A DNA stretch of 64,000 nucleotides from Dawidia soli (GTDB lineage: Bacteria; Bacteroidota; Bacteroidia; Cytophagales; Cyclobacteriaceae). The notes beneath the pieces were generated by a model. That model did not search any database, had not been told where the DNA came from, and worked only from the letters and a program-made list of their open reading frames with translations. The translations under genes and the position numbers were made by a program. Positions within the stretch are counted from its first letter, which is position 1; each line of letters opens with the position of its first letter. Location of the stretch: assembly GCF_018598185.1 (NCBI RefSeq), contig NZ_JAHESC010000001.1, forward strand, positions 1 to 64,000. The letters are read 5' to 3'. Below are positions 1 through 64,000 of this stretch, in pieces.

Positions 1-8
1 CTCCCCGC

Positions 9-57
9 CAATCCAATGAATGCCCTCCCGACTTTGTCAGGGGCATTCATTGGATTG
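9..57. repeat. Perfect 17-bp inverted repeat (hairpin)
   Basis: Bases 9-25 and 41-57 are exact reverse complements, separated by a 15-base loop that can itself form a short GAC/GTC stem. There is no T-tract on either side, so it is not a standard intrinsic terminator, although it lies beyond the 3' end of the SIMPL-domain gene and could protect or end that transcript. It could also be one end of a small repeat element. What lies to its left is outside the window. Confidence 0.75.
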
Positions 58-145
58 AAGCCCACCCCGTGGGATCACGCGAGTAATCCCCAGCTCCGCA
101 CAGAAAAGCCTGCTCGTTTGTGGCTATACCGAGTTGCGTTCTGGA

Positions 146-1084
146 TCACATCTCGCCGATCTTTTGAAGATGGCCTGCGGGGGTAATCAGCATCAATTTT
201 GGCTTTGCTTCCGGCACGGTGTATTGTACACTCATCTGATACGTTAATTGTACCGCGGGTTCGGCCACTACGGGGTTGATCACCACATCGTATCGAGTGT
301 ACGGTACTGCTTCATAGTATTTGGACGGCGACGCTTCTACGGAATGAAACTTCCCGCCCTCGACGTCATCTTTATTCATCGCGCTCAGCGATGGTCTTGA
401 CAGGGAGCTATAGCTTCCGTAGCGCGTTTGCGGGAGTACCGTCACGAAGTCGTCGTCAAATACCCTTCGCAAGGTATCCACCCTTATGCCCACGCTTTCG
501 AGGTATTTTATGCGGACTTTCATTGCCTCCTGGCATTGCGTGCGGAGTTGGTCGTAGTGTTTCTTTACGTTATCAAGAAAGTAGTCCACCTTCACGAGAT
601 CGTAAATCTCCGCCTGGGCTGCCGCGGTCACAATCATATTCAGATCGGCGGCGGTGTGATAGGTTACGGTCACGTTCTTTTGCAGTTCGAATCCATCGGG
701 CACTTCATTATAAGTCTTGCTGAAAACCCTCTTGAATATGCGGATGTCATATTTGGGCACAAGGGAGATCATGTCGGTGTGAACAACCAATGTATCGCGG
801 TGCCGCCGGCGCAATGCGGCCTGGAGGCGGTTGATGCGCAAGGTCATGAGCGAATCGGCACTGGTGGCGGTCACGCCTAACTGGGTTACGGAAAAAAATG
901 CAACGAAGGTATCGGCTTTGGCGTTTAGCAGACCGCTGACGGTGAGTGTGATCTGGCCGTCATGGATCACAGCCTGAGGCTGATGTTCCTCCGGTTCCGT
1001 CTGATGATAGCGACTATTTCCGGAAGACTGTGAGAACAACGTGGTGATCGTGCAGATCAGAAAAAAGGACAGTATATACTTCAT
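146..1084 (-). CDS. SIMPL-domain (DUF541) exported protein
   Basis: A protein of about 312 residues with an N-terminal signal peptide (MKYILSFFLICTITTLFSQ) and so probably periplasmic or envelope-bound. The rest resembles the SIMPL (DUF541) family: an early beta-strand segment (ITLTVSGLLNAKADTFVAFF) reading like the family's G-x-A-x-V start, and a later part with YEAVPYTRYDVVINPVV and a beta-rich end. SIMPL proteins are poorly understood; no catalytic residues are known. I chose the ATG at 1084 because it begins directly at the signal peptide; an upstream TTG at 1108 in the same frame would add eight polar residues in front of it. It is transcribed away from the ridA-like gene, with 230 bases between them. 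Family assignment is moderate, the export call is strong. Confidence 0.7.
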   Translation of the reverse strand: MKYILSFFLICTITTLFSQSSGNSRYHQTEPEEHQPQAVIHDGQITLTVSGLLNAKADTFVAFFSVTQLGVTATSADSLMTLRINRLQAALRRRHRDTLVVHTDMISLVPKYDIRIFKRVFSKTYNEVPDGFELQKNVTVTYHTAADLNMIVTAAAQAEIYDLVKVDYFLDNVKKHYDQLRTQCQEAMKVRIKYLESVGIRVDTLRRVFDDDFVTVLPQTRYGSYSSLSRPSLSAMNKDDVEGGKFHSVEASPSKYYEAVPYTRYDVVINPVVAEPAVQLTYQMSVQYTVPEAKPKLMLITPAGHLQKIGEM

Positions 1085-1284
1085 AGCAGTTGATTTGATG
1101 AAGGTCAATACTAGCGACTAATTGAAGCAATTGCACCCTGGACTAAGTGAAACCGCCATTTGACTGAGTAAATAGGCGCGATATAGGTATGTACCTCCCG
1201 GCATAACGGCGACTCCGCGGAAAGATAAAATAGTTTAACCCTCTTTCTTAAAATAATTGAACGTTCCTACGGGAAGACGGGCGC

Positions 1285-1292
1285 TATCTTTG
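1285..1292 (+). promoter_or_regulatory. Bacteroidota -7 promoter element
   Basis: TATCTTTG matches the Bacteroidota -7 consensus TAnnTTTG and lies 22 bases before the RidA-family start. A TTG at 1257-1259 is further upstream than the usual 19-21 bases, so the -33 element is uncertain. Confidence 0.45.
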
Positions 1293-1314
1293 TTCTGTTA
1301 AATCATAAAAAACA

Positions 1315-1728
1315 ATGAAAACAGAAATTGCTCAGATAAAAGTAATACCAGATACCTATGCTCCGTTTCGCCTGGCACAAGGCTACCGCGTAGGAGAACT
1401 CCTGTTTATTTCCGGCCAAACAGCCCTGGATGACCAGGGACAATTGGTTGGCATCGGAGATTTTGATATACAGGCGCAGAAGGCTTTTGAAAACCTGGAG
1501 AAAGTGCTGCTCGCCGGAGGTTCCAGCCTGAAGAATGTTGTTAAAGTAACGATATTATTACGAGACATGGCGAACTTCGATAAGATCGTAACGCTTAGAG
1601 GAAAGTACTTTACGGCCCCTTATCCGGCGGATACGATCTTTGAAGTATCTTCTTTGTTCTCTCCCGATGCACTCATCGAGATTGAAGCCGTCGCTGTAGC
1701 AGACGATGCCGCCGACTGGAAAAAGTAG
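1315..1728 (+). CDS. RidA/YjgF family protein (imine/enamine deaminase)
   Basis: A 137-residue cytoplasmic protein of the YjgF/YER057c/UK114 (RidA) family, which hydrolyses reactive enamines and imines released by PLP enzymes. Visible family features are the early LLFISGQTALDDQG strand-turn, the KAFENLEKVLLAGGSSLKNVVKVTILLRDM helix-strand segments (shown in part here) and the C-terminal IEIEAVAV strand. The usual family length is about 125-135 residues, so this one is complete. No signal peptide, unlike the second RidA protein at 36986. It has its own promoter-like element and converges on a Crp/Fnr gene with a shared terminator, so it is probably monocistronic. Which substrate it serves cannot be told from sequence. 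Confidence 0.9.
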   Translation: MKTEIAQIKVIPDTYAPFRLAQGYRVGELLFISGQTALDDQGQLVGIGDFDIQAQKAFENLEKVLLAGGSSLKNVVKVTILLRDMANFDKIVTLRGKYFTAPYPADTIFEVSSLFSPDALIEIEAVAVADDAADWKK

Positions 1729-1735
1729 TAGGCAC

Positions 1736-1770
1736 AAAATAGCGGGACGCCCATGGCCTCCCGCTATTTT
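1736..1770. terminator. Bidirectional intrinsic terminator
   Basis: A 12-bp perfect stem (1736-1747 with 1759-1770), GC-rich in the middle and flanked by A-run and T-run, so it can act in both directions. It serves the RidA-like gene on + and overlaps the stop codon of the Crp/Fnr gene on -. Confidence 0.85.
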
Positions 1771-2351
1771 TTGGCGATCTCTTTTCGGATCTGGCTTAGA
1801 AATACAGGTGTTATTCCCAGGAACGAAGCGATGTGTTTTTGGGGTAGACGCTGTTCAATGTCGGGATATTTTTTCACCAGGGCCTGGTAACGTTCAGCCC
1901 CCGGCATGCTGATGTTGTTCAGGATGCGCTCATCCTGTGCCATGCTGGCATGCTCGTTCAGTATGCGCCAAAAGCGTTCCATTTTCGGAACCAGGAGCAG
2001 CAGCTCTTCCCGCTGCTCGATATCGATCTGCAAGACCACTGTTTTTTCAAGCGCGATGATGTTACGGCTTGCCGGTTTTTGCCGGATGAAACTATTCAGA
2101 TCGGAGATCCACCAATCTTCCAGGGCAAAATGCAGCGTATGCTCATTACCCCGGGCATCGACGTGAAAAGAACGCAGGAAGCCCTTGCACACATAACTTT
2201 CGTACCGGCAGACCTCGCCCTGCGCCAACAGATACTGACGGGGGAGCAGCTCGCGAATGCTAAAGGCAGCACGAACATGATTCTTTTCTCCGTCGCTGAG
2301 GCTTATGCGACGGTCGATGTGCTGGAGTATAGCGTCAAAGCAGTTGTTCAT
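1764..2351 (-). CDS. Crp/Fnr family transcriptional regulator
   Basis: About 195 residues with an N-terminal cyclic-nucleotide-binding-type beta barrel (residues 25-120, including VCRYESYVCKGFLRSFHVD and the ALEDWWISDLNSF stretch common in Bacteroidota members) and a C-terminal helix-turn-helix (QKHIASFLGITPVFLSQIRKE). In Bacteroidota these short Crp-like proteins usually regulate a nearby gene in response to an unknown signal. The ATG at 2351 is preferred because AAGGA sits seven bases before it; an ATG 15 bases upstream and a further upstream start lack such a site. The gene converges with the RidA-like gene and has no partner on its own strand. Confidence 0.85.
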   Translation of the reverse strand: MNNCFDAILQHIDRRISLSDGEKNHVRAAFSIRELLPRQYLLAQGEVCRYESYVCKGFLRSFHVDARGNEHTLHFALEDWWISDLNSFIRQKPASRNIIALEKTVVLQIDIEQREELLLLVPKMERFWRILNEHASMAQDERILNNISMPGAERYQALVKKYPDIEQRLPQKHIASFLGITPVFLSQIRKEIAKK

Positions 2352-2513
2352 ATCTGATTCCTTCATTATTCGGCGCTTTTGGAACACAATAATACTTGTT
2401 TTGGACACGCCCTCCATTTTTATGGTTGTACTTTATGAAAACGACATTTACGGCCGTCCGGTTGGGGCCGGGATCGGTCTGTGGACGGATCAACCCACGA
2501 GGTTTTTACCGTG

Positions 2514-2544
2514 TTTGGATTTGTAAGTAGTTAAATTATCTTTG
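2514..2544 (+). promoter_or_regulatory. Bacteroidota-type promoter of marR-rph
   Basis: TTTG at 2514-2517, exactly 19 bases, then TATCTTTG at 2537-2544. This is a full match to the Bacteroidota housekeeping consensus TTTG-N19-TAnnTTTG. The start codon of the MarR gene follows 29 bases later. Confidence 0.75.
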
Positions 2545-2567
2545 TTACTAAGATATTTATTAAGTAA
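2545..2567. promoter_or_regulatory. Candidate MarR operator
   Basis: An imperfect palindrome of 23 bases with arms TTACT (2545-2549) and AGTAA (2563-2567) around an AT-rich centre. It begins directly after the -7 element, so it would cover the transcription start. Size and position fit a MarR-family operator used for self-repression. This is inferred from position and symmetry only. Confidence 0.5.
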
Positions 2568-2573
2568 GACAAT

Positions 2574-3029
2574 ATGGAAAAGGATGCCGCCAGACAAATA
2601 CGGAAACTGAGCCAGCAGTATGCCTACACATCTATTCAAATGCACGAGGCCATTGGCCGGAAGGCGGGGCTGTCGGGCACGGACCATAAATACTTAGGCT
2701 TTTTATTGGAGAAGGGCCAAATGACAGCGGGAGAGCTTGCTACACTAACCGGGCTTACGACCGGTGCTGTTACGGGGTTGATCGACCGGTTTGAAAAGAA
2801 GAAGCTGGTTAAAAGGCGCTTTGCGGAAGACGATCGGCGAAAGGTTCTCATCGAGCCCAATACAAAAAATATCATGGCACTTTTCAAGCCCCTCTATAAG
2901 GAGTTTCGGAGCCATTCTGAAAAATTAATAGCTTCCTTTTCCGGTAAAGAGCTCAAAGTTCTTGAAACCTACTTTTTGAAAGCCATTGAAATAATGGAGG
3001 AGACAACGGATAGGGTCAACACCAGATAA
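2574..3029 (+). CDS. MarR family transcriptional regulator
   Basis: A 151-residue winged-helix protein. The recognition-helix region reads TAGELATLTGLTTGAVTGLI, followed by the wing VKRRFAEDDRRKVLIE with the conserved D-x-R-R of MarR proteins; the flanking helices would form the dimer interface. It is the first gene of an operon with the rifamycin phosphotransferase 26 bases downstream. Together with the promoter and overlapping palindrome just upstream, the layout suggests a ligand-released repressor controlling itself and rph. The natural ligand could be a rifamycin-like polyketide or another aromatic compound; the sequence does not say which. Confidence 0.9.
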   Translation: MEKDAARQIRKLSQQYAYTSIQMHEAIGRKAGLSGTDHKYLGFLLEKGQMTAGELATLTGLTTGAVTGLIDRFEKKKLVKRRFAEDDRRKVLIEPNTKNIMALFKPLYKEFRSHSEKLIASFSGKELKVLETYFLKAIEIMEETTDRVNTR

Positions 3030-3055
3030 CGACTTCAAACAAAAACGCTTCAAGT

Positions 3056-5677
3056 ATGATCAGGGAAATTTCATTTGTGCTGGGTCTTCGGGAATGCGAC
3101 AAGACACAGCTTAGCGTAGCCGGGGGGAAGGGTGCGAACCTGGGCGAACTTACCCGGATAGCGGGCATATTTGTGCCGGATGGCTTTTGTGTTACCACGG
3201 CAGCTTTTGCCAGGATTCTGAAGGAAAACACGGCCATAGATGCGCTCGTGAGTCAGTTATCCCGTCTGAAGGTGGAGGACCGGGATAAGATCGGTGAGCT
3301 TAGTGCCGGGATTCGTCGGGTGATTGAGGAGGCAACCATTCCTTCGGAGATTTACGAAGAGATCGCCCGCTTTCTCTCGAAGTTTGATGATCGGGAGGCC
3401 TTCGCTGTACGGTCAAGCGCTACTGCGGAAGATCTCCCGGCGGCCTCCTTTGCCGGGCAGCAGGATACTTATTTGAACGTGGTCGGTCTGGAGTCGATCA
3501 TACGGCATATCAGCAAATGCTGGGCCTCGCTGTTTACAGAGCGGGCTGTGGTGTATCGTCTTCAGCAGGGGTTTGGTCATCGCGACGTGCACCTGGCTGT
3601 TGTGGTGCAGAAGATGATCTCTCCACAGGTGGCGGGAATTATGTTTACCGCCGACCCGGTCACCGGCAATAGAAAGGTGCTATCCATAGATGCCAGTTTT
3701 GGCCTGGGAGAGGCACTGGCGGCCGGCATGGTATATCCGGATGTATATAAAGTGCGCGACGGCCAGATGGTCGATAAGAAGACAGGGACCAAGAAACTGG
3801 CTATTTATACCCGGGAAGATGGCGGAACAAAGACACAGGAGGTCGAACCGGCACAACAAGGCCAGCAAGCACTCACGGATCGTCAGATTATAAGCCTGGC
3901 GCGCATCGGCCGGACGATCGAGCAACATTTCGGATACCCACAGGACATTGAATGGTGTTTGGCCGAAGATACTTTTTACATCGTGCAGAGTCGGCCGATC
4001 ACTACCTTATTCCCCATCCCCCGGGAGAGCGATCAGGAGAATCATATATACGTGTCGGTAGGGCATCCGCAAATGATGACGGATGCTATGAAACCCTTAG
4101 GGCTATCGGTCCGACAACTAATCACGGCGGCTCCCATGGCTATTGCCGGTGGGAGGATGTTTGTTGATGTTACGCAGCGACTTGCTTCGCCCGCTACCCG
4201 GCAAACAATACTCGATACCCTGGGGCAAGGGGATCCGCTCATTAAGGATGCTCTGATGACCGTACTGGAGCGGGGAGACTTTATAAAGTCACTGCCTGCG
4301 GAGAGCGCCGGTAAGAACAGCCATGTCGTTTCGACGTCGGGCTTTCGCACGCAACTTGAAAACGATCCGTCTATTGTTTCCGGTCTGATCGCACGCAGCC
4401 AGGCTTCGATCGAAGCATTAAAGCAAACCATTCTGACGAAGTCAGGTCCGGAGGTATTTGCGGTTATTCTGGAAGATCTTCAGCAATTAAGGAAGAGTCT
4501 GTTTGATCCGCAGAGCATGGCCGCGATCATGGGGGCAATGGATGCTGCGTTCTGGATCAATGAAAAGATGAAGGAGTGGCTGGGTGAGATCAGCGTAGCG
4601 GACACGTTGTCGCAATCTGTGTCCAATAACGTTACTTCGGAAATGGGCCTGGCATTGTTGGATGTCGCGGATGTGATCCGTTCGCATCCGGCCGTGATCG
4701 GATATTTGCACCATGTCGACAGCGAGGATTTCTTAGAGGAGCTGGTAAAGGTTGAGGGCGGGCAAGAGGCCCGGGAGGCGATCGAGGCATATCTTCAGAA
4801 ATACGGCATGCGCTGCGCGGGCGAGATCGATATTACAAGAACGCGTTGGAGCGAAGATCCTACCATACTGGTTCCTGTCATTCTCCGCAATATTAAGAAT
4901 GTCGAGCCGCAGGCCAGTCATCGGAAATTCGAGCAAGGACGGCGGGAGGCGTTGCAAAAGGAACAGACGTTATTGGATCGGCTCAGGCAGTTACCGGATG
5001 GTGAACAAAAAGCCGGGGAAGCGAAACAAATGATCGGCCTGATCCGGAACTTTGCCGGCTATCGCGAATATCCGAAATACGATATCGTTAGTCGCTACTG
5101 GGTGTATAAGCAGGCGTTGCTCAAAGAGGCCGGCGAACTTGTACGGGCAAAAGTTATCCATGAAACGGAAGATATCTTTTATCTCACCTTTGAAGAGCTT
5201 CACGAAGCTGTGCGCACACATACGCTGGATTATCAGGTTATCAGCAAACGTAAGGACGAGTATAGGGTATATGAAAAACTGACGCCCCCACGCGTGATCA
5301 CGTCGGATGGCGAGATCGTCACCGGTGCCTATAAACGTGAAAATCTTCCGGCGGATGCTATCGTCGGCCTGCCGGTCTCTTCCGGGGTCATCGAAGGGCG
5401 TGCGCGGGTCATCTTAAAGATGGAGGATGCCGACCTGGAAGAAGGGGATATATTGGTCACATCCTTTACCGACCCGAGTTGGACGCCCCTGTTTTTATCT
5501 ATCAAAGGCCTGATCACCGAAGCGGGGGGGCTGATGACCCACGGCGCTGTGATTGCGCGCGAGTATGGATTGCCTGCCGTGGTGGGTGTGGAGCATGCTA
5601 CCACATTGATCAAAGACGGTCAGCGGATCCGGGTGAACGGCACGGACGGGTATGTCGAGATCCTCGGTGGGGAGTGA
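3056..5677 (+). CDS. rph: Rifamycin phosphotransferase (rifampin-inactivating)
   Basis: An 873-residue protein, matching the ~865-residue length of rifampin phosphotransferases. The enzyme uses ATP to phosphorylate the C21 hydroxyl of rifamycins, releasing AMP and phosphate. Three domains are seen in order: an ATP-binding domain (about 1-315, GGKGANLGE near the start and FAVRSSATAEDLPAASFAGQ), a central rifamycin-binding helical domain (about 325-755), and the swivelling phosphohistidine domain at the C terminus with GGLMTHGAVIAREYGLPAVV. The catalytic His is residue 829. I recall close agreement with the Listeria enzyme through the middle domain (MMTDAMKPLG, KYGMRCAGEID), which PEP synthases do not share; also it lacks the C-terminal PEP-binding TIM barrel of PpsA. 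Automated annotation often calls it PEP synthase. Convergent with a Crp/Fnr gene, with two bases between the stops. Confidence 0.93.
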   Translation: MIREISFVLGLRECDKTQLSVAGGKGANLGELTRIAGIFVPDGFCVTTAAFARILKENTAIDALVSQLSRLKVEDRDKIGELSAGIRRVIEEATIPSEIYEEIARFLSKFDDREAFAVRSSATAEDLPAASFAGQQDTYLNVVGLESIIRHISKCWASLFTERAVVYRLQQGFGHRDVHLAVVVQKMISPQVAGIMFTADPVTGNRKVLSIDASFGLGEALAAGMVYPDVYKVRDGQMVDKKTGTKKLAIYTREDGGTKTQEVEPAQQGQQALTDRQIISLARIGRTIEQHFGYPQDIEWCLAEDTFYIVQSRPITTLFPIPRESDQENHIYVSVGHPQMMTDAMKPLGLSVRQLITAAPMAIAGGRMFVDVTQRLASPATRQTILDTLGQGDPLIKDALMTVLERGDFIKSLPAESAGKNSHVVSTSGFRTQLENDPSIVSGLIARSQASIEALKQTILTKSGPEVFAVILEDLQQLRKSLFDPQSMAAIMGAMDAAFWINEKMKEWLGEISVADTLSQSVSNNVTSEMGLALLDVADVIRSHPAVIGYLHHVDSEDFLEELVKVEGGQEAREAIEAYLQKYGMRCAGEIDITRTRWSEDPTILVPVILRNIKNVEPQASHRKFEQGRREALQKEQTLLDRLRQLPDGEQKAGEAKQMIGLIRNFAGYREYPKYDIVSRYWVYKQALLKEAGELVRAKVIHETEDIFYLTFEELHEAVRTHTLDYQVISKRKDEYRVYEKLTPPRVITSDGEIVTGAYKRENLPADAIVGLPVSSGVIEGRARVILKMEDADLEEGDILVTSFTDPSWTPLFLSIKGLITEAGGLMTHGAVIAREYGLPAVVGVEHATTLIKDGQRIRVNGTDGYVEILGGE

Positions 5678-5679
5678 TG

Positions 5680-6261
5680 TCACAGATCTTTTTTTGCCCG
5701 CAGCATGCTGAGGAACTGCGGTGTAAAGCCCAGAAAGGATGCGAGCATATATTGGGGGACGATCTGAACAAAGCCCGGGAAATCTGCTACGAATTGTGAA
5801 TATCGTTCTTCTGCTGATTCGCAGAGCAAGAGCTCAATTTTCTTCAGCGAGGCCGTATAAGCCTTTTGCATCATCAACCGGAAGTATGTATTAAACGCAG
5901 GCGCCGCGTTAAAGACCGCTTCATAGTCTGACCGGTGCAACACGAGCAGCTCGCAATCCTGAACAGCCTGGATAGTGTACTCCGATGGCTTTTGCGTTTC
6001 AAAACTTTGAAAGTCACTCAGCCACCAACCGGGAATGGCAAATTGGAGAATCTGCTCCACGCCATTCTTTGTGTTTCGGTAGTATCGCAGGCATCCCGTC
6101 AGCACAAAATAATAGGCTGTACACACGTGGTGTTCCTGCAACAGAAAATCCTTGCGATCGATCTTTTTGTATTTGATCGCCGATGTCAATACCTGTGCCT
6201 GATCTGCGCTGAGCGGCGTGAACCGTCTGATGTGATTGAAGAGCGCTTCATGGTGGTTCAT
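5680..6261 (-). CDS. Crp/Fnr family transcriptional regulator
   Basis: About 193 residues: a cyclic-nucleotide-binding-like domain (with YYFVLTGCLRYYRNTKNGVE and ILQFAIPGWWLSDFQSFE) and a C-terminal helix-turn-helix (YMLASFLGFTPQFLSMLR). It is divergent from the AhpD-like gene across 92 bases, the usual arrangement for a Bacteroidota Crp-like regulator and the small redox or hydrolase gene it controls. Starts at 6291 (MYFKKKR) and 6261 (MNHHEAL) are both possible; none has a Shine-Dalgarno site, and I chose the one giving the usual family N terminus. The ligand is unknown. Confidence 0.85.
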   Translation of the reverse strand: MNHHEALFNHIRRFTPLSADQAQVLTSAIKYKKIDRKDFLLQEHHVCTAYYFVLTGCLRYYRNTKNGVEQILQFAIPGWWLSDFQSFETQKPSEYTIQAVQDCELLVLHRSDYEAVFNAAPAFNTYFRLMMQKAYTASLKKIELLLCESAEERYSQFVADFPGFVQIVPQYMLASFLGFTPQFLSMLRAKKDL

Positions 6262-6353
6262 GGCGGTGGCACGTTTTTTCTTAAAGTACATTAAGTTTTT
6301 ACTCCTGCGCAAGGCGCAACTTTGCATCAGTAAAAATCAAAACAGAAGCACGT

Positions 6354-6794
6354 ATGAGCAAAAGAGTGGTTATCAAAGAGATAGAACCGAAGGCCTATGA
6401 GGTAATGTTTGGTTTCGAGAAATATCTCTCGAAGACAAATTTAACACCGACGGTAAAGGAGCTGATCAAGATCAGAGTTTCGCAGATCAACGGTTGTGCA
6501 TATTGCATCGACCTGCACACCAAGGATGCCCGGAAAATGGGGGAGACCGAACAACGCATCTATGCCCTGAATGCCTGGCGGGAGACTCCTTTCTTTTCTG
6601 AAACCGAAAGAGCCGTGCTGGCTCTGGCCGAGGAGGTCACCTTCATCAACAAGGGCGTGTCGGATGAGACCTATCAGCATGCCGCCAGGGTGTTGGACGA
6701 GCAGACGCTCGCACAAGCTATCATGGCGATCATCGCGATCAATGCCTGGAACAGGATCGGTATTTCAACACATATGCAGCCGGCATTGGATTGA
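6354..6794 (+). CDS. Carboxymuconolactone decarboxylase family (AhpD-like) protein
   Basis: A 146-residue protein of the CMD/AhpD fold. The motif QINGCAYCIDLHTKDARK carries the CxxC pair plus the downstream His found in alkylhydroperoxidase-like members, so a thiol peroxidase or peroxidase-reductase role is likely rather than true carboxymuconolactone decarboxylation. No signal peptide. It is divergent from a Crp/Fnr regulator that probably controls it, and a terminator follows 22 bases after its stop, so it is transcribed alone. Confidence 0.88.
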   Translation: MSKRVVIKEIEPKAYEVMFGFEKYLSKTNLTPTVKELIKIRVSQINGCAYCIDLHTKDARKMGETEQRIYALNAWRETPFFSETERAVLALAEEVTFINKGVSDETYQHAARVLDEQTLAQAIMAIIAINAWNRIGISTHMQPALD

Positions 6795-6815
6795 GGCGGT
6801 TTAATTTCAATGGCA

Positions 6816-6844
6816 GAAAAAGGGCTCACGTTGTGGGCCTTTTA
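6816..6844 (+). terminator. Intrinsic terminator after AhpD-like gene
   Basis: An A-rich/GC stem (AAAAGGGCTCAC with GTGGGCCTTTT, one bulge) with a GTT loop and a T-run at 6840-6843. Confidence 0.7.
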
Positions 6845-6961
6845 ATTAACTAGCAATCGGTAATTTTTCATCCCACCAGAACGGGCATTCACCCCATTTG
6901 CTTGGCAGGCGGGGCCAGTCCCAGTATCTTTCGGGTAGGATTGGAAAATATATACGCGACA

Positions 6962-8482
6962 ATGTTAGAGAAGATTGATCTGAAACGGACGGAATTCTGG
7001 GGGGCCACGGTCCTGTACGCCTTTGCGCTTATCCTGTTACTGATAGACGTGTCCAATAGCAACATGGTACCGGTGTGGACACCCTACCGGCAGTTTTTTT
7101 GGGAGAACCACCTGCATTACTCGTACTCCAAGAATTATTTCTTTCCCCAGGTAGCCCGGCTGACCGGTTATTATGGTGCCTTTCTGCTCTGGAATTTTGT
7201 GACCATTCCGTGCATGCTGGTGCGGCGCCGGATGATCTGGGGCATTTTATTGATACCCTTGTTGCTCGGTGCTCTTTGGCTGTTGCTGACGGTTACGGAC
7301 ACCTGGCTGCGGCGTTACCTGTTTGAGATCAAGACAGCCGACTATGCGCATAACTTAATGATCAAGCAGAGCCTGGTGACGGCCGTGTGGGCGCTGATCG
7401 CACTCGCAGGCTATACGTTCGCCAAGCGGATCATTGCAAACGTGCTGACGCGCATTGCCCAGCTGCTGCCCCAATACAGCGCCGTGGCGCAAAACGTCTT
7501 CCTGGCGCTGGTGGTATGGGGAGCGGTTGGGGTAGGGATCGTTATCTTCAGGACGGTGACGATGCCGATCCTCCAGGGCATGGGCATTGTGCTGTTCAGC
7601 ATCTTGCTGTATGGACTTTCTTTTACGATCCTTATTGAAGACGCCTTAAAAAAAGGTGTTTGGGGCTACCTGTTGCGGATTGCCGGTATCTGCGTGGGCG
7701 TCGGCTTGCTCCTTTTTGTCGTGGCCGGTACCGGGTGGAGGCAACGCGAGGCGATGTGGGTGACTGTGACCGCGAACGGATTCTTTCAGGTGTTTATATG
7801 CGCCCCGCTGTATTGGCTGATATATCAACGTAACCTGACCATGCGCCGGCAGCTCACATCGCTCCAGACAGCGTTGGGAAGCTCGTCGGCCAACTTGGAC
7901 TTTCTGCGGTCGCAGATCAATCCGCACTTTTTGTTCAACGCGTTGAATACCCTTTACGGTACGGCTTTGCAGGAAAGCGCCGAGCGTACGGGAGAGGGCA
8001 TCCAACGGCTGGGTGATATGATGCGCTTTATGCTGCGCGAGAACACGCAGGACAAAATACTGCTGGCGCGTGAGATCGAATACCTGCAGAACTACGTGGC
8101 GTTGCAGACCCTGCGTATACAATCGTCGCCTGACATTACCATCTCGCAGCACATCGAAGAGGACTTGAACGGTCTGTACATTGCGCCCATGCTCCTGATC
8201 CCGTTTGTCGAAAATGCCTTCAAGCACGGCATTAGCCTGCGCAAGCCGTCGCAAGTGGTCATCTCGCTACAGATCCGCGAAGGCACACTATATTTCGATG
8301 TGCGCAATACCGTGCACGAAAAACAAGACCACGACATCGAGGCGGATAAGAATGGTATCGGATTGGAAAATGTGCGGCTAAGGCTGCAGCTGCTATATCC
8401 GCAAAAACATGAGCTGGTCGTGCGCCAGACGACCCTCGAGTTCTTTGTTCACGTCACCGTCCAGCTAACCGAAAAAGTATGA
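6962..8482 (+). CDS. LytS/YehU-type sensor histidine kinase
   Basis: About 506 residues. The N-terminal half has several membrane segments (for example ATVLYAFALILLLIDVSN, GILLIPLLLGALWLLLTV, VFLALVVWGAVGVGIVIF). The C-terminal half is a His_kinase/HATPase pair: FLRSQINPHFLFNALNTLYG contains the phosphoacceptor His, MLLIPFVENAFKHGIS is the N box and KNGIGLENVRLRLQLLYP the G box. This class works with LytTR regulators, and the next gene is one, overlapping by four bases (ATGA), so the two are translationally coupled. I prefer the ATG at 6962; a TTG 60 bases upstream extends the frame with an unlikely sequence. The sensed signal is unknown. Confidence 0.9.
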   Translation: MLEKIDLKRTEFWGATVLYAFALILLLIDVSNSNMVPVWTPYRQFFWENHLHYSYSKNYFFPQVARLTGYYGAFLLWNFVTIPCMLVRRRMIWGILLIPLLLGALWLLLTVTDTWLRRYLFEIKTADYAHNLMIKQSLVTAVWALIALAGYTFAKRIIANVLTRIAQLLPQYSAVAQNVFLALVVWGAVGVGIVIFRTVTMPILQGMGIVLFSILLYGLSFTILIEDALKKGVWGYLLRIAGICVGVGLLLFVVAGTGWRQREAMWVTVTANGFFQVFICAPLYWLIYQRNLTMRRQLTSLQTALGSSSANLDFLRSQINPHFLFNALNTLYGTALQESAERTGEGIQRLGDMMRFMLRENTQDKILLAREIEYLQNYVALQTLRIQSSPDITISQHIEEDLNGLYIAPMLLIPFVENAFKHGISLRKPSQVVISLQIREGTLYFDVRNTVHEKQDHDIEADKNGIGLENVRLRLQLLYPQKHELVVRQTTLEFFVHVTVQLTEKV

Positions 8483-9162
8483 TGACCGCCATTGCCGTCG
8501 ACGACGAGCCCATCGCCCTGGACGTAGTTAAAAACCTGGCCGCCAAGGTGCCCTTCCTGGAGTTGAAAGAATGTTTTACAGACGCATTCAAAGCCATGGA
8601 TTACCTGCAGCGCAACCCGGTAGACTTGTTGTTCCTCGATATAAAGATGCCCGATATAACGGGTATCGATTTTCTGAAAAGCCTGAATAAAATGCCGCTG
8701 GTCATCTTTACCACGGCATATTCCGAACACGCCGTGACCAGTTTTGAACTCGACGCGGTCGATTATTTACTCAAACCATTTTCGTTGGTACGATTTATGA
8801 AGGCGTGTAACAAGGCTCATGAGCTTTATGGCTTTCGGAATGCGGGTAATAGCAAGGAGTATATATTCCTCCGGACCGGCTACGAGCAGGTGCGGGTACT
8901 GTTTAGTGAAATTGATTATCTGGAAGCCGCCGGTAATTATATAACGTTCAAATTACACGACCGCGATGTCGTGTCGCGCATGACTATGGTCGAAGTGGAA
9001 AACCTGCTGCCGGCCGGTAAGTTTGTGCGGATACACCGGTCGTTTGTCATAGCCATTGCCAAAATAGAAAAGATCGAGCGACATCAGGTAACGCTGCGCG
9101 GCCGTACGCTGCCGGTGGGAGGTGCCTATTTGACAAACCTGGAAGCGATCAGTAAGCAATAA
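8479..9162 (+). CDS. LytTR family response regulator
   Basis: A 227-residue response regulator. The receiver domain (1-120) has the acidic pair VDDE at 7-10, the phosphoacceptor Asp 54 in LLFLDIKMPD and the Lys in VDYLLKPFS. The C-terminal LytTR DNA-binding domain (about 130-225) shows IFLRTGYEQVRVLFSEIDYL and FVRIHRSFVIAIAKIEKIE. It is the partner of the upstream LytS-type kinase, sharing an ATGA overlap. LytTR targets are usually few and close by; the thioredoxin-like gene downstream is a candidate, though a hairpin lies in between. Confidence 0.93.
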   Translation: MMTAIAVDDEPIALDVVKNLAAKVPFLELKECFTDAFKAMDYLQRNPVDLLFLDIKMPDITGIDFLKSLNKMPLVIFTTAYSEHAVTSFELDAVDYLLKPFSLVRFMKACNKAHELYGFRNAGNSKEYIFLRTGYEQVRVLFSEIDYLEAAGNYITFKLHDRDVVSRMTMVEVENLLPAGKFVRIHRSFVIAIAKIEKIERHQVTLRGRTLPVGGAYLTNLEAISKQ

Positions 9163-9168
9163 AAGATC

Positions 9169-9199
9169 TATCCAGCCGGCCTCGCGAGACGGCTGGATA
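9169..9199. other. Strong stem-loop after LytTR gene
   Basis: A perfect 10-bp stem (TATCCAGCCG at 9169-9178 and its complement at 9190-9199) with an 11-base loop, starting seven bases after the stop codon. No T-tract follows, so it may stabilise the 3' end or end transcription only weakly. Confidence 0.6.
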
Positions 9200-9330
9200 C
9201 ACCCTGAAGTTTATCGGAGAGAACCATGTATGAGCTGCCCTGGCAGACCTCATCAGGAGCATATTGCCTGTTGGGTTGGTCCTGGCGTGTACATGTGATC
9301 AAATAATTAACACATAAAACAGAACGATTC

Positions 9331-10467
9331 ATGAAAACTATAATAACAAGCATTTTACTGTTGTGCGCCGCCATGGTAAACGCTCAACATCACTACACCG
9401 TAGAGGTTGATCTGAGTAGCATGTCGGGAAAACCCCGCATGCTATACCTGTGGTATGACGGTATAGGCAGCGGGTCTGAGCATGCGCACTACGACAGTGC
9501 CGTGGTAGTTCATGGCAAAGCGCAGTTCCGCGGCACCGTTGCCATGTCTGGAGAGGCCTATCTAACACAAATATCGCAGGAAGCGCTTCGTGCCGCCGGC
9601 CGTCGCCTGCCCGACGTTACCCATGGTGATGCATTGAAGTTCTACCTGGAACCGGCCGCGCTAACGATCTATTGCTCGGACTCGCTCAGCAATTATGTTG
9701 TTGCCGGTGGACGGTACAGTAATGATTATCGCCAATTAAAAAAGGTGGAAGACGAGTTTCTGAGTCGTCGTGATTGTTATTATTATCCTGAGCTCGAGCG
9801 TGTATATGCAGATTCGGCTGGGTTTAAGAAACTGCTGCGGGCTTACGAAATGGTGGAGGGAGATTATTACAATATAACCTTGCGCAACTTTGTTCTTTCG
9901 CATCCAAACTCCCTTGTGTCGTTGCTGGCCCTGCGGGCGATACAACGCAAGAACGGCGATGATCTACGGCTATGCAATATGTTACTCAAATCGCTGAGCT
10001 CATCGGTGACGCGGGCGCCGGAAGCGCGTGACATTCGGGACTACCGCAACACCGTTAACCGAACGGCGGTTGGCGTGCAGGCGCCGGTGTTCAGCCTGGC
10101 GAACGACATCGGCGAGGTGCACACACTATGGGCGTATCGCGGCAGTTATGTGCTCCTGGAATTCTGGTCCAGCAGTTGTGAATACTGTCCGGCAGAGTAC
10201 CGGAAACTGAAAGATCTTTATGAGCAGTACGGTCAGCGGAAGTTTGCGATCCTTGGCATCTCGTTGGGCGGGTTTAACGGCCCCGTTGCGAAGTTATATG
10301 GAATACAGGATACGCCTCAGAATTATCTGATCGATCCCAAGGGATACATTGTGGCGAAAAATCTTTGGGGTGACGAACTGGACGCGAAACTGAAAGAAAT
10401 TTTCCGCAGTTGGCAGCTGGAATCGTACACTACACCGGTTTTTGACAAAGTCAGTCGCAAGTACTGA
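9331..10467 (+). CDS. DUF4369 / thioredoxin-like exported protein with CEYC motif
   Basis: A 378-residue protein with a signal peptide (MKTIITSILLLCAAMVNAQ), an N-terminal DUF4369-like beta domain (about 20-115), a helical middle and a C-terminal TlpA/AhpC-like thioredoxin domain from residue 250. The redox motif is C283-E-Y-C286 in FWSSSCEYCPAEYRKL, and the cis-proline is in DTPQNYLIDPKG (Pro 329). It would act as a thiol-disulfide oxidoreductase in the periplasm. Odd point: between the strand FAILGISLG and the helix PVAKLYGI the domain is about 30 residues shorter than relatives, which normally carry a helix and the strand WPHVSD here. Alone on the strand, with hairpins on the upstream side. 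General function is well supported, the partner protein unknown. Confidence 0.85.
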   Translation: MKTIITSILLLCAAMVNAQHHYTVEVDLSSMSGKPRMLYLWYDGIGSGSEHAHYDSAVVVHGKAQFRGTVAMSGEAYLTQISQEALRAAGRRLPDVTHGDALKFYLEPAALTIYCSDSLSNYVVAGGRYSNDYRQLKKVEDEFLSRRDCYYYPELERVYADSAGFKKLLRAYEMVEGDYYNITLRNFVLSHPNSLVSLLALRAIQRKNGDDLRLCNMLLKSLSSSVTRAPEARDIRDYRNTVNRTAVGVQAPVFSLANDIGEVHTLWAYRGSYVLLEFWSSSCEYCPAEYRKLKDLYEQYGQRKFAILGISLGGFNGPVAKLYGIQDTPQNYLIDPKGYIVAKNLWGDELDAKLKEIFRSWQLESYTTPVFDKVSRKY

Positions 10468-10550
10468 TCGTCGCACGTCGTCGCAATCGTCTTAATACAA
10501 AATTATGGCATAGTTTTTCGTTTAATAGCTAGTACTAACAAACATGAACT

Positions 10551-12011
10551 ATGAAAAAGGTGTGGAATAAATGGATCATGATGATCGCGGCGGCCTTTTT
10601 TGTGAGCGTGCTAAACGTGACAGTCAGTATGGCCCACGATGGAGGCGGCGTTACATTGCAAGTCTTCTATGACGAGCTGCAGCCGCATGGCACTTGGATA
10701 GCGTATGAAAACTACGGCTACGTCTGGCGGCCGCGCGTCGACCGCGACTTCGTCCCCTATGTTACCAACGGATATTGGATCAATACGGAGTACGGTAACA
10801 CATGGGTATCGGATTACGGCTGGGGATGGGCACCGTTTCACTACGGGCGCTGGTTCTACGACGACTTCTACGGTTGGATGTGGGTGCCCGATACGGTCTG
10901 GGGACCGGCCTGGGTAGCGTGGCGAGGTGGTGGCGGTTATTATGGCTGGGCGCCGCTCATGCCGGGTATAACCGTGAGTGTTTCGTATAACTACTACGAC
11001 ATTCCCGATCGCTACTGGAGCTTCGTGCCGTGTCGCTATATAACCTATCGCACCATTCATCGTCACTGCGTACCCCGCCCGCAGGTGGTAACGATCATTC
11101 ACCAGACCACGGTGGTGACGCACCACTATACCGACAGCCGCCGGCGCACGTACTTTACGGGGCCGTCGCGCCGGGAGATAGAGCGCGTGAACAACACCCG
11201 CGTGCCGGTGTATGCCGTCAATGACCGCGGACGTCCCGGCAGGACGGAGATCGAACGCGACCGGGTGAGCTTCTACAAGCCGGATATTGACAACGACCGC
11301 GAGTCCCGGGCGCAGGCGATTCCGTCGCGGGTAGAGCGCCGGGATAGACGCTCCACCACAGACCTGCGTAACGGTCTGGATAACAATGCGGCCAACCGCC
11401 GGTCGGCTGACGAGGGTCGTCGCGAGACACGCGACCGGCAATGGCAACGGCCTGAAATAAACCGTGACGACAATCGCCGCATCGAGGGAGGCTCACGTGA
11501 CGCCGAGAACAGAAGACGGCAGGAGCAGGGGCGTGAGCCTAACCAGGGCCAGGAGCGGTTGCGTCAGCCACAGGACCAGCGTGGCAACGAAAGCCTGCGC
11601 GATGCCCTGGACAAACAAAATCGGGAGCGTGATGATGCCCGCCGTCAGGAAGCCCGTGAGCGGACCTTGCGGGATGATGCCAACCGCCGGATGCAGGAGG
11701 AACGCGTACGCAGCCAGCAGCGTCAACAAGATCAGCAACGCATGCAAGAGCAACAGCGCCAGCAAGAGCGCATCCAGGAACGTCAGCAGGAGCAACAGCA
11801 ACAGCGTATGCAACAACAACGCATGCAAGAGCAGCAACGTCAGCAGGAGCGTGTGCGGGACCAGCAACAGCAGCAACGGATGCAAGATCAGCAGCGTCGT
11901 CAGGAACAACCGCAAATGCGCCAGCAGCGCATGACGCAGGAACGGCAAAGTCCGCGCCGTATGGAGTCGCCGCGGGAACATCGCGGCAACACATCCAGAA
12001 GAAGAGACTAA
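10551..12011 (+). CDS. DUF6600-like Trp/Tyr-rich exported protein with Gln/Arg tail
   Basis: A 486-residue protein. Residues 1-27 are a signal peptide ending VSMA. Residues 30-170 are extremely rich in Trp, Tyr and Gly with repeated aromatic-proline patterns (YENYGYVWRP, YGWGWAPFHYGRW, YGWMWVPDTVWGPAWVAW), typical of the DUF6600 family of exported Bacteroidota and proteobacterial proteins. Residues 170-290 are basic and Thr-rich. Residues from about 290 to the end are low-complexity, almost only Arg, Gln, Glu, Asp and Met, built from repeats such as QQRMQEQQRQQER, likely a long charged helix or disordered tail. Function is unknown; cell-envelope or matrix binding is a guess. Ends with a clear terminator. 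Confidence 0.8.
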   Translation: MKKVWNKWIMMIAAAFFVSVLNVTVSMAHDGGGVTLQVFYDELQPHGTWIAYENYGYVWRPRVDRDFVPYVTNGYWINTEYGNTWVSDYGWGWAPFHYGRWFYDDFYGWMWVPDTVWGPAWVAWRGGGGYYGWAPLMPGITVSVSYNYYDIPDRYWSFVPCRYITYRTIHRHCVPRPQVVTIIHQTTVVTHHYTDSRRRTYFTGPSRREIERVNNTRVPVYAVNDRGRPGRTEIERDRVSFYKPDIDNDRESRAQAIPSRVERRDRRSTTDLRNGLDNNAANRRSADEGRRETRDRQWQRPEINRDDNRRIEGGSRDAENRRRQEQGREPNQGQERLRQPQDQRGNESLRDALDKQNRERDDARRQEARERTLRDDANRRMQEERVRSQQRQQDQQRMQEQQRQQERIQERQQEQQQQRMQQQRMQEQQRQQERVRDQQQQQRMQDQQRRQEQPQMRQQRMTQERQSPRRMESPREHRGNTSRRRD

Positions 12012-12037
12012 GCAGGCATCAGCAACAGTACACTACG

Positions 12038-12071
12038 ATCTCCCGCCGGCCGCCGGTGGGAGATTTTTTTT
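12038..12071 (+). terminator. Intrinsic terminator of DUF6600 gene
   Basis: A 12-bp stem (12038-12049 with 12053-12064, one G-T wobble), loop of three bases, then eight T. The T-run touches the stop codon of the convergent LysR gene. Confidence 0.85.
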
Positions 12072-12969
12072 AGAATTCTTCCTTTTCGAAGATTGCTTTC
12101 ACTTGCGCGATCTCTCGCTCGTAGATCGTTTTCCTGCGGGTGGCAAAGTAGAGGACGTTCTCGATCACCTTCGTACCGGTAGAGGCGATACGCATCTTTC
12201 GGGTGGCGACAGCTTCGCGGCACAGGAAGTCGGGGACGACCGAAAATCCTTCGCCATCGCTCAGGCAGCGTACGATCGAGCTGATGTTGGGCACGATGTA
12301 GTTGGGCTTGAAGTCGGGGTGTTCGTTAAAGTTATTAAACCAGAAACGCTTCAGGTGCTCCATGTCGGCAGCGGTGCTGTACCAGATCTGCTGTTTCAAC
12401 CATTGCCTGGCGCCTTCCAGGTCTTTCTTTTTTAGAAGTGATTCCAGGGCCGTGGTGCGCGTCTTGTTTCCGCAGACCAATACAATGCACTCTTTCGAAA
12501 ACGGTACATAGTCCAGGTTCTTCTGCTGACCCTTTTGCGGAGTGATGATCAAGTCCAGCAACCCCTTGTCCAGGTCCTGCTGCATCTGCGGATACTCACC
12601 GAATTTGATGATCACGTTGAACGGCAGCGAGCTGATATGTTTCTCCAGTGTAAATTGGAATGTCTCGAAGCACATGCCGATGCCGATCGTCGATCGCTCT
12701 GTCCTGGAGCTCTTGTGAAAGATCTGCTCCGCCGTTTCCAGCTTGGTGAGCGACTCCAGAATAAAATTATACAGCACTTTGCCGCGCTCGGTCGGCACCA
12801 TCTTTTTGGCCGACCTGTCGAAGAGCTTATAACCGGTATAGGCCTCCAGTGAGCTGAGGTGCAGGCTTACGCCGGGCTGGGAAATATAGAGTTGTTGCGC
12901 TGCGCCGGTAAGCGTGCCGGTGTCGTAGATCGCCTTAAAAGTGCGTAGCCATTCCAGGTTCAGAAGCAT
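12070..12969 (-). CDS. LysR family transcriptional regulator
   Basis: About 299 residues. The N-terminal winged helix is LEWLRTFKAIYDTGTLTGAA followed by QQLYISQPGVSLHLSSLEAY and LFDRSAKKMVPTERGK, the standard LysR pattern. Residues 90-299 form the periplasmic-binding-like effector domain (STIGIGMCFETFQF, DLIITPQKG, CLSDGEGFSVVPDFLC). I took the ATG at 12969 (MLLNLEWLRTF) because it matches family N termini; an upstream in-frame start at 13026 adds 19 unsupported residues. It is divergent from the Old Yellow Enzyme gene across 151 bases, the usual sign that a LysR protein activates its neighbour. Confidence 0.92.
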   Translation of the reverse strand: MLLNLEWLRTFKAIYDTGTLTGAAQQLYISQPGVSLHLSSLEAYTGYKLFDRSAKKMVPTERGKVLYNFILESLTKLETAEQIFHKSSRTERSTIGIGMCFETFQFTLEKHISSLPFNVIIKFGEYPQMQQDLDKGLLDLIITPQKGQQKNLDYVPFSKECIVLVCGNKTRTTALESLLKKKDLEGARQWLKQQIWYSTAADMEHLKRFWFNNFNEHPDFKPNYIVPNISSIVRCLSDGEGFSVVPDFLCREAVATRKMRIASTGTKVIENVLYFATRRKTIYEREIAQVKAIFEKEEF

Positions 12970-13031
12970 AGCCGTGAGATTGGTGTGAACGAGTCCCCTG
13001 CGGGCACTATCATTTTTCTGATACAAATCTA

Positions 13032-13055
13032 CTATTTAAGTTATTGTGATAATAG
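13032..13055. promoter_or_regulatory. Candidate LysR-binding site
   Basis: Between the divergent lysR and OYE genes, arms CTATT (13032-13036) and AATAG (13051-13055) form an interrupted AT-rich dyad of 24 bases. LysR proteins bind such dyads near the divergent promoters. Based on symmetry and place only. Confidence 0.35.
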
Positions 13056-13120
13056 CACGATCCGGAGGACTTTCGCGTAGTAGAGGAAAAGAAATCAACA
13101 GTATTTAAACAAACACAACT

Positions 13121-14248
13121 ATGTTATTCCAGGGTTATACGCTCCAAAGCCTACTGTTAAAGAACCGGATTGTTATGCCGCCCTTGACCCGCTCACGTGC
13201 GGGCGGGGGTGAAGTGGCCACCGCAAGGATGGCCGAATATTATGGCCAGCGCGCTTCTGCCGGTCTGATCATTTCAGAAGGCACCCAGATCAGCCGCCAG
13301 GGCCAGGGCTATGCCTGGACCCCCGGCATCTATACACCTGCCCAGGTCGAGGGTTGGAAACAAGTGACGCGTGCCGTGCATAAAAAGGGTGGGGTGATCT
13401 TCGCGCAGCTCTGGCACGTCGGGCGTGTGTCGCATACGTCGCTGCAAGAGAACGGCCAGGCGCCCGTAGCGCCATCGGTCGTCGTGGCCGAAGGTGTTAA
13501 AGTATTTGTCGATGCCGAAGGAAAAGGCTCCGCCGCCGGCACGGGCGCGATGGAACAACACTCCACACCGCGCGCGCTGACGGTGGCCGAGATAGATCAG
13601 ATCGTACAGGACTACGCCCAGGCGGCACGCAACGCCATCGCAGCCGGCTTTGACGGCGTCGAGCTGCACGGCGCAAACGGCTATCTCATCGAGCAGTTCA
13701 TGGACTCACAAACCAACCTTCGCACCGACGAATATGGCGGCTCACTCGAGAACCGGCTGCGTTTTCTGAAAGAAGTCGTGACGGCGGTAGCAGATGCCAT
13801 CGGTGGCGGGCGGGTAGGCGTGCGGCAGGCTCCCCTGACAACACATATGGGTGCCGTAGACGACAATCCTGAAGAAACCTATATTGCCGCCGCCCGCATC
13901 CTCGACGAAGCGAGCATAGCCTACATCCATATAGCCGAGGCGGATTGGGAGGATGCTCCCGTCATGTCCATAGCGTTTAAAGAAGCATATCGCAAAGCCT
14001 TCCGGGGGACACTCATCTACGCGGGTAAATATACTCTGGCGCGTGCGCAGGAGGCGCTGGAAAGGGGCTGGGCCGACCTCATCGCCTTTGGCCGTCCTTT
14101 CATTGCCAATCCCGATCTGCCGTTACGCCTGGAAAACAATCTGCCCCTGAACGAAGCGGACCGCACCACGTTCTTTGGCGGCGATTCGCGGGGCTATACG
14201 GATTATCCTGTGTATGCAACGGCCGATGCGTTAGCCGACGGCCAATAG
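13121..14248 (+). CDS. Old Yellow Enzyme family alkene reductase
   Basis: A 375-residue FMN-dependent NAD(P)H:flavin oxidoreductase of the OYE/NemA type, reducing activated C=C bonds such as enones, and often nitro or quinone compounds. Seen: MPPLTRSRA near the N terminus, QLWHVGRVSH, the substrate-binding His 183/Asn 186 and catalytic Tyr 188 in ELHGANGYL, TDEYGGSLENR, and the C-terminal phosphate-binding DLIAFGRPFIANPDL. The strand that usually reads VGIRLSP is VGVRQAP here; the FMN-contacting Arg is kept but the next two residues differ. It is divergent from, and probably activated by, the LysR gene, suggesting an electrophile-response pair. No signal peptide. Confidence 0.92.
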   Translation: MLFQGYTLQSLLLKNRIVMPPLTRSRAGGGEVATARMAEYYGQRASAGLIISEGTQISRQGQGYAWTPGIYTPAQVEGWKQVTRAVHKKGGVIFAQLWHVGRVSHTSLQENGQAPVAPSVVVAEGVKVFVDAEGKGSAAGTGAMEQHSTPRALTVAEIDQIVQDYAQAARNAIAAGFDGVELHGANGYLIEQFMDSQTNLRTDEYGGSLENRLRFLKEVVTAVADAIGGGRVGVRQAPLTTHMGAVDDNPEETYIAAARILDEASIAYIHIAEADWEDAPVMSIAFKEAYRKAFRGTLIYAGKYTLARAQEALERGWADLIAFGRPFIANPDLPLRLENNLPLNEADRTTFFGGDSRGYTDYPVYATADALADGQ

Positions 14249-14269
14249 CGCCGTTGTCAAAAGGAATTT

Positions 14270-14313
14270 GTATCATGATGTGCCTGGAAATACTCCCGGG
14301 GGCATCATGATAC
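14270..14313. repeat. 11-bp inverted repeat behind OYE gene
   Basis: GTATCATGATG (14270-14280) and its exact complement (14303-14313) flank a 22-base loop, 22 bases after the OYE stop codon. No T-tract; it may be a transcript-end hairpin or a protein-binding dyad. Confidence 0.6.
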
Positions 14314-14362
14314 GGCATAAAAATCGACCGCTATCCGATAAGCTTGGGATACTTTTGATATG

Positions 14363-14460
14363 ACTTTACTACAGCTCAAGTATGGCTCAAGTACAGCTTA
14401 ATATCGCTATAAGGTCGCTATAAGGTCACTGTAAGGTCGCTAAAAGGTCACGGTAATCCT
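14363..14460. repeat. 11-bp phased degenerate tandem repeat
   Basis: A run of about nine degenerate units. The triplet GCT/ACT/ACG recurs at 14363, 14374, 14385, 14396, 14406, 14417, 14428, 14439 and 14450, i.e. every 11 bases with one step of 10. The right half has four near-identical units of the form GCTATAAGGTC (14406-14449); the left half uses a diverged version with GCTCAAGTA. It fills the gap between the OYE gene and the 3' end of the PLP-enzyme gene on the other strand. Function unknown. Confidence 0.8.
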
Positions 14461-14478
14461 CTGGTCGAAATTCTGGTC

Positions 14479-15726
14479 TTAGGATCCCGAAGCCTCTAAC
14501 GCCTGGCGGAAGTCTTCAATAAGGTCCTCTGTATCCTCGATGCCCACGGACAACCGGATCATTGTATCCGGTATACCCATCTCGGCGCGGCGCTCGGCGC
14601 CCAGTTCAAAGAATATAGTTTGTGCTACCGGTATGGCCAATGTGCGCGTATCGCCCAGGTTGCTGGACTTGATGACCACCTGCAGGCGGTTGAGGAATGC
14701 CAGACAATCAATTGTCGAGTCCACGACAAAGCTCATCAGGCCGCCGTGGCGATGGAACAGCGACGATGTGAGGGCATGCTGCGGGTGGCTGGCCAACCCG
14801 GGGTAATATACTTTGCTAACCAGCGGATGCGCTTCGAGGAACGCGGCCAGCGTTTGGGCATTGTGGCAGGCGCGTTCCAACCGCAGGGCCAGTGTTTCGG
14901 CGCCAACGGAAATGCTGTGCGCGGCTTCCGGAGACAGCGTACCACCACCGTCGCGCAGGCCGCGTTTGCGGATCTGCGTAATGCCCAGCATGGCGGGTTT
15001 GATCTGCGCGCGGAGCACAGCGGTTATGTTCGGGAATTGCTCCCAGTTATAGAGGCCGGTATCCGTCACACTGCCGCCGAGGGCGTTGCCGTGACCACCG
15101 ATGTATTTTGTGAGCGAGTTGATGACCAGGCTGGCGTTGACCGAAACCGGTTTGAACACGTACGGCGAGGTCATGGTGTTGTCGACTACATAGACCAGGT
15201 TCTTCTTTGCGCAGAGCTCGCCGATGTTGGCCAGGTCCGCCACCTGCGTGGCAGGGTTGGCAATGGTTTCCACGAACACCATGCGTGTATTGTCGCGGCA
15301 GGCGTCGGCTACGTTCTTCGCGTCGGTAACGTCTACGAACGAGATGGCTACACCCATGTCCATAAAGGTTTGCATCACGCTGCGGGTGTTGCCAAAGAGA
15401 TAGGAGCTTGCTACGATGTGGTCACCGGCTTTGATCAGGGCTAGCACGGTAGCGGTAATGGCTGCCATGCCGGTAGAAAAGGTAACAGTGGCCATGCCCC
15501 CTTCCATCTGCGTTACCTTGTGTTCCAGCGCGGTGGTGGTAGGGTTACCCTGCCTCGAGTATGCATACCCCTTGGTTTTGTTTTGAAAGACGTCTACCAG
15601 GCCCTGCACATCGTCATATCCCCAGGTTACGGCGGTATGGATCGGTTGATGCAGCGCGCCGAATTCAGGCTTTAAAAGGCGGTCGGAGTGAAGCAGCGTT
15701 GTCGTAAATCCCTTAGGCTTGCTCAT
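14479..15726 (-). CDS. Cys/Met metabolism PLP-dependent enzyme (trans-sulfuration family)
   Basis: A 415-residue fold-type I PLP enzyme of the cystathionine gamma-synthase / O-acetylhomoserine sulfhydrylase / methionine gamma-lyase family. Seen: YSRQGNPTTTALE, the SFSTGMAAI-like TFSTGMAAITATVLAL, VDNTMTSPYVFKP, and the PLP lysine Lys 207 in VINSLTKYIGGHGNALGG. The C-terminal part has KSSNLGDTRTLAIPVAQT and RLSVGIEDTEDLIEDF. Length and motifs are complete. Subfamily members differ in reaction and cannot be told apart safely by eye; O-acetylhomoserine (thiol)-lyase or methionine gamma-lyase are the likeliest. Has a TATCTTTG element 24 bases upstream and stands alone. Confidence 0.88.
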   Translation of the reverse strand: MSKPKGFTTTLLHSDRLLKPEFGALHQPIHTAVTWGYDDVQGLVDVFQNKTKGYAYSRQGNPTTTALEHKVTQMEGGMATVTFSTGMAAITATVLALIKAGDHIVASSYLFGNTRSVMQTFMDMGVAISFVDVTDAKNVADACRDNTRMVFVETIANPATQVADLANIGELCAKKNLVYVVDNTMTSPYVFKPVSVNASLVINSLTKYIGGHGNALGGSVTDTGLYNWEQFPNITAVLRAQIKPAMLGITQIRKRGLRDGGGTLSPEAAHSISVGAETLALRLERACHNAQTLAAFLEAHPLVSKVYYPGLASHPQHALTSSLFHRHGGLMSFVVDSTIDCLAFLNRLQVVIKSSNLGDTRTLAIPVAQTIFFELGAERRAEMGIPDTMIRLSVGIEDTEDLIEDFRQALEASGS

Positions 15727-15749
15727 AGCACATTGTTATTGAAGTGCGG

Positions 15750-15757
15750 CAAAGATA
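15750..15757 (-). promoter_or_regulatory. -7 promoter element of PLP-enzyme gene
   Basis: On the minus strand the sequence reads TATCTTTG, matching TAnnTTTG, 23 bases before the ATG at 15726. No clear -33 TTTG at the usual spacing. Confidence 0.45.
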
Positions 15758-15809
15758 AAAGCATTTCGCTATTCCCCCGGGAAAATCCACGGCAATCTTG
15801 AGGGGCCGC

Positions 15810-16868
15810 TTACTTTACCTTCGTGTTGATCCACAGGTGGCTGTACCAGTACCAACCGCCGTTTTTACCCGGAGCGGTCAGCGTGTACAGCGTCCTGCGA
15901 CGGCCGGCAATGGCGGCGCCTGCCTGCAACGAAACCGTTATCAGTCCCGTGGTATCCTGCCGGGTAATGCGACACGAGCAAGGGCTGCCCTGGGCAAAAC
16001 ATTGCAGCCGTTTTGTTTGAATATCCTTGCCTTTAAAGGTGAGCGTTAACGCCGGGCGTTTGTCAGGCAAGGCCCGGGGCGCCGACGGTGTCGTTACATC
16101 CAGCGCACGCATGGCGGCCTTCTCCGCAAACTTAGCAGCATACGCTTCGGCCATGGGAAAGCGCGGACACATAAACAGATCGGTACCATTGTACAACACT
16201 CCTGACAGCTGTGCCGCTGCGGCTTTAAACCCGAGATCTTTTACCGTCTGTTTCATTTTGTCGTCGAACTCGCCATACGGGTATGAAAAAACAACAGGCT
16301 TTTTGTTAAGGTGCTTTTCAATGATGTCCTGGCTTTGGATGATCTCCTGCCGGAAGGTCTCGTAGCGCGAGTCGGCGCCTTGATTCAGAAAGTAGTCGTG
16401 CGAGTGGGTATGGTTGCCGATCTCCATGCCGCCGGCCAGCGCTGTCTGGAGCTGCTCCCAATCCATATAATCGCCACCGCCTACCGTCCTGGTATTGATA
16501 AACAGTGTAGCCGGCATGTTATACTTTTTGAGCAGCGGCAGACCGTTGCGAAAGAAGCTGGTATACCCGTCGTCGACGGTAATGACGGCTGTCTTTTGCG
16601 GCGGGGCATCGGACTGTAGATAGTCGATCGCGTCCGAAAAGCTCAATACCTGAAACTTATTCTTTGCCAGGTATGCCAGGTGCGCCTCAAAGTCTTTTGT
16701 GGATACGTTGGTGGTTGGATAGCGACTATCTCCTACGCGGTGGTATACAAAACATACAATGTCTTTTCGCGGACCGCTTCCGGGTTGCTTTTCGGCCGTG
16801 CTGGTGCACGCCAGCAGCACGATCAGAAACGGTAAGCAGAACAGCGGCCGCGGGATACGCCGGGCCAC
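15810..16868 (-). CDS. Polysaccharide deacetylase lipoprotein (CE4/NodB)
   Basis: About 352 residues from a GTG at 16868. That start gives a lipoprotein signal (ARRIPRPLFCLPFLIVLLAC, lipobox LLAC); longer ATG-initiated versions bury it behind about 16-23 polar residues. The NodB domain follows: VCFVYHRVGD, TVDDGYTSFF (catalytic Asp pair), metal-site NHTHSHDYF, and FSYPYGEFDD. CE4 enzymes remove N- or O-acetyl groups from chitin oligomers, peptidoglycan or exopolysaccharide. A C-terminal beta domain of about 100 residues (LTLTFKGKDIQTKRLQC onward) may bind substrate. It is the last gene of the rpiB-gnd-zwf-pgl-glucosaminidase operon, starting four bases after the previous stop. Confidence 0.85.
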   Translation of the reverse strand: MARRIPRPLFCLPFLIVLLACTSTAEKQPGSGPRKDIVCFVYHRVGDSRYPTTNVSTKDFEAHLAYLAKNKFQVLSFSDAIDYLQSDAPPQKTAVITVDDGYTSFFRNGLPLLKKYNMPATLFINTRTVGGGDYMDWEQLQTALAGGMEIGNHTHSHDYFLNQGADSRYETFRQEIIQSQDIIEKHLNKKPVVFSYPYGEFDDKMKQTVKDLGFKAAAAQLSGVLYNGTDLFMCPRFPMAEAYAAKFAEKAAMRALDVTTPSAPRALPDKRPALTLTFKGKDIQTKRLQCFAQGSPCSCRITRQDTTGLITVSLQAGAAIAGRRRTLYTLTAPGKNGGWYWYSHLWINTKVK

Positions 16869-16872
16869 GACG

Positions 16873-17697
16873 TTAGTCCGGGTGAAGGTAAGCCGGGTCC
16901 AGCTGGTAGGTGTCATATTGCGTGAGGTTGTTGGCAATGATCATCTTCTTAAGCTGCTGCGTGTAGGCCGACCGGCGTTCGGAGTAATACTTGAGATGGG
17001 GGAGAAGCTCAAACGGGTCTTGCGTATGCTGCATCGCTTCGCGCAGCTCCCGGTAGGAACGGGCGCGCGCCAGGATCTCGAAGTAGTGGCCGATGGACTG
17101 CGCCATGTCGTCGTACGCGCGTACATATACCTGTTTGGTCTTCCGCTTCCGTGAAGCGGCTATGCGCGGTTCCCTGGCGTTGAAAGACCAGATGCCGAAC
17201 AGGTTGCGGGCTTGCAGAAAAAAACGCGATTGGCCCCAGCCGCTCTCGACCGCTGTCTGCGCCAGGATCACGCTGTTGGGCAATGTCACCATGCGGTCGG
17301 GCAGGTCTGTCAGGCCCACGGCCCGGTAACGCCGGCGCATGTCGTAATAGAATGCGCTGTCGCCGGCGCTCCAGTAACGCTTGCGTTGTAATATATAGAT
17401 CTTCTCGCGGTTTTGTTCGATCTGGTATTTGGCCACCAGGATAGACGGCAGCACCGTGGCGATAAAGGTTCTTTTTGCTTCTGCGGTAGGCAGTTTGCCC
17501 AGGCCGGATACGTTGGTATACAGCAAAGGCTTGACGACGCTGCTGGTTAAAGCAACAACCTCCTTCAGCGATTGAAGCTGAACGGTTTCGGTGCGTACAT
17601 GAAAGGTCTTGTCACGGCCGGTGTTGTGGGCAACGATCAGGATGATCAGAACACACCCCAGGAAAGCCGCCCAGTTTCTGCGTAGCTGTTGCGCCAT
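16873..17697 (-). CDS. Glucosaminidase domain protein (Bax-like)
   Basis: About 274 residues. One N-terminal membrane anchor (NWAAFLGCVLIILIVAHNTG), then a glucosaminidase (GH73-like) domain as in E. coli Bax: LPNSVILAQTAVESGWGQSR holds the likely catalytic Glu, followed by NLFGIWSF and the helical tail SIGHYFEILARARSYRELR. It would cleave beta-N-acetylglucosaminyl bonds in peptidoglycan or similar glycans. The ATG at 17697 is chosen over an upstream in-frame start at 17766, which adds residues in front of the anchor. Lies between pgl and the deacetylase lipoprotein in the same operon, so two glycan-modifying envelope enzymes are co-transcribed with pentose phosphate genes. Confidence 0.85.
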   Translation of the reverse strand: MAQQLRRNWAAFLGCVLIILIVAHNTGRDKTFHVRTETVQLQSLKEVVALTSSVVKPLLYTNVSGLGKLPTAEAKRTFIATVLPSILVAKYQIEQNREKIYILQRKRYWSAGDSAFYYDMRRRYRAVGLTDLPDRMVTLPNSVILAQTAVESGWGQSRFFLQARNLFGIWSFNAREPRIAASRKRKTKQVYVRAYDDMAQSIGHYFEILARARSYRELREAMQHTQDPFELLPHLKYYSERRSAYTQQLKKMIIANNLTQYDTYQLDPAYLHPD

Positions 17698-17782
17698 GCC
17701 GTAAAAATAACGAAGCCCGGGGCGTACGGCAAGTCGTGGCCCCGGGCTCGTCAGAAATGTCGGCATACCTGCCGGATAAGCG

Positions 17783-18523
17783 TCAATTGCCCTTTTTCAC
17801 GGCAGCAGACAGGTTTGCGGAGGCCGGTTCGTCTAAAAACCACACTACTTCGCCCTGCTCGGGGTGAATGAGCTGGGCGGGATATTCGTCGATGTTCTGA
17901 CCATCCTCCAGAATGTGGTGCACCGCTTCGGCTTTGCCGGCGCCGTACACCAGGAAGGCGATGATCGCCCCGCGGTTGATCACCGGGGCGGTCAGCGTGA
18001 TGCGGTTCATCTTCACCTCGTCGATGTAGAGACCTTTCACCAGCGCATCTTTCTCATGGAGGACCGACGTGTGCGGGAATAGCGACGCCGTGTGCGAGTT
18101 GTCGCCCAACCCCAGCAGGATGAAATCAAAACAGATGGGCTTCTCGACAAAGTAGCCACGGATGTCCTGTTCGTAGCCTTCCGCCGCCGCGTCTACCGCC
18201 AGGTCGGTGTTCATGCGGAACACCTGGCCCGGGGTGATATTCAACGGCGTAAACAGTGTCTCCTGCGCCATGCGATAGTTGCTGTCTGCGTGCGTGGCGG
18301 GCACGTAGCGCTCGTCGCCAAAGAAGAAAAAGACCTTGGTCCAGTCGATCTTCGGCCGGTAGGCATCCGAGGCCAGCAAGGTATATAGTTTTTTGGGCGA
18401 GCTGCCCCCCGAGAGTACAAACGAAAAACGTCCGTGCTTGTGAATTGCCTTCCGGGCACTGTCTACAATGAAGTCGGCCAGCGCTGCCAGTAGCGTATCG
18501 GTATTGTCAAAGATGCGGAGCAT
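17783..18523 (-). CDS. pgl: 6-phosphogluconolactonase
   Basis: A 246-residue DevB-type lactonase that hydrolyses 6-phosphoglucono-lactone to 6-phosphogluconate, the second step of the oxidative pentose phosphate pathway. Motifs: FSFVLSGGSSPKKLYTLLAS, VFFFFGDERYVPATHADSNY, CFDFILLGLGDNSHTASLFP and RITLTAPVINRGAIIAFLVYG (given in part). Full length for the family. Begins three bases after the zwf stop, so the two are surely co-transcribed and their products act in sequence. Confidence 0.95.
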   Translation of the reverse strand: MLRIFDNTDTLLAALADFIVDSARKAIHKHGRFSFVLSGGSSPKKLYTLLASDAYRPKIDWTKVFFFFGDERYVPATHADSNYRMAQETLFTPLNITPGQVFRMNTDLAVDAAAEGYEQDIRGYFVEKPICFDFILLGLGDNSHTASLFPHTSVLHEKDALVKGLYIDEVKMNRITLTAPVINRGAIIAFLVYGAGKAEAVHHILEDGQNIDEYPAQLIHPEQGEVVWFLDEPASANLSAAVKKGN

Positions 18524-18526
18524 AGA

Positions 18527-20059
18527 TTACTTCCTGGAGTTTTTGAGGGGTAGCGTAAACCAATGGAAACCGTCTTTGGCAATGAGTGACTCAGCGGTTT
18601 CAGGGCCCCATGAATCAACGGGGTAATTCGGGAAACTGATGCTTTTCTTACCGCCCCAGGCGTTGAGGATCGGCATGACCAAATCCCATGCAGCCTCTAC
18701 CTGGTCGCCGCGCATGAACAACGTCTGGTCACCCAGCATGGTGTCGAGCAGCAGCGTCTCGTAGGCTTCCGGAGTGTCCCCCGTATACGTACCGTTATAG
18801 TCGAAAATCATGTCCACCGGGTTCAGGGTCATGTCCAGGCCGGGGCGTTTGGCTTGTATCTGCAGGCGCACGCTCATCTCCGGCTGAATGCTGATGATCA
18901 GCCGGTTCTGTTGCCAGCCTTCGATCGCTTCCGACGGAAAGATAAGGTGTGGCACATCCTTGAATTGGATCATGATGACCGACGACGACTGGTGCATGCG
19001 TTTACCGGTGCGCAGGTAGAAGGGCACACCGTGCCAACGCCAGTTGTCGATGTGGAACTTGATGGCGGCAAAGGTCTCGGTGTTTGAGTCCGGCGCAACG
19101 CCGGGCTCTTCGCGATAGCCGGGGAGTTCCTGGCCTTCCATCCAACCTTTGCTATACTGGCCGCGTACGGCGTTCTTTTTGACATCCTCGGCGGTGAACT
19201 TGCGCATCGAGTGCAGCACGTCCACTTTCTTGTTGCGTACCTCGTCAGCCTGGAAGCTTGTGGGCGGTTCCATCGCCACTAGGCAGAGCAGCTGTAGAAT
19301 GTGGTTTTGGATCATATCGCGCAGCGCACCGGATTCGTCGTAGTAGCCCCCACGGCTTCCCACGCCCAATTGCTCGGATACAGAGATCTGTATGTGGTCG
19401 ATATAATTCCGGTTCCACAGCGGCTCGAAGATCGAGTTGGAGAAACGGAGGGCCAGGATGTTCTGCACGGTCTCTTTGCCCAGGTAATGGTCGATGCGAT
19501 AGATCTGTTGTTCGGAGAACACGCCGCCCAGCAACTGGTTGAGCTGGCGCGCGGACTCCAGGTTATGGCCAAAAGGTTTCTCGATGACGATGCGTGCCTT
19601 TTCCGGGTTGGCGGCCAGCTTGAACTTCGAGATGTTTTCGGCAATGGTGCTGAAGAAGCGCGGGGCGACGGCCAGGTAATAGACCACATTCGGCTCTCCG
19701 CTACAGATCTTACCAAACTCGGCAATACGTTCGGATTGCTCCTGGTACGTCTGCGGATTGTTGATATCCGATACCTGGAAGAAAATGTGTTTGGCAAACT
19801 GGTCCCATGTTTCCGGCGGTGCCTGGCCTACCCGTTTGCGTGAGAACTGTTTGATGTCTTTCAGCAGGACGTCGCGGAAAGCGTCGTTGCTGTATTGTGT
19901 CCGGCCCATGGCCACGATCTGAAAATGCGTGGGCATCCGGCCGTCGATATACAAATTGTAAAGCGCCGGCACGAGTTTGCGCGAGGTAAGGTCTCCGGTG
20001 CCACCGAAGAGAAAAAAGATCGTTGGCTCGGATTTAATGGCGTCGGTTGCTGCACTCAT
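18527..20059 (-). CDS. zwf: Glucose-6-phosphate dehydrogenase
   Basis: A 510-residue enzyme oxidising glucose-6-phosphate with NADP (or NAD). The N-terminal dinucleotide fingerprint is FFLFGGTGDLTSRKL, the active-site region IYRIDHYLGKETVQNILALR contains the catalytic His, and VQIQAKRPGLDMTLNPVDM-like sequence in the C-terminal domain fits the family. Complete in length. Second to last of the pathway genes in transcription order rpiB-gnd-zwf-pgl; 39 bases follow the gnd stop. Confidence 0.97.
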   Translation of the reverse strand: MSAATDAIKSEPTIFFLFGGTGDLTSRKLVPALYNLYIDGRMPTHFQIVAMGRTQYSNDAFRDVLLKDIKQFSRKRVGQAPPETWDQFAKHIFFQVSDINNPQTYQEQSERIAEFGKICSGEPNVVYYLAVAPRFFSTIAENISKFKLAANPEKARIVIEKPFGHNLESARQLNQLLGGVFSEQQIYRIDHYLGKETVQNILALRFSNSIFEPLWNRNYIDHIQISVSEQLGVGSRGGYYDESGALRDMIQNHILQLLCLVAMEPPTSFQADEVRNKKVDVLHSMRKFTAEDVKKNAVRGQYSKGWMEGQELPGYREEPGVAPDSNTETFAAIKFHIDNWRWHGVPFYLRTGKRMHQSSSVIMIQFKDVPHLIFPSEAIEGWQQNRLIISIQPEMSVRLQIQAKRPGLDMTLNPVDMIFDYNGTYTGDTPEAYETLLLDTMLGDQTLFMRGDQVEAAWDLVMPILNAWGGKKSISFPNYPVDSWGPETAESLIAKDGFHWFTLPLKNSRK

Positions 20060-20098
20060 GTAATAAAAGCAAAAATGGTTACGTCGTGATTAGGTCGA

Positions 20099-21514
20099 TT
20101 ACTTTTTAGTCCACTGCGTATGGAAAACGCCTTCCTTGCCGATCAGCTCATAGGTGTGGGCGCCGAAGAAATCGCGTTGCGCCTGGATGAGGTTCGAAGG
20201 CATGTGCTCGCTGCGCAGCGCATCAAAGTAGCTGAGCGACGCGGCAAAGGCCGGCACCGAAATGCCGGTAGCCGCGGCGGTAGACACCACCTGACGCATA
20301 CCGGCCAGCGCACCTTTCATCTGCGCGGCGATGTCGGCATCCAGCAGCAGGTGCGGCAGGGTGTTGTCCTTTTTGTAGGCATTGTGTATTGACTGCAGGA
20401 AGGTCGAGCGGATGATGCAACCTCCGCGCCAGATCAGCGCGATGTTGGCCAGCTGCAGGTTATAACCATACTCTTTTGACGCCTGCGATAGCAGGTGCAT
20501 GCCCTGCGCATAGGCGATCACCGTCGTGAAGTACAGCGCTTCCTCCAGGGATTGTATAAATTTAGCCTGGTCTACGGACAGCTTCAGGCCGTTGTCGGTA
20601 TACAGCCTGGCGGCTTGCGTACGGATGGCTTTGTATTTAGACAGGTCGCGCATCGACACGGCGGTATCGATGGCTGTGATCGGCAGCTGCAGATCCATCG
20701 CTACCTGCGAGGTCCACTTGCCGGTGCCTTTCGACTTGGCTTCGTCCTTGATGCTGTCCAGCAGCAATTGGGCGCTGCCCGGTTCTTTATAGGCAAAGAT
20801 GTCGCGGGTGATCTCGATCAGGAAAGACTGCAGGCGTCCCTCGTTCCATGTACGGAAGGTGCTGTGCATTTGCTCGCCCGACAGGCCCAGGCCCTTGCGC
20901 ATCACTTCATAGGTCTCGGCAATAAGCTGCATGATGGCATATTCGATACCGTTGTGAACGGTCTTTACGAAGTTGCCCGACGAGCCGGGGCCGATATACG
21001 TCACGCACGGGTCGCCGTTGACCTTCGCCGCGATGGCTTCAAAGATCGGCTGTACAACCTTATAGGCGTTCGGGTCGCCACCCGGCATCATGCTCGGGCC
21101 ATTGCGGGCACCCTCTTCACCGCCTGACACGCCCATCCCGAAAAAGTGCAGGCCTTTGGCCTCCAGCTCTTCCGCGCGGCGGTTGGTATCCATAAAATGC
21201 GAGTTGCCGCCGTCAATGATCAGGTCACCCTTGTCCAGCAGGGGTGTGATCTCGGCAATGGCACTGTCTACGATCTTACCGGCAGGCACCAGCAGCATCA
21301 CCGCGCGCGGCTTGCTGAGGCTGCCGATAAACTCCTGAAGCGATGTAAAACCCTTTACTTCTCCTTTAACCTTTTCGTTACGAAGCGCCTCGACCTTCGA
21401 AGCATCCTTATCGTATCCGGCCACTTTAAAGCCGTGGTCGGCCATATTCAACAGCAGGTTACGACCCATGACGCCTAAACCTACCATTCCTAAAACATAC
21501 TGATCGCCTTGCAT
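20099..21514 (-). CDS. gnd: 6-phosphogluconate dehydrogenase, decarboxylating
   Basis: A 471-residue enzyme converting 6-phosphogluconate to ribulose-5-phosphate, CO2 and NADPH. Seen: VLGMVGLGVMGRNLLLNMAD (nucleotide fingerprint), LIIDGGNSHFMDTNRR, GVSGGEEGARNGPSMMPGG, the catalytic Lys in GSSGNFVKTVHNGIEYA and GTGKWTSQVAMDL. I chose the ATG at 21514, which gives the usual N terminus; the frame is open for 32 codons more upstream and would run into the rpiB gene. Homodimeric cytoplasmic enzyme, third step of the oxidative pentose phosphate branch. Confidence 0.97.
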   Translation of the reverse strand: MQGDQYVLGMVGLGVMGRNLLLNMADHGFKVAGYDKDASKVEALRNEKVKGEVKGFTSLQEFIGSLSKPRAVMLLVPAGKIVDSAIAEITPLLDKGDLIIDGGNSHFMDTNRRAEELEAKGLHFFGMGVSGGEEGARNGPSMMPGGDPNAYKVVQPIFEAIAAKVNGDPCVTYIGPGSSGNFVKTVHNGIEYAIMQLIAETYEVMRKGLGLSGEQMHSTFRTWNEGRLQSFLIEITRDIFAYKEPGSAQLLLDSIKDEAKSKGTGKWTSQVAMDLQLPITAIDTAVSMRDLSKYKAIRTQAARLYTDNGLKLSVDQAKFIQSLEEALYFTTVIAYAQGMHLLSQASKEYGYNLQLANIALIWRGGCIIRSTFLQSIHNAYKKDNTLPHLLLDADIAAQMKGALAGMRQVVSTAAATGISVPAFAASLSYFDALRSEHMPSNLIQAQRDFFGAHTYELIGKEGVFHTQWTKK

Positions 21515-21554
21515 TTTGGTTTGCTGATTAAATTGCAGTAATACTAAAGTTGTG

Positions 21555-22001
21555 TTATTCTTTTTCGAGCCGATGTACTTTGTCCAGGCGGCGCTGGTGC
21601 CGCTCGGCACCGATGTAGCGCGCCTTTAAAAAGGCCAGGATGAGCTCCTTGGCCATTTCGCTGCCGGTCACACGCCCGCCCAGGCAGAGCAGGTTCATGT
21701 CGTCGTCTTCTACGCCCTGGTGGGCGGAAAAATAGTCGTGCACGAGGGCCGCCCGCACACCGGGCACTTTGTTGGCGGCGATCGATGCGCCTACGCCGCT
21801 GCCACATACGGCAATGCCCCGGATCACTTGGCCCGCGGCAACGGCCCGCGCCAGTGGCACGACCATATCGGGATAATCATCGGCGGGATCGAGCCCGAAA
21901 GCACCAAAATCCTGGACCTCGTAGTGCTGGGCGCGGAGAAAGGAAGCAAGGACCTCTTTCAGTTCAAAACCTCCATGGTCTGCGGCTATTCCTATTTTCA
22001 T
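21555..22001 (-). CDS. rpiB: Ribose-5-phosphate isomerase B
   Basis: A 148-residue RpiB/LacAB-type isomerase interconverting ribulose-5-phosphate and ribose-5-phosphate. Seen: MKIGIAADHGGFELKEVL (catalytic Asp/His region), the Cys-containing phosphate-binding GIAVCGSGVGASIAANKVPG, RAALVHDYFSAHQGVEDDDM and LLCLGGRVTG. First gene of the six-gene leftward operon, so its promoter lies in the 113 bases shared with the divergent beta-lactamase. It takes the product of gnd to ribose phosphate. Confidence 0.95.
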   Translation of the reverse strand: MKIGIAADHGGFELKEVLASFLRAQHYEVQDFGAFGLDPADDYPDMVVPLARAVAAGQVIRGIAVCGSGVGASIAANKVPGVRAALVHDYFSAHQGVEDDDMNLLCLGGRVTGSEMAKELILAFLKARYIGAERHQRRLDKVHRLEKE

Positions 22002-22114
22002 GGCGTATTAAAATATAAATATCGATGCTCGTACGTTCATAAAAAAATTGATCGCTCAAAAACCTGTGAGCCAACCGTTCCTTGTTATTACATTTGGTCG
22101 AACCCCGTAACTGT

Positions 22115-23014
22115 ATGTGTCTTAAAACCACCACCGCCGCGGTCCTCTTTCTGGTAACGTCCGTTGTTTCTGCACAAACCGACGTCCTGCGAAAAAAGAT
22201 CCGCTCCCTTATCGATACACGTCAGGCAAACGTTGGCATAGCCATTATCGGCCCCTTCGGGCAGGATACACTGACCGTGCACGGCCGGCACCGTTACCCC
22301 ATGCAAAGCACCTATAAATTCCCCTTGGCCCTGGCCGTTTTCCACCAGATCGACCAGGGGCAGCTGCGTCTTGATCAAACAGTACACGTTACCAAGGCCG
22401 ACATGCTGCCGACGTATAGTCCGTTGCGCGAGCAATACCCCGAAGGCAACGTAGATGTCACCGTGCAAGAGCTGTTGAAATATACCGTCACTTATAGCGA
22501 CAACAACGCCTGCGATATCCTGTTCCGGCTCATCGGCGGCACAGCCGTGGCCGATCGTTACATCCACAGCCTGGGCATTGCCGACATGGCGATCGTGGCC
22601 ACGGAAGAGGAAATGAGCCGCGCCTGGGATGTACAGTATACCAACTGGACGACCCCCGTGGCCATGGCCAAAATGTTAACGGAATTCTACGAAGGCAAAC
22701 ACCTGGCCGCCGGCAGCCGCGCGGTACTGTGGAAGATGATGGTAGCGACGGTGCCGGGTGCCCAACGCCTCAAGGGCCGCCTGCCTGCCGGCACCACCGT
22801 GGGGCACCGCACCGGTACTTCCAACACCAACGAGCAGGGACTGACCGCTGCCGTCAACGACGTGGGCGTGGTGGTCTTGCCTGATGGCCGCACCTATACG
22901 ATCGTCGTGCTGGTATCCGACTCACACGAAAAACCGGAAGTGAACGAAAAGATCATTGCCGACATCAGCAAGGCAACCTGGGATCATTTTACATCATCAC
23001 CGAAAAGAAAATAG
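22115..23014 (+). CDS. Class A beta-lactamase (A2-like) with RTG box
   Basis: A 299-residue exported serine beta-lactamase. Signal peptide to about residue 20 (VTSVVSAQ). Catalytic S65-T-Y-K68 in YPMQSTYKFPLALAVF, S128-D-N130 in TYSDNNACDILF, the Glu-rich omega-loop TEEEMSRAW followed by VQYTNWTTPVAMAK (a hallmark of the CfxA/PER/VEB-like A2 branch common in Bacteroidota), and R232-T-G in VGHRTGTSNT where most class A enzymes have K-T-G. Arg at this place is known in carbenicillinases. The ATG at 22115 starts at the signal peptide; an in-frame start 33 bases earlier is less likely. Two bases separate it from the next gene, so they form one transcript. Spectrum cannot be judged from sequence. 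Confidence 0.93.
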   Translation: MCLKTTTAAVLFLVTSVVSAQTDVLRKKIRSLIDTRQANVGIAIIGPFGQDTLTVHGRHRYPMQSTYKFPLALAVFHQIDQGQLRLDQTVHVTKADMLPTYSPLREQYPEGNVDVTVQELLKYTVTYSDNNACDILFRLIGGTAVADRYIHSLGIADMAIVATEEEMSRAWDVQYTNWTTPVAMAKMLTEFYEGKHLAAGSRAVLWKMMVATVPGAQRLKGRLPAGTTVGHRTGTSNTNEQGLTAAVNDVGVVVLPDGRTYTIVVLVSDSHEKPEVNEKIIADISKATWDHFTSSPKRK

Positions 23015-23016
23015 CC

Positions 23017-23991
23017 ATGAAGGTTTTCATCACACGCAGAATACCCGAAGCCGGCTTGCAGTTGCTGCGCGAAGCTTCTATCGAGATAACGGAGTGGACC
23101 GAAAAGCGCGACCTGACCACCGCCGAGCTGATCGGGTACTGTAAAAGCCACCAGGCCCTGCTCAGCGCCGGCCACAACAGGATTGGTGTCGAGTTCCTCG
23201 AGGCCTGCGCACACCTGCGGGTAGTATCGCTGCACTCGGTGGGATATGACAATGTCGACGTGCCTGCGGCCACACGGCTCAGGATACCCATCGGCAATAC
23301 GCCCGGCGTACTGAGCGGGGCCACGGCCGATACGGCTTTTCTGCTCATGGCCGCTGTGGCACGCAAAGCAATCTATATGCACAAAAAGATCCTCCAGGGA
23401 GCATGGGGTTTTTCCGATCCTACGGCCGACCTCGGTATTGACCTCAATGGCAAGACGCTCGGCATCTGGGGCCTTGGTAAGATCGGCTACGAAATGGCGC
23501 GTCGTTGCCGGGCCGTATACGGCATGCGCATTTTGTATCACAACCGCGGCCACAACGAAGAGGCCGAGCGCGCATTGGGCGCGGTGCGTGTATCGTTTGA
23601 CGAGCTGCTCGCCGGGAGTGATGTACTGTCCGTACATACATCGCTCACGCCCGAAACTGCCGGTACGTTTAACGCTGGTGTCTTCCGGCGCATGAAACCC
23701 ACCGCCATCTTTATCAACACCGCACGGGGCGGCATACACCACGAGCCCGACCTGATCGCCGCACTGCAACAGGGTGTGATCTGGGGTGCAGGCCTCGATG
23801 TAACAAATCCCGAGCCCATGGCCGCAGACAATCCCTTGTTGTCCATGGAGAACGTGGCCGTATTGCCGCACATAGGCTCTGCCACGCAGGAGACCCGCAG
23901 TGCCATGGCCACCCTTGCCGCGCGCAACGTCATTGCTGGTCTGCGCGGCGAGCGGCTGCCCAACGTCGTCAACCCGGAAGTATATATGTAG
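23017..23991 (+). CDS. D-isomer 2-hydroxyacid dehydrogenase (glyoxylate/hydroxypyruvate reductase-like)
   Basis: A 324-residue NAD(P)-dependent dehydrogenase of the GyaR/GhrB type. Seen: GKTLGIWGLGKIGYEMARR (Rossmann GxGxxG), the catalytic Arg in FINTARGGIHHEPDL, the Glu in GLDVTNPEPMAADNPLL and the catalytic His in VLPHIGSATQETR. Such enzymes reduce glyoxylate or hydroxypyruvate or oxidise D-glycerate. No signal peptide. It directly follows the beta-lactamase gene; no functional link between the two is obvious. Confidence 0.92.
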   Translation: MKVFITRRIPEAGLQLLREASIEITEWTEKRDLTTAELIGYCKSHQALLSAGHNRIGVEFLEACAHLRVVSLHSVGYDNVDVPAATRLRIPIGNTPGVLSGATADTAFLLMAAVARKAIYMHKKILQGAWGFSDPTADLGIDLNGKTLGIWGLGKIGYEMARRCRAVYGMRILYHNRGHNEEAERALGAVRVSFDELLAGSDVLSVHTSLTPETAGTFNAGVFRRMKPTAIFINTARGGIHHEPDLIAALQQGVIWGAGLDVTNPEPMAADNPLLSMENVAVLPHIGSATQETRSAMATLAARNVIAGLRGERLPNVVNPEVYM

Positions 23992-24076
23992 GGAGCCCTG
24001 TTCTATAAGATGAGCAGGGTTCTGCGCCCGGATGCCGGCCCGGCCTCAGGGATAGAGTTGTGATGGTAATCTACCG

Positions 24077-26368
24077 TTACGCAAGCTTCGCACGCGGCAT
24101 TGTGCCTGCACCTTGTAATGTCGGGACAGCCTGCCGCGGCTCCTGCGTGGGAGGCGTCGGTACCTTGTCAAATACCATTGTAAACTCGCTGCCTTCCTGA
24201 GGTTTGCTTTGCATGGAAATATGCGCGCCGATAGCTTCTGCCTGTGTCTTGACCAAATACAGCCCGATACCCCGGCCTTCGCCGTCGCGGTGAAAGCGCT
24301 GGTATAAATGAAAGAGCTTGGCGCCGTGGCGCTGAATGTCAAGCCCGAGGCCGTTGTCTTTTACCATCAGCTGAACGACGCCGTCGACTACCGCCGTACG
24401 GACGCTGATCACCGGGGTGCGGTCGGGATGCCGGTATTTAATCGCGTTGCTGATGAGATTATATAGAATGCTTTCGATGTACGGAGAGATGGTATACAGC
24501 GCATCGGCGGCGGAGAAATCCTGTGTAATGCGTGCCTGGCTTGCGTCGATCTCTTCTTTCAATGCCATGCACGCGCTGGCCAGCCGCAGCGTGAGGCTTA
24601 CCGTCTCAAACTGTTTGTCCTTACCGTTGCGCACTTCCAGGATGTTGGACAAGTCGTGAATGACGGTATCAAGATCTTTACCCGCTTCGGCCACTTTTTG
24701 CAAGATGATCTCCACCTCGTTGCTATGACGATCGATCAGCTTGGCCAGGTTGGTTAATCCCAGTAAGCGTGCTACCGGCGACCGCAGGTTGTGGGCCACG
24801 ATAAAAGCGAATTGTTCCAGCTGTTTATTTTGGTCCAGCAGCTCGGCGTTGGAAACGACGAGCTCTTCCGTGCGGGCGCTGATCTGCTTTTCGAGGTCGT
24901 CAGCGTGGCGTTGCAGCTGGTGGTGTTGTTTCTCGACAGTCTGGCGCGCAACACGCAGCGCTTCGTTGCTGCGTTGCAGGTCCAGGTTCTGCACCTCGAT
25001 CTGCTCCTGTTGCGTGGTGAGCTCCTCCAACTGCGACGAGATCTCTTCGTTCTGGGCGGCGATTTCTTCGTTCTGCGAAATGAGCTCCTGCGTGCGTTCG
25101 GCTACCAGCCGCTCCAGTTCGGCGTTCTGCCGCAGGGTTACAGCCATCGCCTCTGCCTGGGCTTGTTCTTTTTGTTGTCGCAGCAGGTCCACTTTGCCCG
25201 CCAGGCCGAACGCCAGCAAAATACTCTGGCCTACCGCGCCGATCATAAACGAGTTACGCGTATAAAACCCTGCCGGCAGAACCCCATTGACATACAGCAG
25301 GAATATCAATACCGCCGCCATAAAGAATGACAACGCCGCGATAAAGACCGCTGCTTGTGGATGTTGTTTCCGGTAGGCCGTTACACCCATGGTCAGCAGG
25401 TAGGGCGTTGCCAATAATGTAACGATCTGCATGACGGCATTGCCGACTAACGGTGCTCCCGCAAAGAACAGCACGCCCGACAACGCCAGCAGTATATAGA
25501 ATATCGGTAAACCCTGGTGCAAGCGCGGCGCGTAGATGCCAGATTGAAGAAAGCAGCTGGAGAACAGCAGGATCAATGCGCTGGAAATGCCACCGAACAG
25601 CATCGGGTATTCGTTGATCCACGGCGTCTCCGGCCACAGGTACTCAAAACCCGCGCCGATGTAGAGAATATCGATAAAGAGCAGCACCGAAAAAAGGTGT
25701 AAGGCATAATACAGATAGCTGCGCTCGCGTACGATGAAATACGTGACAAGACACGAAAATGTCATGATGATCAAGAGTCCGCACAAAAGACCAAACGAAA
25801 GGTTGCGTGCGCGCTGGGCATCCAGCACGCCCTTAAAGCTGCCGATGGTCATCGGCACGTCCAGGTTTACGTCAGTTTTTACACGCAGGTAGAATGTATG
25901 CGGCGTGCTGTCGCCGGCGGCCACGAGGCGGTATAAAAAATAATTGTTCTTGATCGGGCGGCTGCTCATGGGGTGAAGTAAGCCGAAGGTATGACCTTCA
26001 TAGTTGCCCGCTGCAGTAGGTGCAAAGAGCTGAATATGTTGCAGGCCGGGTTCGGCAATTTCGAGCACACACCCGGATTGGGTGTGATTCACGACAGTAA
26101 AGCGAAGCCATACCGCCGCCTGCGTGGTGCCGAAGTGAGGCCAGGAAGCCTCCGAGCGTTGGAATTGACTCGCGATCGGCTCATGACGAACATCGTCCAG
26201 GCTTAACGTCGCACGCTCGTCTTTATAATAATACACCGAGCGGCCGATGGGAACCGTCGTTTCGTCATCGCGAAAATGAATAATCTTTTGTGCTGCGCTC
26301 TCCTGAAAACTCATGATAAGCACCCATGACAAAAGCAGGCATCGCAGCGGAACGGTAATTACAGCCAT
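24077..26368 (-). CDS. 7TMR-DISM sensor histidine kinase
   Basis: A 763-residue membrane sensor. Signal peptide, then an extracytoplasmic 7TMR-DISMED2 beta domain (about 28-185, with AAVWLRFTVVNHTQSGCVLE), seven membrane helices (about 190-395, including LLCGLLIIMTFSCLVTYFIV), a long Gln/Glu-rich coiled coil (395-520), the HisKA H box FAFIVAHNLRSPVARLLGL, and an HATPase domain with N box LYNLISNAIKYRHP, G1 VKDNGLGLD and G2 GRGIGLYLVK. The extracellular domain usually binds sugars or other carbohydrate-like ligands. No response regulator gene is adjacent, so it is an orphan. Short C-terminal extension of about 35 residues after the ATPase domain. Confidence 0.93.
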   Translation of the reverse strand: MAVITVPLRCLLLSWVLIMSFQESAAQKIIHFRDDETTVPIGRSVYYYKDERATLSLDDVRHEPIASQFQRSEASWPHFGTTQAAVWLRFTVVNHTQSGCVLEIAEPGLQHIQLFAPTAAGNYEGHTFGLLHPMSSRPIKNNYFLYRLVAAGDSTPHTFYLRVKTDVNLDVPMTIGSFKGVLDAQRARNLSFGLLCGLLIIMTFSCLVTYFIVRERSYLYYALHLFSVLLFIDILYIGAGFEYLWPETPWINEYPMLFGGISSALILLFSSCFLQSGIYAPRLHQGLPIFYILLALSGVLFFAGAPLVGNAVMQIVTLLATPYLLTMGVTAYRKQHPQAAVFIAALSFFMAAVLIFLLYVNGVLPAGFYTRNSFMIGAVGQSILLAFGLAGKVDLLRQQKEQAQAEAMAVTLRQNAELERLVAERTQELISQNEEIAAQNEEISSQLEELTTQQEQIEVQNLDLQRSNEALRVARQTVEKQHHQLQRHADDLEKQISARTEELVVSNAELLDQNKQLEQFAFIVAHNLRSPVARLLGLTNLAKLIDRHSNEVEIILQKVAEAGKDLDTVIHDLSNILEVRNGKDKQFETVSLTLRLASACMALKEEIDASQARITQDFSAADALYTISPYIESILYNLISNAIKYRHPDRTPVISVRTAVVDGVVQLMVKDNGLGLDIQRHGAKLFHLYQRFHRDGEGRGIGLYLVKTQAEAIGAHISMQSKPQEGSEFTMVFDKVPTPPTQEPRQAVPTLQGAGTMPRAKLA

Positions 26369-26537
26369 ACAATGTGTGTTGATGATAAGAACCCGATATG
26401 CTTCCGGGAAGCATCATGATTAATATAAAAAAATATTCCGCATGCACATAACGTGCAGGCTCATCCGGGATATAACTACGTATATTCCTATACGTACTAT
26501 CAGGTAATAATAAAAGCTGTAATGACACGTCTTATCG

Positions 26538-27860
26538 TCAATCGACGATCCACGCAGAGCGTTGAAAAGGTTTCCAGGATATTTTGGCAAAATCTGCTGT
26601 CGGATCAACAAAGGTTTTTAAAGGAGCACCGTTCAGACTCACCTGCGAGTGTGCATACAGCGCCACATCCGCGTGGCCCTTTGCACGCAGGTCGCGTAGA
26701 ATAATTTGCGCAGCCTGCCAGATCATGTCGGGGCTGCGCGAGATGGCGCGGATCTGCAGGTTGGTAAAGTAATCGCGCAGTTGGACCGGCACGGACTGAC
26801 CATTGGCCGTGCGTGCTTCAAACGATAAGTGTCCGCTCTTTGTGCGCAACATCATATGCCACGCCATGCGATGACCCTCTTCCGTCCAGAAGACGGATCC
26901 CCGGAAGAGCATATGACGTAAGGGCAATAGCAGTTGCACCATAAAGTATAGCGCCAACGCCGTGGTCACCCAGTTCTTATGACGGGCGGTATACACCTTG
27001 TTGGCCGGTTGTGCAGACATCTTTTTCCGGAAAAAGATCTTACGAATGGTCTCCGGCGGGAAGAAGAATAGCGTGAGGGCGATCATGAGGTACGGAAAAC
27101 CGCCGATCTGGAACGTGATCGAGTTGAAGATGTTAAAGATGATGCAAAGCACAAACCCCAGCACGCGCGTGCGGCGCCACAGCAGCAAGGGCGTAATGAG
27201 CAGGTCGAAGAAAATGCCGCCGTATATAATGAACGTGCGGAACCAGGCCTGACCAAAGAGTGGCCCGAGTACTGGGTAGTGTGCCTTGGCGTCAAACCAG
27301 ATGGCGATCGGTTTGCCCGCCAGCCAGTCGGGGTACAGCTTGGCCAGCGAAGCATACGTAAACACTAGTCCCACCTGCAGGCAAAAGATCAACACACACC
27401 ACCGGGGGCACGTATGCTGTAACAGCGACGGGTTACGACGTACGTCCAGGGACCGGTAACGGTGGGCCGGTACTGCGACCATAAAGAGTCCCAGCAGGAT
27501 CAGGAGATAATAATGATTGTTATAGTGCACCTTCTGCATCAGGTAACATCCCCACCACAAAAGGGTAAAGGCTACTGCGGCCGCCCGGTAGTAAAGCCCC
27601 AGCATGATGCAAAGACCGGCCGCGGCTATCAAACCATAATAGATATATACAGCGAGGGGGGCGGGCAGGGTCAGCCACTCAAAACCGATAAAAGGCAAGG
27701 CATGTTGAGGTGCGACAAATGTTTCCTGTATCCAGCCGGTGATGAAGGCGCCGACCACCTCCAGGAAGATCAGGAGGCCAAAAAATATTCGGAATAGGAC
27801 CAGCCCGCTGTTATCGATCCGCTCAAAAAGATAGCGGTGTATACCTGCTAATGACATCAT
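26538..27860 (-). CDS. HTTM-domain membrane protein (vitamin K-dependent carboxylase-like)
   Basis: A 440-residue protein with about eight membrane helices, of the HTTM family to which vitamin K-dependent gamma-carboxylase belongs. The stretch FTYASLAKLYPDWLAGKPI lines up with the region around the catalytic Lys of the human enzyme; the Lys is residue 174. Further family sequence is FRTFIIYGGIFFDLLITPLL and, after the helices, HRMAWHMMLRTKSGH. In animals the enzyme carboxylates glutamate; bacterial members have no proven substrate. Single gene, with intergenic stretches on both sides. The family call is strong, activity is unknown. Confidence 0.85.
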   Translation of the reverse strand: MMSLAGIHRYLFERIDNSGLVLFRIFFGLLIFLEVVGAFITGWIQETFVAPQHALPFIGFEWLTLPAPLAVYIYYGLIAAAGLCIMLGLYYRAAAVAFTLLWWGCYLMQKVHYNNHYYLLILLGLFMVAVPAHRYRSLDVRRNPSLLQHTCPRWCVLIFCLQVGLVFTYASLAKLYPDWLAGKPIAIWFDAKAHYPVLGPLFGQAWFRTFIIYGGIFFDLLITPLLLWRRTRVLGFVLCIIFNIFNSITFQIGGFPYLMIALTLFFFPPETIRKIFFRKKMSAQPANKVYTARHKNWVTTALALYFMVQLLLPLRHMLFRGSVFWTEEGHRMAWHMMLRTKSGHLSFEARTANGQSVPVQLRDYFTNLQIRAISRSPDMIWQAAQIILRDLRAKGHADVALYAHSQVSLNGAPLKTFVDPTADFAKISWKPFQRSAWIVD

Positions 27861-28196
27861 CAGTAAAAATCTGGCAGCAAGTTAGGAGGAAGTGTGTGAA
27901 GGGCGCGTATTCACCACCCTTTATATTATAAGGAAAAAACGGCCTGAATCCTCCAATAAACTGAATAAAAGCACATTGCTGACCGGAAAAATCCGGTGTG
28001 TGGACATGAGGGTAGACTGTAGGAGTTTTTACACAGTGCGGAACTAGCCGAATAATATTCTCCGGCACTATAAAATAATTTTAAGGAAATTTTTTGAATG
28101 TGATCAAAAAGTATCAATTTGGTAGTGGTTAATAACTGTTGGCCTTAAACCCCAGCTACTAAACAACCTGAGCAAAGTGAGAAAGATCATGATGAC
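27861..28196. other. AT-rich intergenic stretch before structured region
   Basis: Between the HTTM gene start and the RNA-like element. It must hold the HTTM promoter (minus strand). I see no reading frame with coding character; a frame on the minus strand at 27823-28068 has no recognisable features. Confidence 0.5.
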
Positions 28197-28443
28197 GAAG
28201 GCAGCTCAAGCGATCGGAAAAGCCGGAGGCACCGGCGATCGTGCAAGGCTTCCTCTTCTCCGTGAAAGTTGCAGGGCAGCTAAAAGAATACCCCTCATTT
28301 AATTGCGATGACCAGGGCTATGGTGTAGCGACCCGCTCTGCATGAGGAACCAAAACACGTATTTCGCCGGGAACGGCGGAGTAATGGAATGAAATATCAA
28401 CAAGCCGTACAGCGATGTACGGTGTGTGTATAGAGTTACGTGT
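28197..28443 (+). ncRNA. Candidate structured RNA (possible group II intron remnant or leader)
   Basis: No coding frame, but many strong complementary segments. From left: CGATC 28211-28215 with 28237-28241 enclosing GCCGG 28222-28226 with 28232-28236; CCTCAT 28293-28298 with 28342-28347 enclosing a GGG-CTA / TAG-CCC hairpin; and a closed three-way junction in which ACACGTA 28355-28361 pairs with 28437-28443 around two hairpins, CGCCG-GGAA-CGGCG (28365-28378) and CCGTACA-GCGA-TGTACGG (28405-28422). Both hairpins carry GNRA tetraloops, a mark of folded RNA. The second hairpin and the following GGTGTG recall group II intron domain V, but it is too short for a working one. It ends 34 bases before the ECF sigma gene and may be its leader. 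The strand is inferred from the downstream gene. Confidence 0.5.
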
Positions 28444-28477
28444 GGGGTAACAATTTGTTGACTTACTAGGTTTTCGG

Positions 28478-29080
28478 ATGCACGCTGAGCAGGAACAAAG
28501 TATTTGGAACGCGTTTAAACGAGGAGAATGGCATGCCTATAGCCGTCTCTACGAGGAGTACTACCGTCGGTTGAATAACTATGGTTATAAATTCACCCGC
28601 GACGTCGCACTGATCGAAGATGCTATCCAGGATTTGTTTGTGAAGTTGTGGACCAACCGCGAAACGCTCAGTACGCCGACTTCTGTAAAGAACTATTTGT
28701 ATAAAGCGTTGCGTCACTCATTGTTTAGAAAGCTGAAAACCCAATCCAAGCTCTCGTTTTCGGCTTCCGATGATTATGATTATACGTTCGAAGTATCGTA
28801 TGATAACCAGTTGATCTTACGCGAAGAGCAACAACATATGCAGGACATGATAAAAGAGGTAGTGAGCAAACTGCCGCCTCGCCAGCAGGAAATCGTATAC
28901 CTGCGCTTCTACGAGGGACTCTCGTATGAAGAAGTTGGCGAAGTCATGTCGATCCATATAAACTCCGTGTATAAACTTTGGTATAAAGCCCTTGACAACC
29001 TGAAAGATACGCTGCACTACTTGGTTTGCCTCCTCTGGTGCCTATGCTTGCCGAAACCTGAAACGGCAGTTTTATCATAG
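28478..29080 (+). CDS. ECF RNA polymerase sigma factor (SusCD-associated)
   Basis: A 200-residue sigma-70 family ECF factor. Region 2 runs from about residue 20 to 90 (YSRLYEEYYRRLNNYGYKFT, DAIQDLFVKLW) and region 4 from 125 to 180 (LPPRQQEIVYLRFYEGLSYE, then EVGEVMSIHINSVYKLWYKA). In Bacteroidota this class is held by a FecR-type anti-sigma factor and drives a neighbouring SusC/SusD pair when the TonB-dependent transporter binds its ligand. The order sigma-FecR-SusC-SusD is exactly what follows here. Preceded by the structured region at 28197-28443. Confidence 0.93.
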   Translation: MHAEQEQSIWNAFKRGEWHAYSRLYEEYYRRLNNYGYKFTRDVALIEDAIQDLFVKLWTNRETLSTPTSVKNYLYKALRHSLFRKLKTQSKLSFSASDDYDYTFEVSYDNQLILREEQQHMQDMIKEVVSKLPPRQQEIVYLRFYEGLSYEEVGEVMSIHINSVYKLWYKALDNLKDTLHYLVCLLWCLCLPKPETAVLS

Positions 29081-29336
29081 CCACCGCAAACCCTCGCAGC
29101 CCAACACACACGCCCACACACTGTTAACTGACCCCGAACCCATCCAAACTTGATCCCGATTTCCGGGAACAACGATCTTTTACTGCGTATGAAAAACGCG
29201 ACCAGCCACTATTTAATTAGGCTGTCGCATGTAAGAACTTTAATAAGTTTCTGCAATTCCATCGTTTTGCAAGGGATAATTTGCCTAACGAACGGTATAG
29301 TAGGCGTTGTAAGAAACTACTTAGGAGCACATGCAA

Positions 29337-30374
29337 ATGAAGGAATACGAGAAGTACACGTTATCGGATTTTTTGGAAGATGACTCGTTTGTCCGTTGGG
29401 CGATCAACGCCGAGCCGGACGCTAATGTGTTCTGGAAAGAGGTGATCAACACCTATCCTGAAAAGGAAGAGATCATGACCCAGGCGGTAGAGATCATTAC
29501 TGCCTATCGCAGCCAGGACAGCTTCGCCAACGAGATGGGCCGCCAGCAGCTATGGAACCGTATTCAAGCCGACGTTAAGCGTGAAGAAGAGCCGGTGGCA
29601 ATGCGTGGCAAGAGTATACCGCTCTATATGAAAGTGGCAGCCGCAACGACGTTGCTGGTGTCTGCCAGCGCCGCGTATTGGTTCCTGGCCGATCATCGCG
29701 AAAGTGTTCATACCGCCTATAATGAAGTAACCAAAGTCGTATTGCCCGATCACTCGGTAGTGACACTCAACGGCAACTCGACACTATATTATAATGATAA
29801 CTGGACCGACGGGACACTTCGTGAAGTGTGGCTCGAAGGAGAGGCTTTCTTTAATGTGAAACATATCAATAAAGACACGTTGAACATTCGGGAAGGGGAA
29901 CGTTTTCTGGTGCACGGCCGTGACGTCGAGATCGAAGTATTGGGTACTTCTTTCAATGTGCGCGACCAGGCTGATAAGACCGATGTAACACTTATTACCG
30001 GTAAGGTAAAGGTTGTATTGGCCAGTCCGTCAGAAGACACGATGACGAACGTAATCATGTTACCCGGCGACTATGCCGAATTTGCCAACCAAAACCTGAT
30101 CGCTAAGAAGAAATTAGAGAAACCCCAACAATCTGCCGCGTGGATCAACCAGGACTTTGTATTCACCGACGCGTTGCTGAAAGAGATCGTCAGGACACTT
30201 GTTCAATATCACGGCTACACAGTCGATGTGAAAGACAACAAGTTGCTGAACCTGAAGATCGAAGGCGAGATCAATGTATCCAGCATTCCCGAGCTGCTGG
30301 CGACCGTCTCTGCAACACTTGAGCTAAACGTAGAACAGAAATCAGAAAAACACATCGTGCTATCGAAAAAATAA
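29337..30374 (+). CDS. FecR family anti-sigma factor
   Basis: About 345 residues: a cytoplasmic N-terminal part that would hold the sigma factor (FWKEVINTYPEKEEIM), one membrane helix (VAAATTLLVSASAAYWFLA), the periplasmic FecR domain (EVTKVVLPDHSVVTLNGNST, EVWLEGEAFFNV, VLGTSFNVRDQ) and the C-terminal DUF4974 domain that contacts the SusC N-terminal signalling domain. An AGGAG lies nine bases before the ATG at 29337 and only three before an in-frame ATG at 29331, so I chose 29337. The 256 bases before it, after the sigma gene, hold no clear gene. Confidence 0.92.
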   Translation: MKEYEKYTLSDFLEDDSFVRWAINAEPDANVFWKEVINTYPEKEEIMTQAVEIITAYRSQDSFANEMGRQQLWNRIQADVKREEEPVAMRGKSIPLYMKVAAATTLLVSASAAYWFLADHRESVHTAYNEVTKVVLPDHSVVTLNGNSTLYYNDNWTDGTLREVWLEGEAFFNVKHINKDTLNIREGERFLVHGRDVEIEVLGTSFNVRDQADKTDVTLITGKVKVVLASPSEDTMTNVIMLPGDYAEFANQNLIAKKKLEKPQQSAAWINQDFVFTDALLKEIVRTLVQYHGYTVDVKDNKLLNLKIEGEINVSSIPELLATVSATLELNVEQKSEKHIVLSKK

Positions 30375-30402
30375 ATTTACGACCTTACCTAAATTCTTAA
30401 TT

Positions 30403-33400
30403 ATGAAACACTTTAACTCCAGCTTACTGGCTAAGAGTACGCTACTGTTGTACATGGTGGGCGCGACGGTACCCGTCAGCTTCGCACAGCAGTTTGCGTC
30501 GACCGCGAGCGCCCGCGCGCTGCGCGGGTTGCAGGTCTCTTCAGACCCCGGGTTCGTGGAAGACCAACAGGTTAGTCTGAAGGAAGCCCTGAACGACCTT
30601 AAGAAACGTTACAATATCCGCTTCGCCTATCGGGCGGGGCTACTGGAAGGCAAGACCATCTCGGCCGCCTGGTTGGAAGAAGGTCTGGCAGCGGAAGCGA
30701 TGCTTGACAAAATGCTTGACCACTGCAAGCTCCAGTATAAAAAGATCAATAAGAACCAGTTTTCCATCTTCGCCCAGGACGATAGTACTTCTCCCTTTGG
30801 CTCGCTCACGTCGATGGATGCCACTGCGAATGTGGAGGCGTCAATCGCAGCGCGCGATGAGCGCTCACCTAACTTCACGCTTACAGGCACTGTTACGTCA
30901 CAGGATGACGGCATGACCATGCCAGGCGTAAACGTGGTGGTGAAGGGTACAGCAATCGGCACGACAACCGACGGCGACGGAAAGTATACCCTGTCGGTCC
31001 CTGACGAAGGCGGTACCCTCGTATTTTCCTTCATCGGGTATGCCACACAGGAAGTTGCTTTCGCACCCGCACAGACGGTCGTGAATGTGACGATGGTGGT
31101 AGAAATGTCGACACTCGGTGAGGTCGTGGTAACGGCCCTCGGTATCGAGAAAGATAAAAACGCTCTCGCATACTCTGTTACAGAGGTGAAAGGCGAAGAG
31201 TTCACACAGGCCCGTGAAGTGAACGTGGCCAACTCGCTTAGCGGTAAGATCGCTGGTCTGAATGCTACGGGTTCTTCTACAGGTCCTGGTGGTTCCAGCC
31301 GTGTAATCATCCGAGGTAACGGCTCTCTGACAGGGCAAAGCCAGCCGCTGTATGTAATCAACGGCATGCCGATCGACAACTCGGTGCCTGGCGGTTCTTC
31401 GTCTCCCAACGGCGCTAATGGTAACCTGGCCACCAACGTCGACCGTGGTGATGGTATCGCTGCGATCAACCCTGACGATATCGAGTCGATCACAGTATTG
31501 AAAGGTGGTACGGCTGCAGCACTCTATGGCTCACGCGGCGCGAATGGTGTTATCCTGATCACCACAAAAAAAGGTGTTGCCCGCAAAGGTATCGGTGTAG
31601 AATATAATACTACGTATACATTGGATAATGTCGCGGTTTTTCCTGACTGGCAGTATGAGTACGGTCAAGGGGACAAAGGAGTGATGCCGACAACTCAGTC
31701 GGCCGCAGTTGGCACTGGCCGGATGTCATTCGGTGCACGTATCGACGGCAACACCAACTACGTAGCCGCCGACGGCAAGAATCACCCCTATACAGCGCAG
31801 AAGGATAACTTGAAGCATTTCTACCAAACGGGCAAGACGTTTACCAACACAGTTGCTCTTTCGGGCGGTAATGAATCGATACTTTATCGCTTGTCGCTCT
31901 CTGATCTCGATGCGACTAGTATCTTACCCAATACAACCTACAACCGAAAAACCGCTAATTTGAATCTTAGCGGAAAGCTCAGCGATAAGTTGCGGGTAGA
32001 AACCGTGGTGCAATACACATTGGAGAAAGGCAAAAATCGTCCCAATGCCGGTGACGCGTTGGGTAACCCGAACTGGACTCCTTATGAGGTCGCAAACACC
32101 GTGGATGTACGCTGGCTCGACCCGGGTTATGATGCACTTGGTAATGAAACGCTATGGAATGACGTTCCGATTGCTACGAACGGCTATTTCGTGATCAATA
32201 AAATCAAACAACGCGATGAAAAGAACCGTTTTATCGGGCAGGCGAGTGTAACATACGACATTCTTAAGAATCTGACGGCTAAAGGTACTGTTACCCGCGA
32301 CTTTTATTCTTACGATTTCCAGCACATACTGCCTACCGGAACCGCGTATGTATTGAAAGGCGAATACCTTGGTATTGAATCGGAAGTATCTGAGACGAAT
32401 GCAATGGCAACGTTGAACTTTAAGCAACAGCTTAGCGAATCTATTGGATTTAACATATTGGGCGGTTTCAACAGTCGTCGCTTTGTTGAGAAACGCATGG
32501 ATATGCGCGGCCAGGAATTTACCCAGCCTTATTTCTATAGCTTCACGAACTTAAACACGTCATCGGCCAGACCATATTTAGGTCGCACGGAGACAAACTC
32601 GATATTCGGATCAGTCGACTTCGATTACAAAGGGTATCTCTTCCTGACGGCAACAGGTCGCCAGGATTGGTTCTCAACATTGAGTCCTGACAACAATGGT
32701 ATTTTTTATCCGAGTGTCGGGGCAAGCTTCGTGTTGTCGGATGCTATCACAATGCCGACCGCGTTTAACCTTGTGAAGTTCCGCGCTTCCTGGGCGCAAG
32801 TGGGCGGTGGTGGACCTGATCCCTACCAGATCAATCTGACTTACAGCAGCGTTCCGAGCAACACTGTACCGTTACAGAACGTAACGGAGGTTAACCCGGG
32901 AACAAAGAACATTACAAATGCAGAATTGAAACCGTTTACCTCGACAACAACGGAAGTTGGTTTTAATGTACAGTTACTCGACAATCGCCTGGGCTTTGAT
33001 GTAGCGCTGTACGATCGTCGCTCGACAGATGACATCGTGGCCGTACCGATCTCGGTGGCTACCGGTTATAGCAATGCCGTGTTGAACTCCGGCGAGCTGA
33101 GCAATCGCGGTATTGAATTGATGATCAACGCTACGCCAGCGCGTGTGGGTGCCTTTACCTGGGACGTGAGCTACAACTTTGCATACAACAAGAGCGAGGT
33201 GCTGAAACTGGCACCGGGTATTAGCACACTGCAGTTAGGTGCTTCCGCGAACGGCAACGCCACCATCCGTAACAATGTCGGCAACACTTACGGCGCAATC
33301 TACGGGCATCGCAAGCTGAGAACTGAAGACGGTACGATTGTCTATAACCCGACTTCGAACGTGGCAGAATGGACCGATGCCAATCAGGAGCTCGGCAAAG

Positions 33401-33930
33401 GTGTACCGCCCATTACTATGGGTTTGAGCAACGATTTCCGGTACAAAGACTTCAGTCTCGGTATTTTGGTTGACGGCAAGTTCGGCAACAGTGTGTTCTC
33501 GGTAACCGAAGTGTACGCAACCCGACTCGGTTTGCATAAAATGACACTGCCGGGTCGCGAAAACGGCCTACGTTTACAAGGCGTCACAAAAGAAGGTGCC
33601 GCATATGACTACACTGTACCGGTAGAGAACTTGCGCAACGCATATTGGAATGCGCAGAACCGCTATACCGAATTGTTTGTAAGTGATGCCAGCTTCGTGA
33701 AACTGCGTCAGGTTATCTTGTCTTATCGCCTGCCGGTTGAAAAAGTGAAGTTCCTGAAGATACAGTCGGCAACGCTGTCGCTTGTAGGCCGAAACCTGGC
33801 GATCTTGTATAAAAAGACGGACAACTTCGACCCTGAACAGGCTCTGACCAATGGCCCTGCGCAAGGTATTGAGTCCCTCGGGCTCCCCCGTACGCGGTCT
33901 TACGGTGTCAACCTGATGGTTAAGTTTTAA
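30403..33930 (+). CDS. SusC/RagA-type TonB-dependent outer membrane transporter
   Basis: A 1175-residue outer membrane protein. Signal peptide (about 1-28), secretin/TonB N-terminal signalling domain (about 50-115, LNDLKKRYNIRFAYRAGLL), a carboxypeptidase-regulatory-like domain (FTLTGTVTSQDDGMTMPGVN), the plug (ending ALYGSRGANGVILITTKKG) and a 22-strand barrel that ends in the classic GVNLMVKF. The STN domain matches the sigma/FecR control seen upstream. With SusD it forms a ligand-binding pair for energised uptake. The genes after it suggest a small nitrogen-containing organic acid rather than a polysaccharide, since no glycoside hydrolase is present. Confidence 0.95.
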   Translation: MKHFNSSLLAKSTLLLYMVGATVPVSFAQQFASTASARALRGLQVSSDPGFVEDQQVSLKEALNDLKKRYNIRFAYRAGLLEGKTISAAWLEEGLAAEAMLDKMLDHCKLQYKKINKNQFSIFAQDDSTSPFGSLTSMDATANVEASIAARDERSPNFTLTGTVTSQDDGMTMPGVNVVVKGTAIGTTTDGDGKYTLSVPDEGGTLVFSFIGYATQEVAFAPAQTVVNVTMVVEMSTLGEVVVTALGIEKDKNALAYSVTEVKGEEFTQAREVNVANSLSGKIAGLNATGSSTGPGGSSRVIIRGNGSLTGQSQPLYVINGMPIDNSVPGGSSSPNGANGNLATNVDRGDGIAAINPDDIESITVLKGGTAAALYGSRGANGVILITTKKGVARKGIGVEYNTTYTLDNVAVFPDWQYEYGQGDKGVMPTTQSAAVGTGRMSFGARIDGNTNYVAADGKNHPYTAQKDNLKHFYQTGKTFTNTVALSGGNESILYRLSLSDLDATSILPNTTYNRKTANLNLSGKLSDKLRVETVVQYTLEKGKNRPNAGDALGNPNWTPYEVANTVDVRWLDPGYDALGNETLWNDVPIATNGYFVINKIKQRDEKNRFIGQASVTYDILKNLTAKGTVTRDFYSYDFQHILPTGTAYVLKGEYLGIESEVSETNAMATLNFKQQLSESIGFNILGGFNSRRFVEKRMDMRGQEFTQPYFYSFTNLNTSSARPYLGRTETNSIFGSVDFDYKGYLFLTATGRQDWFSTLSPDNNGIFYPSVGASFVLSDAITMPTAFNLVKFRASWAQVGGGGPDPYQINLTYSSVPSNTVPLQNVTEVNPGTKNITNAELKPFTSTTTEVGFNVQLLDNRLGFDVALYDRRSTDDIVAVPISVATGYSNAVLNSGELSNRGIELMINATPARVGAFTWDVSYNFAYNKSEVLKLAPGISTLQLGASANGNATIRNNVGNTYGAIYGHRKLRTEDGTIVYNPTSNVAEWTDANQELGKGVPPITMGLSNDFRYKDFSLGILVDGKFGNSVFSVTEVYATRLGLHKMTLPGRENGLRLQGVTKEGAAYDYTVPVENLRNAYWNAQNRYTELFVSDASFVKLRQVILSYRLPVEKVKFLKIQSATLSLVGRNLAILYKKTDNFDPEQALTNGPAQGIESLGLPRTRSYGVNLMVKF

Positions 33931-33947
33931 TCGAAAAATCCACGACA

Positions 33948-35519
33948 ATGAAAAACGCACTAAAAAAATATGCATCTCTGATGTTGCTGCCAGGTATGCT
34001 GCTGGTGAATTCTTGCGATGATTTTGGCGACGTCAACGTCAATCCCGACGCTATTCAGACATCAACACCTGAATACATTCTCAGCAAGTCCATCTATGAT
34101 GGTACGCAGCCGCTGGGGAACCATCCCGGCTTGCTAATGGGTACCATGCAATACACGACAAGCTGGAACGATATCGCTGGCTTTGGTTCAAAATATACGA
34201 CTGCACAGCAGACCCGTACATCCGGGCCTTTCTCCGACAGCTATTCCAACCAGATCAACGAAATCAATGAGGTGATCAAGGTTATGTTGGATAAGCCAGA
34301 GGAAGTTAACAAGCTGTCCATTGCGCGTATCTGGCGTGTTTACTGTTACCACCGACTGACCGACCTTTATGGCGATATACCCTATACCGAGGGGGGCATG
34401 GGGTACATTCAGGGTATTTACCAACCAAAATATACACCGCAGGCTGAGATATATGCCGATATGTTGAAAGAGCTGCAGGAGGCTACTGCGGCTTTCAATA
34501 GCGACGGCGCTACCTTTGGTGCAGGTGACGTGATTTACGGAGGAAATATCGATCAGTGGAAAAAGTTCGGCTACTCGCTTATGTTGAGGCTTGGAATGCG
34601 TCTGACCGAGGTACAACCGGGCGAATCCAAGACATGGGTGGAGCGCGCGATTGCCGGCGGCGTCATTCTGAATGATGCAGATATCGCTGCTATTCGAAAT
34701 TATAACGCAACCGGCCAGACCCTTACACGCAATCCTCTGGCGTATCGCTTGCTGGATGACGACTACCGCTCTGCGGATGGTGTTAACAACAAAGAAGGCG
34801 GCAAATATCAGGAGACGTTCATCGATTCGTTGAAGGATAACAACGACCCGCGTCTGCCGGTGCTATCGGTAGTATGGATAGACGGCGAGCCTGAGAATGA
34901 CCCCGGTCTGCAAAAGGGTATGTCAGACAGAGAGCCGGGACAAGCACCGCCTGACTTTGCTTTTCTCTCGCAGCCTAACCCTGCCACCGTGCTCAAAGAA
35001 GATGGCGCACTGTTGATATTCACCGTGTCCGAATCGAATTACTTGCTGGCAGAAGCTGCACTGCGCGGTTGGTATGGCGGTCAGACGGCTGCCGCGCTGT
35101 ATGAAACCGGTATTCGTGCCGCGATGCGTCAATGGGAAATTGCTGTGGGCGCAGCCGGTGCCATCGCTCAGGAAGATATTGATGCATATGTAATAGCGCA
35201 TCCACTGGTAGCGACAACCCCGGATAACATTGAACCGGCCCTGGCGCAAATCTACACTCAGTTCTGGATGGGATCGTTCCCTGAAGCACAAGAACCGTAT
35301 AACCACTATCGAAGACTCGGTTATCCGGCCCTGACACCGAACGACTATCCGGGGAACGCTACAAACAACCAGATCATCCGCCGCTTTTTATATCCGAACA
35401 CCGAACAGACGCTGAATCCAACTTCGTACAAGGATGCCCTTCAACGGCAAATGAATGAGTACGGATGGAAAGGCGACGACCTGAACGGCCGAGTTTGGTG
35501 GGACGCTCGCGAACTGTAA
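33948..35519 (+). CDS. SusD/RagB-like outer membrane lipoprotein
   Basis: A 523-residue surface lipoprotein. The lipoprotein signal ends at Cys 23 (PGMLLVNSCDD). The body has the helical TPR-like SusD fold: TPEYILSKSIYDGTQPLG, YCYHRLTDLYGDIPYTEGGM, AEIYADMLKELQEATAAF, KFGYSLMLRLGMRL, ESNYLLAEAALRGWY, and the C-terminal RRFLYPNTEQTLNP. It belongs to the SusD-like branch often annotated SusD/RagB. It forms the lid over SusC and captures ligand. Starts 17 bases after the susC stop. Confidence 0.94.
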   Translation: MKNALKKYASLMLLPGMLLVNSCDDFGDVNVNPDAIQTSTPEYILSKSIYDGTQPLGNHPGLLMGTMQYTTSWNDIAGFGSKYTTAQQTRTSGPFSDSYSNQINEINEVIKVMLDKPEEVNKLSIARIWRVYCYHRLTDLYGDIPYTEGGMGYIQGIYQPKYTPQAEIYADMLKELQEATAAFNSDGATFGAGDVIYGGNIDQWKKFGYSLMLRLGMRLTEVQPGESKTWVERAIAGGVILNDADIAAIRNYNATGQTLTRNPLAYRLLDDDYRSADGVNNKEGGKYQETFIDSLKDNNDPRLPVLSVVWIDGEPENDPGLQKGMSDREPGQAPPDFAFLSQPNPATVLKEDGALLIFTVSESNYLLAEAALRGWYGGQTAAALYETGIRAAMRQWEIAVGAAGAIAQEDIDAYVIAHPLVATTPDNIEPALAQIYTQFWMGSFPEAQEPYNHYRRLGYPALTPNDYPGNATNNQIIRRFLYPNTEQTLNPTSYKDALQRQMNEYGWKGDDLNGRVWWDAREL

Positions 35520-35531
35520 ATAACATCGGAT

Positions 35532-35566
35532 AAAGGCCGGTGTGCACACACGCACACCGGCCTTTT
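35532..35566 (+). terminator. Terminator between susD and catabolic genes
   Basis: A perfect 14-bp stem (35532-35545 with 35552-35565), six-base loop, T-run at 35563-35566, 12 bases after the susD stop. It should cut or lower transcription into the PLP-enzyme gene, so the downstream genes either have their own promoter or are expressed at a lower level. Confidence 0.85.
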
Positions 35567-35704
35567 ACATCCCGCCGGTGTTACCATTTATATACCACAT
35601 CCCGCCGCTACAAGCTTTTATATTTTCTCCGCTTGCCCCAACACCTATATTCGTCAACGCATCGGAGTCCAGATTTTTAGACACCCAAAACAACCCTAGT
35701 ATAC

Positions 35705-36934
35705 ATGCTGAACCGTAGAGAACTCATCCGCCGCCTTTCTTCTTTTCCCGTGATCGGTGGCATCGTAGGCAGCGTCGCACCTTTTTCCGTGCTGGCTGCG
35801 CCGGCGCAAAAGACCCCGCCGAAACGCGACGTATTTAAAGAGCTGGGCGTACGTACCTTCATCAACGCTGCTGGTACCTATACCGCGATGACCGGTTCGC
35901 TCATGCGCGACGAAGTGATGGATGCCATCAACTTCACCTCCAAAGAATTTTGCATGCTGGACGAAGCACAGGACAAAGTAGGCGAGCAGATCGCCAGGCT
36001 TGTGCACGCCGAAGCCGCCGTCGTAACCTCGGGCGCATTCTCCGGCATGACCCTCGGCCTGGCCGGTATCCTCACCGGCATGGACGTCAAGAAAGTAGAA
36101 CAACTGCCGCACCTGGAGTATACCGGCATGAAATCCGAAGTCATCATCCAGAAGGGGCACGACATTGTTTATAACCACGCATTGACCAATACCGGCTGTA
36201 AGATCGTGTGGGTAGAGACCGCCGAAGACGTGGCCAAAGCCGTGAACGAACGCACGGCACTCATGCACTTCCTGCACATACAATCCGACCTGGGCAAGAT
36301 CCAGCACGAAGAATGGGTAGCGCTGGGAAAAAAATACAACGTTCCTACCTCCATCGACATCGCCGCCGACGTACCGCCGGTATCGAACCTCTGGCGTTTC
36401 AACGACATGGGCTTTAGCTTTGTCGTGATCTCGGGCGGTAAAGCCCTTCGCGGTCCGCAGAGCGCAGGCCTGCTCATGGGTAAAAAAGAGATCATTGCCG
36501 CCGCACGCTTGCACATGCCGCCAAGAGGTTTTAACATTGGCCGTGGATTTAAGATCAACAAAGAGGAGATCTTCGGTATGTACGTCGCGATCGACAGCTA
36601 TATCAAATACGACCACGACAAAGAGTGGAAGGAGTGGGAGGCCGGCATTGCGCACATTCAGAACGCCGTCAAAAGCGTTCCCGGTGTGACAACCGAAGTG
36701 AAAGTGCCCATGCTGGGAAATCACACGCCGACCCTGCACATCACCTGGAACGAGTCGGTAAAAATCACCAGCCAGAAGCTGAAGGAAAACTTGCGCAATG
36801 CCAGCCCATCCATCGAGATCGCCGGCGGGGGAGAACCCAACAACGTCCAGGTCACCGTATTCATGCTGAAGCCGGGACAGGAGAAGATCGTCGCCACACG
36901 CTTGAAAGAGGAGCTGACGAAAGCGGTGGCATAA
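35705..36934 (+). CDS. Tat-exported SelA-like PLP-dependent enzyme
   Basis: A 409-residue fold-type I PLP enzyme related to the SelA / D-glucosaminate-6-phosphate ammonia-lyase (DgaE) group. Residues 1-35 form a twin-arginine-type signal (NRRELIRRLSSFPVIGGIVG then an AAPA cleavage region). The mature part shows FINAAGTYTAMTGSLM, VVTSGAFSGMTLGLAGIL (PLP phosphate), TSIDIAADVPP with Asp 218, and the PLP lysine Lys 246 in SGGKALRGPQSAGLLMG. Tat export fits a protein that must bind its cofactor in the cytoplasm. Relatives catalyse alpha,beta-eliminations that release ammonia and give 2-keto products. The next gene is a RidA, which would clear the imine formed. Family call firm, reaction inferred. 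Confidence 0.87.
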   Translation: MLNRRELIRRLSSFPVIGGIVGSVAPFSVLAAPAQKTPPKRDVFKELGVRTFINAAGTYTAMTGSLMRDEVMDAINFTSKEFCMLDEAQDKVGEQIARLVHAEAAVVTSGAFSGMTLGLAGILTGMDVKKVEQLPHLEYTGMKSEVIIQKGHDIVYNHALTNTGCKIVWVETAEDVAKAVNERTALMHFLHIQSDLGKIQHEEWVALGKKYNVPTSIDIAADVPPVSNLWRFNDMGFSFVVISGGKALRGPQSAGLLMGKKEIIAAARLHMPPRGFNIGRGFKINKEEIFGMYVAIDSYIKYDHDKEWKEWEAGIAHIQNAVKSVPGVTTEVKVPMLGNHTPTLHITWNESVKITSQKLKENLRNASPSIEIAGGGEPNNVQVTVFMLKPGQEKIVATRLKEELTKAVA

Positions 36935-36985
36935 GAGAATTGAAGACAACCCTAAATAATTGTTTCACTATTCGTATAACAGCCC

Positions 36986-37447
36986 ATGAAAGAACAAAGA
37001 AGATCGATCCTCAAGAAAATCTTTACATCCGCTGCCGGCGTTGTAGGCCTCGGCGTGGTAGCCAACGCAAAAAGCGATGCTGCACCGGAAAAAGAGGTAT
37101 TCAACGTCGTGAAGGATGATCAGGATGTCCCGTTGTTTTCCGGTTCTACCAAGTTCGGGAACCTCGTGTTTGTGGCAGGCAAAGGCGCCCACTTCGATGG
37201 CGACATTACTGCCCACACGCTCCACGTACTCGATGAACTGGAGAAAGAGCTTGTTAAAGCAGGTTCTTCCATGAAGAAAGTATTAAAGGTAAGCGTGTTC
37301 CTGCACGACCTGAACGACTACAAAGCCATGAACGAAGCCTACAAAGGCAAGTTCGGTGACAAGCCTCCCGTACGTACGACAGTAGCCGTATACGGTGGCG
37401 TGCCCGGCGACTCGCTCGTGGAAATGGACTGCATCGCCTATATTTAG
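36986..37447 (+). CDS. Tat-exported RidA family protein
   Basis: A 153-residue RidA protein with a 30-residue N-terminal signal (EQRRSILKKIFTSAAGVVGL) that has the RRxxLKK twin-arginine pattern. The mature part is a normal RidA: KFGNLVFVAGKGAHFDG, HTLHVLDELEKELVKAGSSM, VLKVSVFLHDLNDYKAMNEA, DSLVEMDCIAYI. RidA proteins are almost always cytoplasmic, so an exported one is unusual. It lies 51 bases after the SelA-like PLP gene with the same kind of signal, so the two probably work together outside the inner membrane: the PLP enzyme makes an enamine, RidA turns it into keto acid and ammonia. Confidence 0.88.
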   Translation: MKEQRRSILKKIFTSAAGVVGLGVVANAKSDAAPEKEVFNVVKDDQDVPLFSGSTKFGNLVFVAGKGAHFDGDITAHTLHVLDELEKELVKAGSSMKKVLKVSVFLHDLNDYKAMNEAYKGKFGDKPPVRTTVAVYGGVPGDSLVEMDCIAYI

Positions 37448-37454
37448 TTGGTTA

Positions 37455-37481
37455 CGCTGCCGGTAGAGAATACCGGCAGCG
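37455..37481. other. Intercistronic stem-loop
   Basis: A perfect 11-bp GC-rich stem (37455-37465 with 37471-37481) with a five-base loop, eight bases after the RidA stop. No T-tract, so it more likely protects or separates transcript parts than ends transcription. Confidence 0.65.
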
Positions 37482-37599
37482 CCTTCTCCGGTAAAGGAGC
37501 ATCAGAACCGACAGGTATCGCACCCCGTCGGGCATTATTGTACTGTCTGCCAGTAAAGAAAGACCACCACACACCAACACCCGAAACGGACCTTATCCT

Positions 37600-38880
37600 A
37601 TGTACGTAACTGTAACTCGTAAACTGTATTTCCTCTGCCTGCTCCTGCTGTGTACAGGCGCGGCCTTTGCCCAGGAGTATACCCTGCTGCTGAAAGGCGG
37701 CCACGTAGTCGACGCCAAAAACAACATCGATGATGTCATGGACGTCGCCATCAAAGACGACAAGATTGCGCTCGTCGCTAAAAATATAGATGCTAAAAAA
37801 GCGGCACTCGTGGTAGATGTCAAAGGCATGTATGTAACCCCCGGCCTGATCGACATACACTCGCACAACTTCTTTGGCACACAACCCGACCACTACCTCA
37901 GCGACGGCTTTGAAGCCCTGCCGCCCGATGGCTTTACCTTCCGCGTGGGGGTCACCACGGTAGTGGACGCCGGCGGAGCCGGTTGGAAGACTTTCAGTAC
38001 CTTCAAACGCAACGTCATCGAGCACTCGAAGACCCGCGTGCTGTCGTTCCTCAATATCGTAGGCGAAGGCATGCGCGGAGGGCCATACGAGCAGAACCTC
38101 GCCGACATGGACAGCCGTATGACCGCCATGGTCGTGCGCCAGAACGAAGAGATCGTCGGTATCAAAGTAGCGCACTTCTCCGGTATAGAATGGGATCCGG
38201 TAGACCGTGCCGTAGCGGCCGGTAAGATTGCCAACGTACCCGTCATGATCGACTTCGGTGGCCACGTGCCGCCGCTGCCGTTGCGCGACCTGCTGTTGAC
38301 GCACCTGCGCCCGGGCGACATTTTTACCCATACCTATGCGCGCCTCACCGGCCGCGGTCCGGTGATGGATGACCAGGGCAACCCGTTTCCCTATGTACAG
38401 GAAGCGATCAAGCGTGGTATCGTCTTCGATGTGGGCCACGGCGGCGGTAGCTTTATGTTCTCACAAGCTATACCGGCCATCCGGCAAGGATTTTACCCCA
38501 CCACCATCAGCACCGACATCCACACCGCCAGCATGAACGCGGGCATGAAAGATCAGCTCAACGTCATGTCGAAGTTTGTAGCCTTGGGCATGCCGCTGCA
38601 AGCGGTGTTCAAAGCTTCGACATGGTCACCGGCATCGGTCATCCGCCGCGACGACCTCGGGCATCTTACCGCCGGCGCAGTGGCTGACGTAGCCGTATTC
38701 AGCATGCTGACGGGTAAATATGGATATGTAGACTCCAAAGGGTATAAACTGGAAGGAACGAAGAAGCTGGAGTGCGAGTTGACACTGCGCGCAGGCGAGG
38801 TGGTATGGGACCTGAACGGTATCTCCAAACCATCGTGGACGACCGACCCCAACGCGGCCGCCTTCGCCAACAAGAAATAA
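37600..38880 (+). CDS. Exported amidohydrolase/deacetylase (EF_0837-like)
   Basis: A 426-residue metal-dependent amidohydrolase with a signal peptide (LYFLCLLLLCTGAAFAQ). Metal ligands are readable: H87-x-H89 in GLIDIHSHNFFG, Lys 189 (probably carbamylated) in EIVGIKVAHFSG, His 222 in MIDFGGHVPPL, His 244 in DIFTHTYARLTG and Asp 306 in TTISTDIHTASM, so a two-metal site. The closest known types are the EF_0837/AHA_3915 amidohydrolases, whose genes also neighbour SelA-like PLP genes in other bacteria. It may remove an acyl group from, or open, a cyclic amide substrate. Lies 152 bases after ridA and touches the next gene. Confidence 0.87.
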   Translation: MYVTVTRKLYFLCLLLLCTGAAFAQEYTLLLKGGHVVDAKNNIDDVMDVAIKDDKIALVAKNIDAKKAALVVDVKGMYVTPGLIDIHSHNFFGTQPDHYLSDGFEALPPDGFTFRVGVTTVVDAGGAGWKTFSTFKRNVIEHSKTRVLSFLNIVGEGMRGGPYEQNLADMDSRMTAMVVRQNEEIVGIKVAHFSGIEWDPVDRAVAAGKIANVPVMIDFGGHVPPLPLRDLLLTHLRPGDIFTHTYARLTGRGPVMDDQGNPFPYVQEAIKRGIVFDVGHGGGSFMFSQAIPAIRQGFYPTTISTDIHTASMNAGMKDQLNVMSKFVALGMPLQAVFKASTWSPASVIRRDDLGHLTAGAVADVAVFSMLTGKYGYVDSKGYKLEGTKKLECELTLRAGEVVWDLNGISKPSWTTDPNAAAFANKK

Positions 38881-38895
38881 ATGCTAATGCTCACC

Positions 38896-39825
38896 ATGAA
38901 AAAAAAGAACGTGATACTGGGCCTGCTGTTCGTAGCAGGAGCCTTGACGGCCCCTGTGCAGGCACAAACAATACCGAAAGAGGAGCTCATCTTTCTTACA
39001 TCGGAATGGAAAGGGGAGCGGTTTCCTGATGGCCGCCCCCGCATTCCCGATGAGCTCGTGGCCCGCGCCAAAAACGTGTCGATCGAAGAAGCCTGGCTCG
39101 TGCTGCGCAACGAAGGCTACGTGTCACAGTTTGAAGGCAACTTTAAAGTATTGAACAGTGGCCAGCCCATGGCCGGCCGCGCATACACGGCCATGTTCAT
39201 GCCCAGCCGCCCGGATGTAGAGAAAAATATAAAGGATCGTGGCAAAAAAGACGGCCGCATCGGCAACACCAACTCGTGGCCCATCGACAAGCTTTCAAAG
39301 GGCGACATCTATGTGGCCGACGGATTTGGCAAGATCGAAGCCGGTACGCTGATCGGCGACAACCTCGGCAACTCCATCTATGCCAAGTCGGGCAACGGCG
39401 TGGTGTTTAACAGCTCCGCCCGCGACCCGGAGGGGCTCGCCCGGATTAAAGGCTTTAACGCCTGGGTGCGCGAGTGGGACCCGACCTTCCTCGAGAACTC
39501 GGTGCTGATGGGCCTCAACACACCCATCCGCATCGGTAAGGTAATGGTACTGCCCGGTGACCTGGTACTGGCGCGCGACGAAGGTGTGATCTTTATACCG
39601 GCACACCTGGCCCAGAAGGTGGTCGTAACCGCCGAGTTCCTGCAGCTGCGCGACAAGTTCGCGTTCGATATGCTGCGCGAGCAGAAGTTCACCCCCGGAG
39701 AGATCGACAACCAATGGACCGACAAAGTGAAGGACGCCTTCCTGCAGTGGCTGGACAAGCACCCGAACGAGATTCCCATGAAGCGTGCCGAGCTCGACGA
39801 GTATATGAAAAACCGAACGTGGTAG
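38896..39825 (+). CDS. Exported RraA-like aldolase/dimethylmenaquinone methyltransferase family protein
   Basis: About 309 residues with a signal peptide (VILGLLFVAGALTAPVQAQ). The body belongs to the RraA/HMG-aldolase superfamily: the core reads GTLIGDNLGNSIYAKSGNGV then VFNSSARDPEGLARIKGF, equal to the GDLLAxxAKxxGxxGVVxDGxxRD signature, followed by RIGKVMVLPGDLVLARDEGV. Class II pyruvate aldolases of this group cleave 4-hydroxy-4-methyl-2-oxoglutarate or related keto acids to pyruvate. Export and the neighbours suggest it works on the keto acid formed by the PLP enzyme and RidA. I prefer the ATG at 38896; an ATG abutting the previous stop at 38881 is also possible. Confidence 0.83.
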   Translation: MKKKNVILGLLFVAGALTAPVQAQTIPKEELIFLTSEWKGERFPDGRPRIPDELVARAKNVSIEEAWLVLRNEGYVSQFEGNFKVLNSGQPMAGRAYTAMFMPSRPDVEKNIKDRGKKDGRIGNTNSWPIDKLSKGDIYVADGFGKIEAGTLIGDNLGNSIYAKSGNGVVFNSSARDPEGLARIKGFNAWVREWDPTFLENSVLMGLNTPIRIGKVMVLPGDLVLARDEGVIFIPAHLAQKVVVTAEFLQLRDKFAFDMLREQKFTPGEIDNQWTDKVKDAFLQWLDKHPNEIPMKRAELDEYMKNRTW

Positions 39826-39919
39826 ACATCCAGGGTCTGTAGTTCATGGTTCACGGAGGTTTGGCTGTGGGCTGTGGGCTACGGACCGTGGAAGTCTTTA
39901 TTTTCCGACCTAAACAACC

Positions 39920-41035
39920 ATGACAAAATATAAGCTTCTACTAGTTACCGCTGTCGCCTTCCTGGTGGCGGCTGTCGCGCTGGTGCTGACCGGCGACGTA
40001 CGTTTTGGCGAGGACGAGCTCCGGCTCTCCGGTATAATGTTCATCGTTTTCTTTCTGGCGCTGGCCATTGGCGTACGCGGCTATCCGGCGTTCAAAGGAT
40101 TCTCTTATACCATCATGATCCTGGCTGCCGTGACCACGTCCATGTATTACCCACAATACTTCGTTTCGGTAAACGGGTATCGCCTCGACAATCTCTTTAC
40201 ACCGCTGCTGCAGATCATCATGTTCGGCATGGGCACGGAAATGAGCCTGAACGATTTTATCGGCGTCGTCAGAATGCCCAAGGGCGTGATCGTAGGTACG
40301 CTGAATCATTTCACCATCATGCCACTGCTGGGCTTTACACTCGCCAACGTATTTGACTTTCCCCCCGAGATTGCGGCCGGCGTCATCCTGATCGGGTGCT
40401 CGCCCTGCGGCATGGCGTCCAATGTCATCTCGTACCTGGCCAAAGCCAACCTGGCGCTGTCGATCACGCTCACGACCGTCTCCACCTTTCTCGCACCCAT
40501 CCTGATGCCCCTGCTCATGAAGCTGCTGGCAGGCCAGTTCGTGGAAGTAGAAGTAACGAAGATGATGTGGGACATCACCAAGATCGTCATCTTGCCCGTA
40601 GTGGCCGGGTTGATCTTCAACCATTTCTTCCGCGGCAAAGCACACTGGCTCGACAAAGCCATGCCTGTCGTGTCGATGGCCGGTATTGCGTTCATCATCC
40701 TGATCATTACGGCCAACGGCCGCGACAACCTTCTGGACATCGGCCTTTTGCTGATCGTGTCGTCGCTCATTCACAACACCGCCGGCTACCTGCTGGGGTA
40801 TTGGTCGGCGCGCCTTTTCAAGATGAAGGAGCAGGACTGCCGCACCATCGCCATCGAAGTAGGCATGCAAAACGGAGGCCTCGCCTCGGGTATTGCCAAA
40901 GAGATGGGCAAAGCCGCTACGGTAGGCCTGGCACCCGCCATCTTCGGCCCGCTCATGAACATTACCGGCTCCATACTCGCCTCGTGGTGGCACCGTAAAC
41001 CCATTGAAGACAAGAACGCCGTGGCTACGGCATAG
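39920..41035 (+). CDS. BASS family sodium-coupled transporter
   Basis: A 371-residue inner membrane protein with about ten helices, of the bile acid:sodium symporter (BASS) family. Seen: TPLLQIIMFGMGTEMSLNDF, GVILIGCSPCGMASNVISYL, and EVGMQNGGLASGIAKEMGKA, which are the two sodium-site repeats. BASS members carry organic anions; known non-bile-acid substrates include pyruvate and ketopantoate, which fits import of a keto-acid product from the periplasm. It is the last gene of the cluster, 94 bases after the RraA-like gene, and a strong terminator follows. Confidence 0.93.
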   Translation: MTKYKLLLVTAVAFLVAAVALVLTGDVRFGEDELRLSGIMFIVFFLALAIGVRGYPAFKGFSYTIMILAAVTTSMYYPQYFVSVNGYRLDNLFTPLLQIIMFGMGTEMSLNDFIGVVRMPKGVIVGTLNHFTIMPLLGFTLANVFDFPPEIAAGVILIGCSPCGMASNVISYLAKANLALSITLTTVSTFLAPILMPLLMKLLAGQFVEVEVTKMMWDITKIVILPVVAGLIFNHFFRGKAHWLDKAMPVVSMAGIAFIILIITANGRDNLLDIGLLLIVSSLIHNTAGYLLGYWSARLFKMKEQDCRTIAIEVGMQNGGLASGIAKEMGKAATVGLAPAIFGPLMNITGSILASWWHRKPIEDKNAVATA

Positions 41036-41093
41036 CACGATACACCCGTGCCGCGGTCTGCATCCGACACGGGATTTTGATTGAGGTTAAGGA

Positions 41094-41124
41094 AAAGGGC
41101 ACCGGCAACGGTGCCTTTTTTTTT
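41094..41124 (+). terminator. Terminator of the catabolic gene cluster
   Basis: A perfect 7-bp stem GGCACCG/CGGTGCC with a GCAA tetraloop (41098-41115), preceded by AAAA and followed by nine T. Confidence 0.9.
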
Positions 41125-41211
41125 GCCAGTCCATCCTGGCAGTCACGGCGGCCTGTCATGATCAGGCCCGTGTTGAATTGTAAGTCTTTTACGGCGTTAT
41201 GGAAATGTTGG

Positions 41212-41412
41212 TCACATGCCGGGGTTCTTCTGCTTACCACCGCCGGTCTTCTTGTGCGCTGTGTCCGACTGCCGGTCACGGTTCCGCGGATTATTCGGGT
41301 CGGCGGACGGGCCGCGATCCTCCTTGGTGCGTTCGTTGATAGCTTCGTCTATCGCTTTTTGGTGCTTGGTGAATGCTTCGCCGGCACCTTCTTCCCTGGA
41401 TGTACTGCTCAT
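41212..41412 (-). CDS. Small hydrophilic hypothetical protein
   Basis: A 66-residue protein, strongly charged and Gly/Asn/Arg-rich (GEAFTKHQKAIDEAINERTK in the first half, then DPNNPRNRDRQSD and a KKTGGGKQKN end). No membrane segment or known domain. Small, disordered stress-type proteins of this kind are common in Bacteroidota. It has an ATG start but no Shine-Dalgarno site. Coding status rests on its composition and clean length, so it remains uncertain. Confidence 0.45.
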   Translation of the reverse strand: MSSTSREEGAGEAFTKHQKAIDEAINERTKEDRGPSADPNNPRNRDRQSDTAHKKTGGGKQKNPGM

Positions 41413-41862
41413 AACCGTGTTTTTTAGTGTTACTTGTTATTACCTGTTTTCCCGTACGGGGATTATCACGTTTTATAAACACAAACCGTGATGGCATGTA
41501 TGCTCAATTGCAGTGCCATGGGCAACGTACAAGGCAAACGTACAGTTTATAAAGAGCTTTGGGGAAGCGGTGTCGAATGGAAGAAAAATTTATCCCTGGT
41601 TGGGGAAGCGCGGTACGATCACGCGCTGCAGGAAAATATATATCATGATGGCAGTCGTCATCGGAAAAACCCAACACAGGATTTTATTGTTATCGGCAAG
41701 ACCTTCTGTACAGGCGATGTGTGTAGAAAGCATTTCCTAAAACTAAGGGCAGCGCATGCGGACCTCCCGCGCTCCGGTCGTAGCTGTTGACCATCTTCTA
41801 TGGTATGAATTTATAGCGCAGGTCACGACAGTTGTAATTTGTTAAACCTTAATCACAAAATC
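41413..41862. other. Intergenic stretch without recognisable gene
   Basis: About 450 bases between two small genes. Overlapping short frames exist on + (41488-41790 and 41513-41740), none with coding character or a recognisable family. Promoters for both neighbours should lie here. Confidence 0.5.
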
Positions 41863-42144
41863 ATGGAAACAGAACTCGCAACCAGCACGCGGCGAGCCGA
41901 CGGCTTGACCAAGAAGAAGGAGGGGCCTATTGCCCGGAATATTGAAGAATACACGGCGAGTGTTCCGTCCGATGCTTATCTCTGGACCTCGGTGGGGGCC
42001 ATGGCCGTATCGCTGGGCCTGAAAATCGCCGGAAAGAACCACCTTGCTCTCTTTATAGGCCAATGGGCCGCACCTTTTCTGCTCTTCGGTATTTACAATA
42101 AGATCGTAAAGGTGGGTGGCCACGATAAGACAGAACTGGCGTAA
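41863..42144 (+). CDS. Small membrane protein of unknown function
   Basis: A 93-residue protein: a polar N-terminal half (ARNIEEYTASVPSDAYLWTS) and two membrane segments (VGAMAVSLGLKIAG and LALFIGQWAAPFLLFGIYNK). I know no function; such small proteins with an EEYTAxxPSDAYLW-like motif occur in Bacteroidota near stress genes. The ATG at 41863 is preferred over one 24 bases upstream. A clear terminator follows, which supports a real single-gene transcript. Confidence 0.7.
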   Translation: METELATSTRRADGLTKKKEGPIARNIEEYTASVPSDAYLWTSVGAMAVSLGLKIAGKNHLALFIGQWAAPFLLFGIYNKIVKVGGHDKTELA

Positions 42145-42180
42145 GCACGTCAGGGTACAACCATTTCTCGATGGTTAAAG

Positions 42181-42216
42181 AGAGGCGCTCCCAACCGTCG
42201 GGAGCTGCCTCTTTTT
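42181..42216 (+). terminator. Intrinsic terminator
   Basis: Stem AGAGGCGCTCCC with GGGAGC-GCCTCT (one bulged T), seven-base loop, T-run at 42212-42216. Confidence 0.85.
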
Positions 42217-42306
42217 ATTTTCTGAAAGCGTATGAACGATAATTTACAATGATACCGTCGTAAGACAACGGTCGGTACAAAAACGACAGATGCCTGCTTG
42301 CAGCGA

Positions 42307-42822
42307 TTACAGGCTATGGACGCGGACCGTTTCCAGGAATGCCTGGAGAATAAGCGCTGCAAAGTGTTCCTGTACCTGTGCCTGGGTCTTCAGGTCTGAT
42401 TGTACCCGTCCGCTCTTTATAGTTTGTCCTTCAAAGACAAAAGCAAAGAACGCAAAACAAGAATGAATATTTAGCGCCGGTACCGGCACGGCATAGCCCG
42501 TTACTCCAATTCCCCAGTTCGACAAAAACGACCGGGCCACGCCGGCGGCCATTTCTTCACTGACCGTTTCTGAAACACAATTTGTAGCATCGGCCTGAAT
42601 GGGGTCGACTTGCAAATGACGGCACTTCTGCCCGAGGTTATACGCCGTCAGGCCACCCTGCAGAAACTGCGTGGCATTGTCGGCGCGGGAAAGCGTCGTT
42701 GTGATCAGACCGGCGGTGACGCTTTCTGCCACGGCGACGGTCTGCGATTTGGTCGTCAGCTGCTCGGCGAGCGAGTCGAGAATTTCTTTTTCGATCATGT
42801 CGTTTAAATGTTCACGTGACAT
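42307..42822 (-). CDS. CinA-like C-terminal domain protein
   Basis: A 171-residue protein of the CinA C-terminal (nicotinamide mononucleotide deamidase, PncC) family. The motif VAVAESVTAGLITTTLSRA corresponds to the usual AESCTGGLI with the catalytic Ser replaced position-wise by Ser-Val-Thr, then FLQGGLTAYNLGQKCRHL (the Lys lies here) and VSEEMAAGVARSFLSNWGI. The last family motif, normally VTGIAGPGG, reads VTGYAVPVP. So it is a diverged member and may not act on NMN. Its ATG overlaps the stop of the upstream 72-residue gene in the sequence TAATG, so the two are coupled in translation. Confidence 0.8.
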   Translation of the reverse strand: MSREHLNDMIEKEILDSLAEQLTTKSQTVAVAESVTAGLITTTLSRADNATQFLQGGLTAYNLGQKCRHLQVDPIQADATNCVSETVSEEMAAGVARSFLSNWGIGVTGYAVPVPALNIHSCFAFFAFVFEGQTIKSGRVQSDLKTQAQVQEHFAALILQAFLETVRVHSL

Positions 42823-43040
42823 TAAGAAACGGGCTCCGTTACAATACAGCCTGCGGGCTCGATATCAGACTTGAACATAGCGACAGTCTCTTCTTTCTTG
42901 ATCTGATCCTTTGAATCGACCGGAAACATGTGGTATTGGGTATCAACCGGATCGGTAGCGAATGTTGTGCAATCATCGCTATTGATAGCATAACGATGGT
43001 TATTCGAATCGACAAAGATCGTGTACGATATAGTAGACAT
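42822..43040 (-). CDS. Small hypothetical protein coupled to cinA-like gene
   Basis: A 72-residue protein (starts MSTISYTIFVDSNNHRYAIN) with no membrane segment and no family I recognise. Its stop shares one base with the next start (TAATG), which argues strongly that it is translated and co-transcribed with the CinA-like gene. The frame is open a further 37 codons upstream but the extension has poor composition; ATG at 43040 is preferred. Function unknown. Confidence 0.65.
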   Translation of the reverse strand: MSTISYTIFVDSNNHRYAINSDDCTTFATDPVDTQYHMFPVDSKDQIKKEETVAMFKSDIEPAGCIVTEPVS

Positions 43041-43510
43041 ATTCAGAAGAATTAGAATACGATTGCAAGGGTAAAAAAATCGGGCCAGGTCGGTCGTCAG
43101 GGGCGTCACCGTTGCGTCAAGCCCTCGAGGATATACCCGCACCTTATGCAAGCGTGCGAAGCGTGATCGAATACCGCGTGTTTTTCACCGGTGCTATGCT
43201 ATACTGTACTGCCATTCCGACCGTGCCGGTCTCTCATGATATACAGCGATCGGCGCGCCACGGGCAGGGAAATGATCGACTTCCGTCAGAAAATCGGCCA
43301 CATAGCGAAATCCGAGCGGCGTCGGGAGTGTGTCCGGAAATAGATCCATACCCCTCATGACGACTAAAATGTATGCCCGACCACGCCAAAACCTCATGGC
43401 AAACCCAATGTTGAAGCCTATAAGGACAAAAAGAGCCCGTTTTAAGGTCAAAAACATGGCTAACATCAAAACATAGCCTATTTTAATGTCGCTAACCCTA
43501 AACAAACACC
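43041..43510. other. Intergenic stretch
   Basis: Holds the promoters of the small gene (minus) and the peptidase (plus). An open frame on minus (43194 to about 43468) is not convincingly coding. Nothing else is recognised. Confidence 0.45.
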
Positions 43511-45526
43511 ATGAGAAAACTCGCATACCTTTCAGTCGCACTGGTACTCGCGGGCGCCTGTAAACAAAAGGCCCCCGAAACAAAACACATCGTCATCACG
43601 GGTATAGACTCTACAAAGAAAGCCGGTGATGACTTTTTTACCTACGTCAATGGCATTTGGTACGACACAGCACAGATCCCGGCCGGCCAGACCGGCGTGG
43701 GCTCATATTCCTTTCTGAATTTCCCCCAACGCATACGCCTCAAGGGCATCCTGGACAGCGTCGCCAACAGCAACAATCCCGCCGGAAGCATCGAACAGAA
43801 AGTGGGCGACTTCTATGCATCGGGCATGGATACCGTCACGATCGACAAACGCGGATATGATCCGATCAAACCGCTGCTGGCGCGTATCGACGCCGTGACC
43901 GATGTACCCACGCTGTTGAAGCTGGTAGCCGAAGAGCAAAAAGTAGGCACCGGCTCCCTCATCGGTTTTAATGTAGGGCCCGACGATAAAAGGAGTACGA
44001 TCAACATCGTCCAGCTCTATCAAACCGGCATAAGCTTGCCGGAAAGAGATTATTATTTCCAGAAAGACTCGGCAACACTCGCCATTCAAAACGCCTATAA
44101 GACATACCTCACCCGGTTGTTTCAATTGACGGGAAGCGACGCCGCTGCCGCGGAAAAAAACGCGTCGGTAGCCTATGAAGTCGAAAAGCAGTTGGCCGCA
44201 GCACACCGCACGAACATCGAGCTTAGAGATGTAAAGGCCAACTACAACAAGCTGGCCGTAGCCGCGCTCGCAAAGAAACATCCCAACCTGAATTGGCCAA
44301 CGCTGTTGAACGACCTCGGCGTGAAAGTAGACTCGGTGAACATGGCGCAGCCCGGCTACTATGACAAGCTGAACGTCCTGTTGAAGTCGGTCGCGATCGG
44401 CGACTGGAAAGTCTATATGAAAGCCAACACACTGACCAGCTATGCAAACATGCTGAGCCGGCCATTTGCCGATGCCGCGTTTGCCTATACAAAAGTGTTG
44501 ACGGGCCAGGCTGTTAAAAAAACACGCGCCGAAGAAATGACGCAGGCGGTAGACCGATCGTTGGGCGAAGCGCTCGCGCAGCTCTATGTGAAAAAGTATT
44601 TTCCCGAGTCTGCCAGGAAACGTATGGCCGTATTGATCGGCAACCTGAAAACAGCTTTTGAAACGCGCATCGACAAACTGGATTGGATGAGCGATTCCAC
44701 CAAGGCAAAAGCAAAGGAGAAACTATATGCCTTCACCGAAAAGATCGGCTATCCCGACAAATGGAAGGATTACTCGACCGTAGAAGTAAAACGGGATGCA
44801 TATTTTGAAAACCGCTTGTCGGCCAATAAGAATGAATACCGCTACGCGGTGGCGAAAGTAGGCCGGCCCGTCGACCGGAACGAATGGTATACCACACCGC
44901 CAACGGTCACGGCATATAATAATCCGCCTCTCAATGAGATCGTCTTCCCCGCCGGCATCTTGCAATCGCCATACTTCGACCTGATGGCAGACGACGCGCT
45001 GAACTACGGCGGCATCGGCATGGTGATCGGCCACGAAATAACACACTCGTTCGATGACCAGGGAGCACAGTATGACAAAGAAGGCAATGTAAAGAACTGG
45101 TGGGCAAAATCCGACTATGAAAAGTTCAAAGCAAAAACGCAGCAAGTAGTAGATCAGTATAACAAGTTTACCGTACTCGACACGGTACACGTAAAAGGCG
45201 CGTTGACACTGGGAGAGAACACCGCAGACATTGCCGGCGTAGCCATTGCATACGACGCTTTCAAGCTGACTGAACAAGGTAAAGACACCACAAAAATAGA
45301 CGGCTTCACACCCGACCAACGCTTCTTTATCTCGGTCGCAAGGATCTGGCGCGTGAAAACAACGGATGCATTTTTACGCATGTATGTGAACACGAATGCA
45401 CACTCGCCGGCACGGTGGCGCGTGAACGGGCCGCTGATGAATTTCACCCCTTTCTACAATGCATTTAACGTGCAGCCGGGCGATAAAATGTATAAACCCG
45501 AAAGCGAGCGGATAACCGTCTGGTAA
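43511..45526 (+). CDS. M13 family metallopeptidase lipoprotein (neprilysin-like)
   Basis: A 671-residue zinc endopeptidase of the PepO/neprilysin family. Lipoprotein signal with Cys 17 (VALVLAGACKQK). Zinc site HEITH at 508-512 in MVIGHEITHSFDDQGAQYD, third ligand Glu 569 in LTLGENTADIAGVAIAYDAF, and the substrate-binding NAHSPARWRVNGPLMN motif. The N-terminal M13 helical domain covers about 25-440. It would cut short peptides in the periplasm or at the outer membrane. Single gene with its own terminator. Confidence 0.95.
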   Translation: MRKLAYLSVALVLAGACKQKAPETKHIVITGIDSTKKAGDDFFTYVNGIWYDTAQIPAGQTGVGSYSFLNFPQRIRLKGILDSVANSNNPAGSIEQKVGDFYASGMDTVTIDKRGYDPIKPLLARIDAVTDVPTLLKLVAEEQKVGTGSLIGFNVGPDDKRSTINIVQLYQTGISLPERDYYFQKDSATLAIQNAYKTYLTRLFQLTGSDAAAAEKNASVAYEVEKQLAAAHRTNIELRDVKANYNKLAVAALAKKHPNLNWPTLLNDLGVKVDSVNMAQPGYYDKLNVLLKSVAIGDWKVYMKANTLTSYANMLSRPFADAAFAYTKVLTGQAVKKTRAEEMTQAVDRSLGEALAQLYVKKYFPESARKRMAVLIGNLKTAFETRIDKLDWMSDSTKAKAKEKLYAFTEKIGYPDKWKDYSTVEVKRDAYFENRLSANKNEYRYAVAKVGRPVDRNEWYTTPPTVTAYNNPPLNEIVFPAGILQSPYFDLMADDALNYGGIGMVIGHEITHSFDDQGAQYDKEGNVKNWWAKSDYEKFKAKTQQVVDQYNKFTVLDTVHVKGALTLGENTADIAGVAIAYDAFKLTEQGKDTTKIDGFTPDQRFFISVARIWRVKTTDAFLRMYVNTNAHSPARWRVNGPLMNFTPFYNAFNVQPGDKMYKPESERITVW

Positions 45527-45546
45527 TCAAATTTTAAAACCCTTTG

Positions 45547-45578
45547 GCCCTTTCTGCCTCGGTAGGAAGGGCTTTTTT
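45547..45578 (+). terminator. Terminator of M13 peptidase gene
   Basis: A 12-bp stem with two wobble pairs (45547-45558 with 45561-45572), two-base turn, six T. Confidence 0.85.
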
Positions 45579-45691
45579 ATTTTCCCGCGCATATGATTTT
45601 CGTGTGCCGGATTGTTCGTTCGTCCCCGGAAATACCCCTAAGGACGGTATGGTTTTTTATCGGTAAGAAATCATAACGTAATTGATCACGC

Positions 45692-46933
45692 ATGAAACTC
45701 AAAAATTATCTTATCATACTGGCCGCCATGGCGGCTATGGCGTTTAGCTGCTCGGATGACGATGCCGACGACGACAACGGTAACCAACCCGCTCCACCGG
45801 TAGAGACCAATCCCCCGAACACCGACTATGAACCTGCGTTCGAAGGACAGACACGGATAGACGGAGTGCTCACGACCACCGAATATGAATCACGGATCAT
45901 TACTTCCGATCTGGATGCGCCCTGGGGAGTCACCAGCCTTCCCGACGGACGCCTGCTGATCACCGAGAAAGGTGGGACCATGCGGATCGTTACCGCTACC
46001 GGTACCGTGAGCAGTGCCATCACCGGCATACCCGATGTTAATTCCGCCGGCCAGGGCGGGTTGTTAGGACTTTGTCTCGATCCTCAATTTGCTTCTAACC
46101 GGATGGTATATTGGGCCTTCTCCGAAAACGTGAGCGGCGGAACCGTTACATCCGTCGCAAAGGGCAGACTTGCAGACGATGAAACGAAGATTGAAAATGC
46201 TACCGTGATATACCGCGTAACCCCGGCATACCCCAGTGATTTACATTATGGCGGCCGCGTGATCTTCGATGGCAGCGGCAATCTGTTCCTCAGCACCGGC
46301 GAGCGCTCCGTTTTGCCCACTCGTCCACTGGCACAGTCTGTCGAATCGTCGTTGGGAAAGATCGTTCGCATCACGACAGACGGTCAACCTGCATCGGGTA
46401 ACCCGACGTTCAGCGGCGACGGCGCACTGCCAGAGCTCTATAGCATCGGTCACCGTAATCCGCAAGGCATCGCGCGGCACCCCGAGACGGGCGACCTGTG
46501 GGAACTAGAGCACGGGCCACGTGGCGGCGACGAAGTGAACCGCATACGCGCCGGTGTGAACTACGGCTGGCCGACGATTACCTATGGCATCGAATATAGC
46601 GGCGCAACCATCGGCGATGGTATCCAGCAGAAAGAGGGCATGGAACAACCCGTTTACTATTGGGATCCCGTCATATCACCCAGCGGCATTACCTTCTATA
46701 AAGGCGATCGTGTGCCCGAGTGGAAGAACAACCTCTTTATCAGTTCGCTCAGCGCTAAACACATTGCACGCCTGGTGATGGAAGACAATCGCGTCGTAGG
46801 CGAAGAAAGATTACTCGCCTCCGAAAATCAACGCTTCCGCGACATCACCCAGGGGACCGACAACGCCCTGTACGCGGTGACCGATGAGGGCAGGTTATAC
46901 CGCATCGATCGAAAGACCGATACACAGGATTAA
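45692..46933 (+). CDS. PQQ-dependent sugar dehydrogenase-like lipoprotein
   Basis: A 413-residue protein of the soluble aldose sugar dehydrogenase (GDH-B/YliI) family, a six-bladed propeller. Lipoprotein signal (LAAMAAMAFSCSDDD), a short Asp/Pro-rich linker, then DAPWGVTSLPDGRLLITEKG, GGLLGLCLDPQFASNRMVYW, HYGGRVIFDGSGNLFLSTGE, GHRNPQGIARHPETGDLWEL, EHGPRGGDEVNRI and NYGWPTITYG, which carry the PQQ and calcium contacts of the family. It oxidises aldoses in the periplasm if PQQ is available; the window has no PQQ synthesis genes. Single gene followed by two hairpins. Confidence 0.92.
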   Translation: MKLKNYLIILAAMAAMAFSCSDDDADDDNGNQPAPPVETNPPNTDYEPAFEGQTRIDGVLTTTEYESRIITSDLDAPWGVTSLPDGRLLITEKGGTMRIVTATGTVSSAITGIPDVNSAGQGGLLGLCLDPQFASNRMVYWAFSENVSGGTVTSVAKGRLADDETKIENATVIYRVTPAYPSDLHYGGRVIFDGSGNLFLSTGERSVLPTRPLAQSVESSLGKIVRITTDGQPASGNPTFSGDGALPELYSIGHRNPQGIARHPETGDLWELEHGPRGGDEVNRIRAGVNYGWPTITYGIEYSGATIGDGIQQKEGMEQPVYYWDPVISPSGITFYKGDRVPEWKNNLFISSLSAKHIARLVMEDNRVVGEERLLASENQRFRDITQGTDNALYAVTDEGRLYRIDRKTDTQD

Positions 46934-46963
46934 GCGCTGACGCGCTTACGAGATCATCTTCTT

Positions 46964-46996
46964 CCAGCCAGGTAAACATCTGGCTGGATTTTTTTT
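46964..46996 (+). terminator. Terminator of sugar dehydrogenase gene
   Basis: Perfect 8-bp stem CCAGCCAG/CTGGCTGG (46964-46971 with 46980-46987), then A and eight T. A second small hairpin (AAGCGC/GCGCTT, 46932-46947) overlaps the stop codon just upstream. Confidence 0.88.
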
Positions 46997-47048
46997 ATCC
47001 GGCGGCAGGCACAGAAATTTAGCGCTTGCCCTATAAACAAAAAACGCT

Positions 47049-47261
47049 ATGGCAAAGACAGCGAAAAAAACAGCGAAGAAAGCAGTAAAGAAGACTGCCA
47101 CGGCTGTACCCAAAAAAGCAGCAAAGAAGACTGCCAAAAAAGCTTCTTCGAAACCGGGCCCGAAAGACCGCGAGTACGTCAACAAAAAACAGAAATATGA
47201 GGTGGCTTACGAGTCACGTCGCAAGACGCCGGCAAAGAAGTTCGGTTCTAAGGCTAAGTAA
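47049..47261 (+). CDS. Histone H1-like lysine/alanine-rich basic protein
   Basis: A 70-residue protein. The first 40 residues are almost only Lys, Ala, Thr and Val in KTAKKxxKK patterns (KTAKKTAKKAVKKTATAVPK, then KKAAKKTAKKASS), like the C-terminal tail of histone H1 and bacterial HC1-type proteins. The rest (REYVNKKQKYEVAYESRRKT) is also basic. Such proteins bind DNA non-specifically and compact the nucleoid. A perfect hairpin follows the stop. DNA binding is inferred from composition. Confidence 0.8.
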   Translation: MAKTAKKTAKKAVKKTATAVPKKAAKKTAKKASSKPGPKDREYVNKKQKYEVAYESRRKTPAKKFGSKAK

Positions 47262-47268
47262 GCGTATG

Positions 47269-47300
47269 TACCAGGACAGCACACAGGCGCTGTCCTGGTA
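47269..47300. other. Strong stem-loop after histone-like gene
   Basis: A perfect 12-bp stem (47269-47280 with 47289-47300) and eight-base loop, without T-tract. A second hairpin TCCGGG-AAAA-CCCGGA follows at 47357-47372. Together they may act as transcript ends. Confidence 0.65.
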
Positions 47301-47442
47301 ATACAGACGTCGCCGTGATTTCCGGGGGCTACACCGGGTTGCAGGCGGGCATTTACTCCGGGAAAACCCGGATATTTGCTCCTGGGCATTCCTCCTGATA
47401 TACAATGGTTTATATTTGAGCGCCCTCCGCCCATGCTACCCG

Positions 47443-48720
47443 ATGATTCAAAAGACCGATAGTCTTTCAGAGGACGTTCAGAAAGTCAGGCAAATTCCCA
47501 TCGTACATACGTTGCTGGAAGTCGTTTGCCGCACCACCGGCTTAGGCTTCGCCGCCATAGCCCGCGTCACCGGCGACCGGTGGATAGCGTGTAGCGTGCG
47601 CGATGAGATCGCCTTTGGCGTGAAAGAAGGCGGCGAGCTCCGAGTCGAAACGACTATCTGTAACGAGATCCGCGTCAGCCGAAAACCGGTGGTCATCGAC
47701 GATATGGCCTTCGATGGGAAGTATAGCGACCATCCGGCCTTCCGGAAGTACGGCTTTCAAAGCTATATTTCCGTGCCCATCGTTTTGAAGAACGGTACCT
47801 TTTTCGGCACGCTCTGCGCCCTCGATCCAAAACCGGCACGCCTCCGGAATTCGCAGACCCTCGGCTTGTTCATGTTGTTTGCCGACCTCATCTCCTTTCA
47901 CCTGCACAGTGTCGACGAGATCCAAAACAGGAACCGTGCCATCGGGATCCTTAACCGGCGCGTAGCCGGAACGGTGGAAGAGGATCGCCAGTACCACTAC
48001 ATCTCCGACCACAACTTGTCCGAGCCGCTGCGGAAGCTCCGGCTTTTTAGCAGTCTTATAGCCGGTACCGCCAACAATGGCGACACCGAAAAAACAAAGA
48101 CGCTGGCCACCAGGATCAACGCTTTTGCCGAGCAGTTTGGGGTGATGATGAAAGACGTATCAGACTATCCCCGGTTAACCGATCGTGGCTATTTCTACGA
48201 AGAGCTGAGGTTGGGCGAGCTCATGGCCGATGTAGCCGTTCAGCTGCGGGAGTTCATACACGAAAAGCAGGGAACGATCGATGTGATCGATCTTCCCGCC
48301 GCCGCCGGCATCCGTTTTCACCTCGAGCACCTCTTTCACCGCCTCATCCATAATGCGCTGAAGTTTTCCCGACCCGGCGTTCCGGCGCTGATCCAGATCT
48401 CGTCCTATCGGCTGTGGGGCGATGAGCTGCAAGACATCTTCCCGGCAAATCCTGCAGCCGAATACGTTGAAATTATAGTCGACGACAACGGCCGCGGCAT
48501 AGAGCCGATGGAGCTCGACAAGATCGGCCACCTCTTCTCGCAGCCCGACCACGAAGTCACCCGGCAGGGCTACGGCCGGGGCCTGGCGTATTGCAGAAAG
48601 ATCGTACGGTTCCACGGCGGCTTTATCACAGTCAAGTCCACCGTAGGGCAGGGGAGCACCTTTACCGTGTTCCTGCCCGTAAATCCCGCGCCCGTGTACA
48701 ACAGCCGGGCCTGGGCATAA
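47443..48720 (+). CDS. GAF-domain sensor histidine kinase
   Basis: A 425-residue soluble kinase: an N-terminal GAF domain (about 20-165, with PVVIDDMAFDGKYSDHPAFR and VPIVLKNGTFFGTLCALDP), a HisKA-like helix pair with SDHNLSEPLRKLRLFSSLI, and an HATPase domain with N box HRLIHNALKFSRPG, G1 DDNGRGIEPMELDKIGHLF and GYGRGLAYCRKIVRFHGGF. GAF domains bind small ligands or chromophores; no bilin Cys is evident. No response regulator is adjacent. The ATG at 47443 is chosen over an upstream TTG at 47416. Confidence 0.88.
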   Translation: MIQKTDSLSEDVQKVRQIPIVHTLLEVVCRTTGLGFAAIARVTGDRWIACSVRDEIAFGVKEGGELRVETTICNEIRVSRKPVVIDDMAFDGKYSDHPAFRKYGFQSYISVPIVLKNGTFFGTLCALDPKPARLRNSQTLGLFMLFADLISFHLHSVDEIQNRNRAIGILNRRVAGTVEEDRQYHYISDHNLSEPLRKLRLFSSLIAGTANNGDTEKTKTLATRINAFAEQFGVMMKDVSDYPRLTDRGYFYEELRLGELMADVAVQLREFIHEKQGTIDVIDLPAAAGIRFHLEHLFHRLIHNALKFSRPGVPALIQISSYRLWGDELQDIFPANPAAEYVEIIVDDNGRGIEPMELDKIGHLFSQPDHEVTRQGYGRGLAYCRKIVRFHGGFITVKSTVGQGSTFTVFLPVNPAPVYNSRAWA

Positions 48721-48756
48721 CACCGTACACGCCGGCGCAGAATCCAGCAAGTTTGT

Positions 48757-48764
48757 TACCTTTG
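48757..48764 (+). promoter_or_regulatory. -7 promoter element of AraC-family gene
   Basis: TACCTTTG matches TAnnTTTG, 25 bases before the start codon. No -33 TTTG at the usual spacing. Confidence 0.4.
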
Positions 48765-48789
48765 AGACCGGGCAACACAGGGTCTTCAT

Positions 48790-49635
48790 ATGACACAACA
48801 ACGTCAGACAGCCGAAAAACAGGAAGATTTATTTATCTACAACTATGTTGCCGATAAACAGGTTGGACGAAATAAGATCTTTCTTCAGCATAACCTCATC
48901 ACGTTGTTGGAACAAGGCGAAAAGGTCGTGCACTATGCAGACCATGCCACGGTAGTCAAAGACACACAATTTGCCTTACTCTCTTCGGGCAACTGTTTAA
49001 TGACCGAAAAGCTTCCCGTGAACAATCATTATCGGAGCACGATGTTGTTTTTCGACAACGCCGGGCTCGCGAAGTTTTTTATAAAGTATGCGTCCATAAT
49101 AGAGAAGATCGGCGTTCGCCCCGGCAAAGACGACAAGCCATTCATCGTATTTGAAAAAGATGCCTTCATCCGGAACTATATAGCCTATCTCAAATTCATC
49201 CAGCCTAAAACGTCGTTTTCAGACAAAAAGGTAGAATTGAAGTTTGAAGAGCTGATGCTGTATCTCCTGGAGAAATACCCGACCGAGATGATATCATTTC
49301 AAACGAGAAGCCAGGGAGAATATTCGGATTTCGAGATCCGGAAAGCCGTTGAGCAAAACATCACCGGCAACCTCACGTTGGAAGAGCTGGCATTCCTCTG
49401 CCATACAAGCGTCTCTACCTTCAAACGAAGGTTCCGGAAGATTTATGGTATGGCGCCCCGCCAATACTTCCTGCAGCGGAGAATGGAGCTGGCAACGTCG
49501 TTGTTGCTGCAAAACGAAAACCCCGGCGAGGTATTTTACAAGGTCGGGTTTGAAAACCATTCCAGTTTCTCGCAATCGTTCAAACAGGTATACGGCATCA
49601 GCCCCAAACAATTCCAGCAACAAAAGATGAGCTGA
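48790..49635 (+). CDS. AraC family transcriptional regulator
   Basis: A 281-residue regulator. N-terminal cupin-like sensing region (VVHYADHATVVKDTQFALLS) and a C-terminal AraC double helix-turn-helix (EIRKAVEQNITGNLTLEELA, LCHTSVSTFKRRFRKIYGMA and VGFENHSSFSQSFKQVYGIS). It lies 84 bases before the PEBP gene, which has its own TACCTTTG element, and may regulate it. The inducer is unknown. Confidence 0.92.
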   Translation: MTQQRQTAEKQEDLFIYNYVADKQVGRNKIFLQHNLITLLEQGEKVVHYADHATVVKDTQFALLSSGNCLMTEKLPVNNHYRSTMLFFDNAGLAKFFIKYASIIEKIGVRPGKDDKPFIVFEKDAFIRNYIAYLKFIQPKTSFSDKKVELKFEELMLYLLEKYPTEMISFQTRSQGEYSDFEIRKAVEQNITGNLTLEELAFLCHTSVSTFKRRFRKIYGMAPRQYFLQRRMELATSLLLQNENPGEVFYKVGFENHSSFSQSFKQVYGISPKQFQQQKMS

Positions 49636-49686
49636 TGCCGACAGTCTTTGATCGGTTGGCGACAAAGTAGCTGGTACGCCCTCCGA

Positions 49687-49694
49687 TACCTTTG
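49687..49694 (+). promoter_or_regulatory. -7 promoter element of PEBP gene
   Basis: TACCTTTG (TAnnTTTG consensus) 25 bases before the start codon of the PEBP gene. Confidence 0.45.
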
Positions 49695-49719
49695 CGTAAC
49701 AAGTAAAACGTAAAGGACA

Positions 49720-50217
49720 ATGGAAACAAAAACAACACACACCTTCACATTAAAAAGCCACGACGTCGGCGGGCAGTTTACCAATAGACACTTCGGCCAG
49801 GGCCCCGGCTGCCCCGGCGAAAACATCTCACCCGAATTACACTGGGAGAACGCACCCCGCGATGCCAAAGCATTCGCCATCACCATGCACGACATGGACG
49901 CAGCAACCGGCAGTGGCCTGTGGCATTGGGTAGTATATAATATTCCGCCGACCGTCACATCGTTACCCGGCGATGCCGGCAGCCTCTCCGGGAACAACCT
50001 GCCCGCCGGCGCCGTCGGCGGACTGACCGATGTCGGCGTAAAAGGTTACTTCGGCCCGTGTCCCCCCGCCGGCGAGCTCCACCGCTACCTCATCACCGTG
50101 CACGCCCTCAAAGAATGTATACCGGTGAACGAAACCGCCAGCGCAGCCCTCACCAGCTTTATCCTGAACATGAACACCCTGGCCAAAGCCTCTCTGCTGG
50201 TCTACGCCCGGCAATAA
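49720..50217 (+). CDS. YbhB/YbcL family PEBP protein
   Basis: A 165-residue phosphatidylethanolamine-binding-protein family member (bacterial YbhB/YbcL type). Seen: GQGPGCPGENISPELHWENA, the anion-pocket FAITMHDMDAATGSGLWHWV followed by VYNIP, and GYFGPCPPAGELHRYLITVH. Bacterial roles are unclear; members may bind small anionic ligands or affect kinases. No signal peptide. Located after an AraC regulator, before an SDR gene. Confidence 0.92.
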   Translation: METKTTHTFTLKSHDVGGQFTNRHFGQGPGCPGENISPELHWENAPRDAKAFAITMHDMDAATGSGLWHWVVYNIPPTVTSLPGDAGSLSGNNLPAGAVGGLTDVGVKGYFGPCPPAGELHRYLITVHALKECIPVNETASAALTSFILNMNTLAKASLLVYARQ

Positions 50218-50393
50218 AGTCACAGAGATCCGCTGGCCACCGTCTCCCATCTTGAACGGGAATGTTTTTGCCCACCGCACGCATCTCCCGGGATATGCGC
50301 ATCGATAGTACGTTGGCCGGCGGCTCTTTCCGGCGGCGGTACGGAAGGAATAATAATTTAGGCCTGTGCTATTCAATACAAACGCCTACTATT

Positions 50394-51263
50394 ATGGAAA
50401 CGACGCAGGTAAAAATGCCGAAAAACATTCCGCCGCAGCACCAGGAGCGGCAGCCGGGTATAGAAGAAGAAATGGTGCCCAAGCCGGTATATGACAACGA
50501 CGATCCAGGCCTGGGCCGCCTCAAAGGCAAAGTCGCGATCATCACCGGCGGCGATAGCGGCATAGGCCGCGCCGTGGCCGTGCAATTCGCAAAAGAAGGT
50601 GCCGACGTAGCCGTGGCCTACCTTGACGAAAAGCTCGACGCCGAAGAGACCGCGGAGGCTATGCGCAAGTATGGCAAGGAAGCCCTGCTCATCGCCGCAG
50701 ACGTATCGCTGGAAGGCGAGTGTAAACTGATCGTCGAGCAAACCATAAGCCGCTTTGGCAAAATTGACATCGTCGTCAACAACGCCGCGGTGCAATACGA
50801 GCAGAAGAGCGTGGAAGACATTTCGGCCGAGCAGCTCGAGCACACCTTCAAGGTAAATATCTTCGCACACTTCCACCTGTGTAAATACGCCTTGCCGCAC
50901 CTCGGGCCCGGCAGTGTGATCATCAATACAGCGTCGATCACCGCCTACCGCGGCAATCCCTCGCTGATCGACTACTCGTCAACAAAGGGTGCCATCGTCG
51001 CCTTTACCCGAAGCCTCTCGCAGGCCGTGGCCGATCGCGGCATTCGCGTGAACGCCGTCGCACCGGGTCCCGTGTGGACACCGCTCATTCCTGCTTCGTT
51101 TGATGAAGAGAAGGTTGCCCGGTTTGGCAAAGACACGAAGATGAAACGCCCGGCGCAGCCCGTCGAGATCGCCCCGTGTTACGTCTTCCTGGCGTCGAAA
51201 GAAAGCGCCTTTATTACCGGCCAGGTGCTTCATCCAAACGGCGGCACGGTAGTCAACACATAG
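50394..51263 (+). CDS. Short-chain dehydrogenase/reductase (YhdF/general-stress type)
   Basis: A 289-residue SDR. A 45-residue N-terminal extension with PPQHQERQPGIEEEMVPKP precedes the Rossmann core, as in the general-stress oxidoreductases of B. subtilis and E. coli YghA. Core motifs: VAIITGGDSGIGRAVAVQFA (TGxxxGIG), IDIVVNNAAVQYEQ (NNA), catalytic Ser in INTASITAYRG, and Tyr-x-x-x-Lys in DYSSTKGAIVAFTR; PGPVWTPLIPASF follows. Substrate unknown. The ATG at 50394 gives the family N terminus; the open frame extends 44 codons upstream. Ends with a terminator. Confidence 0.93.
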   Translation: METTQVKMPKNIPPQHQERQPGIEEEMVPKPVYDNDDPGLGRLKGKVAIITGGDSGIGRAVAVQFAKEGADVAVAYLDEKLDAEETAEAMRKYGKEALLIAADVSLEGECKLIVEQTISRFGKIDIVVNNAAVQYEQKSVEDISAEQLEHTFKVNIFAHFHLCKYALPHLGPGSVIINTASITAYRGNPSLIDYSSTKGAIVAFTRSLSQAVADRGIRVNAVAPGPVWTPLIPASFDEEKVARFGKDTKMKRPAQPVEIAPCYVFLASKESAFITGQVLHPNGGTVVNT

Positions 51264-51282
51264 GCGTTGGGGCCGCAGCATA

Positions 51283-51308
51283 AAAGGCCCCGTAGCAGGG
51301 GCCTTTCT
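51283..51308 (+). terminator. Terminator of SDR gene
   Basis: Stem AAAGGCCCC (51283-51291) with GGGGCCTTT (51298-51306), six-base loop, T-rich end. Confidence 0.8.
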
Positions 51309-51429
51309 TCCTATAAACAGCGATATCACACGCTCATGGAATGTGTTGACGAACGGCAACAACCGGCCTGCATGAGCCTCAAAATGACCAGTACGTTGCC
51401 CGCGGCTGTACCGCCGACCTCGCAAAGAT

Positions 51430-51915
51430 TCAGTGCTCCAGCTGCCGGTCGGCGTTCTTCTTAAAATTGTGCGTGGCCTCTGCCTCGTCGATCGAATGCG
51501 ATTGCTGCAGGCTTTCTTCCTGTTTCGAATATTCGCTCAGGTAAGCATAATACTTTTTAATGACCTTTAATTCATCCTCGGTCATATTCTCCACATTCAC
51601 CAGGCGGTTGCTGGCATGTTTGTGCGCAGCTACAAGTTCATTCAACTTTAATTGAACCGCCAGGGATTCTTTGTTTTGTGACTTCTGAATGATGAACACC
51701 ATCAGGAACGTAATGATCGTCGTACCGGTATTGATCACCAGCTGCCACTCTTCCGAGTAGTGGAATATAGGCCCGGTCACCGCCCAGGCCAGCACCAGCG
51801 TTAACGCGACGATAAACGCGGGAGTACTCCCCGCGGCATGCGTCGCCACCCCGGAAAATCGTTCAAAGAAACCTGGATGCGGTGGGGTGGGAGTAATAGG
51901 TTGATCCGTTTTCAT
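51430..51915 (-). CDS. Low-affinity iron permease family protein
   Basis: A 161-residue membrane protein with two helices and a long cytoplasmic tail. The family motif is clear: FFERFSGVATHAAGSTPAFI, VALTLVLAWAVTGPIFHYSE and TGTTIITFLMVFIIQKSQN, then KESLAVQLKLNELV. Named after yeast Fet4-like low-affinity iron transport, but the bacterial members' role is not proven. The ATG at 51915 (MKTDQPIT) is preferred to one 54 bases upstream. Divergent from the P450 gene. Confidence 0.88.
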   Translation of the reverse strand: MKTDQPITPTPPHPGFFERFSGVATHAAGSTPAFIVALTLVLAWAVTGPIFHYSEEWQLVINTGTTIITFLMVFIIQKSQNKESLAVQLKLNELVAAHKHASNRLVNVENMTEDELKVIKKYYAYLSEYSKQEESLQQSHSIDEAEATHNFKKNADRQLEH

Positions 51916-52042
51916 GGCTAAAATCGTTGTCTGGTTTTGTACTATACCAGTATCCAAAAGTCGGGCCACCTCCGATTATCCGCGCAGCCCGGCACGAACG
52001 AACCCGCTGTTTGCGTATCTTCGTCTATTGACAACAACGCGC

Positions 52043-53392
52043 ATGCGACAAACAACAGGCACCACGGCACCGCTTCCCGGCTACGGCTTTTTGAGATCGT
52101 TGGTACGAACCTACAAGTCGGCCCGGAAGCCCATCCAGACCATGCAGGAAAGCATGCGCCGTTTCGACGGCACCTATTTCGTAAACCTCGGCATGATGCG
52201 CGTGGTGGCGACACAAGACCCCGGCCTCATCGAGCATGTACTCAAGAATAACCATCGCAACTATCAGAAGTCGTCCATACAAACCGATTACCTCGGGCGC
52301 TTCCTCGGCAAAGGGCTGCTGACCGTGAACGGCGACTATTGGCTGCGGCAGCGCAGGTTGATCCAGCCCGGCTTTCACATGGACAAGATCCAGGCGTTGT
52401 ATACCATCATGCAGAATACCGTCAACCGTTTCCTGGCCGGCTTTCCCACGGGCACGGTAAACGTATACCCGCTGATGCACCGCCTCGCGTTCGACATGGT
52501 GATCGACACGCTGTTCAACGTCGACGTACCCGCCGACAAACGCAAACAATTAGGCAGCTTCATCAGCGAAGTACAGGAGTTCGTCATCAAAGACGTACGA
52601 CAACCCTATAACCGCTGGTGGTTCCGCCTTTCCGGCGAAATGAATGCCAACCTCCGAAAGGCTGAAGGAGCCCGCGAGGTCATCCGGTTCCTGATCCGCC
52701 AGCGCACCGGCCAGAACACCAAACACAACGACCTGCTCGACATGTTGCTGGACGCGCGTTATGAAGACACCGGCGAACCCATGGCCGAGAGCCAGGTGGT
52801 CGATGAGATCCTCATCCTGCTCATCGCCGGTCACGAAACGACCGCCAACGCGCTGGCGTGGGCCCTATACCTGCTCGCCAATAACCGCGAAGAGCTGATC
52901 GCCCTGCGCGAGGCGACGGCAACGCTTACCCTTAACGAGGCCGTGATGCATCCTGCCCTGTCGGCCGTCGTCAAAGAGAGCATGCGCCTGTATCCACCCG
53001 CCTGGATCAGCGACCGCGTGGCGCTGGAAGACGACGTGTATAACAATTACCGCATCCGCAAAGGCACCGTAGTCGTGTCGTTCTACTACGGTCTTCACCG
53101 CGACCCCAAACACTGGCGTGAGCCATTGGCCTTCCAGCCCGCCCGTTTCCTGGGCGAAGGCGAGAAGAATACCCGTAAGATCTTTTATCCGTTTGGCGCC
53201 GGCCCACGCCTGTGTATCGGCAATAACTTCGCCATGGCCGAGATGAGTATATTTCTGCAAGCCTTCCTGAAGCACTTTGATATACATCCGGGCAGCACCC
53301 AGCCCGTTGTCCGTCCGCTCGTCACTCTGCGCCCCGACCGTGTAGAGCTGCAGGTCGACGCTAGGCTTTCCAATCGGCATCCTCCAGCGTAA
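52043..53392 (+). CDS. Cytochrome P450
   Basis: A 449-residue soluble P450 (long I-helix, CYP102/CYP110-like type). Seen: the oxygen-activation motif LLIAGHETTANALAWALYLL, the ExxR pair in VVKESMRLYPPAWISDR, and the heme loop FYPFGAGPRLCIGNNFA with the ligand Cys 391. It would hydroxylate a hydrophobic substrate, and needs a separate ferredoxin or flavodoxin reductase; none is in the window. The ATG at 52043 gives a normal P450 N terminus (TAPLPGYGFLRSL); the frame is open to 51914. Its last 32 bases overlap the XRE gene on the other strand. Confidence 0.95.
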   Translation: MRQTTGTTAPLPGYGFLRSLVRTYKSARKPIQTMQESMRRFDGTYFVNLGMMRVVATQDPGLIEHVLKNNHRNYQKSSIQTDYLGRFLGKGLLTVNGDYWLRQRRLIQPGFHMDKIQALYTIMQNTVNRFLAGFPTGTVNVYPLMHRLAFDMVIDTLFNVDVPADKRKQLGSFISEVQEFVIKDVRQPYNRWWFRLSGEMNANLRKAEGAREVIRFLIRQRTGQNTKHNDLLDMLLDARYEDTGEPMAESQVVDEILILLIAGHETTANALAWALYLLANNREELIALREATATLTLNEAVMHPALSAVVKESMRLYPPAWISDRVALEDDVYNNYRIRKGTVVVSFYYGLHRDPKHWREPLAFQPARFLGEGEKNTRKIFYPFGAGPRLCIGNNFAMAEMSIFLQAFLKHFDIHPGSTQPVVRPLVTLRPDRVELQVDARLSNRHPPA

Positions 53393-53570
53393 ACAACGCA
53401 TCCGCCGGAACCTCCAAAACCTTCGCGATCTTCAACGCCAGCACCGCCGACGGAATGAACCGCTGCGTTTCGATCGAATTGATCGTCTGACGCGACACCT
53501 GCACGCGCTCCGCCAGCTCGGCCTGCGTGATATTGTGCCGCGCACGTTCCACTTTGATCAGGTTCTTCAT
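53361..53570 (-). CDS. XRE-family helix-turn-helix regulator
   Basis: A 69-residue single-domain regulator: LIKVERARHNITQAELAERV, QVSRQTINSIETQRFIPSAV and LALKIAKVLEVPADALFTLE. This YozG/Cro-type protein is commonly paired with a small multi-helix membrane protein gene. Its ATG overlaps the stop of that upstream gene by four bases (ATGA). It probably represses its own operon through the palindrome at 53947-53966. The 3' end overlaps the convergent P450 gene by 32 bases. Confidence 0.93.
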   Translation of the reverse strand: MKNLIKVERARHNITQAELAERVQVSRQTINSIETQRFIPSAVLALKIAKVLEVPADALFTLEDADWKA

Positions 53571-53926
53571 GCCCGCAGCTTGAGGAAATAGAACATCCCG
53601 GTGGTCAACAGCAACGCGAAACAAAGAAATTCATGCGCGGAAAGCGTGCGAAAGAGATACGTAATACCCAAGGTAACAAAATACGCCGTCAGCACACCCC
53701 AGGTCAGCGCACGAAATTTTATCTGATGGATCCGTTCGTCGTCATACTTCTCTTTCGAGAAAAATATAAACACCAGGCCCAGGGACGCGATCTGGAAGGC
53801 CGGCGCAAACGAAACGTAGTCATGCAGGACCAGGGTCTTATAAAAAACGCCGGCACCGGCAAACAGCAGCAGCGCCGCCCCGAGTATTTTAACAGCAGGG
53901 TGGTACGGAAACAGCATTTTAAACAT
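53567..53926 (-). CDS. Multi-helix membrane protein paired with XRE regulator
   Basis: A 119-residue protein with four membrane helices (VKILGAALLLFAGAGVFY, FAPAFQIASLGLVFIFF, ALTWGVLTAYFVTLGITYLF, FLCFALLLTTGMFYFL). No known catalytic motif. The short cytosolic loop KEKYDDERIHQIKFRA with the DERxxxIxxxA pattern is typical of the DUF2178/DUF3796-like membrane proteins encoded beside YozG-type regulators. Function is unknown; the pair may sense membrane state. Confidence 0.8.
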   Translation of the reverse strand: MFKMLFPYHPAVKILGAALLLFAGAGVFYKTLVLHDYVSFAPAFQIASLGLVFIFFSKEKYDDERIHQIKFRALTWGVLTAYFVTLGITYLFRTLSAHEFLCFALLLTTGMFYFLKLRA

Positions 53927-53943
53927 AGTCTTGTTTATTTATC

Positions 53944-53974
53944 TAAATGTAAAGTTTATTTTACATAAAGACAA
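53944..53974 (-). promoter_or_regulatory. Promoter with palindromic operator (XRE operon)
   Basis: On the minus strand TTG (53974-53972), 20 bases, then TACATTTA (53951-53944), close to the Bacteroidota consensus. A perfect 7-bp palindrome ATGTAAA-N6-TTTACAT (53947-53966) lies across the spacer and -7 element, so a bound repressor would block RNA polymerase. Confidence 0.65.
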
Positions 53975-54059
53975 GTAAATGAGTCTATTTGCGTAGGTTT
54001 AACGTACTACCCGCAAATTCTGGCGTTTGGCTCGCCAAAGTTATTAACTTGAGCGCGCC

Positions 54060-55817
54060 ATGATCACACTACTCTCTCATCCCATACTCTTTCTCAAAAG
54101 CAAGCTCTCCGATCGTAACTTCCTGGCTGTTTCCGCGGGCCTGGTAGGATTAACCTCGGGCTTTGCCGCCATCGTATTGAAATACGGCGTTCACCAGATC
54201 GGCCACCTGGTAGCCAGCTCGCAGGCATCCGACCAGTTTTATGTATTCGCCGTATTCCCGCTGCTGGGCATCGCGCTGACCGTATTCTTCATCCGGTATT
54301 TCCTCAACGGACAATTAAAAAAGGGCAGTGCAGAGATAGTATACAGCATCGTCAAGAAATCCAGCTTCCTTCCGGCGAAAGACACGTTTGCTCATGTAGT
54401 GACCAGTGCCCTGACCGTTGGCTTCGGGGGCTCCCTCGGCCTGGAGTCACCCATGGTATCGACAGGCTCCGCCATCGGCTCCAACTACGGACGCGTAAAC
54501 CAGTTGACCTATCGCGACCGCACCGTGCTGCTCGGCTGTGGCGCCGCCGCAGGCATAGCCGCCGCCTTTAATTCACCCATCGCCGGCGTGCTGTTCGCCG
54601 TGGAAGTGCTCATTGCCGATGCCACCGCCGCCGCCTTTATACCGCTCATCATCGCGGCCGCCTGTGGTGCGCTGGTGTCGAAAATCATCCTGGCCGAAGG
54701 CGTCACCCTGGCCTTCGCGCTCAAACAACCCTTCAACTATCACAACGTACCGTTCTATGCCATTCTCGGCATCCTCTGTGGACTGACATCGCTCTGCTAC
54801 GCAAAAGTGTTTCATGCCATCGAAGCGCGGTTCGAAAAGGTCTCTAACAAATGGGCGAAGGTCATCATCGGAGGCCTGTTGCTCTTTGGTTTGATCACGT
54901 TATTCCCGCCGCTCTTCGGCGAGGGCTACGAAGGGGTGCGCATGCTGGAGAGCAAAGATGCATCACAGCTCGCCGCCGGCAGCATCATCAACCACCTGGT
55001 GCACTCTGAGCTTACCCTGTTGCTCTTCGTGGGGGGGCTGATCTTTTTCAAAATAATGGCCGCCGCCATCACCATCGGCAGCGGCGGCAACGGCGGCAGC
55101 TTTGCGCCGTCACTGGTCGTAGGCTCGTACCTGGGCTTTCTTTTCGCCCGGCTGGTCAACTACCTCGGCTGGGCGCAGCTGCCCGTCAGCAACATGACCC
55201 TCGTGGCCATGGCCGGCATCCTGAGCGGCGTCTTCTATGCACCGCTGACGGCCATCTTCCTCATCGCCGAGATCACCGGCGGGTATAACCTCATCATACC
55301 CCTCATGATCGTATCGGCGCTCAGCCTCTCCGTAACGCACCTGTTCCAACCCATGTCGCTCGAAGGTAAAAAGCTGGCCCGGCTCCTCAACTCGACCTTC
55401 GAGACCCGCGACAAATTGCTCCTCAGCCGCCTGAACCTGGCCGAGCTCGTCGAAAAGAACTTCTCGGTCATCTCGCCCGACGCCCGGCTCACCGACCTGG
55501 TCAAAACCATCTCCGCTTCCCAGCGCAATATCTTCCCCGTGGTCGATACGGGCCTGCGGCTCGTCGGCCTGATCCACATGGACAAAGTGCGGCGCATCAT
55601 GTTCGAAACAGAGAAGTATGAAACGACCTATGTAAAAGACCTCATGGACAAACCCGACGCCATCGTAGAGCTCAACGAAAACCTGCACGAGGTATTCGCC
55701 AAGTTCGACCGCACCAACCGGTGGAACCTGCCCGTGGTAGAGAACGGCATCTACCTGGGCTTCCTGTCCAAATCGTCCATGCTGACACGATACCGGAAAG
55801 AGATCCTGGAATCATAG
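54060..55817 (+). CDS. ClC-type chloride channel/antiporter with CBS domains
   Basis: A 585-residue ClC protein. Selectivity-filter parts: GFGGSLGLESPMVSTGSAIG (the gating Glu is in GLESP), AAGIAAAFNSPIAGVLFAVE, GSGGNGGSFAPSLVVGSYLG and GVFYAPLTAIFLIAEITGGY. After the membrane part (to about 435) come two CBS domains (LAELVEKNFSVISPDARLTD, FPVVDTGLRLVGLIHMDKVR, VKDLMDKPDAIVELNENLHE) that may bind nucleotides. Whether it is a channel or a chloride/proton exchanger cannot be told. Its stop is directly followed by an unrelated decayed gene. Confidence 0.95.
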   Translation: MITLLSHPILFLKSKLSDRNFLAVSAGLVGLTSGFAAIVLKYGVHQIGHLVASSQASDQFYVFAVFPLLGIALTVFFIRYFLNGQLKKGSAEIVYSIVKKSSFLPAKDTFAHVVTSALTVGFGGSLGLESPMVSTGSAIGSNYGRVNQLTYRDRTVLLGCGAAAGIAAAFNSPIAGVLFAVEVLIADATAAAFIPLIIAAACGALVSKIILAEGVTLAFALKQPFNYHNVPFYAILGILCGLTSLCYAKVFHAIEARFEKVSNKWAKVIIGGLLLFGLITLFPPLFGEGYEGVRMLESKDASQLAAGSIINHLVHSELTLLLFVGGLIFFKIMAAAITIGSGGNGGSFAPSLVVGSYLGFLFARLVNYLGWAQLPVSNMTLVAMAGILSGVFYAPLTAIFLIAEITGGYNLIIPLMIVSALSLSVTHLFQPMSLEGKKLARLLNSTFETRDKLLLSRLNLAELVEKNFSVISPDARLTDLVKTISASQRNIFPVVDTGLRLVGLIHMDKVRRIMFETEKYETTYVKDLMDKPDAIVELNENLHEVFAKFDRTNRWNLPVVENGIYLGFLSKSSMLTRYRKEILES

Positions 55818-55818
55818 G

Positions 55819-56076
55819 CGGACGTACGACGCCGATCTCTACCACCTGGCCAGCGACGACTATACCCACTGGGCCCGCAGACTGTATAAGGAACTGAACG
55901 AGCAACAAGGCGAGACCCTGTCGAAACGCGACTGGATCAACATAAACATCGAATTCCTGCAACGCCACCGCTATTTTACCGGCTACGCCGCATCGCACTG
56001 GGAACCGGCAAAACGAAAGAAGCTGCAAGAGCTTAAACGCAAAGGAAAAGTGCCACACGGTGGCGCGGCTGAATAG
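55819..56076 (+). pseudogene. C-terminal fragment of HD-type phosphohydrolase-like protein
   Basis: An 85-codon open stretch with no start codon, in a different frame from the ClC gene and beginning two bases after its stop. It reads YDADLYHLASDDYTHWARRL, then YKELNEQQGETLSKRDWINI and NIEFLQRHRYFTGYAASHWE, ending KLQELKRKGKVPHGGAAE. It resembles the last third of the predicted metal-dependent HD-superfamily phosphohydrolases (about 200 residues; D-x-DL followed by RxxLxxFLxRxxIYxT). The N-terminal metal-binding part is absent, so a deletion that fused this tail to the end of the ClC gene is the simplest account. Confidence 0.7.
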
Positions 56077-56100
56077 GGAGCAACAAAACAAGCATCTATA

Positions 56101-56132
56101 GTCTACAGAAAGTCTACAGAAAGTCTACAGAA
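56101..56132. repeat. Three 11-bp tandem repeats
   Basis: GTCTACAGAAA repeated at 56101-56111, 56112-56122 and 56123-56132 (last copy one base short), 43 bases before the sulfatase gene. Same unit length as the array at 14363-14460. Confidence 0.9.
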
Positions 56133-56174
56133 TGGTTCCAGATTCTCTCCAAAAATGATCGGCTCATTTGCTGT

Positions 56175-58112
56175 ATGAACCTTCAGCTGACACACGTGAA
56201 GAGCAACCGCAGTGGACTGATCCTGCTGCTCTTTTTTCTGCTTATCGGCATTTCTGTATTCACCCGGCTGCTGCTGGCCGTTAAAGTGTCGGCACAGGTC
56301 GACTTCAGTTTTATGAACGACTTGGAAATAGCCTTCATCGGGCTGCTATACGACTTCGTCAACGCCATCTATTTCGCCATGCCGCTGGTGTTATACCTGT
56401 GGCTGGTGCCGCAGCGTGTATATGCCCGGCCCGGGCACGTGTACGTGCTATACGGCTGGTTCTTTGTCCTGACCTATATCCTCCTGTTTAATGGCGTGGC
56501 CGAGTGGTTGTTCTGGGACGAGTTCAATGCCCGCTTCAATTTCATAGCCGTAGATTACCTTGTTTATACGACAGAAGTCATCGGCAACATTAACCAGTCT
56601 TACCCCATGGGGTGGATCATGGCCGGCACCATCGTAGCCACGACCGCCATCGTCCTCCTGTTTAAATCCTGGATCGAATGCTCACAAGGACAATACGTAC
56701 CCTTTAAAAAGAGAGCACTGTATTTCGCACTGTACACCGCCGTCTTTAGTATGTCCCTGCTCACCGTAACGACAAAGCTCCACCACTTTAGCAAAAACGC
56801 CTTTGTGAATGAGTTGGCCGGCAATGGCATGTACGAGCTGTTTGCCGCCTACCGTCACAACGAGCTGGACTACGATCGCTTCTATGCGTGCATGGATACC
56901 GACGAGGCATTCCGTATCGTCCGTAAAGATCTGAAAACCCCCGAAGCCCAATTCCTTTCAAGCGATCCCCACAGCATCGTCCGGGCGATCCGGAATGCGG
57001 GCCCCGAAAAAAAGTGGAACGTCGTGCTCGTCAGCGTCGAAAGCTTCAGCGCCGACTTCATGGGCAAGTTCGGAAATAAAGACGGCGTCACGCCCTTTCT
57101 CGATTCGCTGGCCGGTCACAGCCTGCTCTTTACAAACCTCTATGCCACCGGCACGCGTACCGTTCGGGGGCTCGAGGCACTGTCGCTCTGTGTGCCGCCC
57201 ACCCCCGGCCAATCCGTCGTACGCCGCCCCAACAACGAAGCGCTGTTTTCGTTGGGACATGTCTTTAACGAAAAAGGCTATACCAGCCAGTTTATCTACG
57301 GCGGGTATAGCTACTTCGACAACATGGGCTATTTCTTCGGAAACAACGGCTATAACGTCATCGATCGCTCGGCGCTGAAAGGTGAGGAGATCGACTACGA
57401 AAACATCTGGGGCGTGGCCGACGAAAACCTGTTCACGCTGGCCTTGCGGAAGATAGATGCCCAGGGGCCTGGCAAAAAAGTGTTCTCACACATCATGACC
57501 ACCTCCAACCACCGTCCGTATACCTACCCGGAAGGCCGCATCGACATCCCCTCGCACACATCCCGCAACGGCGCCGTGAAGTATACCGACTACGCCATCG
57601 GCAAGTTCATTCGCGAAGCCTCGAGGAAACCCTGGTTCAATAATACGGTATTTGTGATCGTAGCCGATCACTGCGCGTCCAGCGCCGGCAAGACCGAGCT
57701 GCCCGTAGACAAATATCATATTCCCATGCTGATCTATTCACCGGGTAATATTATGCCGGGCACCATGGACCGGTTGATGAGCCAGATCGACATAGGCCCC
57801 ACGCTGCTGGGCCTGCTGAATTTCTCCTATACCAGCAACTTCTTTGGCTATGACATGTACCAGCTTGAACCAGGCCGCGAACGCGCCTTCATCAGCACCT
57901 ATCAGAACCTGGGCTATATCCACGACGGCAGATTGGTCATTCTTTCCCCGCAGGCCAAAGTCGAAACCTTCCGGTTAACACCCGACAACGAAAGTATACC
58001 CACTACCGGCGATCACAAACACGTACGGGAGGCCATCGCCTGGTATCAGGCCGCCAGCGATTCCTTTACCGATGGACACATGAAAGCAAATGCCCGTAAC
58101 CCGCTGCCATGA
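56175..58112 (+). CDS. LTA synthase family sulfatase / phosphoglycerol transferase
   Basis: A 645-residue inner membrane enzyme: five helices in residues 10-200, a linker, then an alkaline-phosphatase-like sulfatase domain facing the periplasm. Catalytic residues: Glu 289 in VVLVSVESFSADFMG, nucleophile Thr 329 in YATGTRTVRGLEALSLC, and the metal-binding Asp-His in VFVIVADHCASSA. LtaS-like enzymes transfer glycerol-phosphate or ethanolamine-phosphate to lipids or glycans. Bacteroidota make no lipoteichoic acid, so the target is probably lipid A, an O-glycan or a capsule. Its stop overlaps the start of a decayed outer-membrane protein gene (ATGA), showing a former operon. Confidence 0.9.
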   Translation: MNLQLTHVKSNRSGLILLLFFLLIGISVFTRLLLAVKVSAQVDFSFMNDLEIAFIGLLYDFVNAIYFAMPLVLYLWLVPQRVYARPGHVYVLYGWFFVLTYILLFNGVAEWLFWDEFNARFNFIAVDYLVYTTEVIGNINQSYPMGWIMAGTIVATTAIVLLFKSWIECSQGQYVPFKKRALYFALYTAVFSMSLLTVTTKLHHFSKNAFVNELAGNGMYELFAAYRHNELDYDRFYACMDTDEAFRIVRKDLKTPEAQFLSSDPHSIVRAIRNAGPEKKWNVVLVSVESFSADFMGKFGNKDGVTPFLDSLAGHSLLFTNLYATGTRTVRGLEALSLCVPPTPGQSVVRRPNNEALFSLGHVFNEKGYTSQFIYGGYSYFDNMGYFFGNNGYNVIDRSALKGEEIDYENIWGVADENLFTLALRKIDAQGPGKKVFSHIMTTSNHRPYTYPEGRIDIPSHTSRNGAVKYTDYAIGKFIREASRKPWFNNTVFVIVADHCASSAGKTELPVDKYHIPMLIYSPGNIMPGTMDRLMSQIDIGPTLLGLLNFSYTSNFFGYDMYQLEPGRERAFISTYQNLGYIHDGRLVILSPQAKVETFRLTPDNESIPTTGDHKHVREAIAWYQAASDSFTDGHMKANARNPLP

Positions 58113-58281
58113 AAAAGCTCGTCGCCTTTATAGTACCGCTACTCCTGTTCACCGCCGTGCAGCGCTTCTGGCAAACACCCTGCGGATAAAACGGCGCGTC
58201 ACCGGCGATGGCTTTCACGACCGCAGCACCGATTATTACGAAACACAGGTGATCCGCGCCGGCTACACCTATAAATTCTGA
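58109..58281 (+). pseudogene. Internally deleted outer-membrane protein gene
   Basis: The ATG at 58109 overlaps the sulfatase stop and opens a signal peptide, MKKLVAFIVPLLLFTAVQ, but the frame stops at codon 27 (58187-58189). In another frame, the sequence up to 58281 encodes RVTGDGFHDRSTDYYETQVI then RAGYTYKF, ending in the aromatic residue typical of the last strand of an outer-membrane beta barrel. Most of the barrel is missing, so a large deletion has joined the signal to the C terminus. Confidence 0.65.
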
Positions 58282-58365
58282 TGGCATGAGTAAAACCGTT
58301 ATCTTGGTTGAACGTTGCACCGCCGGGAATAAGGGCGCCGGAAAGGAAAAAAAGGCAAATACAAT

Positions 58366-59040
58366 ATGAAGATACTGATCATAGAGGACGAAAAGCAGCT
58401 TGCGAAAAGCATCGTGACGGCGCTGCGGACAGAAGGCTATGTCTGCGAGGCCGCCTATACCGCCGCCGAGGCCAACGAGAAGATCCCCATGTTCGACTAC
58501 GACTGCATACTGCTCGACATCAACCTGCCCGACGACAACGGCCTGGCCATCCTGGAAACGATCAAAAGCCTCAACAAAACAGACGGCGTCATCATCATCA
58601 CCGCCCGCAATTCGGTGGAGGACAAAGTCAAAGGGCTTAACCTCGGTGCAGACGACTACCTGGCCAAACCGTTCTTTATGCCCGAGCTCATCGCCCGCGT
58701 GTCGGCCGTCATCCGCCGCAAGCGCTTCGACGGGAGCAATAAGATCGTATTCCAGGAGATCACCATCGACCTTTTCGGAAAATCCGTTACCGTAAACGGC
58801 CAGGAGCTGGACCTCACCCGCATGGAGTATGGACTGCTAGTGTTTCTCACGGCCAATAAGAACCGGGTCGTGTCAAAGAATGCCATTGCCGAACACTTAT
58901 CCGGCGACAATGCCGAGCTGCTGGACAAGTTCGACTTCATCTACTCGCACATGAAGAACCTCAAACGCAAACTGACCGACGCCGGCAGCGAAGACTATAT
59001 AAAGACCGTATACGGCCTGGGCTATAAATTTTCCGCATGA
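58366..59040 (+). CDS. OmpR/PhoB family response regulator
   Basis: A 224-residue response regulator. Receiver domain: acidic pair in IIEDEKQ, phosphoacceptor Asp 51 in CILLDINLPDDNG, Thr in VIIITARNS and Lys in DDYLAKPFFM. C-terminal winged helix: LDLTRMEYGLLVFLTANKNR, DKFDFIYSHMKNLKRKLTDA, DYIKTVYGLGYKFSA. It is coupled by an ATGA overlap to the kinase gene that follows. CzcR/CusR-like regulators often sit near metal efflux genes, and a CzcA-type pump is 3 kb downstream; the link is only positional. Confidence 0.95.
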   Translation: MKILIIEDEKQLAKSIVTALRTEGYVCEAAYTAAEANEKIPMFDYDCILLDINLPDDNGLAILETIKSLNKTDGVIIITARNSVEDKVKGLNLGADDYLAKPFFMPELIARVSAVIRRKRFDGSNKIVFQEITIDLFGKSVTVNGQELDLTRMEYGLLVFLTANKNRVVSKNAIAEHLSGDNAELLDKFDFIYSHMKNLKRKLTDAGSEDYIKTVYGLGYKFSA

Positions 59041-60308
59041 GACTACTGCAAGTCAATCTCCGCAGCCTGCTGCTGTATTCCCTGATCCTGCTCATCATCA
59101 GCATCCCCGTATCTTTTTTATCGGTGCGCGCCATACTCAGCGAAGAGATAGACGAATCACTGTCGCTGCAAGCCGACCAGTTCACACACCACATTCAGCA
59201 ATTCGAATACCTGGACGATCTGGAAACCGATCTGGGCGTGATCGATCAACTGTCATATAACGTTCACATCAAGCCGGGCGCAGAGGGCCCGGCGGCAAGA
59301 GAATACAGCACCGTATCGTTTTACGACAGCCTGGAAGGCGAGACAAGACCGTTCCGGCAGCTCCACACGATCATTACCGTCAAAGGCAAACGATACGACC
59401 TGAAAGTACGCACATCGCTCGTGGATAGCCAGGACCTGGCCCTGGCCATAGGGTCCGTACAGGTCATCGTCTCGATCTTACTGACGGCGGGCCTGCTGTT
59501 GATCAACCGCCGGCTGGCAAAACGTATTTGGAAACCGTTTTACAACACCCTCGAACGCCTCCGGGCGTTCGAGCTCGATAAAAGCGAGACCATACCGCTG
59601 GTAGAGTCCGACATATTCGAATTCAACGACCTGAACAAAGCGCTCAGTCACCTCACCGAGAAAAGCCGGATGGTATACCTCAACCAGAAGGAGTTCATCG
59701 AAAATGCTTCCCACGAGCTGCAGACACCCATCGCCATCTTTCAAAGCAAGCTCGATGCGCTCATGCAAAGCCCCAACCTGACACAGACCGAAGCCGAAAC
59801 CCTGATGGAGCTCGAAGCCACCGCGCAGCGCATGTCGCGCCTGAACAAGAACCTGTTGCTGCTGAGTAAGATCGACAACGAGCAGTTCTTGGAAAAAGAG
59901 CCCATCGAGCTGGCCGCGCTCGTGCAGCACCAGGTCAACATCCAGAAACCGGTCGCCGCCCTTCACGACATCGGCATACGCACCGCCCTCGAGCCACTTC
60001 CCCTGCAAGCCAACAAGACCCTGCTGGAAGTGCTCATCACAAACCTCCTGAACAACGCCATCCGGTATAGCGCCGAAAAAGAAGACATCGTCATCACCAT
60101 CCACGAACGCACCTTCTCAGTATCAAACAAAGGCAAGCTGCTGGCAATTGATTTTGAAAAAATGAAAGAACGCTTCCGAAAAGAAAGCACACACCCCAAC
60201 AGCACCGGCCTGGGCCTCGCCATCGTCAAAAAGATCTGCGACAGCTGCGGCTACAAAATGAGCTATAATTTTAGCAACGCCACCCACACCTTCTCCATCC
60301 AGTTCTAA
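59037..60308 (+). CDS. HisKA sensor histidine kinase
   Basis: A 423-residue membrane kinase: two membrane helices (LLLYSLILLIISIPVSFLSV near the start and VQVIVSILLTAGLLLI at about 141-156) around a periplasmic sensor of about 110 residues, then the HisKA H box with His 226 in FIENASHELQTPIAIFQSKL, HATPase N box LITNLLNNAIRYSAEKED, and the C-terminal GLGLAIVKKICDSCGYK. No HAMP domain is obvious between helix two and the H box apart from a linker. Partner of the upstream OmpR regulator. Confidence 0.94.
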   Translation: MRLLQVNLRSLLLYSLILLIISIPVSFLSVRAILSEEIDESLSLQADQFTHHIQQFEYLDDLETDLGVIDQLSYNVHIKPGAEGPAAREYSTVSFYDSLEGETRPFRQLHTIITVKGKRYDLKVRTSLVDSQDLALAIGSVQVIVSILLTAGLLLINRRLAKRIWKPFYNTLERLRAFELDKSETIPLVESDIFEFNDLNKALSHLTEKSRMVYLNQKEFIENASHELQTPIAIFQSKLDALMQSPNLTQTEAETLMELEATAQRMSRLNKNLLLLSKIDNEQFLEKEPIELAALVQHQVNIQKPVAALHDIGIRTALEPLPLQANKTLLEVLITNLLNNAIRYSAEKEDIVITIHERTFSVSNKGKLLAIDFEKMKERFRKESTHPNSTGLGLAIVKKICDSCGYKMSYNFSNATHTFSIQF

Positions 60309-60401
60309 GATTACCCGCGCGACACTGTCATAGGATCAAGCCCTGTACCAACAATTTCTATACCCTGACTTTTTTGCACCAGCAAGAAGGTAAGGGGTAG
60401 T

Positions 60402-60513
60402 AGGGGCGTAGCCCCTGCACACATCAGTACCTGGCGCGAGTCTTCCGACCGTAGGGAGGGCGACTCGTGCCCAACACTGTTCATGCACGCAACGGAGGGG
60501 GTCTCCGACCCCC
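60402..60513. repeat. Multi-hairpin intergenic element
   Basis: Three GC-rich hairpins in about 110 bases: AGGGGC-GTA-GCCCCT (60402-60416), a 10-bp stem GGCGCGAGTC/GACTCGTGCC (60433-60442 with 60462-60471, one wobble) and GGGGGTC-TCC-GACCCCC (60497-60513). It lies in a 358-base gap between the kinase and a decayed PAP2 gene. It looks like a dispersed, non-coding repeat unit of the kind found in many copies in some Bacteroidota genomes. Only one copy is in this window. Confidence 0.5.
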
Positions 60514-60666
60514 GGCCGCCCCGCCTATCGTTTTCAAGCCCCCAGGCAACAGCCATCAGCTGCAGACAATCTGTAACTACTCGAATGTTTACAATAAACA
60601 GAATCTCTCCAATATCCATAGTTAACATTGCAACAACAGATTGAGATCTATAGCAACGCTTTCATC

Positions 60667-61264
60667 ATGAAAACCACATTCTTCCTTCTCCTCCAATTTT
60701 CACTATTGACAACCTCCGCACAAGAAGCGTCCCCCCCACAGCACCAACCACGCGACACCATACACCTACAAACAGACCTTTACACACCCCCGCGCAAAGC
60801 ACGTTGGATAAACGCAACAAAAGCACCGGTCATGCTCACCGCCCTAAGCCTCTTTTCCTTTACCGATAACGAAACATTCGATCGGGAAGAGTTCAAGGAA
60901 GCGCGGGATGAAGTAACGCCCGCATTCCGGCATCACGCCGACAACTACCTTCAGTACGCGCCCATCGCAGCGGTATACGGCTTGAACCTGGCCGGTATAA
61001 AAAGCAGGAACGACCTGGCCAACCGCACCGCGCTCATCATCAAGTCGGAGCTCCTGGTAGCGGCCATCACATTTCCGCTAAAGAAGATCACCGCCGTGCC
61101 CCGGCCGGACACAGACGAACGCAATTCGTTCCCCTCCGGCCACACCGCCACAGCCGTGTCGCAGCCACGTTCATGGCAAAAGAATATGGACTGGCAAATG
61201 GTATAGCATAGGAGCCTATACCGTGGCAACCGGCGCCACAAACGAAACCACACACAGACCTTAG
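60667..61264 (+). pseudogene. PAP2 superfamily phosphatase, frameshifted and truncated
   Basis: Starts as a normal exported PAP2 protein: signal peptide MKTTFFLLLQFSLLTTSAQ, then a helical part, phosphatase motif 1 KKITAVPRPD and motif 2 SFPSGHTATAV. Directly after this the frame shifts: the next codons in another frame read AATFMAKEYGLANG, and after a second shift WYSIGAYTVATGA follows, both as expected for PAP2. Both pieces together need at least two small indels. The third motif with the catalytic His is missing because the sequence then ends at 61264. The original frame stops at 61206. So this gene cannot make a working enzyme. Confidence 0.8.
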
Positions 61265-61405
61265 TCGTGCCGTCATACGATGGAACAACGGGCCGGACCG
61301 GGAAAACATCGTGTTATTCGCCCAATACCTTACATACGCCGGGATCTCGTCACGGCGAAGGCCGAAAAAACCGGGAGGTGCAACACGATTGCACGGAATT
61401 TGACC

Positions 61406-61413
61406 TATATTTG
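61406..61413 (+). promoter_or_regulatory. -7 promoter element close to GTG start
   Basis: TATATTTG matches TAnnTTTG and ends five bases before the GTG start of the DUF6660 gene. If used, the transcript would have almost no leader. Confidence 0.4.
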
Positions 61414-61418
61414 CCGAC

Positions 61419-61736
61419 GTGAGAACGGTGTGTTTCATATTAGCAGTTATTTTAACGGTCCTGGCATGCATGCCATGTTCCGACGGCGACACCTGTGCAG
61501 ACGAAACGAAAGCCGATACCTCGCTGGTAATTTCCGGTCACGATCACTCCACCGACGAAGCCGACTTCTGCTCACCCTTCTGCGTATGCAGCTGCTGCAG
61601 CGTACAGATCACACAACCGTCGTATTTCCATTTCGTTGTCTTTAATCCCGCATACACCGGCGAACCCGCCACTCCACTCAAACATCTTTTCCAATCGGTT
61701 GATCTGTCGATCTGGCAACCACCCAGGATAAGCTAG
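61419..61736 (+). CDS. DUF6660-like small Cys/His-rich exported protein
   Basis: A 105-residue protein with a signal/lipoprotein-like N terminus (RTVCFILAVILTVLACMPCS), then a Cys- and His-rich mature part (CSDGDTCADETKAD, SGHDHSTDEADFCSPFCVCS, CCSVQI). This kind of small protein often directly precedes CzcC/CzcA-type efflux genes in Bacteroidota. The Cys/His clusters could bind metal. The start codon is GTG; no ATG is available at a suitable place. The CzcA-like gene follows after 152 bases. Confidence 0.7.
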   Translation: MRTVCFILAVILTVLACMPCSDGDTCADETKADTSLVISGHDHSTDEADFCSPFCVCSCCSVQITQPSYFHFVVFNPAYTGEPATPLKHLFQSVDLSIWQPPRIS

Positions 61737-61888
61737 CACGCATCCATGCTATTTTCTCAGGGGCACGATGAACCGGCTTCTGGCGTAAGCATTTCCCATG
61801 ACGATATACAGGCAAAGCGTCCTTACGGCTCGTCAGCTTGCGCGCGATCGGTCACCGTCATCCCCGTCATTCAACACGATCGGTAATT

Positions 61889-64000
61889 ATGATAGACAAG
61901 ATCATTTATTTTTCAATAAAGAATAAGCTCATCGTCGGCCTGCTCACGCTCGGGCTGGTGGCATGGGGCATCTTTTCGCTTACCCGGCTACCCGTCGATG
62001 CCGTGCCCGACATCACCAACAACCAGGTGCAGGTCATTACACTGTCGCCTTCGCTCGCCGCGCAGGAAGTAGAGCGCCTCATCACCTTTCCCATCGAGCA
62101 GGCCATGGCCGTCATCCCCGAGATCACCGAGGTACGGTCGGTCTCCCGCTTCGGTCTCTCCTCCGTCACGATCGTCTTTCACGACGACGCAGACATCTAT
62201 TGGGCGCGGCAGCAGGTGAACGAAAAGCTCACCGAAGCAAAAGAAAATATACCGGCGGGCATCGGCACACCCGAAATGGCACCGGTATCGACCGGCCTGG
62301 GTGAAATATACCAGTACGTCATCCACGCCAAACCCGGATACGAGCAAAAATACGACGCCATGGAACTCCGCACCATCCAGGATTGGATCGTGCGCCGCCA
62401 GCTGCTGGGAACACCCGGCATTGCCGAAGTAAATAGCTTTGGCGGGTATCTCAAACAGTACGAGATCGCCCTGAACCCCGACAAGCTGCGCAGCTATAAC
62501 CTCGGCATCACCGACATCTTTACCGCCCTCGAACGCAACAACCAAAACACCGGCGGCTCGTACATCGACAAGAAACCGAGTGCCTGGTTCATTCGCAGCG
62601 AAGGCCTGATCACCTCCATGGGCGACATCGAACAGATTGTAGTGCATAATACAACGTCAGGGCTACCGGTACTGGTTCGCGATGTGGCCGAAGTCCGCTT
62701 CGGCACCGCCAACCGCTACGGCGCCCTCACCTGGAACGACGAGGGTGAGAAGGTGGGCGCCATCATCATGATGCTCAAGGGAGAGAACTCCAACGAAGTG
62801 GTGAAACGCGTGAAAGCGCGCATGGAACAGATCAAAAAGACCCTGCCCGAAGGAGTGGAGATAGAAGCCTTTATAGACCGGAGTGAATTCGTAGGACGCG
62901 CCGTACACACCGTGTCCCGCAACCTGGTAGAAGGCGCCCTGATCGTGATCTTTGTGCTCGTCCTGTTCCTCGGCAACCTGCGGGCGGGCCTGATCGTGGC
63001 GTCGGTCATACCGTTGGCCATGCTCTTCGCCGTCGCGCTCATGCACGCCTTTGGCGTGTCGGGCAACCTGATGAGCCTGGGCGCGATCGACTTCGGCATC
63101 ATCGTCGACGGCGCCGTCATCGTCGTGGAGGCGACCATGCACCACCTGGGCATGCGCCCCGCGGGCCGGCTCACACAAGAACAGATGGACGACGAAGTCT
63201 ACGACTCCGCCCGCAAGATCAGAAGCGCCGCCGCCTTTGGCGAGATCATCATTCTGATCGTATACCTGCCCATCCTGGCGTTGGTAGGTATCGAAGGAAA
63301 AATGTTTCGGCCCATGGCACAGACCGTAGGCTTCGCCATCCTGGGCGCCTTCATACTTTCGCTGACCTATATCCCCATGATGTCGGCATGGATCCTGAGC
63401 AAGGACATCACGCACACGAAGAACATCTCCGACAGGATCATGGACTTCTTCCAGCGGATCTATACACCCGTCATCCGCGGCGCATTGCGCAGCAAAGCCC
63501 TGGTCGTGGCCGCATCGGTAGCGATACTGGTCGTGGCTCTGGTCGTTTTCCTGCGCCTGGGTGGCGAATTTATACCCACCCTGGAAGAAGGAGACTTCGC
63601 CGCCGAAACCCGGTTGCTGACCGGCAGCTCGCTCTCGCAGACCGTCGATAAAGTTACCCAGGCGTCGGCCATCCTGATGAAGCAGTTCCCCGAGGTGAAA
63701 CGCGTCATCGGAAAGATCGGCGCCGCCGAGATCCCGACAGACCCCATGCCGATGGAAGCCTGCGACCTGACCATCATTCTGAAAGACAAGCAGGAGTGGA
63801 CATCGGCAAAAACACGAGAGGAACTGGCCGACAAAATGTCGGACGCCCTAAAAGCCATCCCCGGTGTAAACTTCGGCTTCTCACAACCCATCCAGTTGCG
63901 CTTTAACGAGCTTATTTCAGGCGTACGACAAGATGTAGGCATCAAGATCTTCGGCGAAGACCTGGAGCAGCTCACACAGCTCTCGCAAAAGATCGGCGGC
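61889..64000 (+). CDS. CzcA/CusA family heavy-metal efflux RND transporter (partial)
   Basis: Begins at ATG 61889 and stays open to the window end (704 codons of about 1,030-1,450). First helix KLIVGLLTLGLVAWGIFSL, then the periplasmic porter domain with RLPVDAVPDITNNQVQVITL, the HME-RND signature ALVVFLRLGGEFIPTLEEGD and the family motif GAIDFGIIVDGAVIVVEATM with the acidic charge-relay residues in a membrane helix. It exports divalent (Czc) or monovalent (Cus) metals by proton exchange. The adaptor and outer membrane partners are not upstream and would have to be beyond the window. No Shine-Dalgarno site. Confidence 0.95.
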   Translation, partial: MIDKIIYFSIKNKLIVGLLTLGLVAWGIFSLTRLPVDAVPDITNNQVQVITLSPSLAAQEVERLITFPIEQAMAVIPEITEVRSVSRFGLSSVTIVFHDDADIYWARQQVNEKLTEAKENIPAGIGTPEMAPVSTGLGEIYQYVIHAKPGYEQKYDAMELRTIQDWIVRRQLLGTPGIAEVNSFGGYLKQYEIALNPDKLRSYNLGITDIFTALERNNQNTGGSYIDKKPSAWFIRSEGLITSMGDIEQIVVHNTTSGLPVLVRDVAEVRFGTANRYGALTWNDEGEKVGAIIMMLKGENSNEVVKRVKARMEQIKKTLPEGVEIEAFIDRSEFVGRAVHTVSRNLVEGALIVIFVLVLFLGNLRAGLIVASVIPLAMLFAVALMHAFGVSGNLMSLGAIDFGIIVDGAVIVVEATMHHLGMRPAGRLTQEQMDDEVYDSARKIRSAAAFGEIIILIVYLPILALVGIEGKMFRPMAQTVGFAILGAFILSLTYIPMMSAWILSKDITHTKNISDRIMDFFQRIYTPVIRGALRSKALVVAASVAILVVALVVFLRLGGEFIPTLEEGDFAAETRLLTGSSLSQTVDKVTQASAILMKQFPEVKRVIGKIGAAEIPTDPMPMEACDLTIILKDKQEWTSAKTREELADKMSDALKAIPGVNFGFSQPIQLRFNELISGVRQDVGIKIFGEDLEQLTQLSQKIGG

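Follow-up and report, generated by a model that had tools for sequence, protein, structure and literature searches.

Related systems

SusCD-linked polysaccharide utilisation loci carry a sigma/FecR/SusC/SusD module. The locus of Dawidia soli described here has this module in common with them, but its gene run has no glycoside hydrolase and would instead encode exported small-molecule catabolism. To our knowledge, enzymes of these kinds act inside the cell in other known bacteria, and no description of an exported arrangement of these genes was found among the titles and abstracts listed in text searches of open-licence literature.

A close parallel is known from Pseudoalteromonas prydzensis ACAM 620, whose Ong pathway serves GlcNAc1A catabolism and includes an essential RidA (OngD), encoded in the catabolic operon, whose role is unexplained (PMC9537276, PMC12017989). 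Deacetylation and deamination there convert GlcNAc1A to KDG, which is the chemistry that we propose below, and uptake through the outer membrane is likewise by TonB-dependent receptors (PMC9537276). There are also differences: an SSS transporter first takes GlcNAc1A through the inner membrane, OngB (of the D-aminoacylase type) and OngC are predicted to be cytoplasmic whereas the D. soli enzymes carry export-type signals, OngC belongs to PLP fold-type III whereas the D. soli protein matches SelA/DgaE structures, and KDG is phosphorylated by KdgK.

DgaE itself is PTS-fed and acts on a 6-phosphate; roles have been assigned to its residues, among them His163 as proton donor, and H163A is reported to let the enamine go (PMC9529869). 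For chitin-using Natrarchaeobius, a GlcNAc route was predicted from chitinase clusters with a DgaE homologue, a glucose dehydrogenase and a RutC-family gene; in contrast to our locus, kinase-dependent phosphorylation is predicted, and the passages on this route do not name SusCD, RraA or BASS (PMC12343721). The HMG/CHA aldolase, a pyruvate-releasing class II aldolase, has an RraA fold and an Arg-Asp pair (with an active-site role of Arg123), but it serves aromatic degradation; the RraA-fold protein of D. soli is longer and has a signal at its start (PMC5065237).

Gene content of the locus

The window analysed is a stretch of 64,000 nucleotides (contig NZ_JAHESC010000001.1, positions 1 to 64,000). 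An ECF sigma factor (28478..29080; PF08281, E-value 6.8e-15; PF04542, 4.6e-11), a FecR anti-sigma factor (29331..30374; PF04773, 9e-16), a SusC-type TonB-dependent outer-membrane transporter (30403..33930; TIGR04056 (SusC/RagA), 1.3e-189) and a SusD-like lipoprotein (33948..35519; PF12771 (SusD-like_2), 1e-76) are followed by a SelA/DgaE-type PLP enzyme (35705..36934), a RidA (36986..37447), an amidohydrolase (37600..38880), an RraA-fold protein (38881..39825) and a BASS-family sodium symporter (39920..41035); the gaps between the last five genes are 51, 152, 0 and 94 bases. All ORFs are on the + strand and match their families, in agreement with the preliminary description, which had placed five genes of one direction behind sigma-FecR-SusC-SusD. 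A glucose/sorbosone dehydrogenase (GSDH; 45692..46933, + strand; PF07995, 8.5e-125) lies outside the five-gene run.

The idea of an ordinary polysaccharide locus was dropped, as family profile searches found no glycoside hydrolase among the nine genes. The absence of glycoside hydrolases noted in the preliminary description is true of this run but is not a defining trait of related loci, since GH20 is present in 6 of 77 such loci and has five matches elsewhere in the D. soli genome. Rfam gave no match to a known regulatory RNA at gathering threshold in the region 27800-47500. Promoter-like sites show no excess (11, shuffle mean 12.7) and terminator-like sites a slight one (26 versus 17.4 in shuffles), and the operon limits are thus not set by these counts.

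The PLP enzyme matches the DgaE family (TIGR01437, 2.4e-48), far below the cut-offs of the DgaE models (164.9 bits versus 385.3 for TIGR01437, 124.7 versus 600 for NF047797). Its nearest solved structure is DgaE (7lc0; 5.4e-25 by sequence, 7.7e-56 by profile), which Foldseek also finds with the structural model (E 3.5e-28, about 24-25% identity). The two have family and PLP fold in common (SelA/DgaE structures are, we assume, fold-type I), and an elimination is proposed for the window enzyme too. A true SelA for selenocysteine was rejected (TIGR00474, 24.9 bits versus 267.9). The PLP lysine K246 and D218 are kept in all 30 aligned homologues; in contrast to DgaE, the enzyme has a Tat-type signal and lacks the three arginines that contact the phosphate: Arg301, 332 and 346 correspond to T343, A373 and F386 in a profile alignment, and arginine occupies these columns in 1/30, 1/30 and 0/30 of the aligned enzymes. 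No histidine matching the donor His163 is conserved in the loop, where two alignments to DgaE disagree by two residues; position 191 is histidine in 9 of 30. The absence of both the phosphate contacts and the donor is consistent with a substrate that carries no phosphate and with dependence on RidA. We propose that the protein is an exported ammonia-lyase for unphosphorylated D-hexosaminate.

The adjacent RidA (PF01042 (Ribonuc_L-PSP), 5.3e-19) is a proposed exported enamine/imine deaminase: R130 and E146, kept in 17 of 17 aligned homologues, are presumably the catalytic Arg and Glu of the Rid family, to which we take the RutC family to be related. The amidohydrolase exceeds the cut-off of NF006689 (amidohydrolase/deacetylase; 7.9e-132, 439.4 bits, cut-off 371), presumably of cog3964 type, and matches TIGR03583 (EF_0837) at 1.2e-61 and the structures 8je0 (3.6e-47) and 2ogj (9.4e-47) by sequence; H87, H89, H192, H244 and D306 are kept in 17/17. 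For relatives of EF_0837, N-acetyl-D-amino acids or acetyl-(R)-mandelate are presumably the substrates; here, we propose an N-acetylhexosaminate deacetylase.

The RraA-fold protein (PF03737 (RraA-like), 1e-14) has an R181-D182 pair that is kept in 20/20 and aligns with R123-D124 of the HMG/CHA aldolase 3noj, in which Asp124 presumably has an active-site role. Foldseek, run on a model with a pLDDT of only 78.7, ranks 3k4i and 5x15 best (both RraA-like) and finds 3noj at E 8.9e-12. A function as RNase E regulator was rejected on account of the Sec-like start, the kept Arg-Asp pair and the linkage to sugar-acid enzymes; we propose a pyruvate-releasing 2-keto-3-deoxy-hexonate aldolase that would act on KDG. 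The BASS protein (PF01758 (SBF), 1.7e-45; TIGR00841, 4.3e-77, and the PanS model, 4.5e-70, both below cut-off) is a candidate for the import of pyruvate or some other keto acid.

Export signals

In the window, the PLP enzyme and RidA start with Tat-type signals and the amidohydrolase and the RraA-fold protein with Sec-like ones. Counting the window's own copies and those of two loci of the same genome, and leaving out sequences that end at a contig edge (2 of 89 among the amidohydrolases), the RR (twin-arginine) pattern by itself is present in 99/102 PLP enzymes and 57/58 RidAs; in the alignments, the twin Arg is invariant (30/30 and 17/17). A stricter scan, for RR plus a hydrophobic 12-mer, classifies 79/102 and 50/58 as Tat-like and 20 and 8, respectively, as none. 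Curated TAT models hardly match: formate_TAT recognises 9/30 SelA-like proteins (best E 0.0058) and 1/17 RidAs, TIGR01409 one of 17 RidAs (E 0.17). The preliminary claim of twin-arginine-type signals on both proteins has its basis in the conserved motif. The bare pattern also occurs in 4/17 sigma factors, 6/18 FecR and 6/26 RraA proteins (16/26 RraA homologues have a Sec-like start), and is found in none of the in-cluster kinases (0/8) and KDPG aldolases (0/7), both of which also have no hydrophobic start. TatC was found in the genome. Judged by sequence, the conserved export motifs favour the localisation outside the inner membrane that had been suggested.

Recurrence in Bacteroidota

The 77 related loci come from one scan seeded with the SelA-like enzyme, restricted to the best 80 of 95 relatives and including many from related genera, so that the linkage counts partly reflect sampling: the amidohydrolase is present in 68 and a RidA-type gene in 58 (absent from 9 and 19, with some loci ending at contig edges), a GSDH-type dehydrogenase in 44, lactonase and RraA in 22 each and DGOK/KDPG aldolase in 8. 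In two surveys of 390 Bacteroidota genomes each, PLP enzyme and RidA are present in the same eight, the sameness of both draws being judged from the genomes listed, and all eight have at least one PLP enzyme-RidA pair within 2.4 kb. The preliminary description had named a lack of co-occurrence in other genomes as a refutation; such co-occurrence is seen.

Neighbouring genes encode sugar dehydrogenase-cytochromes, lactonases, a 2-keto-3-deoxy-sugar kinase, KDPG aldolase, a galactonate-type transporter, GH20 and CBM9 proteins; these neighbours suggest the substrate. DGOK, KDPG aldolase and a D-galactonate-type MFS protein occupy the place that RraA/BASS hold in other loci: of 101 SelA genes, 27 share a run with RraA, 13 with DGOK/KDPG aldolase and none with both, equivalent to 21 and 7 distinct runs (nominal P 0.018, the loci not being independent). 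Two loci (L063 and L069) hold both RraA and kinase, but in separate runs. No RidA is present in the kinase-type runs listed.

The operon of the window has no dehydrogenase or lactonase of the cluster type. Relatives are found on other contigs of the genome (a dehydrogenase-cytochrome at 65%, a lactonase at 47% and an SMP-30 protein at 53% with one internal stop), and for the oxidation this genome would depend on genes outside the operon. The GSDH at 45692 was dropped as the operon's oxidase, being only weakly similar to cluster-linked dehydrogenase-cytochromes (about 28% over 112 residues); it is a possible, unproven contributor. A NagB match above cut-off hints that an ordinary route is present too.

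Proposed pathway and alternatives

From the observed gene content, families, catalytic residues, export motifs, co-occurrence and module exchange we infer every reaction of the following scheme, which sugar exactly is used, and what BASS carries and in which direction. The five-gene set probably, with a probability of roughly 0.65, forms an operon for the extracytoplasmic breakdown of oxidised amino sugars, for example from chitin. SusCD would bring an amino-sugar (oligo)saccharide or its acid across the outer membrane. In the periplasm, N-acetylhexosaminate (e.g. N-acetyl-D-glucosaminate) would be deacetylated by the amidohydrolase, the PLP enzyme would eliminate water from the hexosaminate and release an enamine/imine, and the co-exported RidA would hydrolyse this, yielding ammonia and 2-keto-3-deoxy-hexonate (KDG or KDGal). 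Cleavage of KDG/KDGal by the RraA-type protein may then give pyruvate and glyceraldehyde, and BASS may import the keto acid through the inner membrane. The order given in the preliminary description (SusCD uptake, deacylation, deamination, cleavage, keto-acid import) fits the neighbours and the scheme holds broadly, but the substrate was missing. An N-acetyl amino-sugar acid, in many relatives fed by a linked sugar-oxidising module, is the most likely substrate, more so than a generic N-acyl amino acid. We counted in favour of the pathway the neighbours, the exchange of RraA and kinase, the RraA-seeded tally given below, the lost DgaE residues, the genome co-occurrence, the RR retention and the Ong parallel, and against it the weak TAT-model matches, the starts missed by the stricter scan, the gaps in the gene set, the two loci with both RraA and kinase, the kinase-type runs without RidA, the low DgaE scores, the Cap15 fold (see below), the lack of an in-operon oxidase and NagB.

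Part of the scheme may be wrong: RraA could do something else and BASS import KDG itself for cytoplasmic use, with no periplasmic cleavage. Contig C67 of the genome holds a KDPG aldolase with a neighbouring MFS gene (46% against the cluster type) and an ORF resembling, on visual inspection, a PfkB-type kinase, and for 4 of the 101 SelA genes the run includes BASS but lacks RraA; however, the mostly Sec-like starts of the RraA homologues, their kept Arg-Asp pair and the strict separation of RraA from DGOK/KDPG aldolase within SelA runs make KDG import doubtful. It is also rather unlikely that the cluster serves, as the preliminary description allowed for, to break down N-acyl-D-amino acids or comparable compounds other than sugars extracytoplasmically while the nearby sugar genes meet other needs: the EF_0837 match of the amidohydrolase would be consistent with this, as would the reported activity of OngC on D-serine and D-threonine, but not the recurring linkage to sugar dehydrogenases, lactonases, GH20, CBM9, DGOK, KDPG aldolase and galactonate-type transporter, nor RraA beside sugar-acid dehydratase homologues elsewhere.

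Two further readings concern the PLP enzyme and the signals. The fold of Cap15 (8t7j) matches the model as well as that of DgaE (TM by target 0.87 and 0.84) and His163 is not kept, so the protein could be an oxygen-using PLP enzyme that catalyses oxidative deamination or decarboxylation, with RidA clearing reactive imines; sequence scores prefer DgaE (91.6 versus 78.5 bits; 193 versus 178 bits) and the operons hold consumers of 2-keto-3-deoxy acids, and we regard this as very unlikely. It is highly improbable that the signals have been misinterpreted and that these enzymes stay in the cytoplasm: poor TAT-model matches and RR in sigma factors and FecR proteins would allow it, yet RR is kept in nearly all PLP enzymes and RidAs and absent from in-cluster kinase and KDPG aldolase, and residues 12-33 are modelled with low confidence, which is expected of a signal stretch.

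If the amino-sugar acid pathway is true, core sugar-acid reactions, from deamination and enamine clean-up to aldol cleavage, take place in the periplasm of Bacteroidota, which would alter the view of the way in which these bacteria obtain carbon and nitrogen from the amino sugars of chitin or cell walls. It would also suggest a role for the RidA of the marine Ong pathway, namely taking the enamine released by the sugar-acid deaminase.

A possible modular route for sugar acids

More tentatively, and with slightly less than even confidence, the locus may be one version of an Entner-Doudoroff-like pathway of Bacteroidota that is modular, uses no ATP and operates outside the inner membrane. It would have two interchangeable Tat-exported entry modules, both producing 2-keto-3-deoxy acids, and an exported RraA-type aldolase whose pyruvate is taken up by BASS. 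Amino-sugar acids would enter by the SelA-type ammonia-lyase with its own exported RidA, which would be the dedicated partner of a lyase that gave up its own proton donor; neutral sugar acids would be converted to 2-keto-3-deoxy acids by an enolase-superfamily dehydratase. In a tally seeded with RraA only (n=36), which counts raw adjacency and has its six dehydratase references drawn from the same regions, 28 RraA genes have, at a distance of 5 kb or less, a gene for an enolase-superfamily protein, a Tat-type homologue of sugar-acid dehydratases, four are near the PLP/amidohydrolase set and four near neither. RR is present in 34 of 35 enolase-superfamily starts among those listed (repeats included). 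All six of these proteins that were checked are MR_MLE, and two that were checked score best on galactonate dehydratase, below cut-off.

Conservation of the gene set

As the preliminary description had placed them, nine genes lie on the plus strand between positions 28478 and 41035. Pfam and NCBIfam assign them to the families sigma, FecR, SusC, SusD, DgaE/SelA-type PLP enzyme (35705-36934), Rid protein (RidA; 36986-37447), amidohydrolase/deacetylase (37600-38880), RraA-like protein (38881-39825) and BASS transporter (39920-41035), with gaps of 51, 152, 0 and 94 bases within the run of the last five. NCBIfam cut-offs are exceeded only by the amidohydrolase, SusC and, for the general model, sigma; the PLP enzyme scores far under the DgaE cut-offs, and we therefore class it as a relative, not as a called member. 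The BASS protein has a long N-terminal extension: its alignment to solved transporters begins only at about residue 78. Upstream, on the other strand, lies an HTTM/vitamin K-dependent gamma-carboxylase-like protein (26538-27860; PF05090, PF22777).

The set recurs in other genomes. A single scan of genome contigs, for which the PLP enzyme was the seed, yielded 77 loci, by their titles nearly all from Bacteroidota (two are named only 'uncultured bacterium', one is Fodinibius): 68 have an amidohydrolase, 58 a RidA-type gene, 22 RraA and 22 SusC with SusD. When only loci of 20 kb or more (46) are counted, the numbers are 41 for the amidohydrolase, 39 for RidA-type genes, 31 for a glucose/sorbosone dehydrogenase (GSDH) type, and 15 each for lactonase, RraA and BASS. 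The nearest relative, Parachryseolinea silvisoli (PLP enzyme 94%), carries every gene between sigma and BASS, both included, in the order of the window. When 390 Bacteroidota genomes were drawn, eight had the PLP enzyme (E <=1e-60) and eight had RidA (E <=1e-25), and these are the same eight; the chance of two unrelated sets of eight coinciding is about 1e-16, a figure that measures linkage more than independent gain, as the genes are linked. All eight have at least one RidA within 2.4 kb of the PLP gene; one RidA of the sampled genome G249 is far off.

Export signals

A twin arginine within the first 75 residues, proposed before for the PLP enzyme and RidA, is present in 99 of 102 PLP enzymes and 57 of 58 RidAs. 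Elsewhere the pattern is found in 1/87 amidohydrolases, 6/26 RraA proteins, 4/17 sigma and 6/18 FecR proteins, and in none of 44 dehydrogenase-cytochromes, 15 lactonases, eight kinases and seven KDPG aldolases. With a stricter rule that adds a hydrophobic 12-mer, 79/102 PLP enzymes and 50/58 RidAs are Tat-like, and all sigma proteins (17), kinases (8) and KDPG aldolases (7) lack a hydrophobic start. By the same rule, the other two enzymes, for which Sec signals had been suggested, are mostly Sec-like: of 87 amidohydrolases, 56 are Sec-like and eight have a lipobox, with no signal in 23; of 26 RraA proteins, 16 are Sec-like, the others having a lipobox (2), a Tat-like signal (2), another type (1) or none (5). 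TatC is present in the window's genome; curated TAT models gave marginal matches only. Judged by conservation, export is a well-supported prediction.

Catalytic features of the PLP enzyme and the RraA-type protein

The model of the PLP enzyme (pLDDT 89.1) is about equally close to DgaE (7lc0) and Cap15 (8t7j); sequence scores favour DgaE. In DgaE, Arg301, Arg332 and Arg346 lie close to the phosphate and Arg226 close to the carboxylate; the proton donor is His163, whose mutant H163A is still active but lets the enamine out (PMC9529869). In a profile alignment, the three phosphate arginines correspond to T343, A373 and F386 of the window's enzyme (arginine in 1/30, 1/30 and 0/30 sequences) and Arg226 to K260 (lysine or arginine in 27/30). 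As the phosphate arginines are not kept, the enzyme probably takes a substrate without phosphate, which is what a location outside the cytoplasm would lead one to expect. At the position of His163 no histidine is conserved in the alignment, so the product may leave as enamine, and such a release would account for the enzyme's association with a RidA whose signal is of the same type.

The RraA-type protein was modelled with moderate confidence only (pLDDT 78.7; the other four models 59-63). Its closest folds are the RraA-like 3k4i and 5x15, followed by the HMG/CHA aldolase 3noj, and R181-D182, aligned to R123-D124 of 3noj, is invariant (20/20). From context, we infer activity on KDG or KDGal.

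Neighbouring genes and substrate

Families recurrent in the 77 loci are a GSDH-cytochrome c protein, a seven-bladed lactonase, an SMP-30 protein, CBM9-like proteins, a second Rid protein, 2-keto-3-deoxy-galactonokinase, KDPG aldolase, GH20 and an MFS transporter closest, under cut-off, to D-galactonate transporters. These families are steps from aldose via lactone to acid, and onward from a 2-keto-3-deoxy acid. The enzymes that stand between sugar-oxidation and keto-acid steps, a deacetylase and an ammonia-lyase of the D-amino-acid type, point to an amino-sugar acid as substrate. The sugar may be of either the glucosamine or the galactosamine series. In the window's genome, the candidate oxidase and lactonases are on contigs other than the window's, and one SMP-30 match has an internal stop. 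A NagB match above cut-off suggests that the classical route is also present there.

Of 101 PLP genes, 27 have RraA in their run, 13 the kinase or KDPG aldolase (12 of these 13 also the MFS gene) and none both; by our own count of the list, distinct runs number 21 and seven, respectively. At loci L063 and L069 the two modules occur together but in separate runs. They look like alternative uses of the same keto acid; the P of 0.018 overstates this, because the loci are related. RidA is absent from the kinase-type runs listed, which counts against a fixed SelA-RidA pair.

CBM9-like proteins (e.g. L034:7355-8107 and L004:11225-11983) are in the runs of 20 of the 101 SelA genes. A second SelA-like paralogue (L063:15521-17125, L057:12784-14412 and similar), 32-34% identical to the window's and extended at the C-terminus by a domain of some 130 residues, is common next to the kinase/KDPG aldolase module. 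A third (L042:4923-6170, L056:13153-14403, L065:13305-14525; 43-45%) shares a run with the first and may serve another stereoisomer. The second, more distant Rid protein (PF14588; L052:4488-5021 and ten more genes, in ten loci) is Sec-like in 5/11 by the stricter rule.

Comparison with known systems

In the Ong pathway of Pseudoalteromonas prydzensis, GlcNAc1A is deacetylated and deaminated to KDG, and a RidA is needed whose role was left unexplained (PMC9537276). The window's cluster shares the RidA and would share deacetylation and deamination of a sugar acid; however, the Ong enzymes are predicted to be cytoplasmic, their deaminase is of fold-type III, and a kinase takes part. The substrate of DgaE is the 6-phosphate. 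In the chitin-using archaeon Natrarchaeobius, chitinase clusters include a DgaE homologue together with genes for a glucose dehydrogenase and a RutC-family protein (PMC12343721). In the descriptions compared, none of these three systems combines enzymes that are exported with RraA-type and BASS proteins; titles and abstracts of the open-licence literature searched contained no description of the exported arrangement.

RraA proteins near dehydratase homologues

RraA alone (E <=1e-30) gave 37 matches in 24 of 395 genomes. The surroundings of 36 (the window's own left out) were taken as 33 regions: 28/36 have an enolase-superfamily protein within 5 kb, 4/36 lie near a PLP enzyme or amidohydrolase and 4/36 near neither. 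All six enolase-superfamily proteins scanned in Pfam matched MR_MLE, and the best NCBIfam score of each of the two scanned was to galactonate dehydratase, under cut-off. Among 35 listed starts of such proteins, counting repeats, 34 show a twin arginine. A set of this kind is also present in the window's genome, on contig C106: a second signal-bearing RraA from 6131, a Tat-type enolase-superfamily dehydratase homologue (7124-8428) and then SusC/SusD, possibly the counterpart for a neutral sugar acid.
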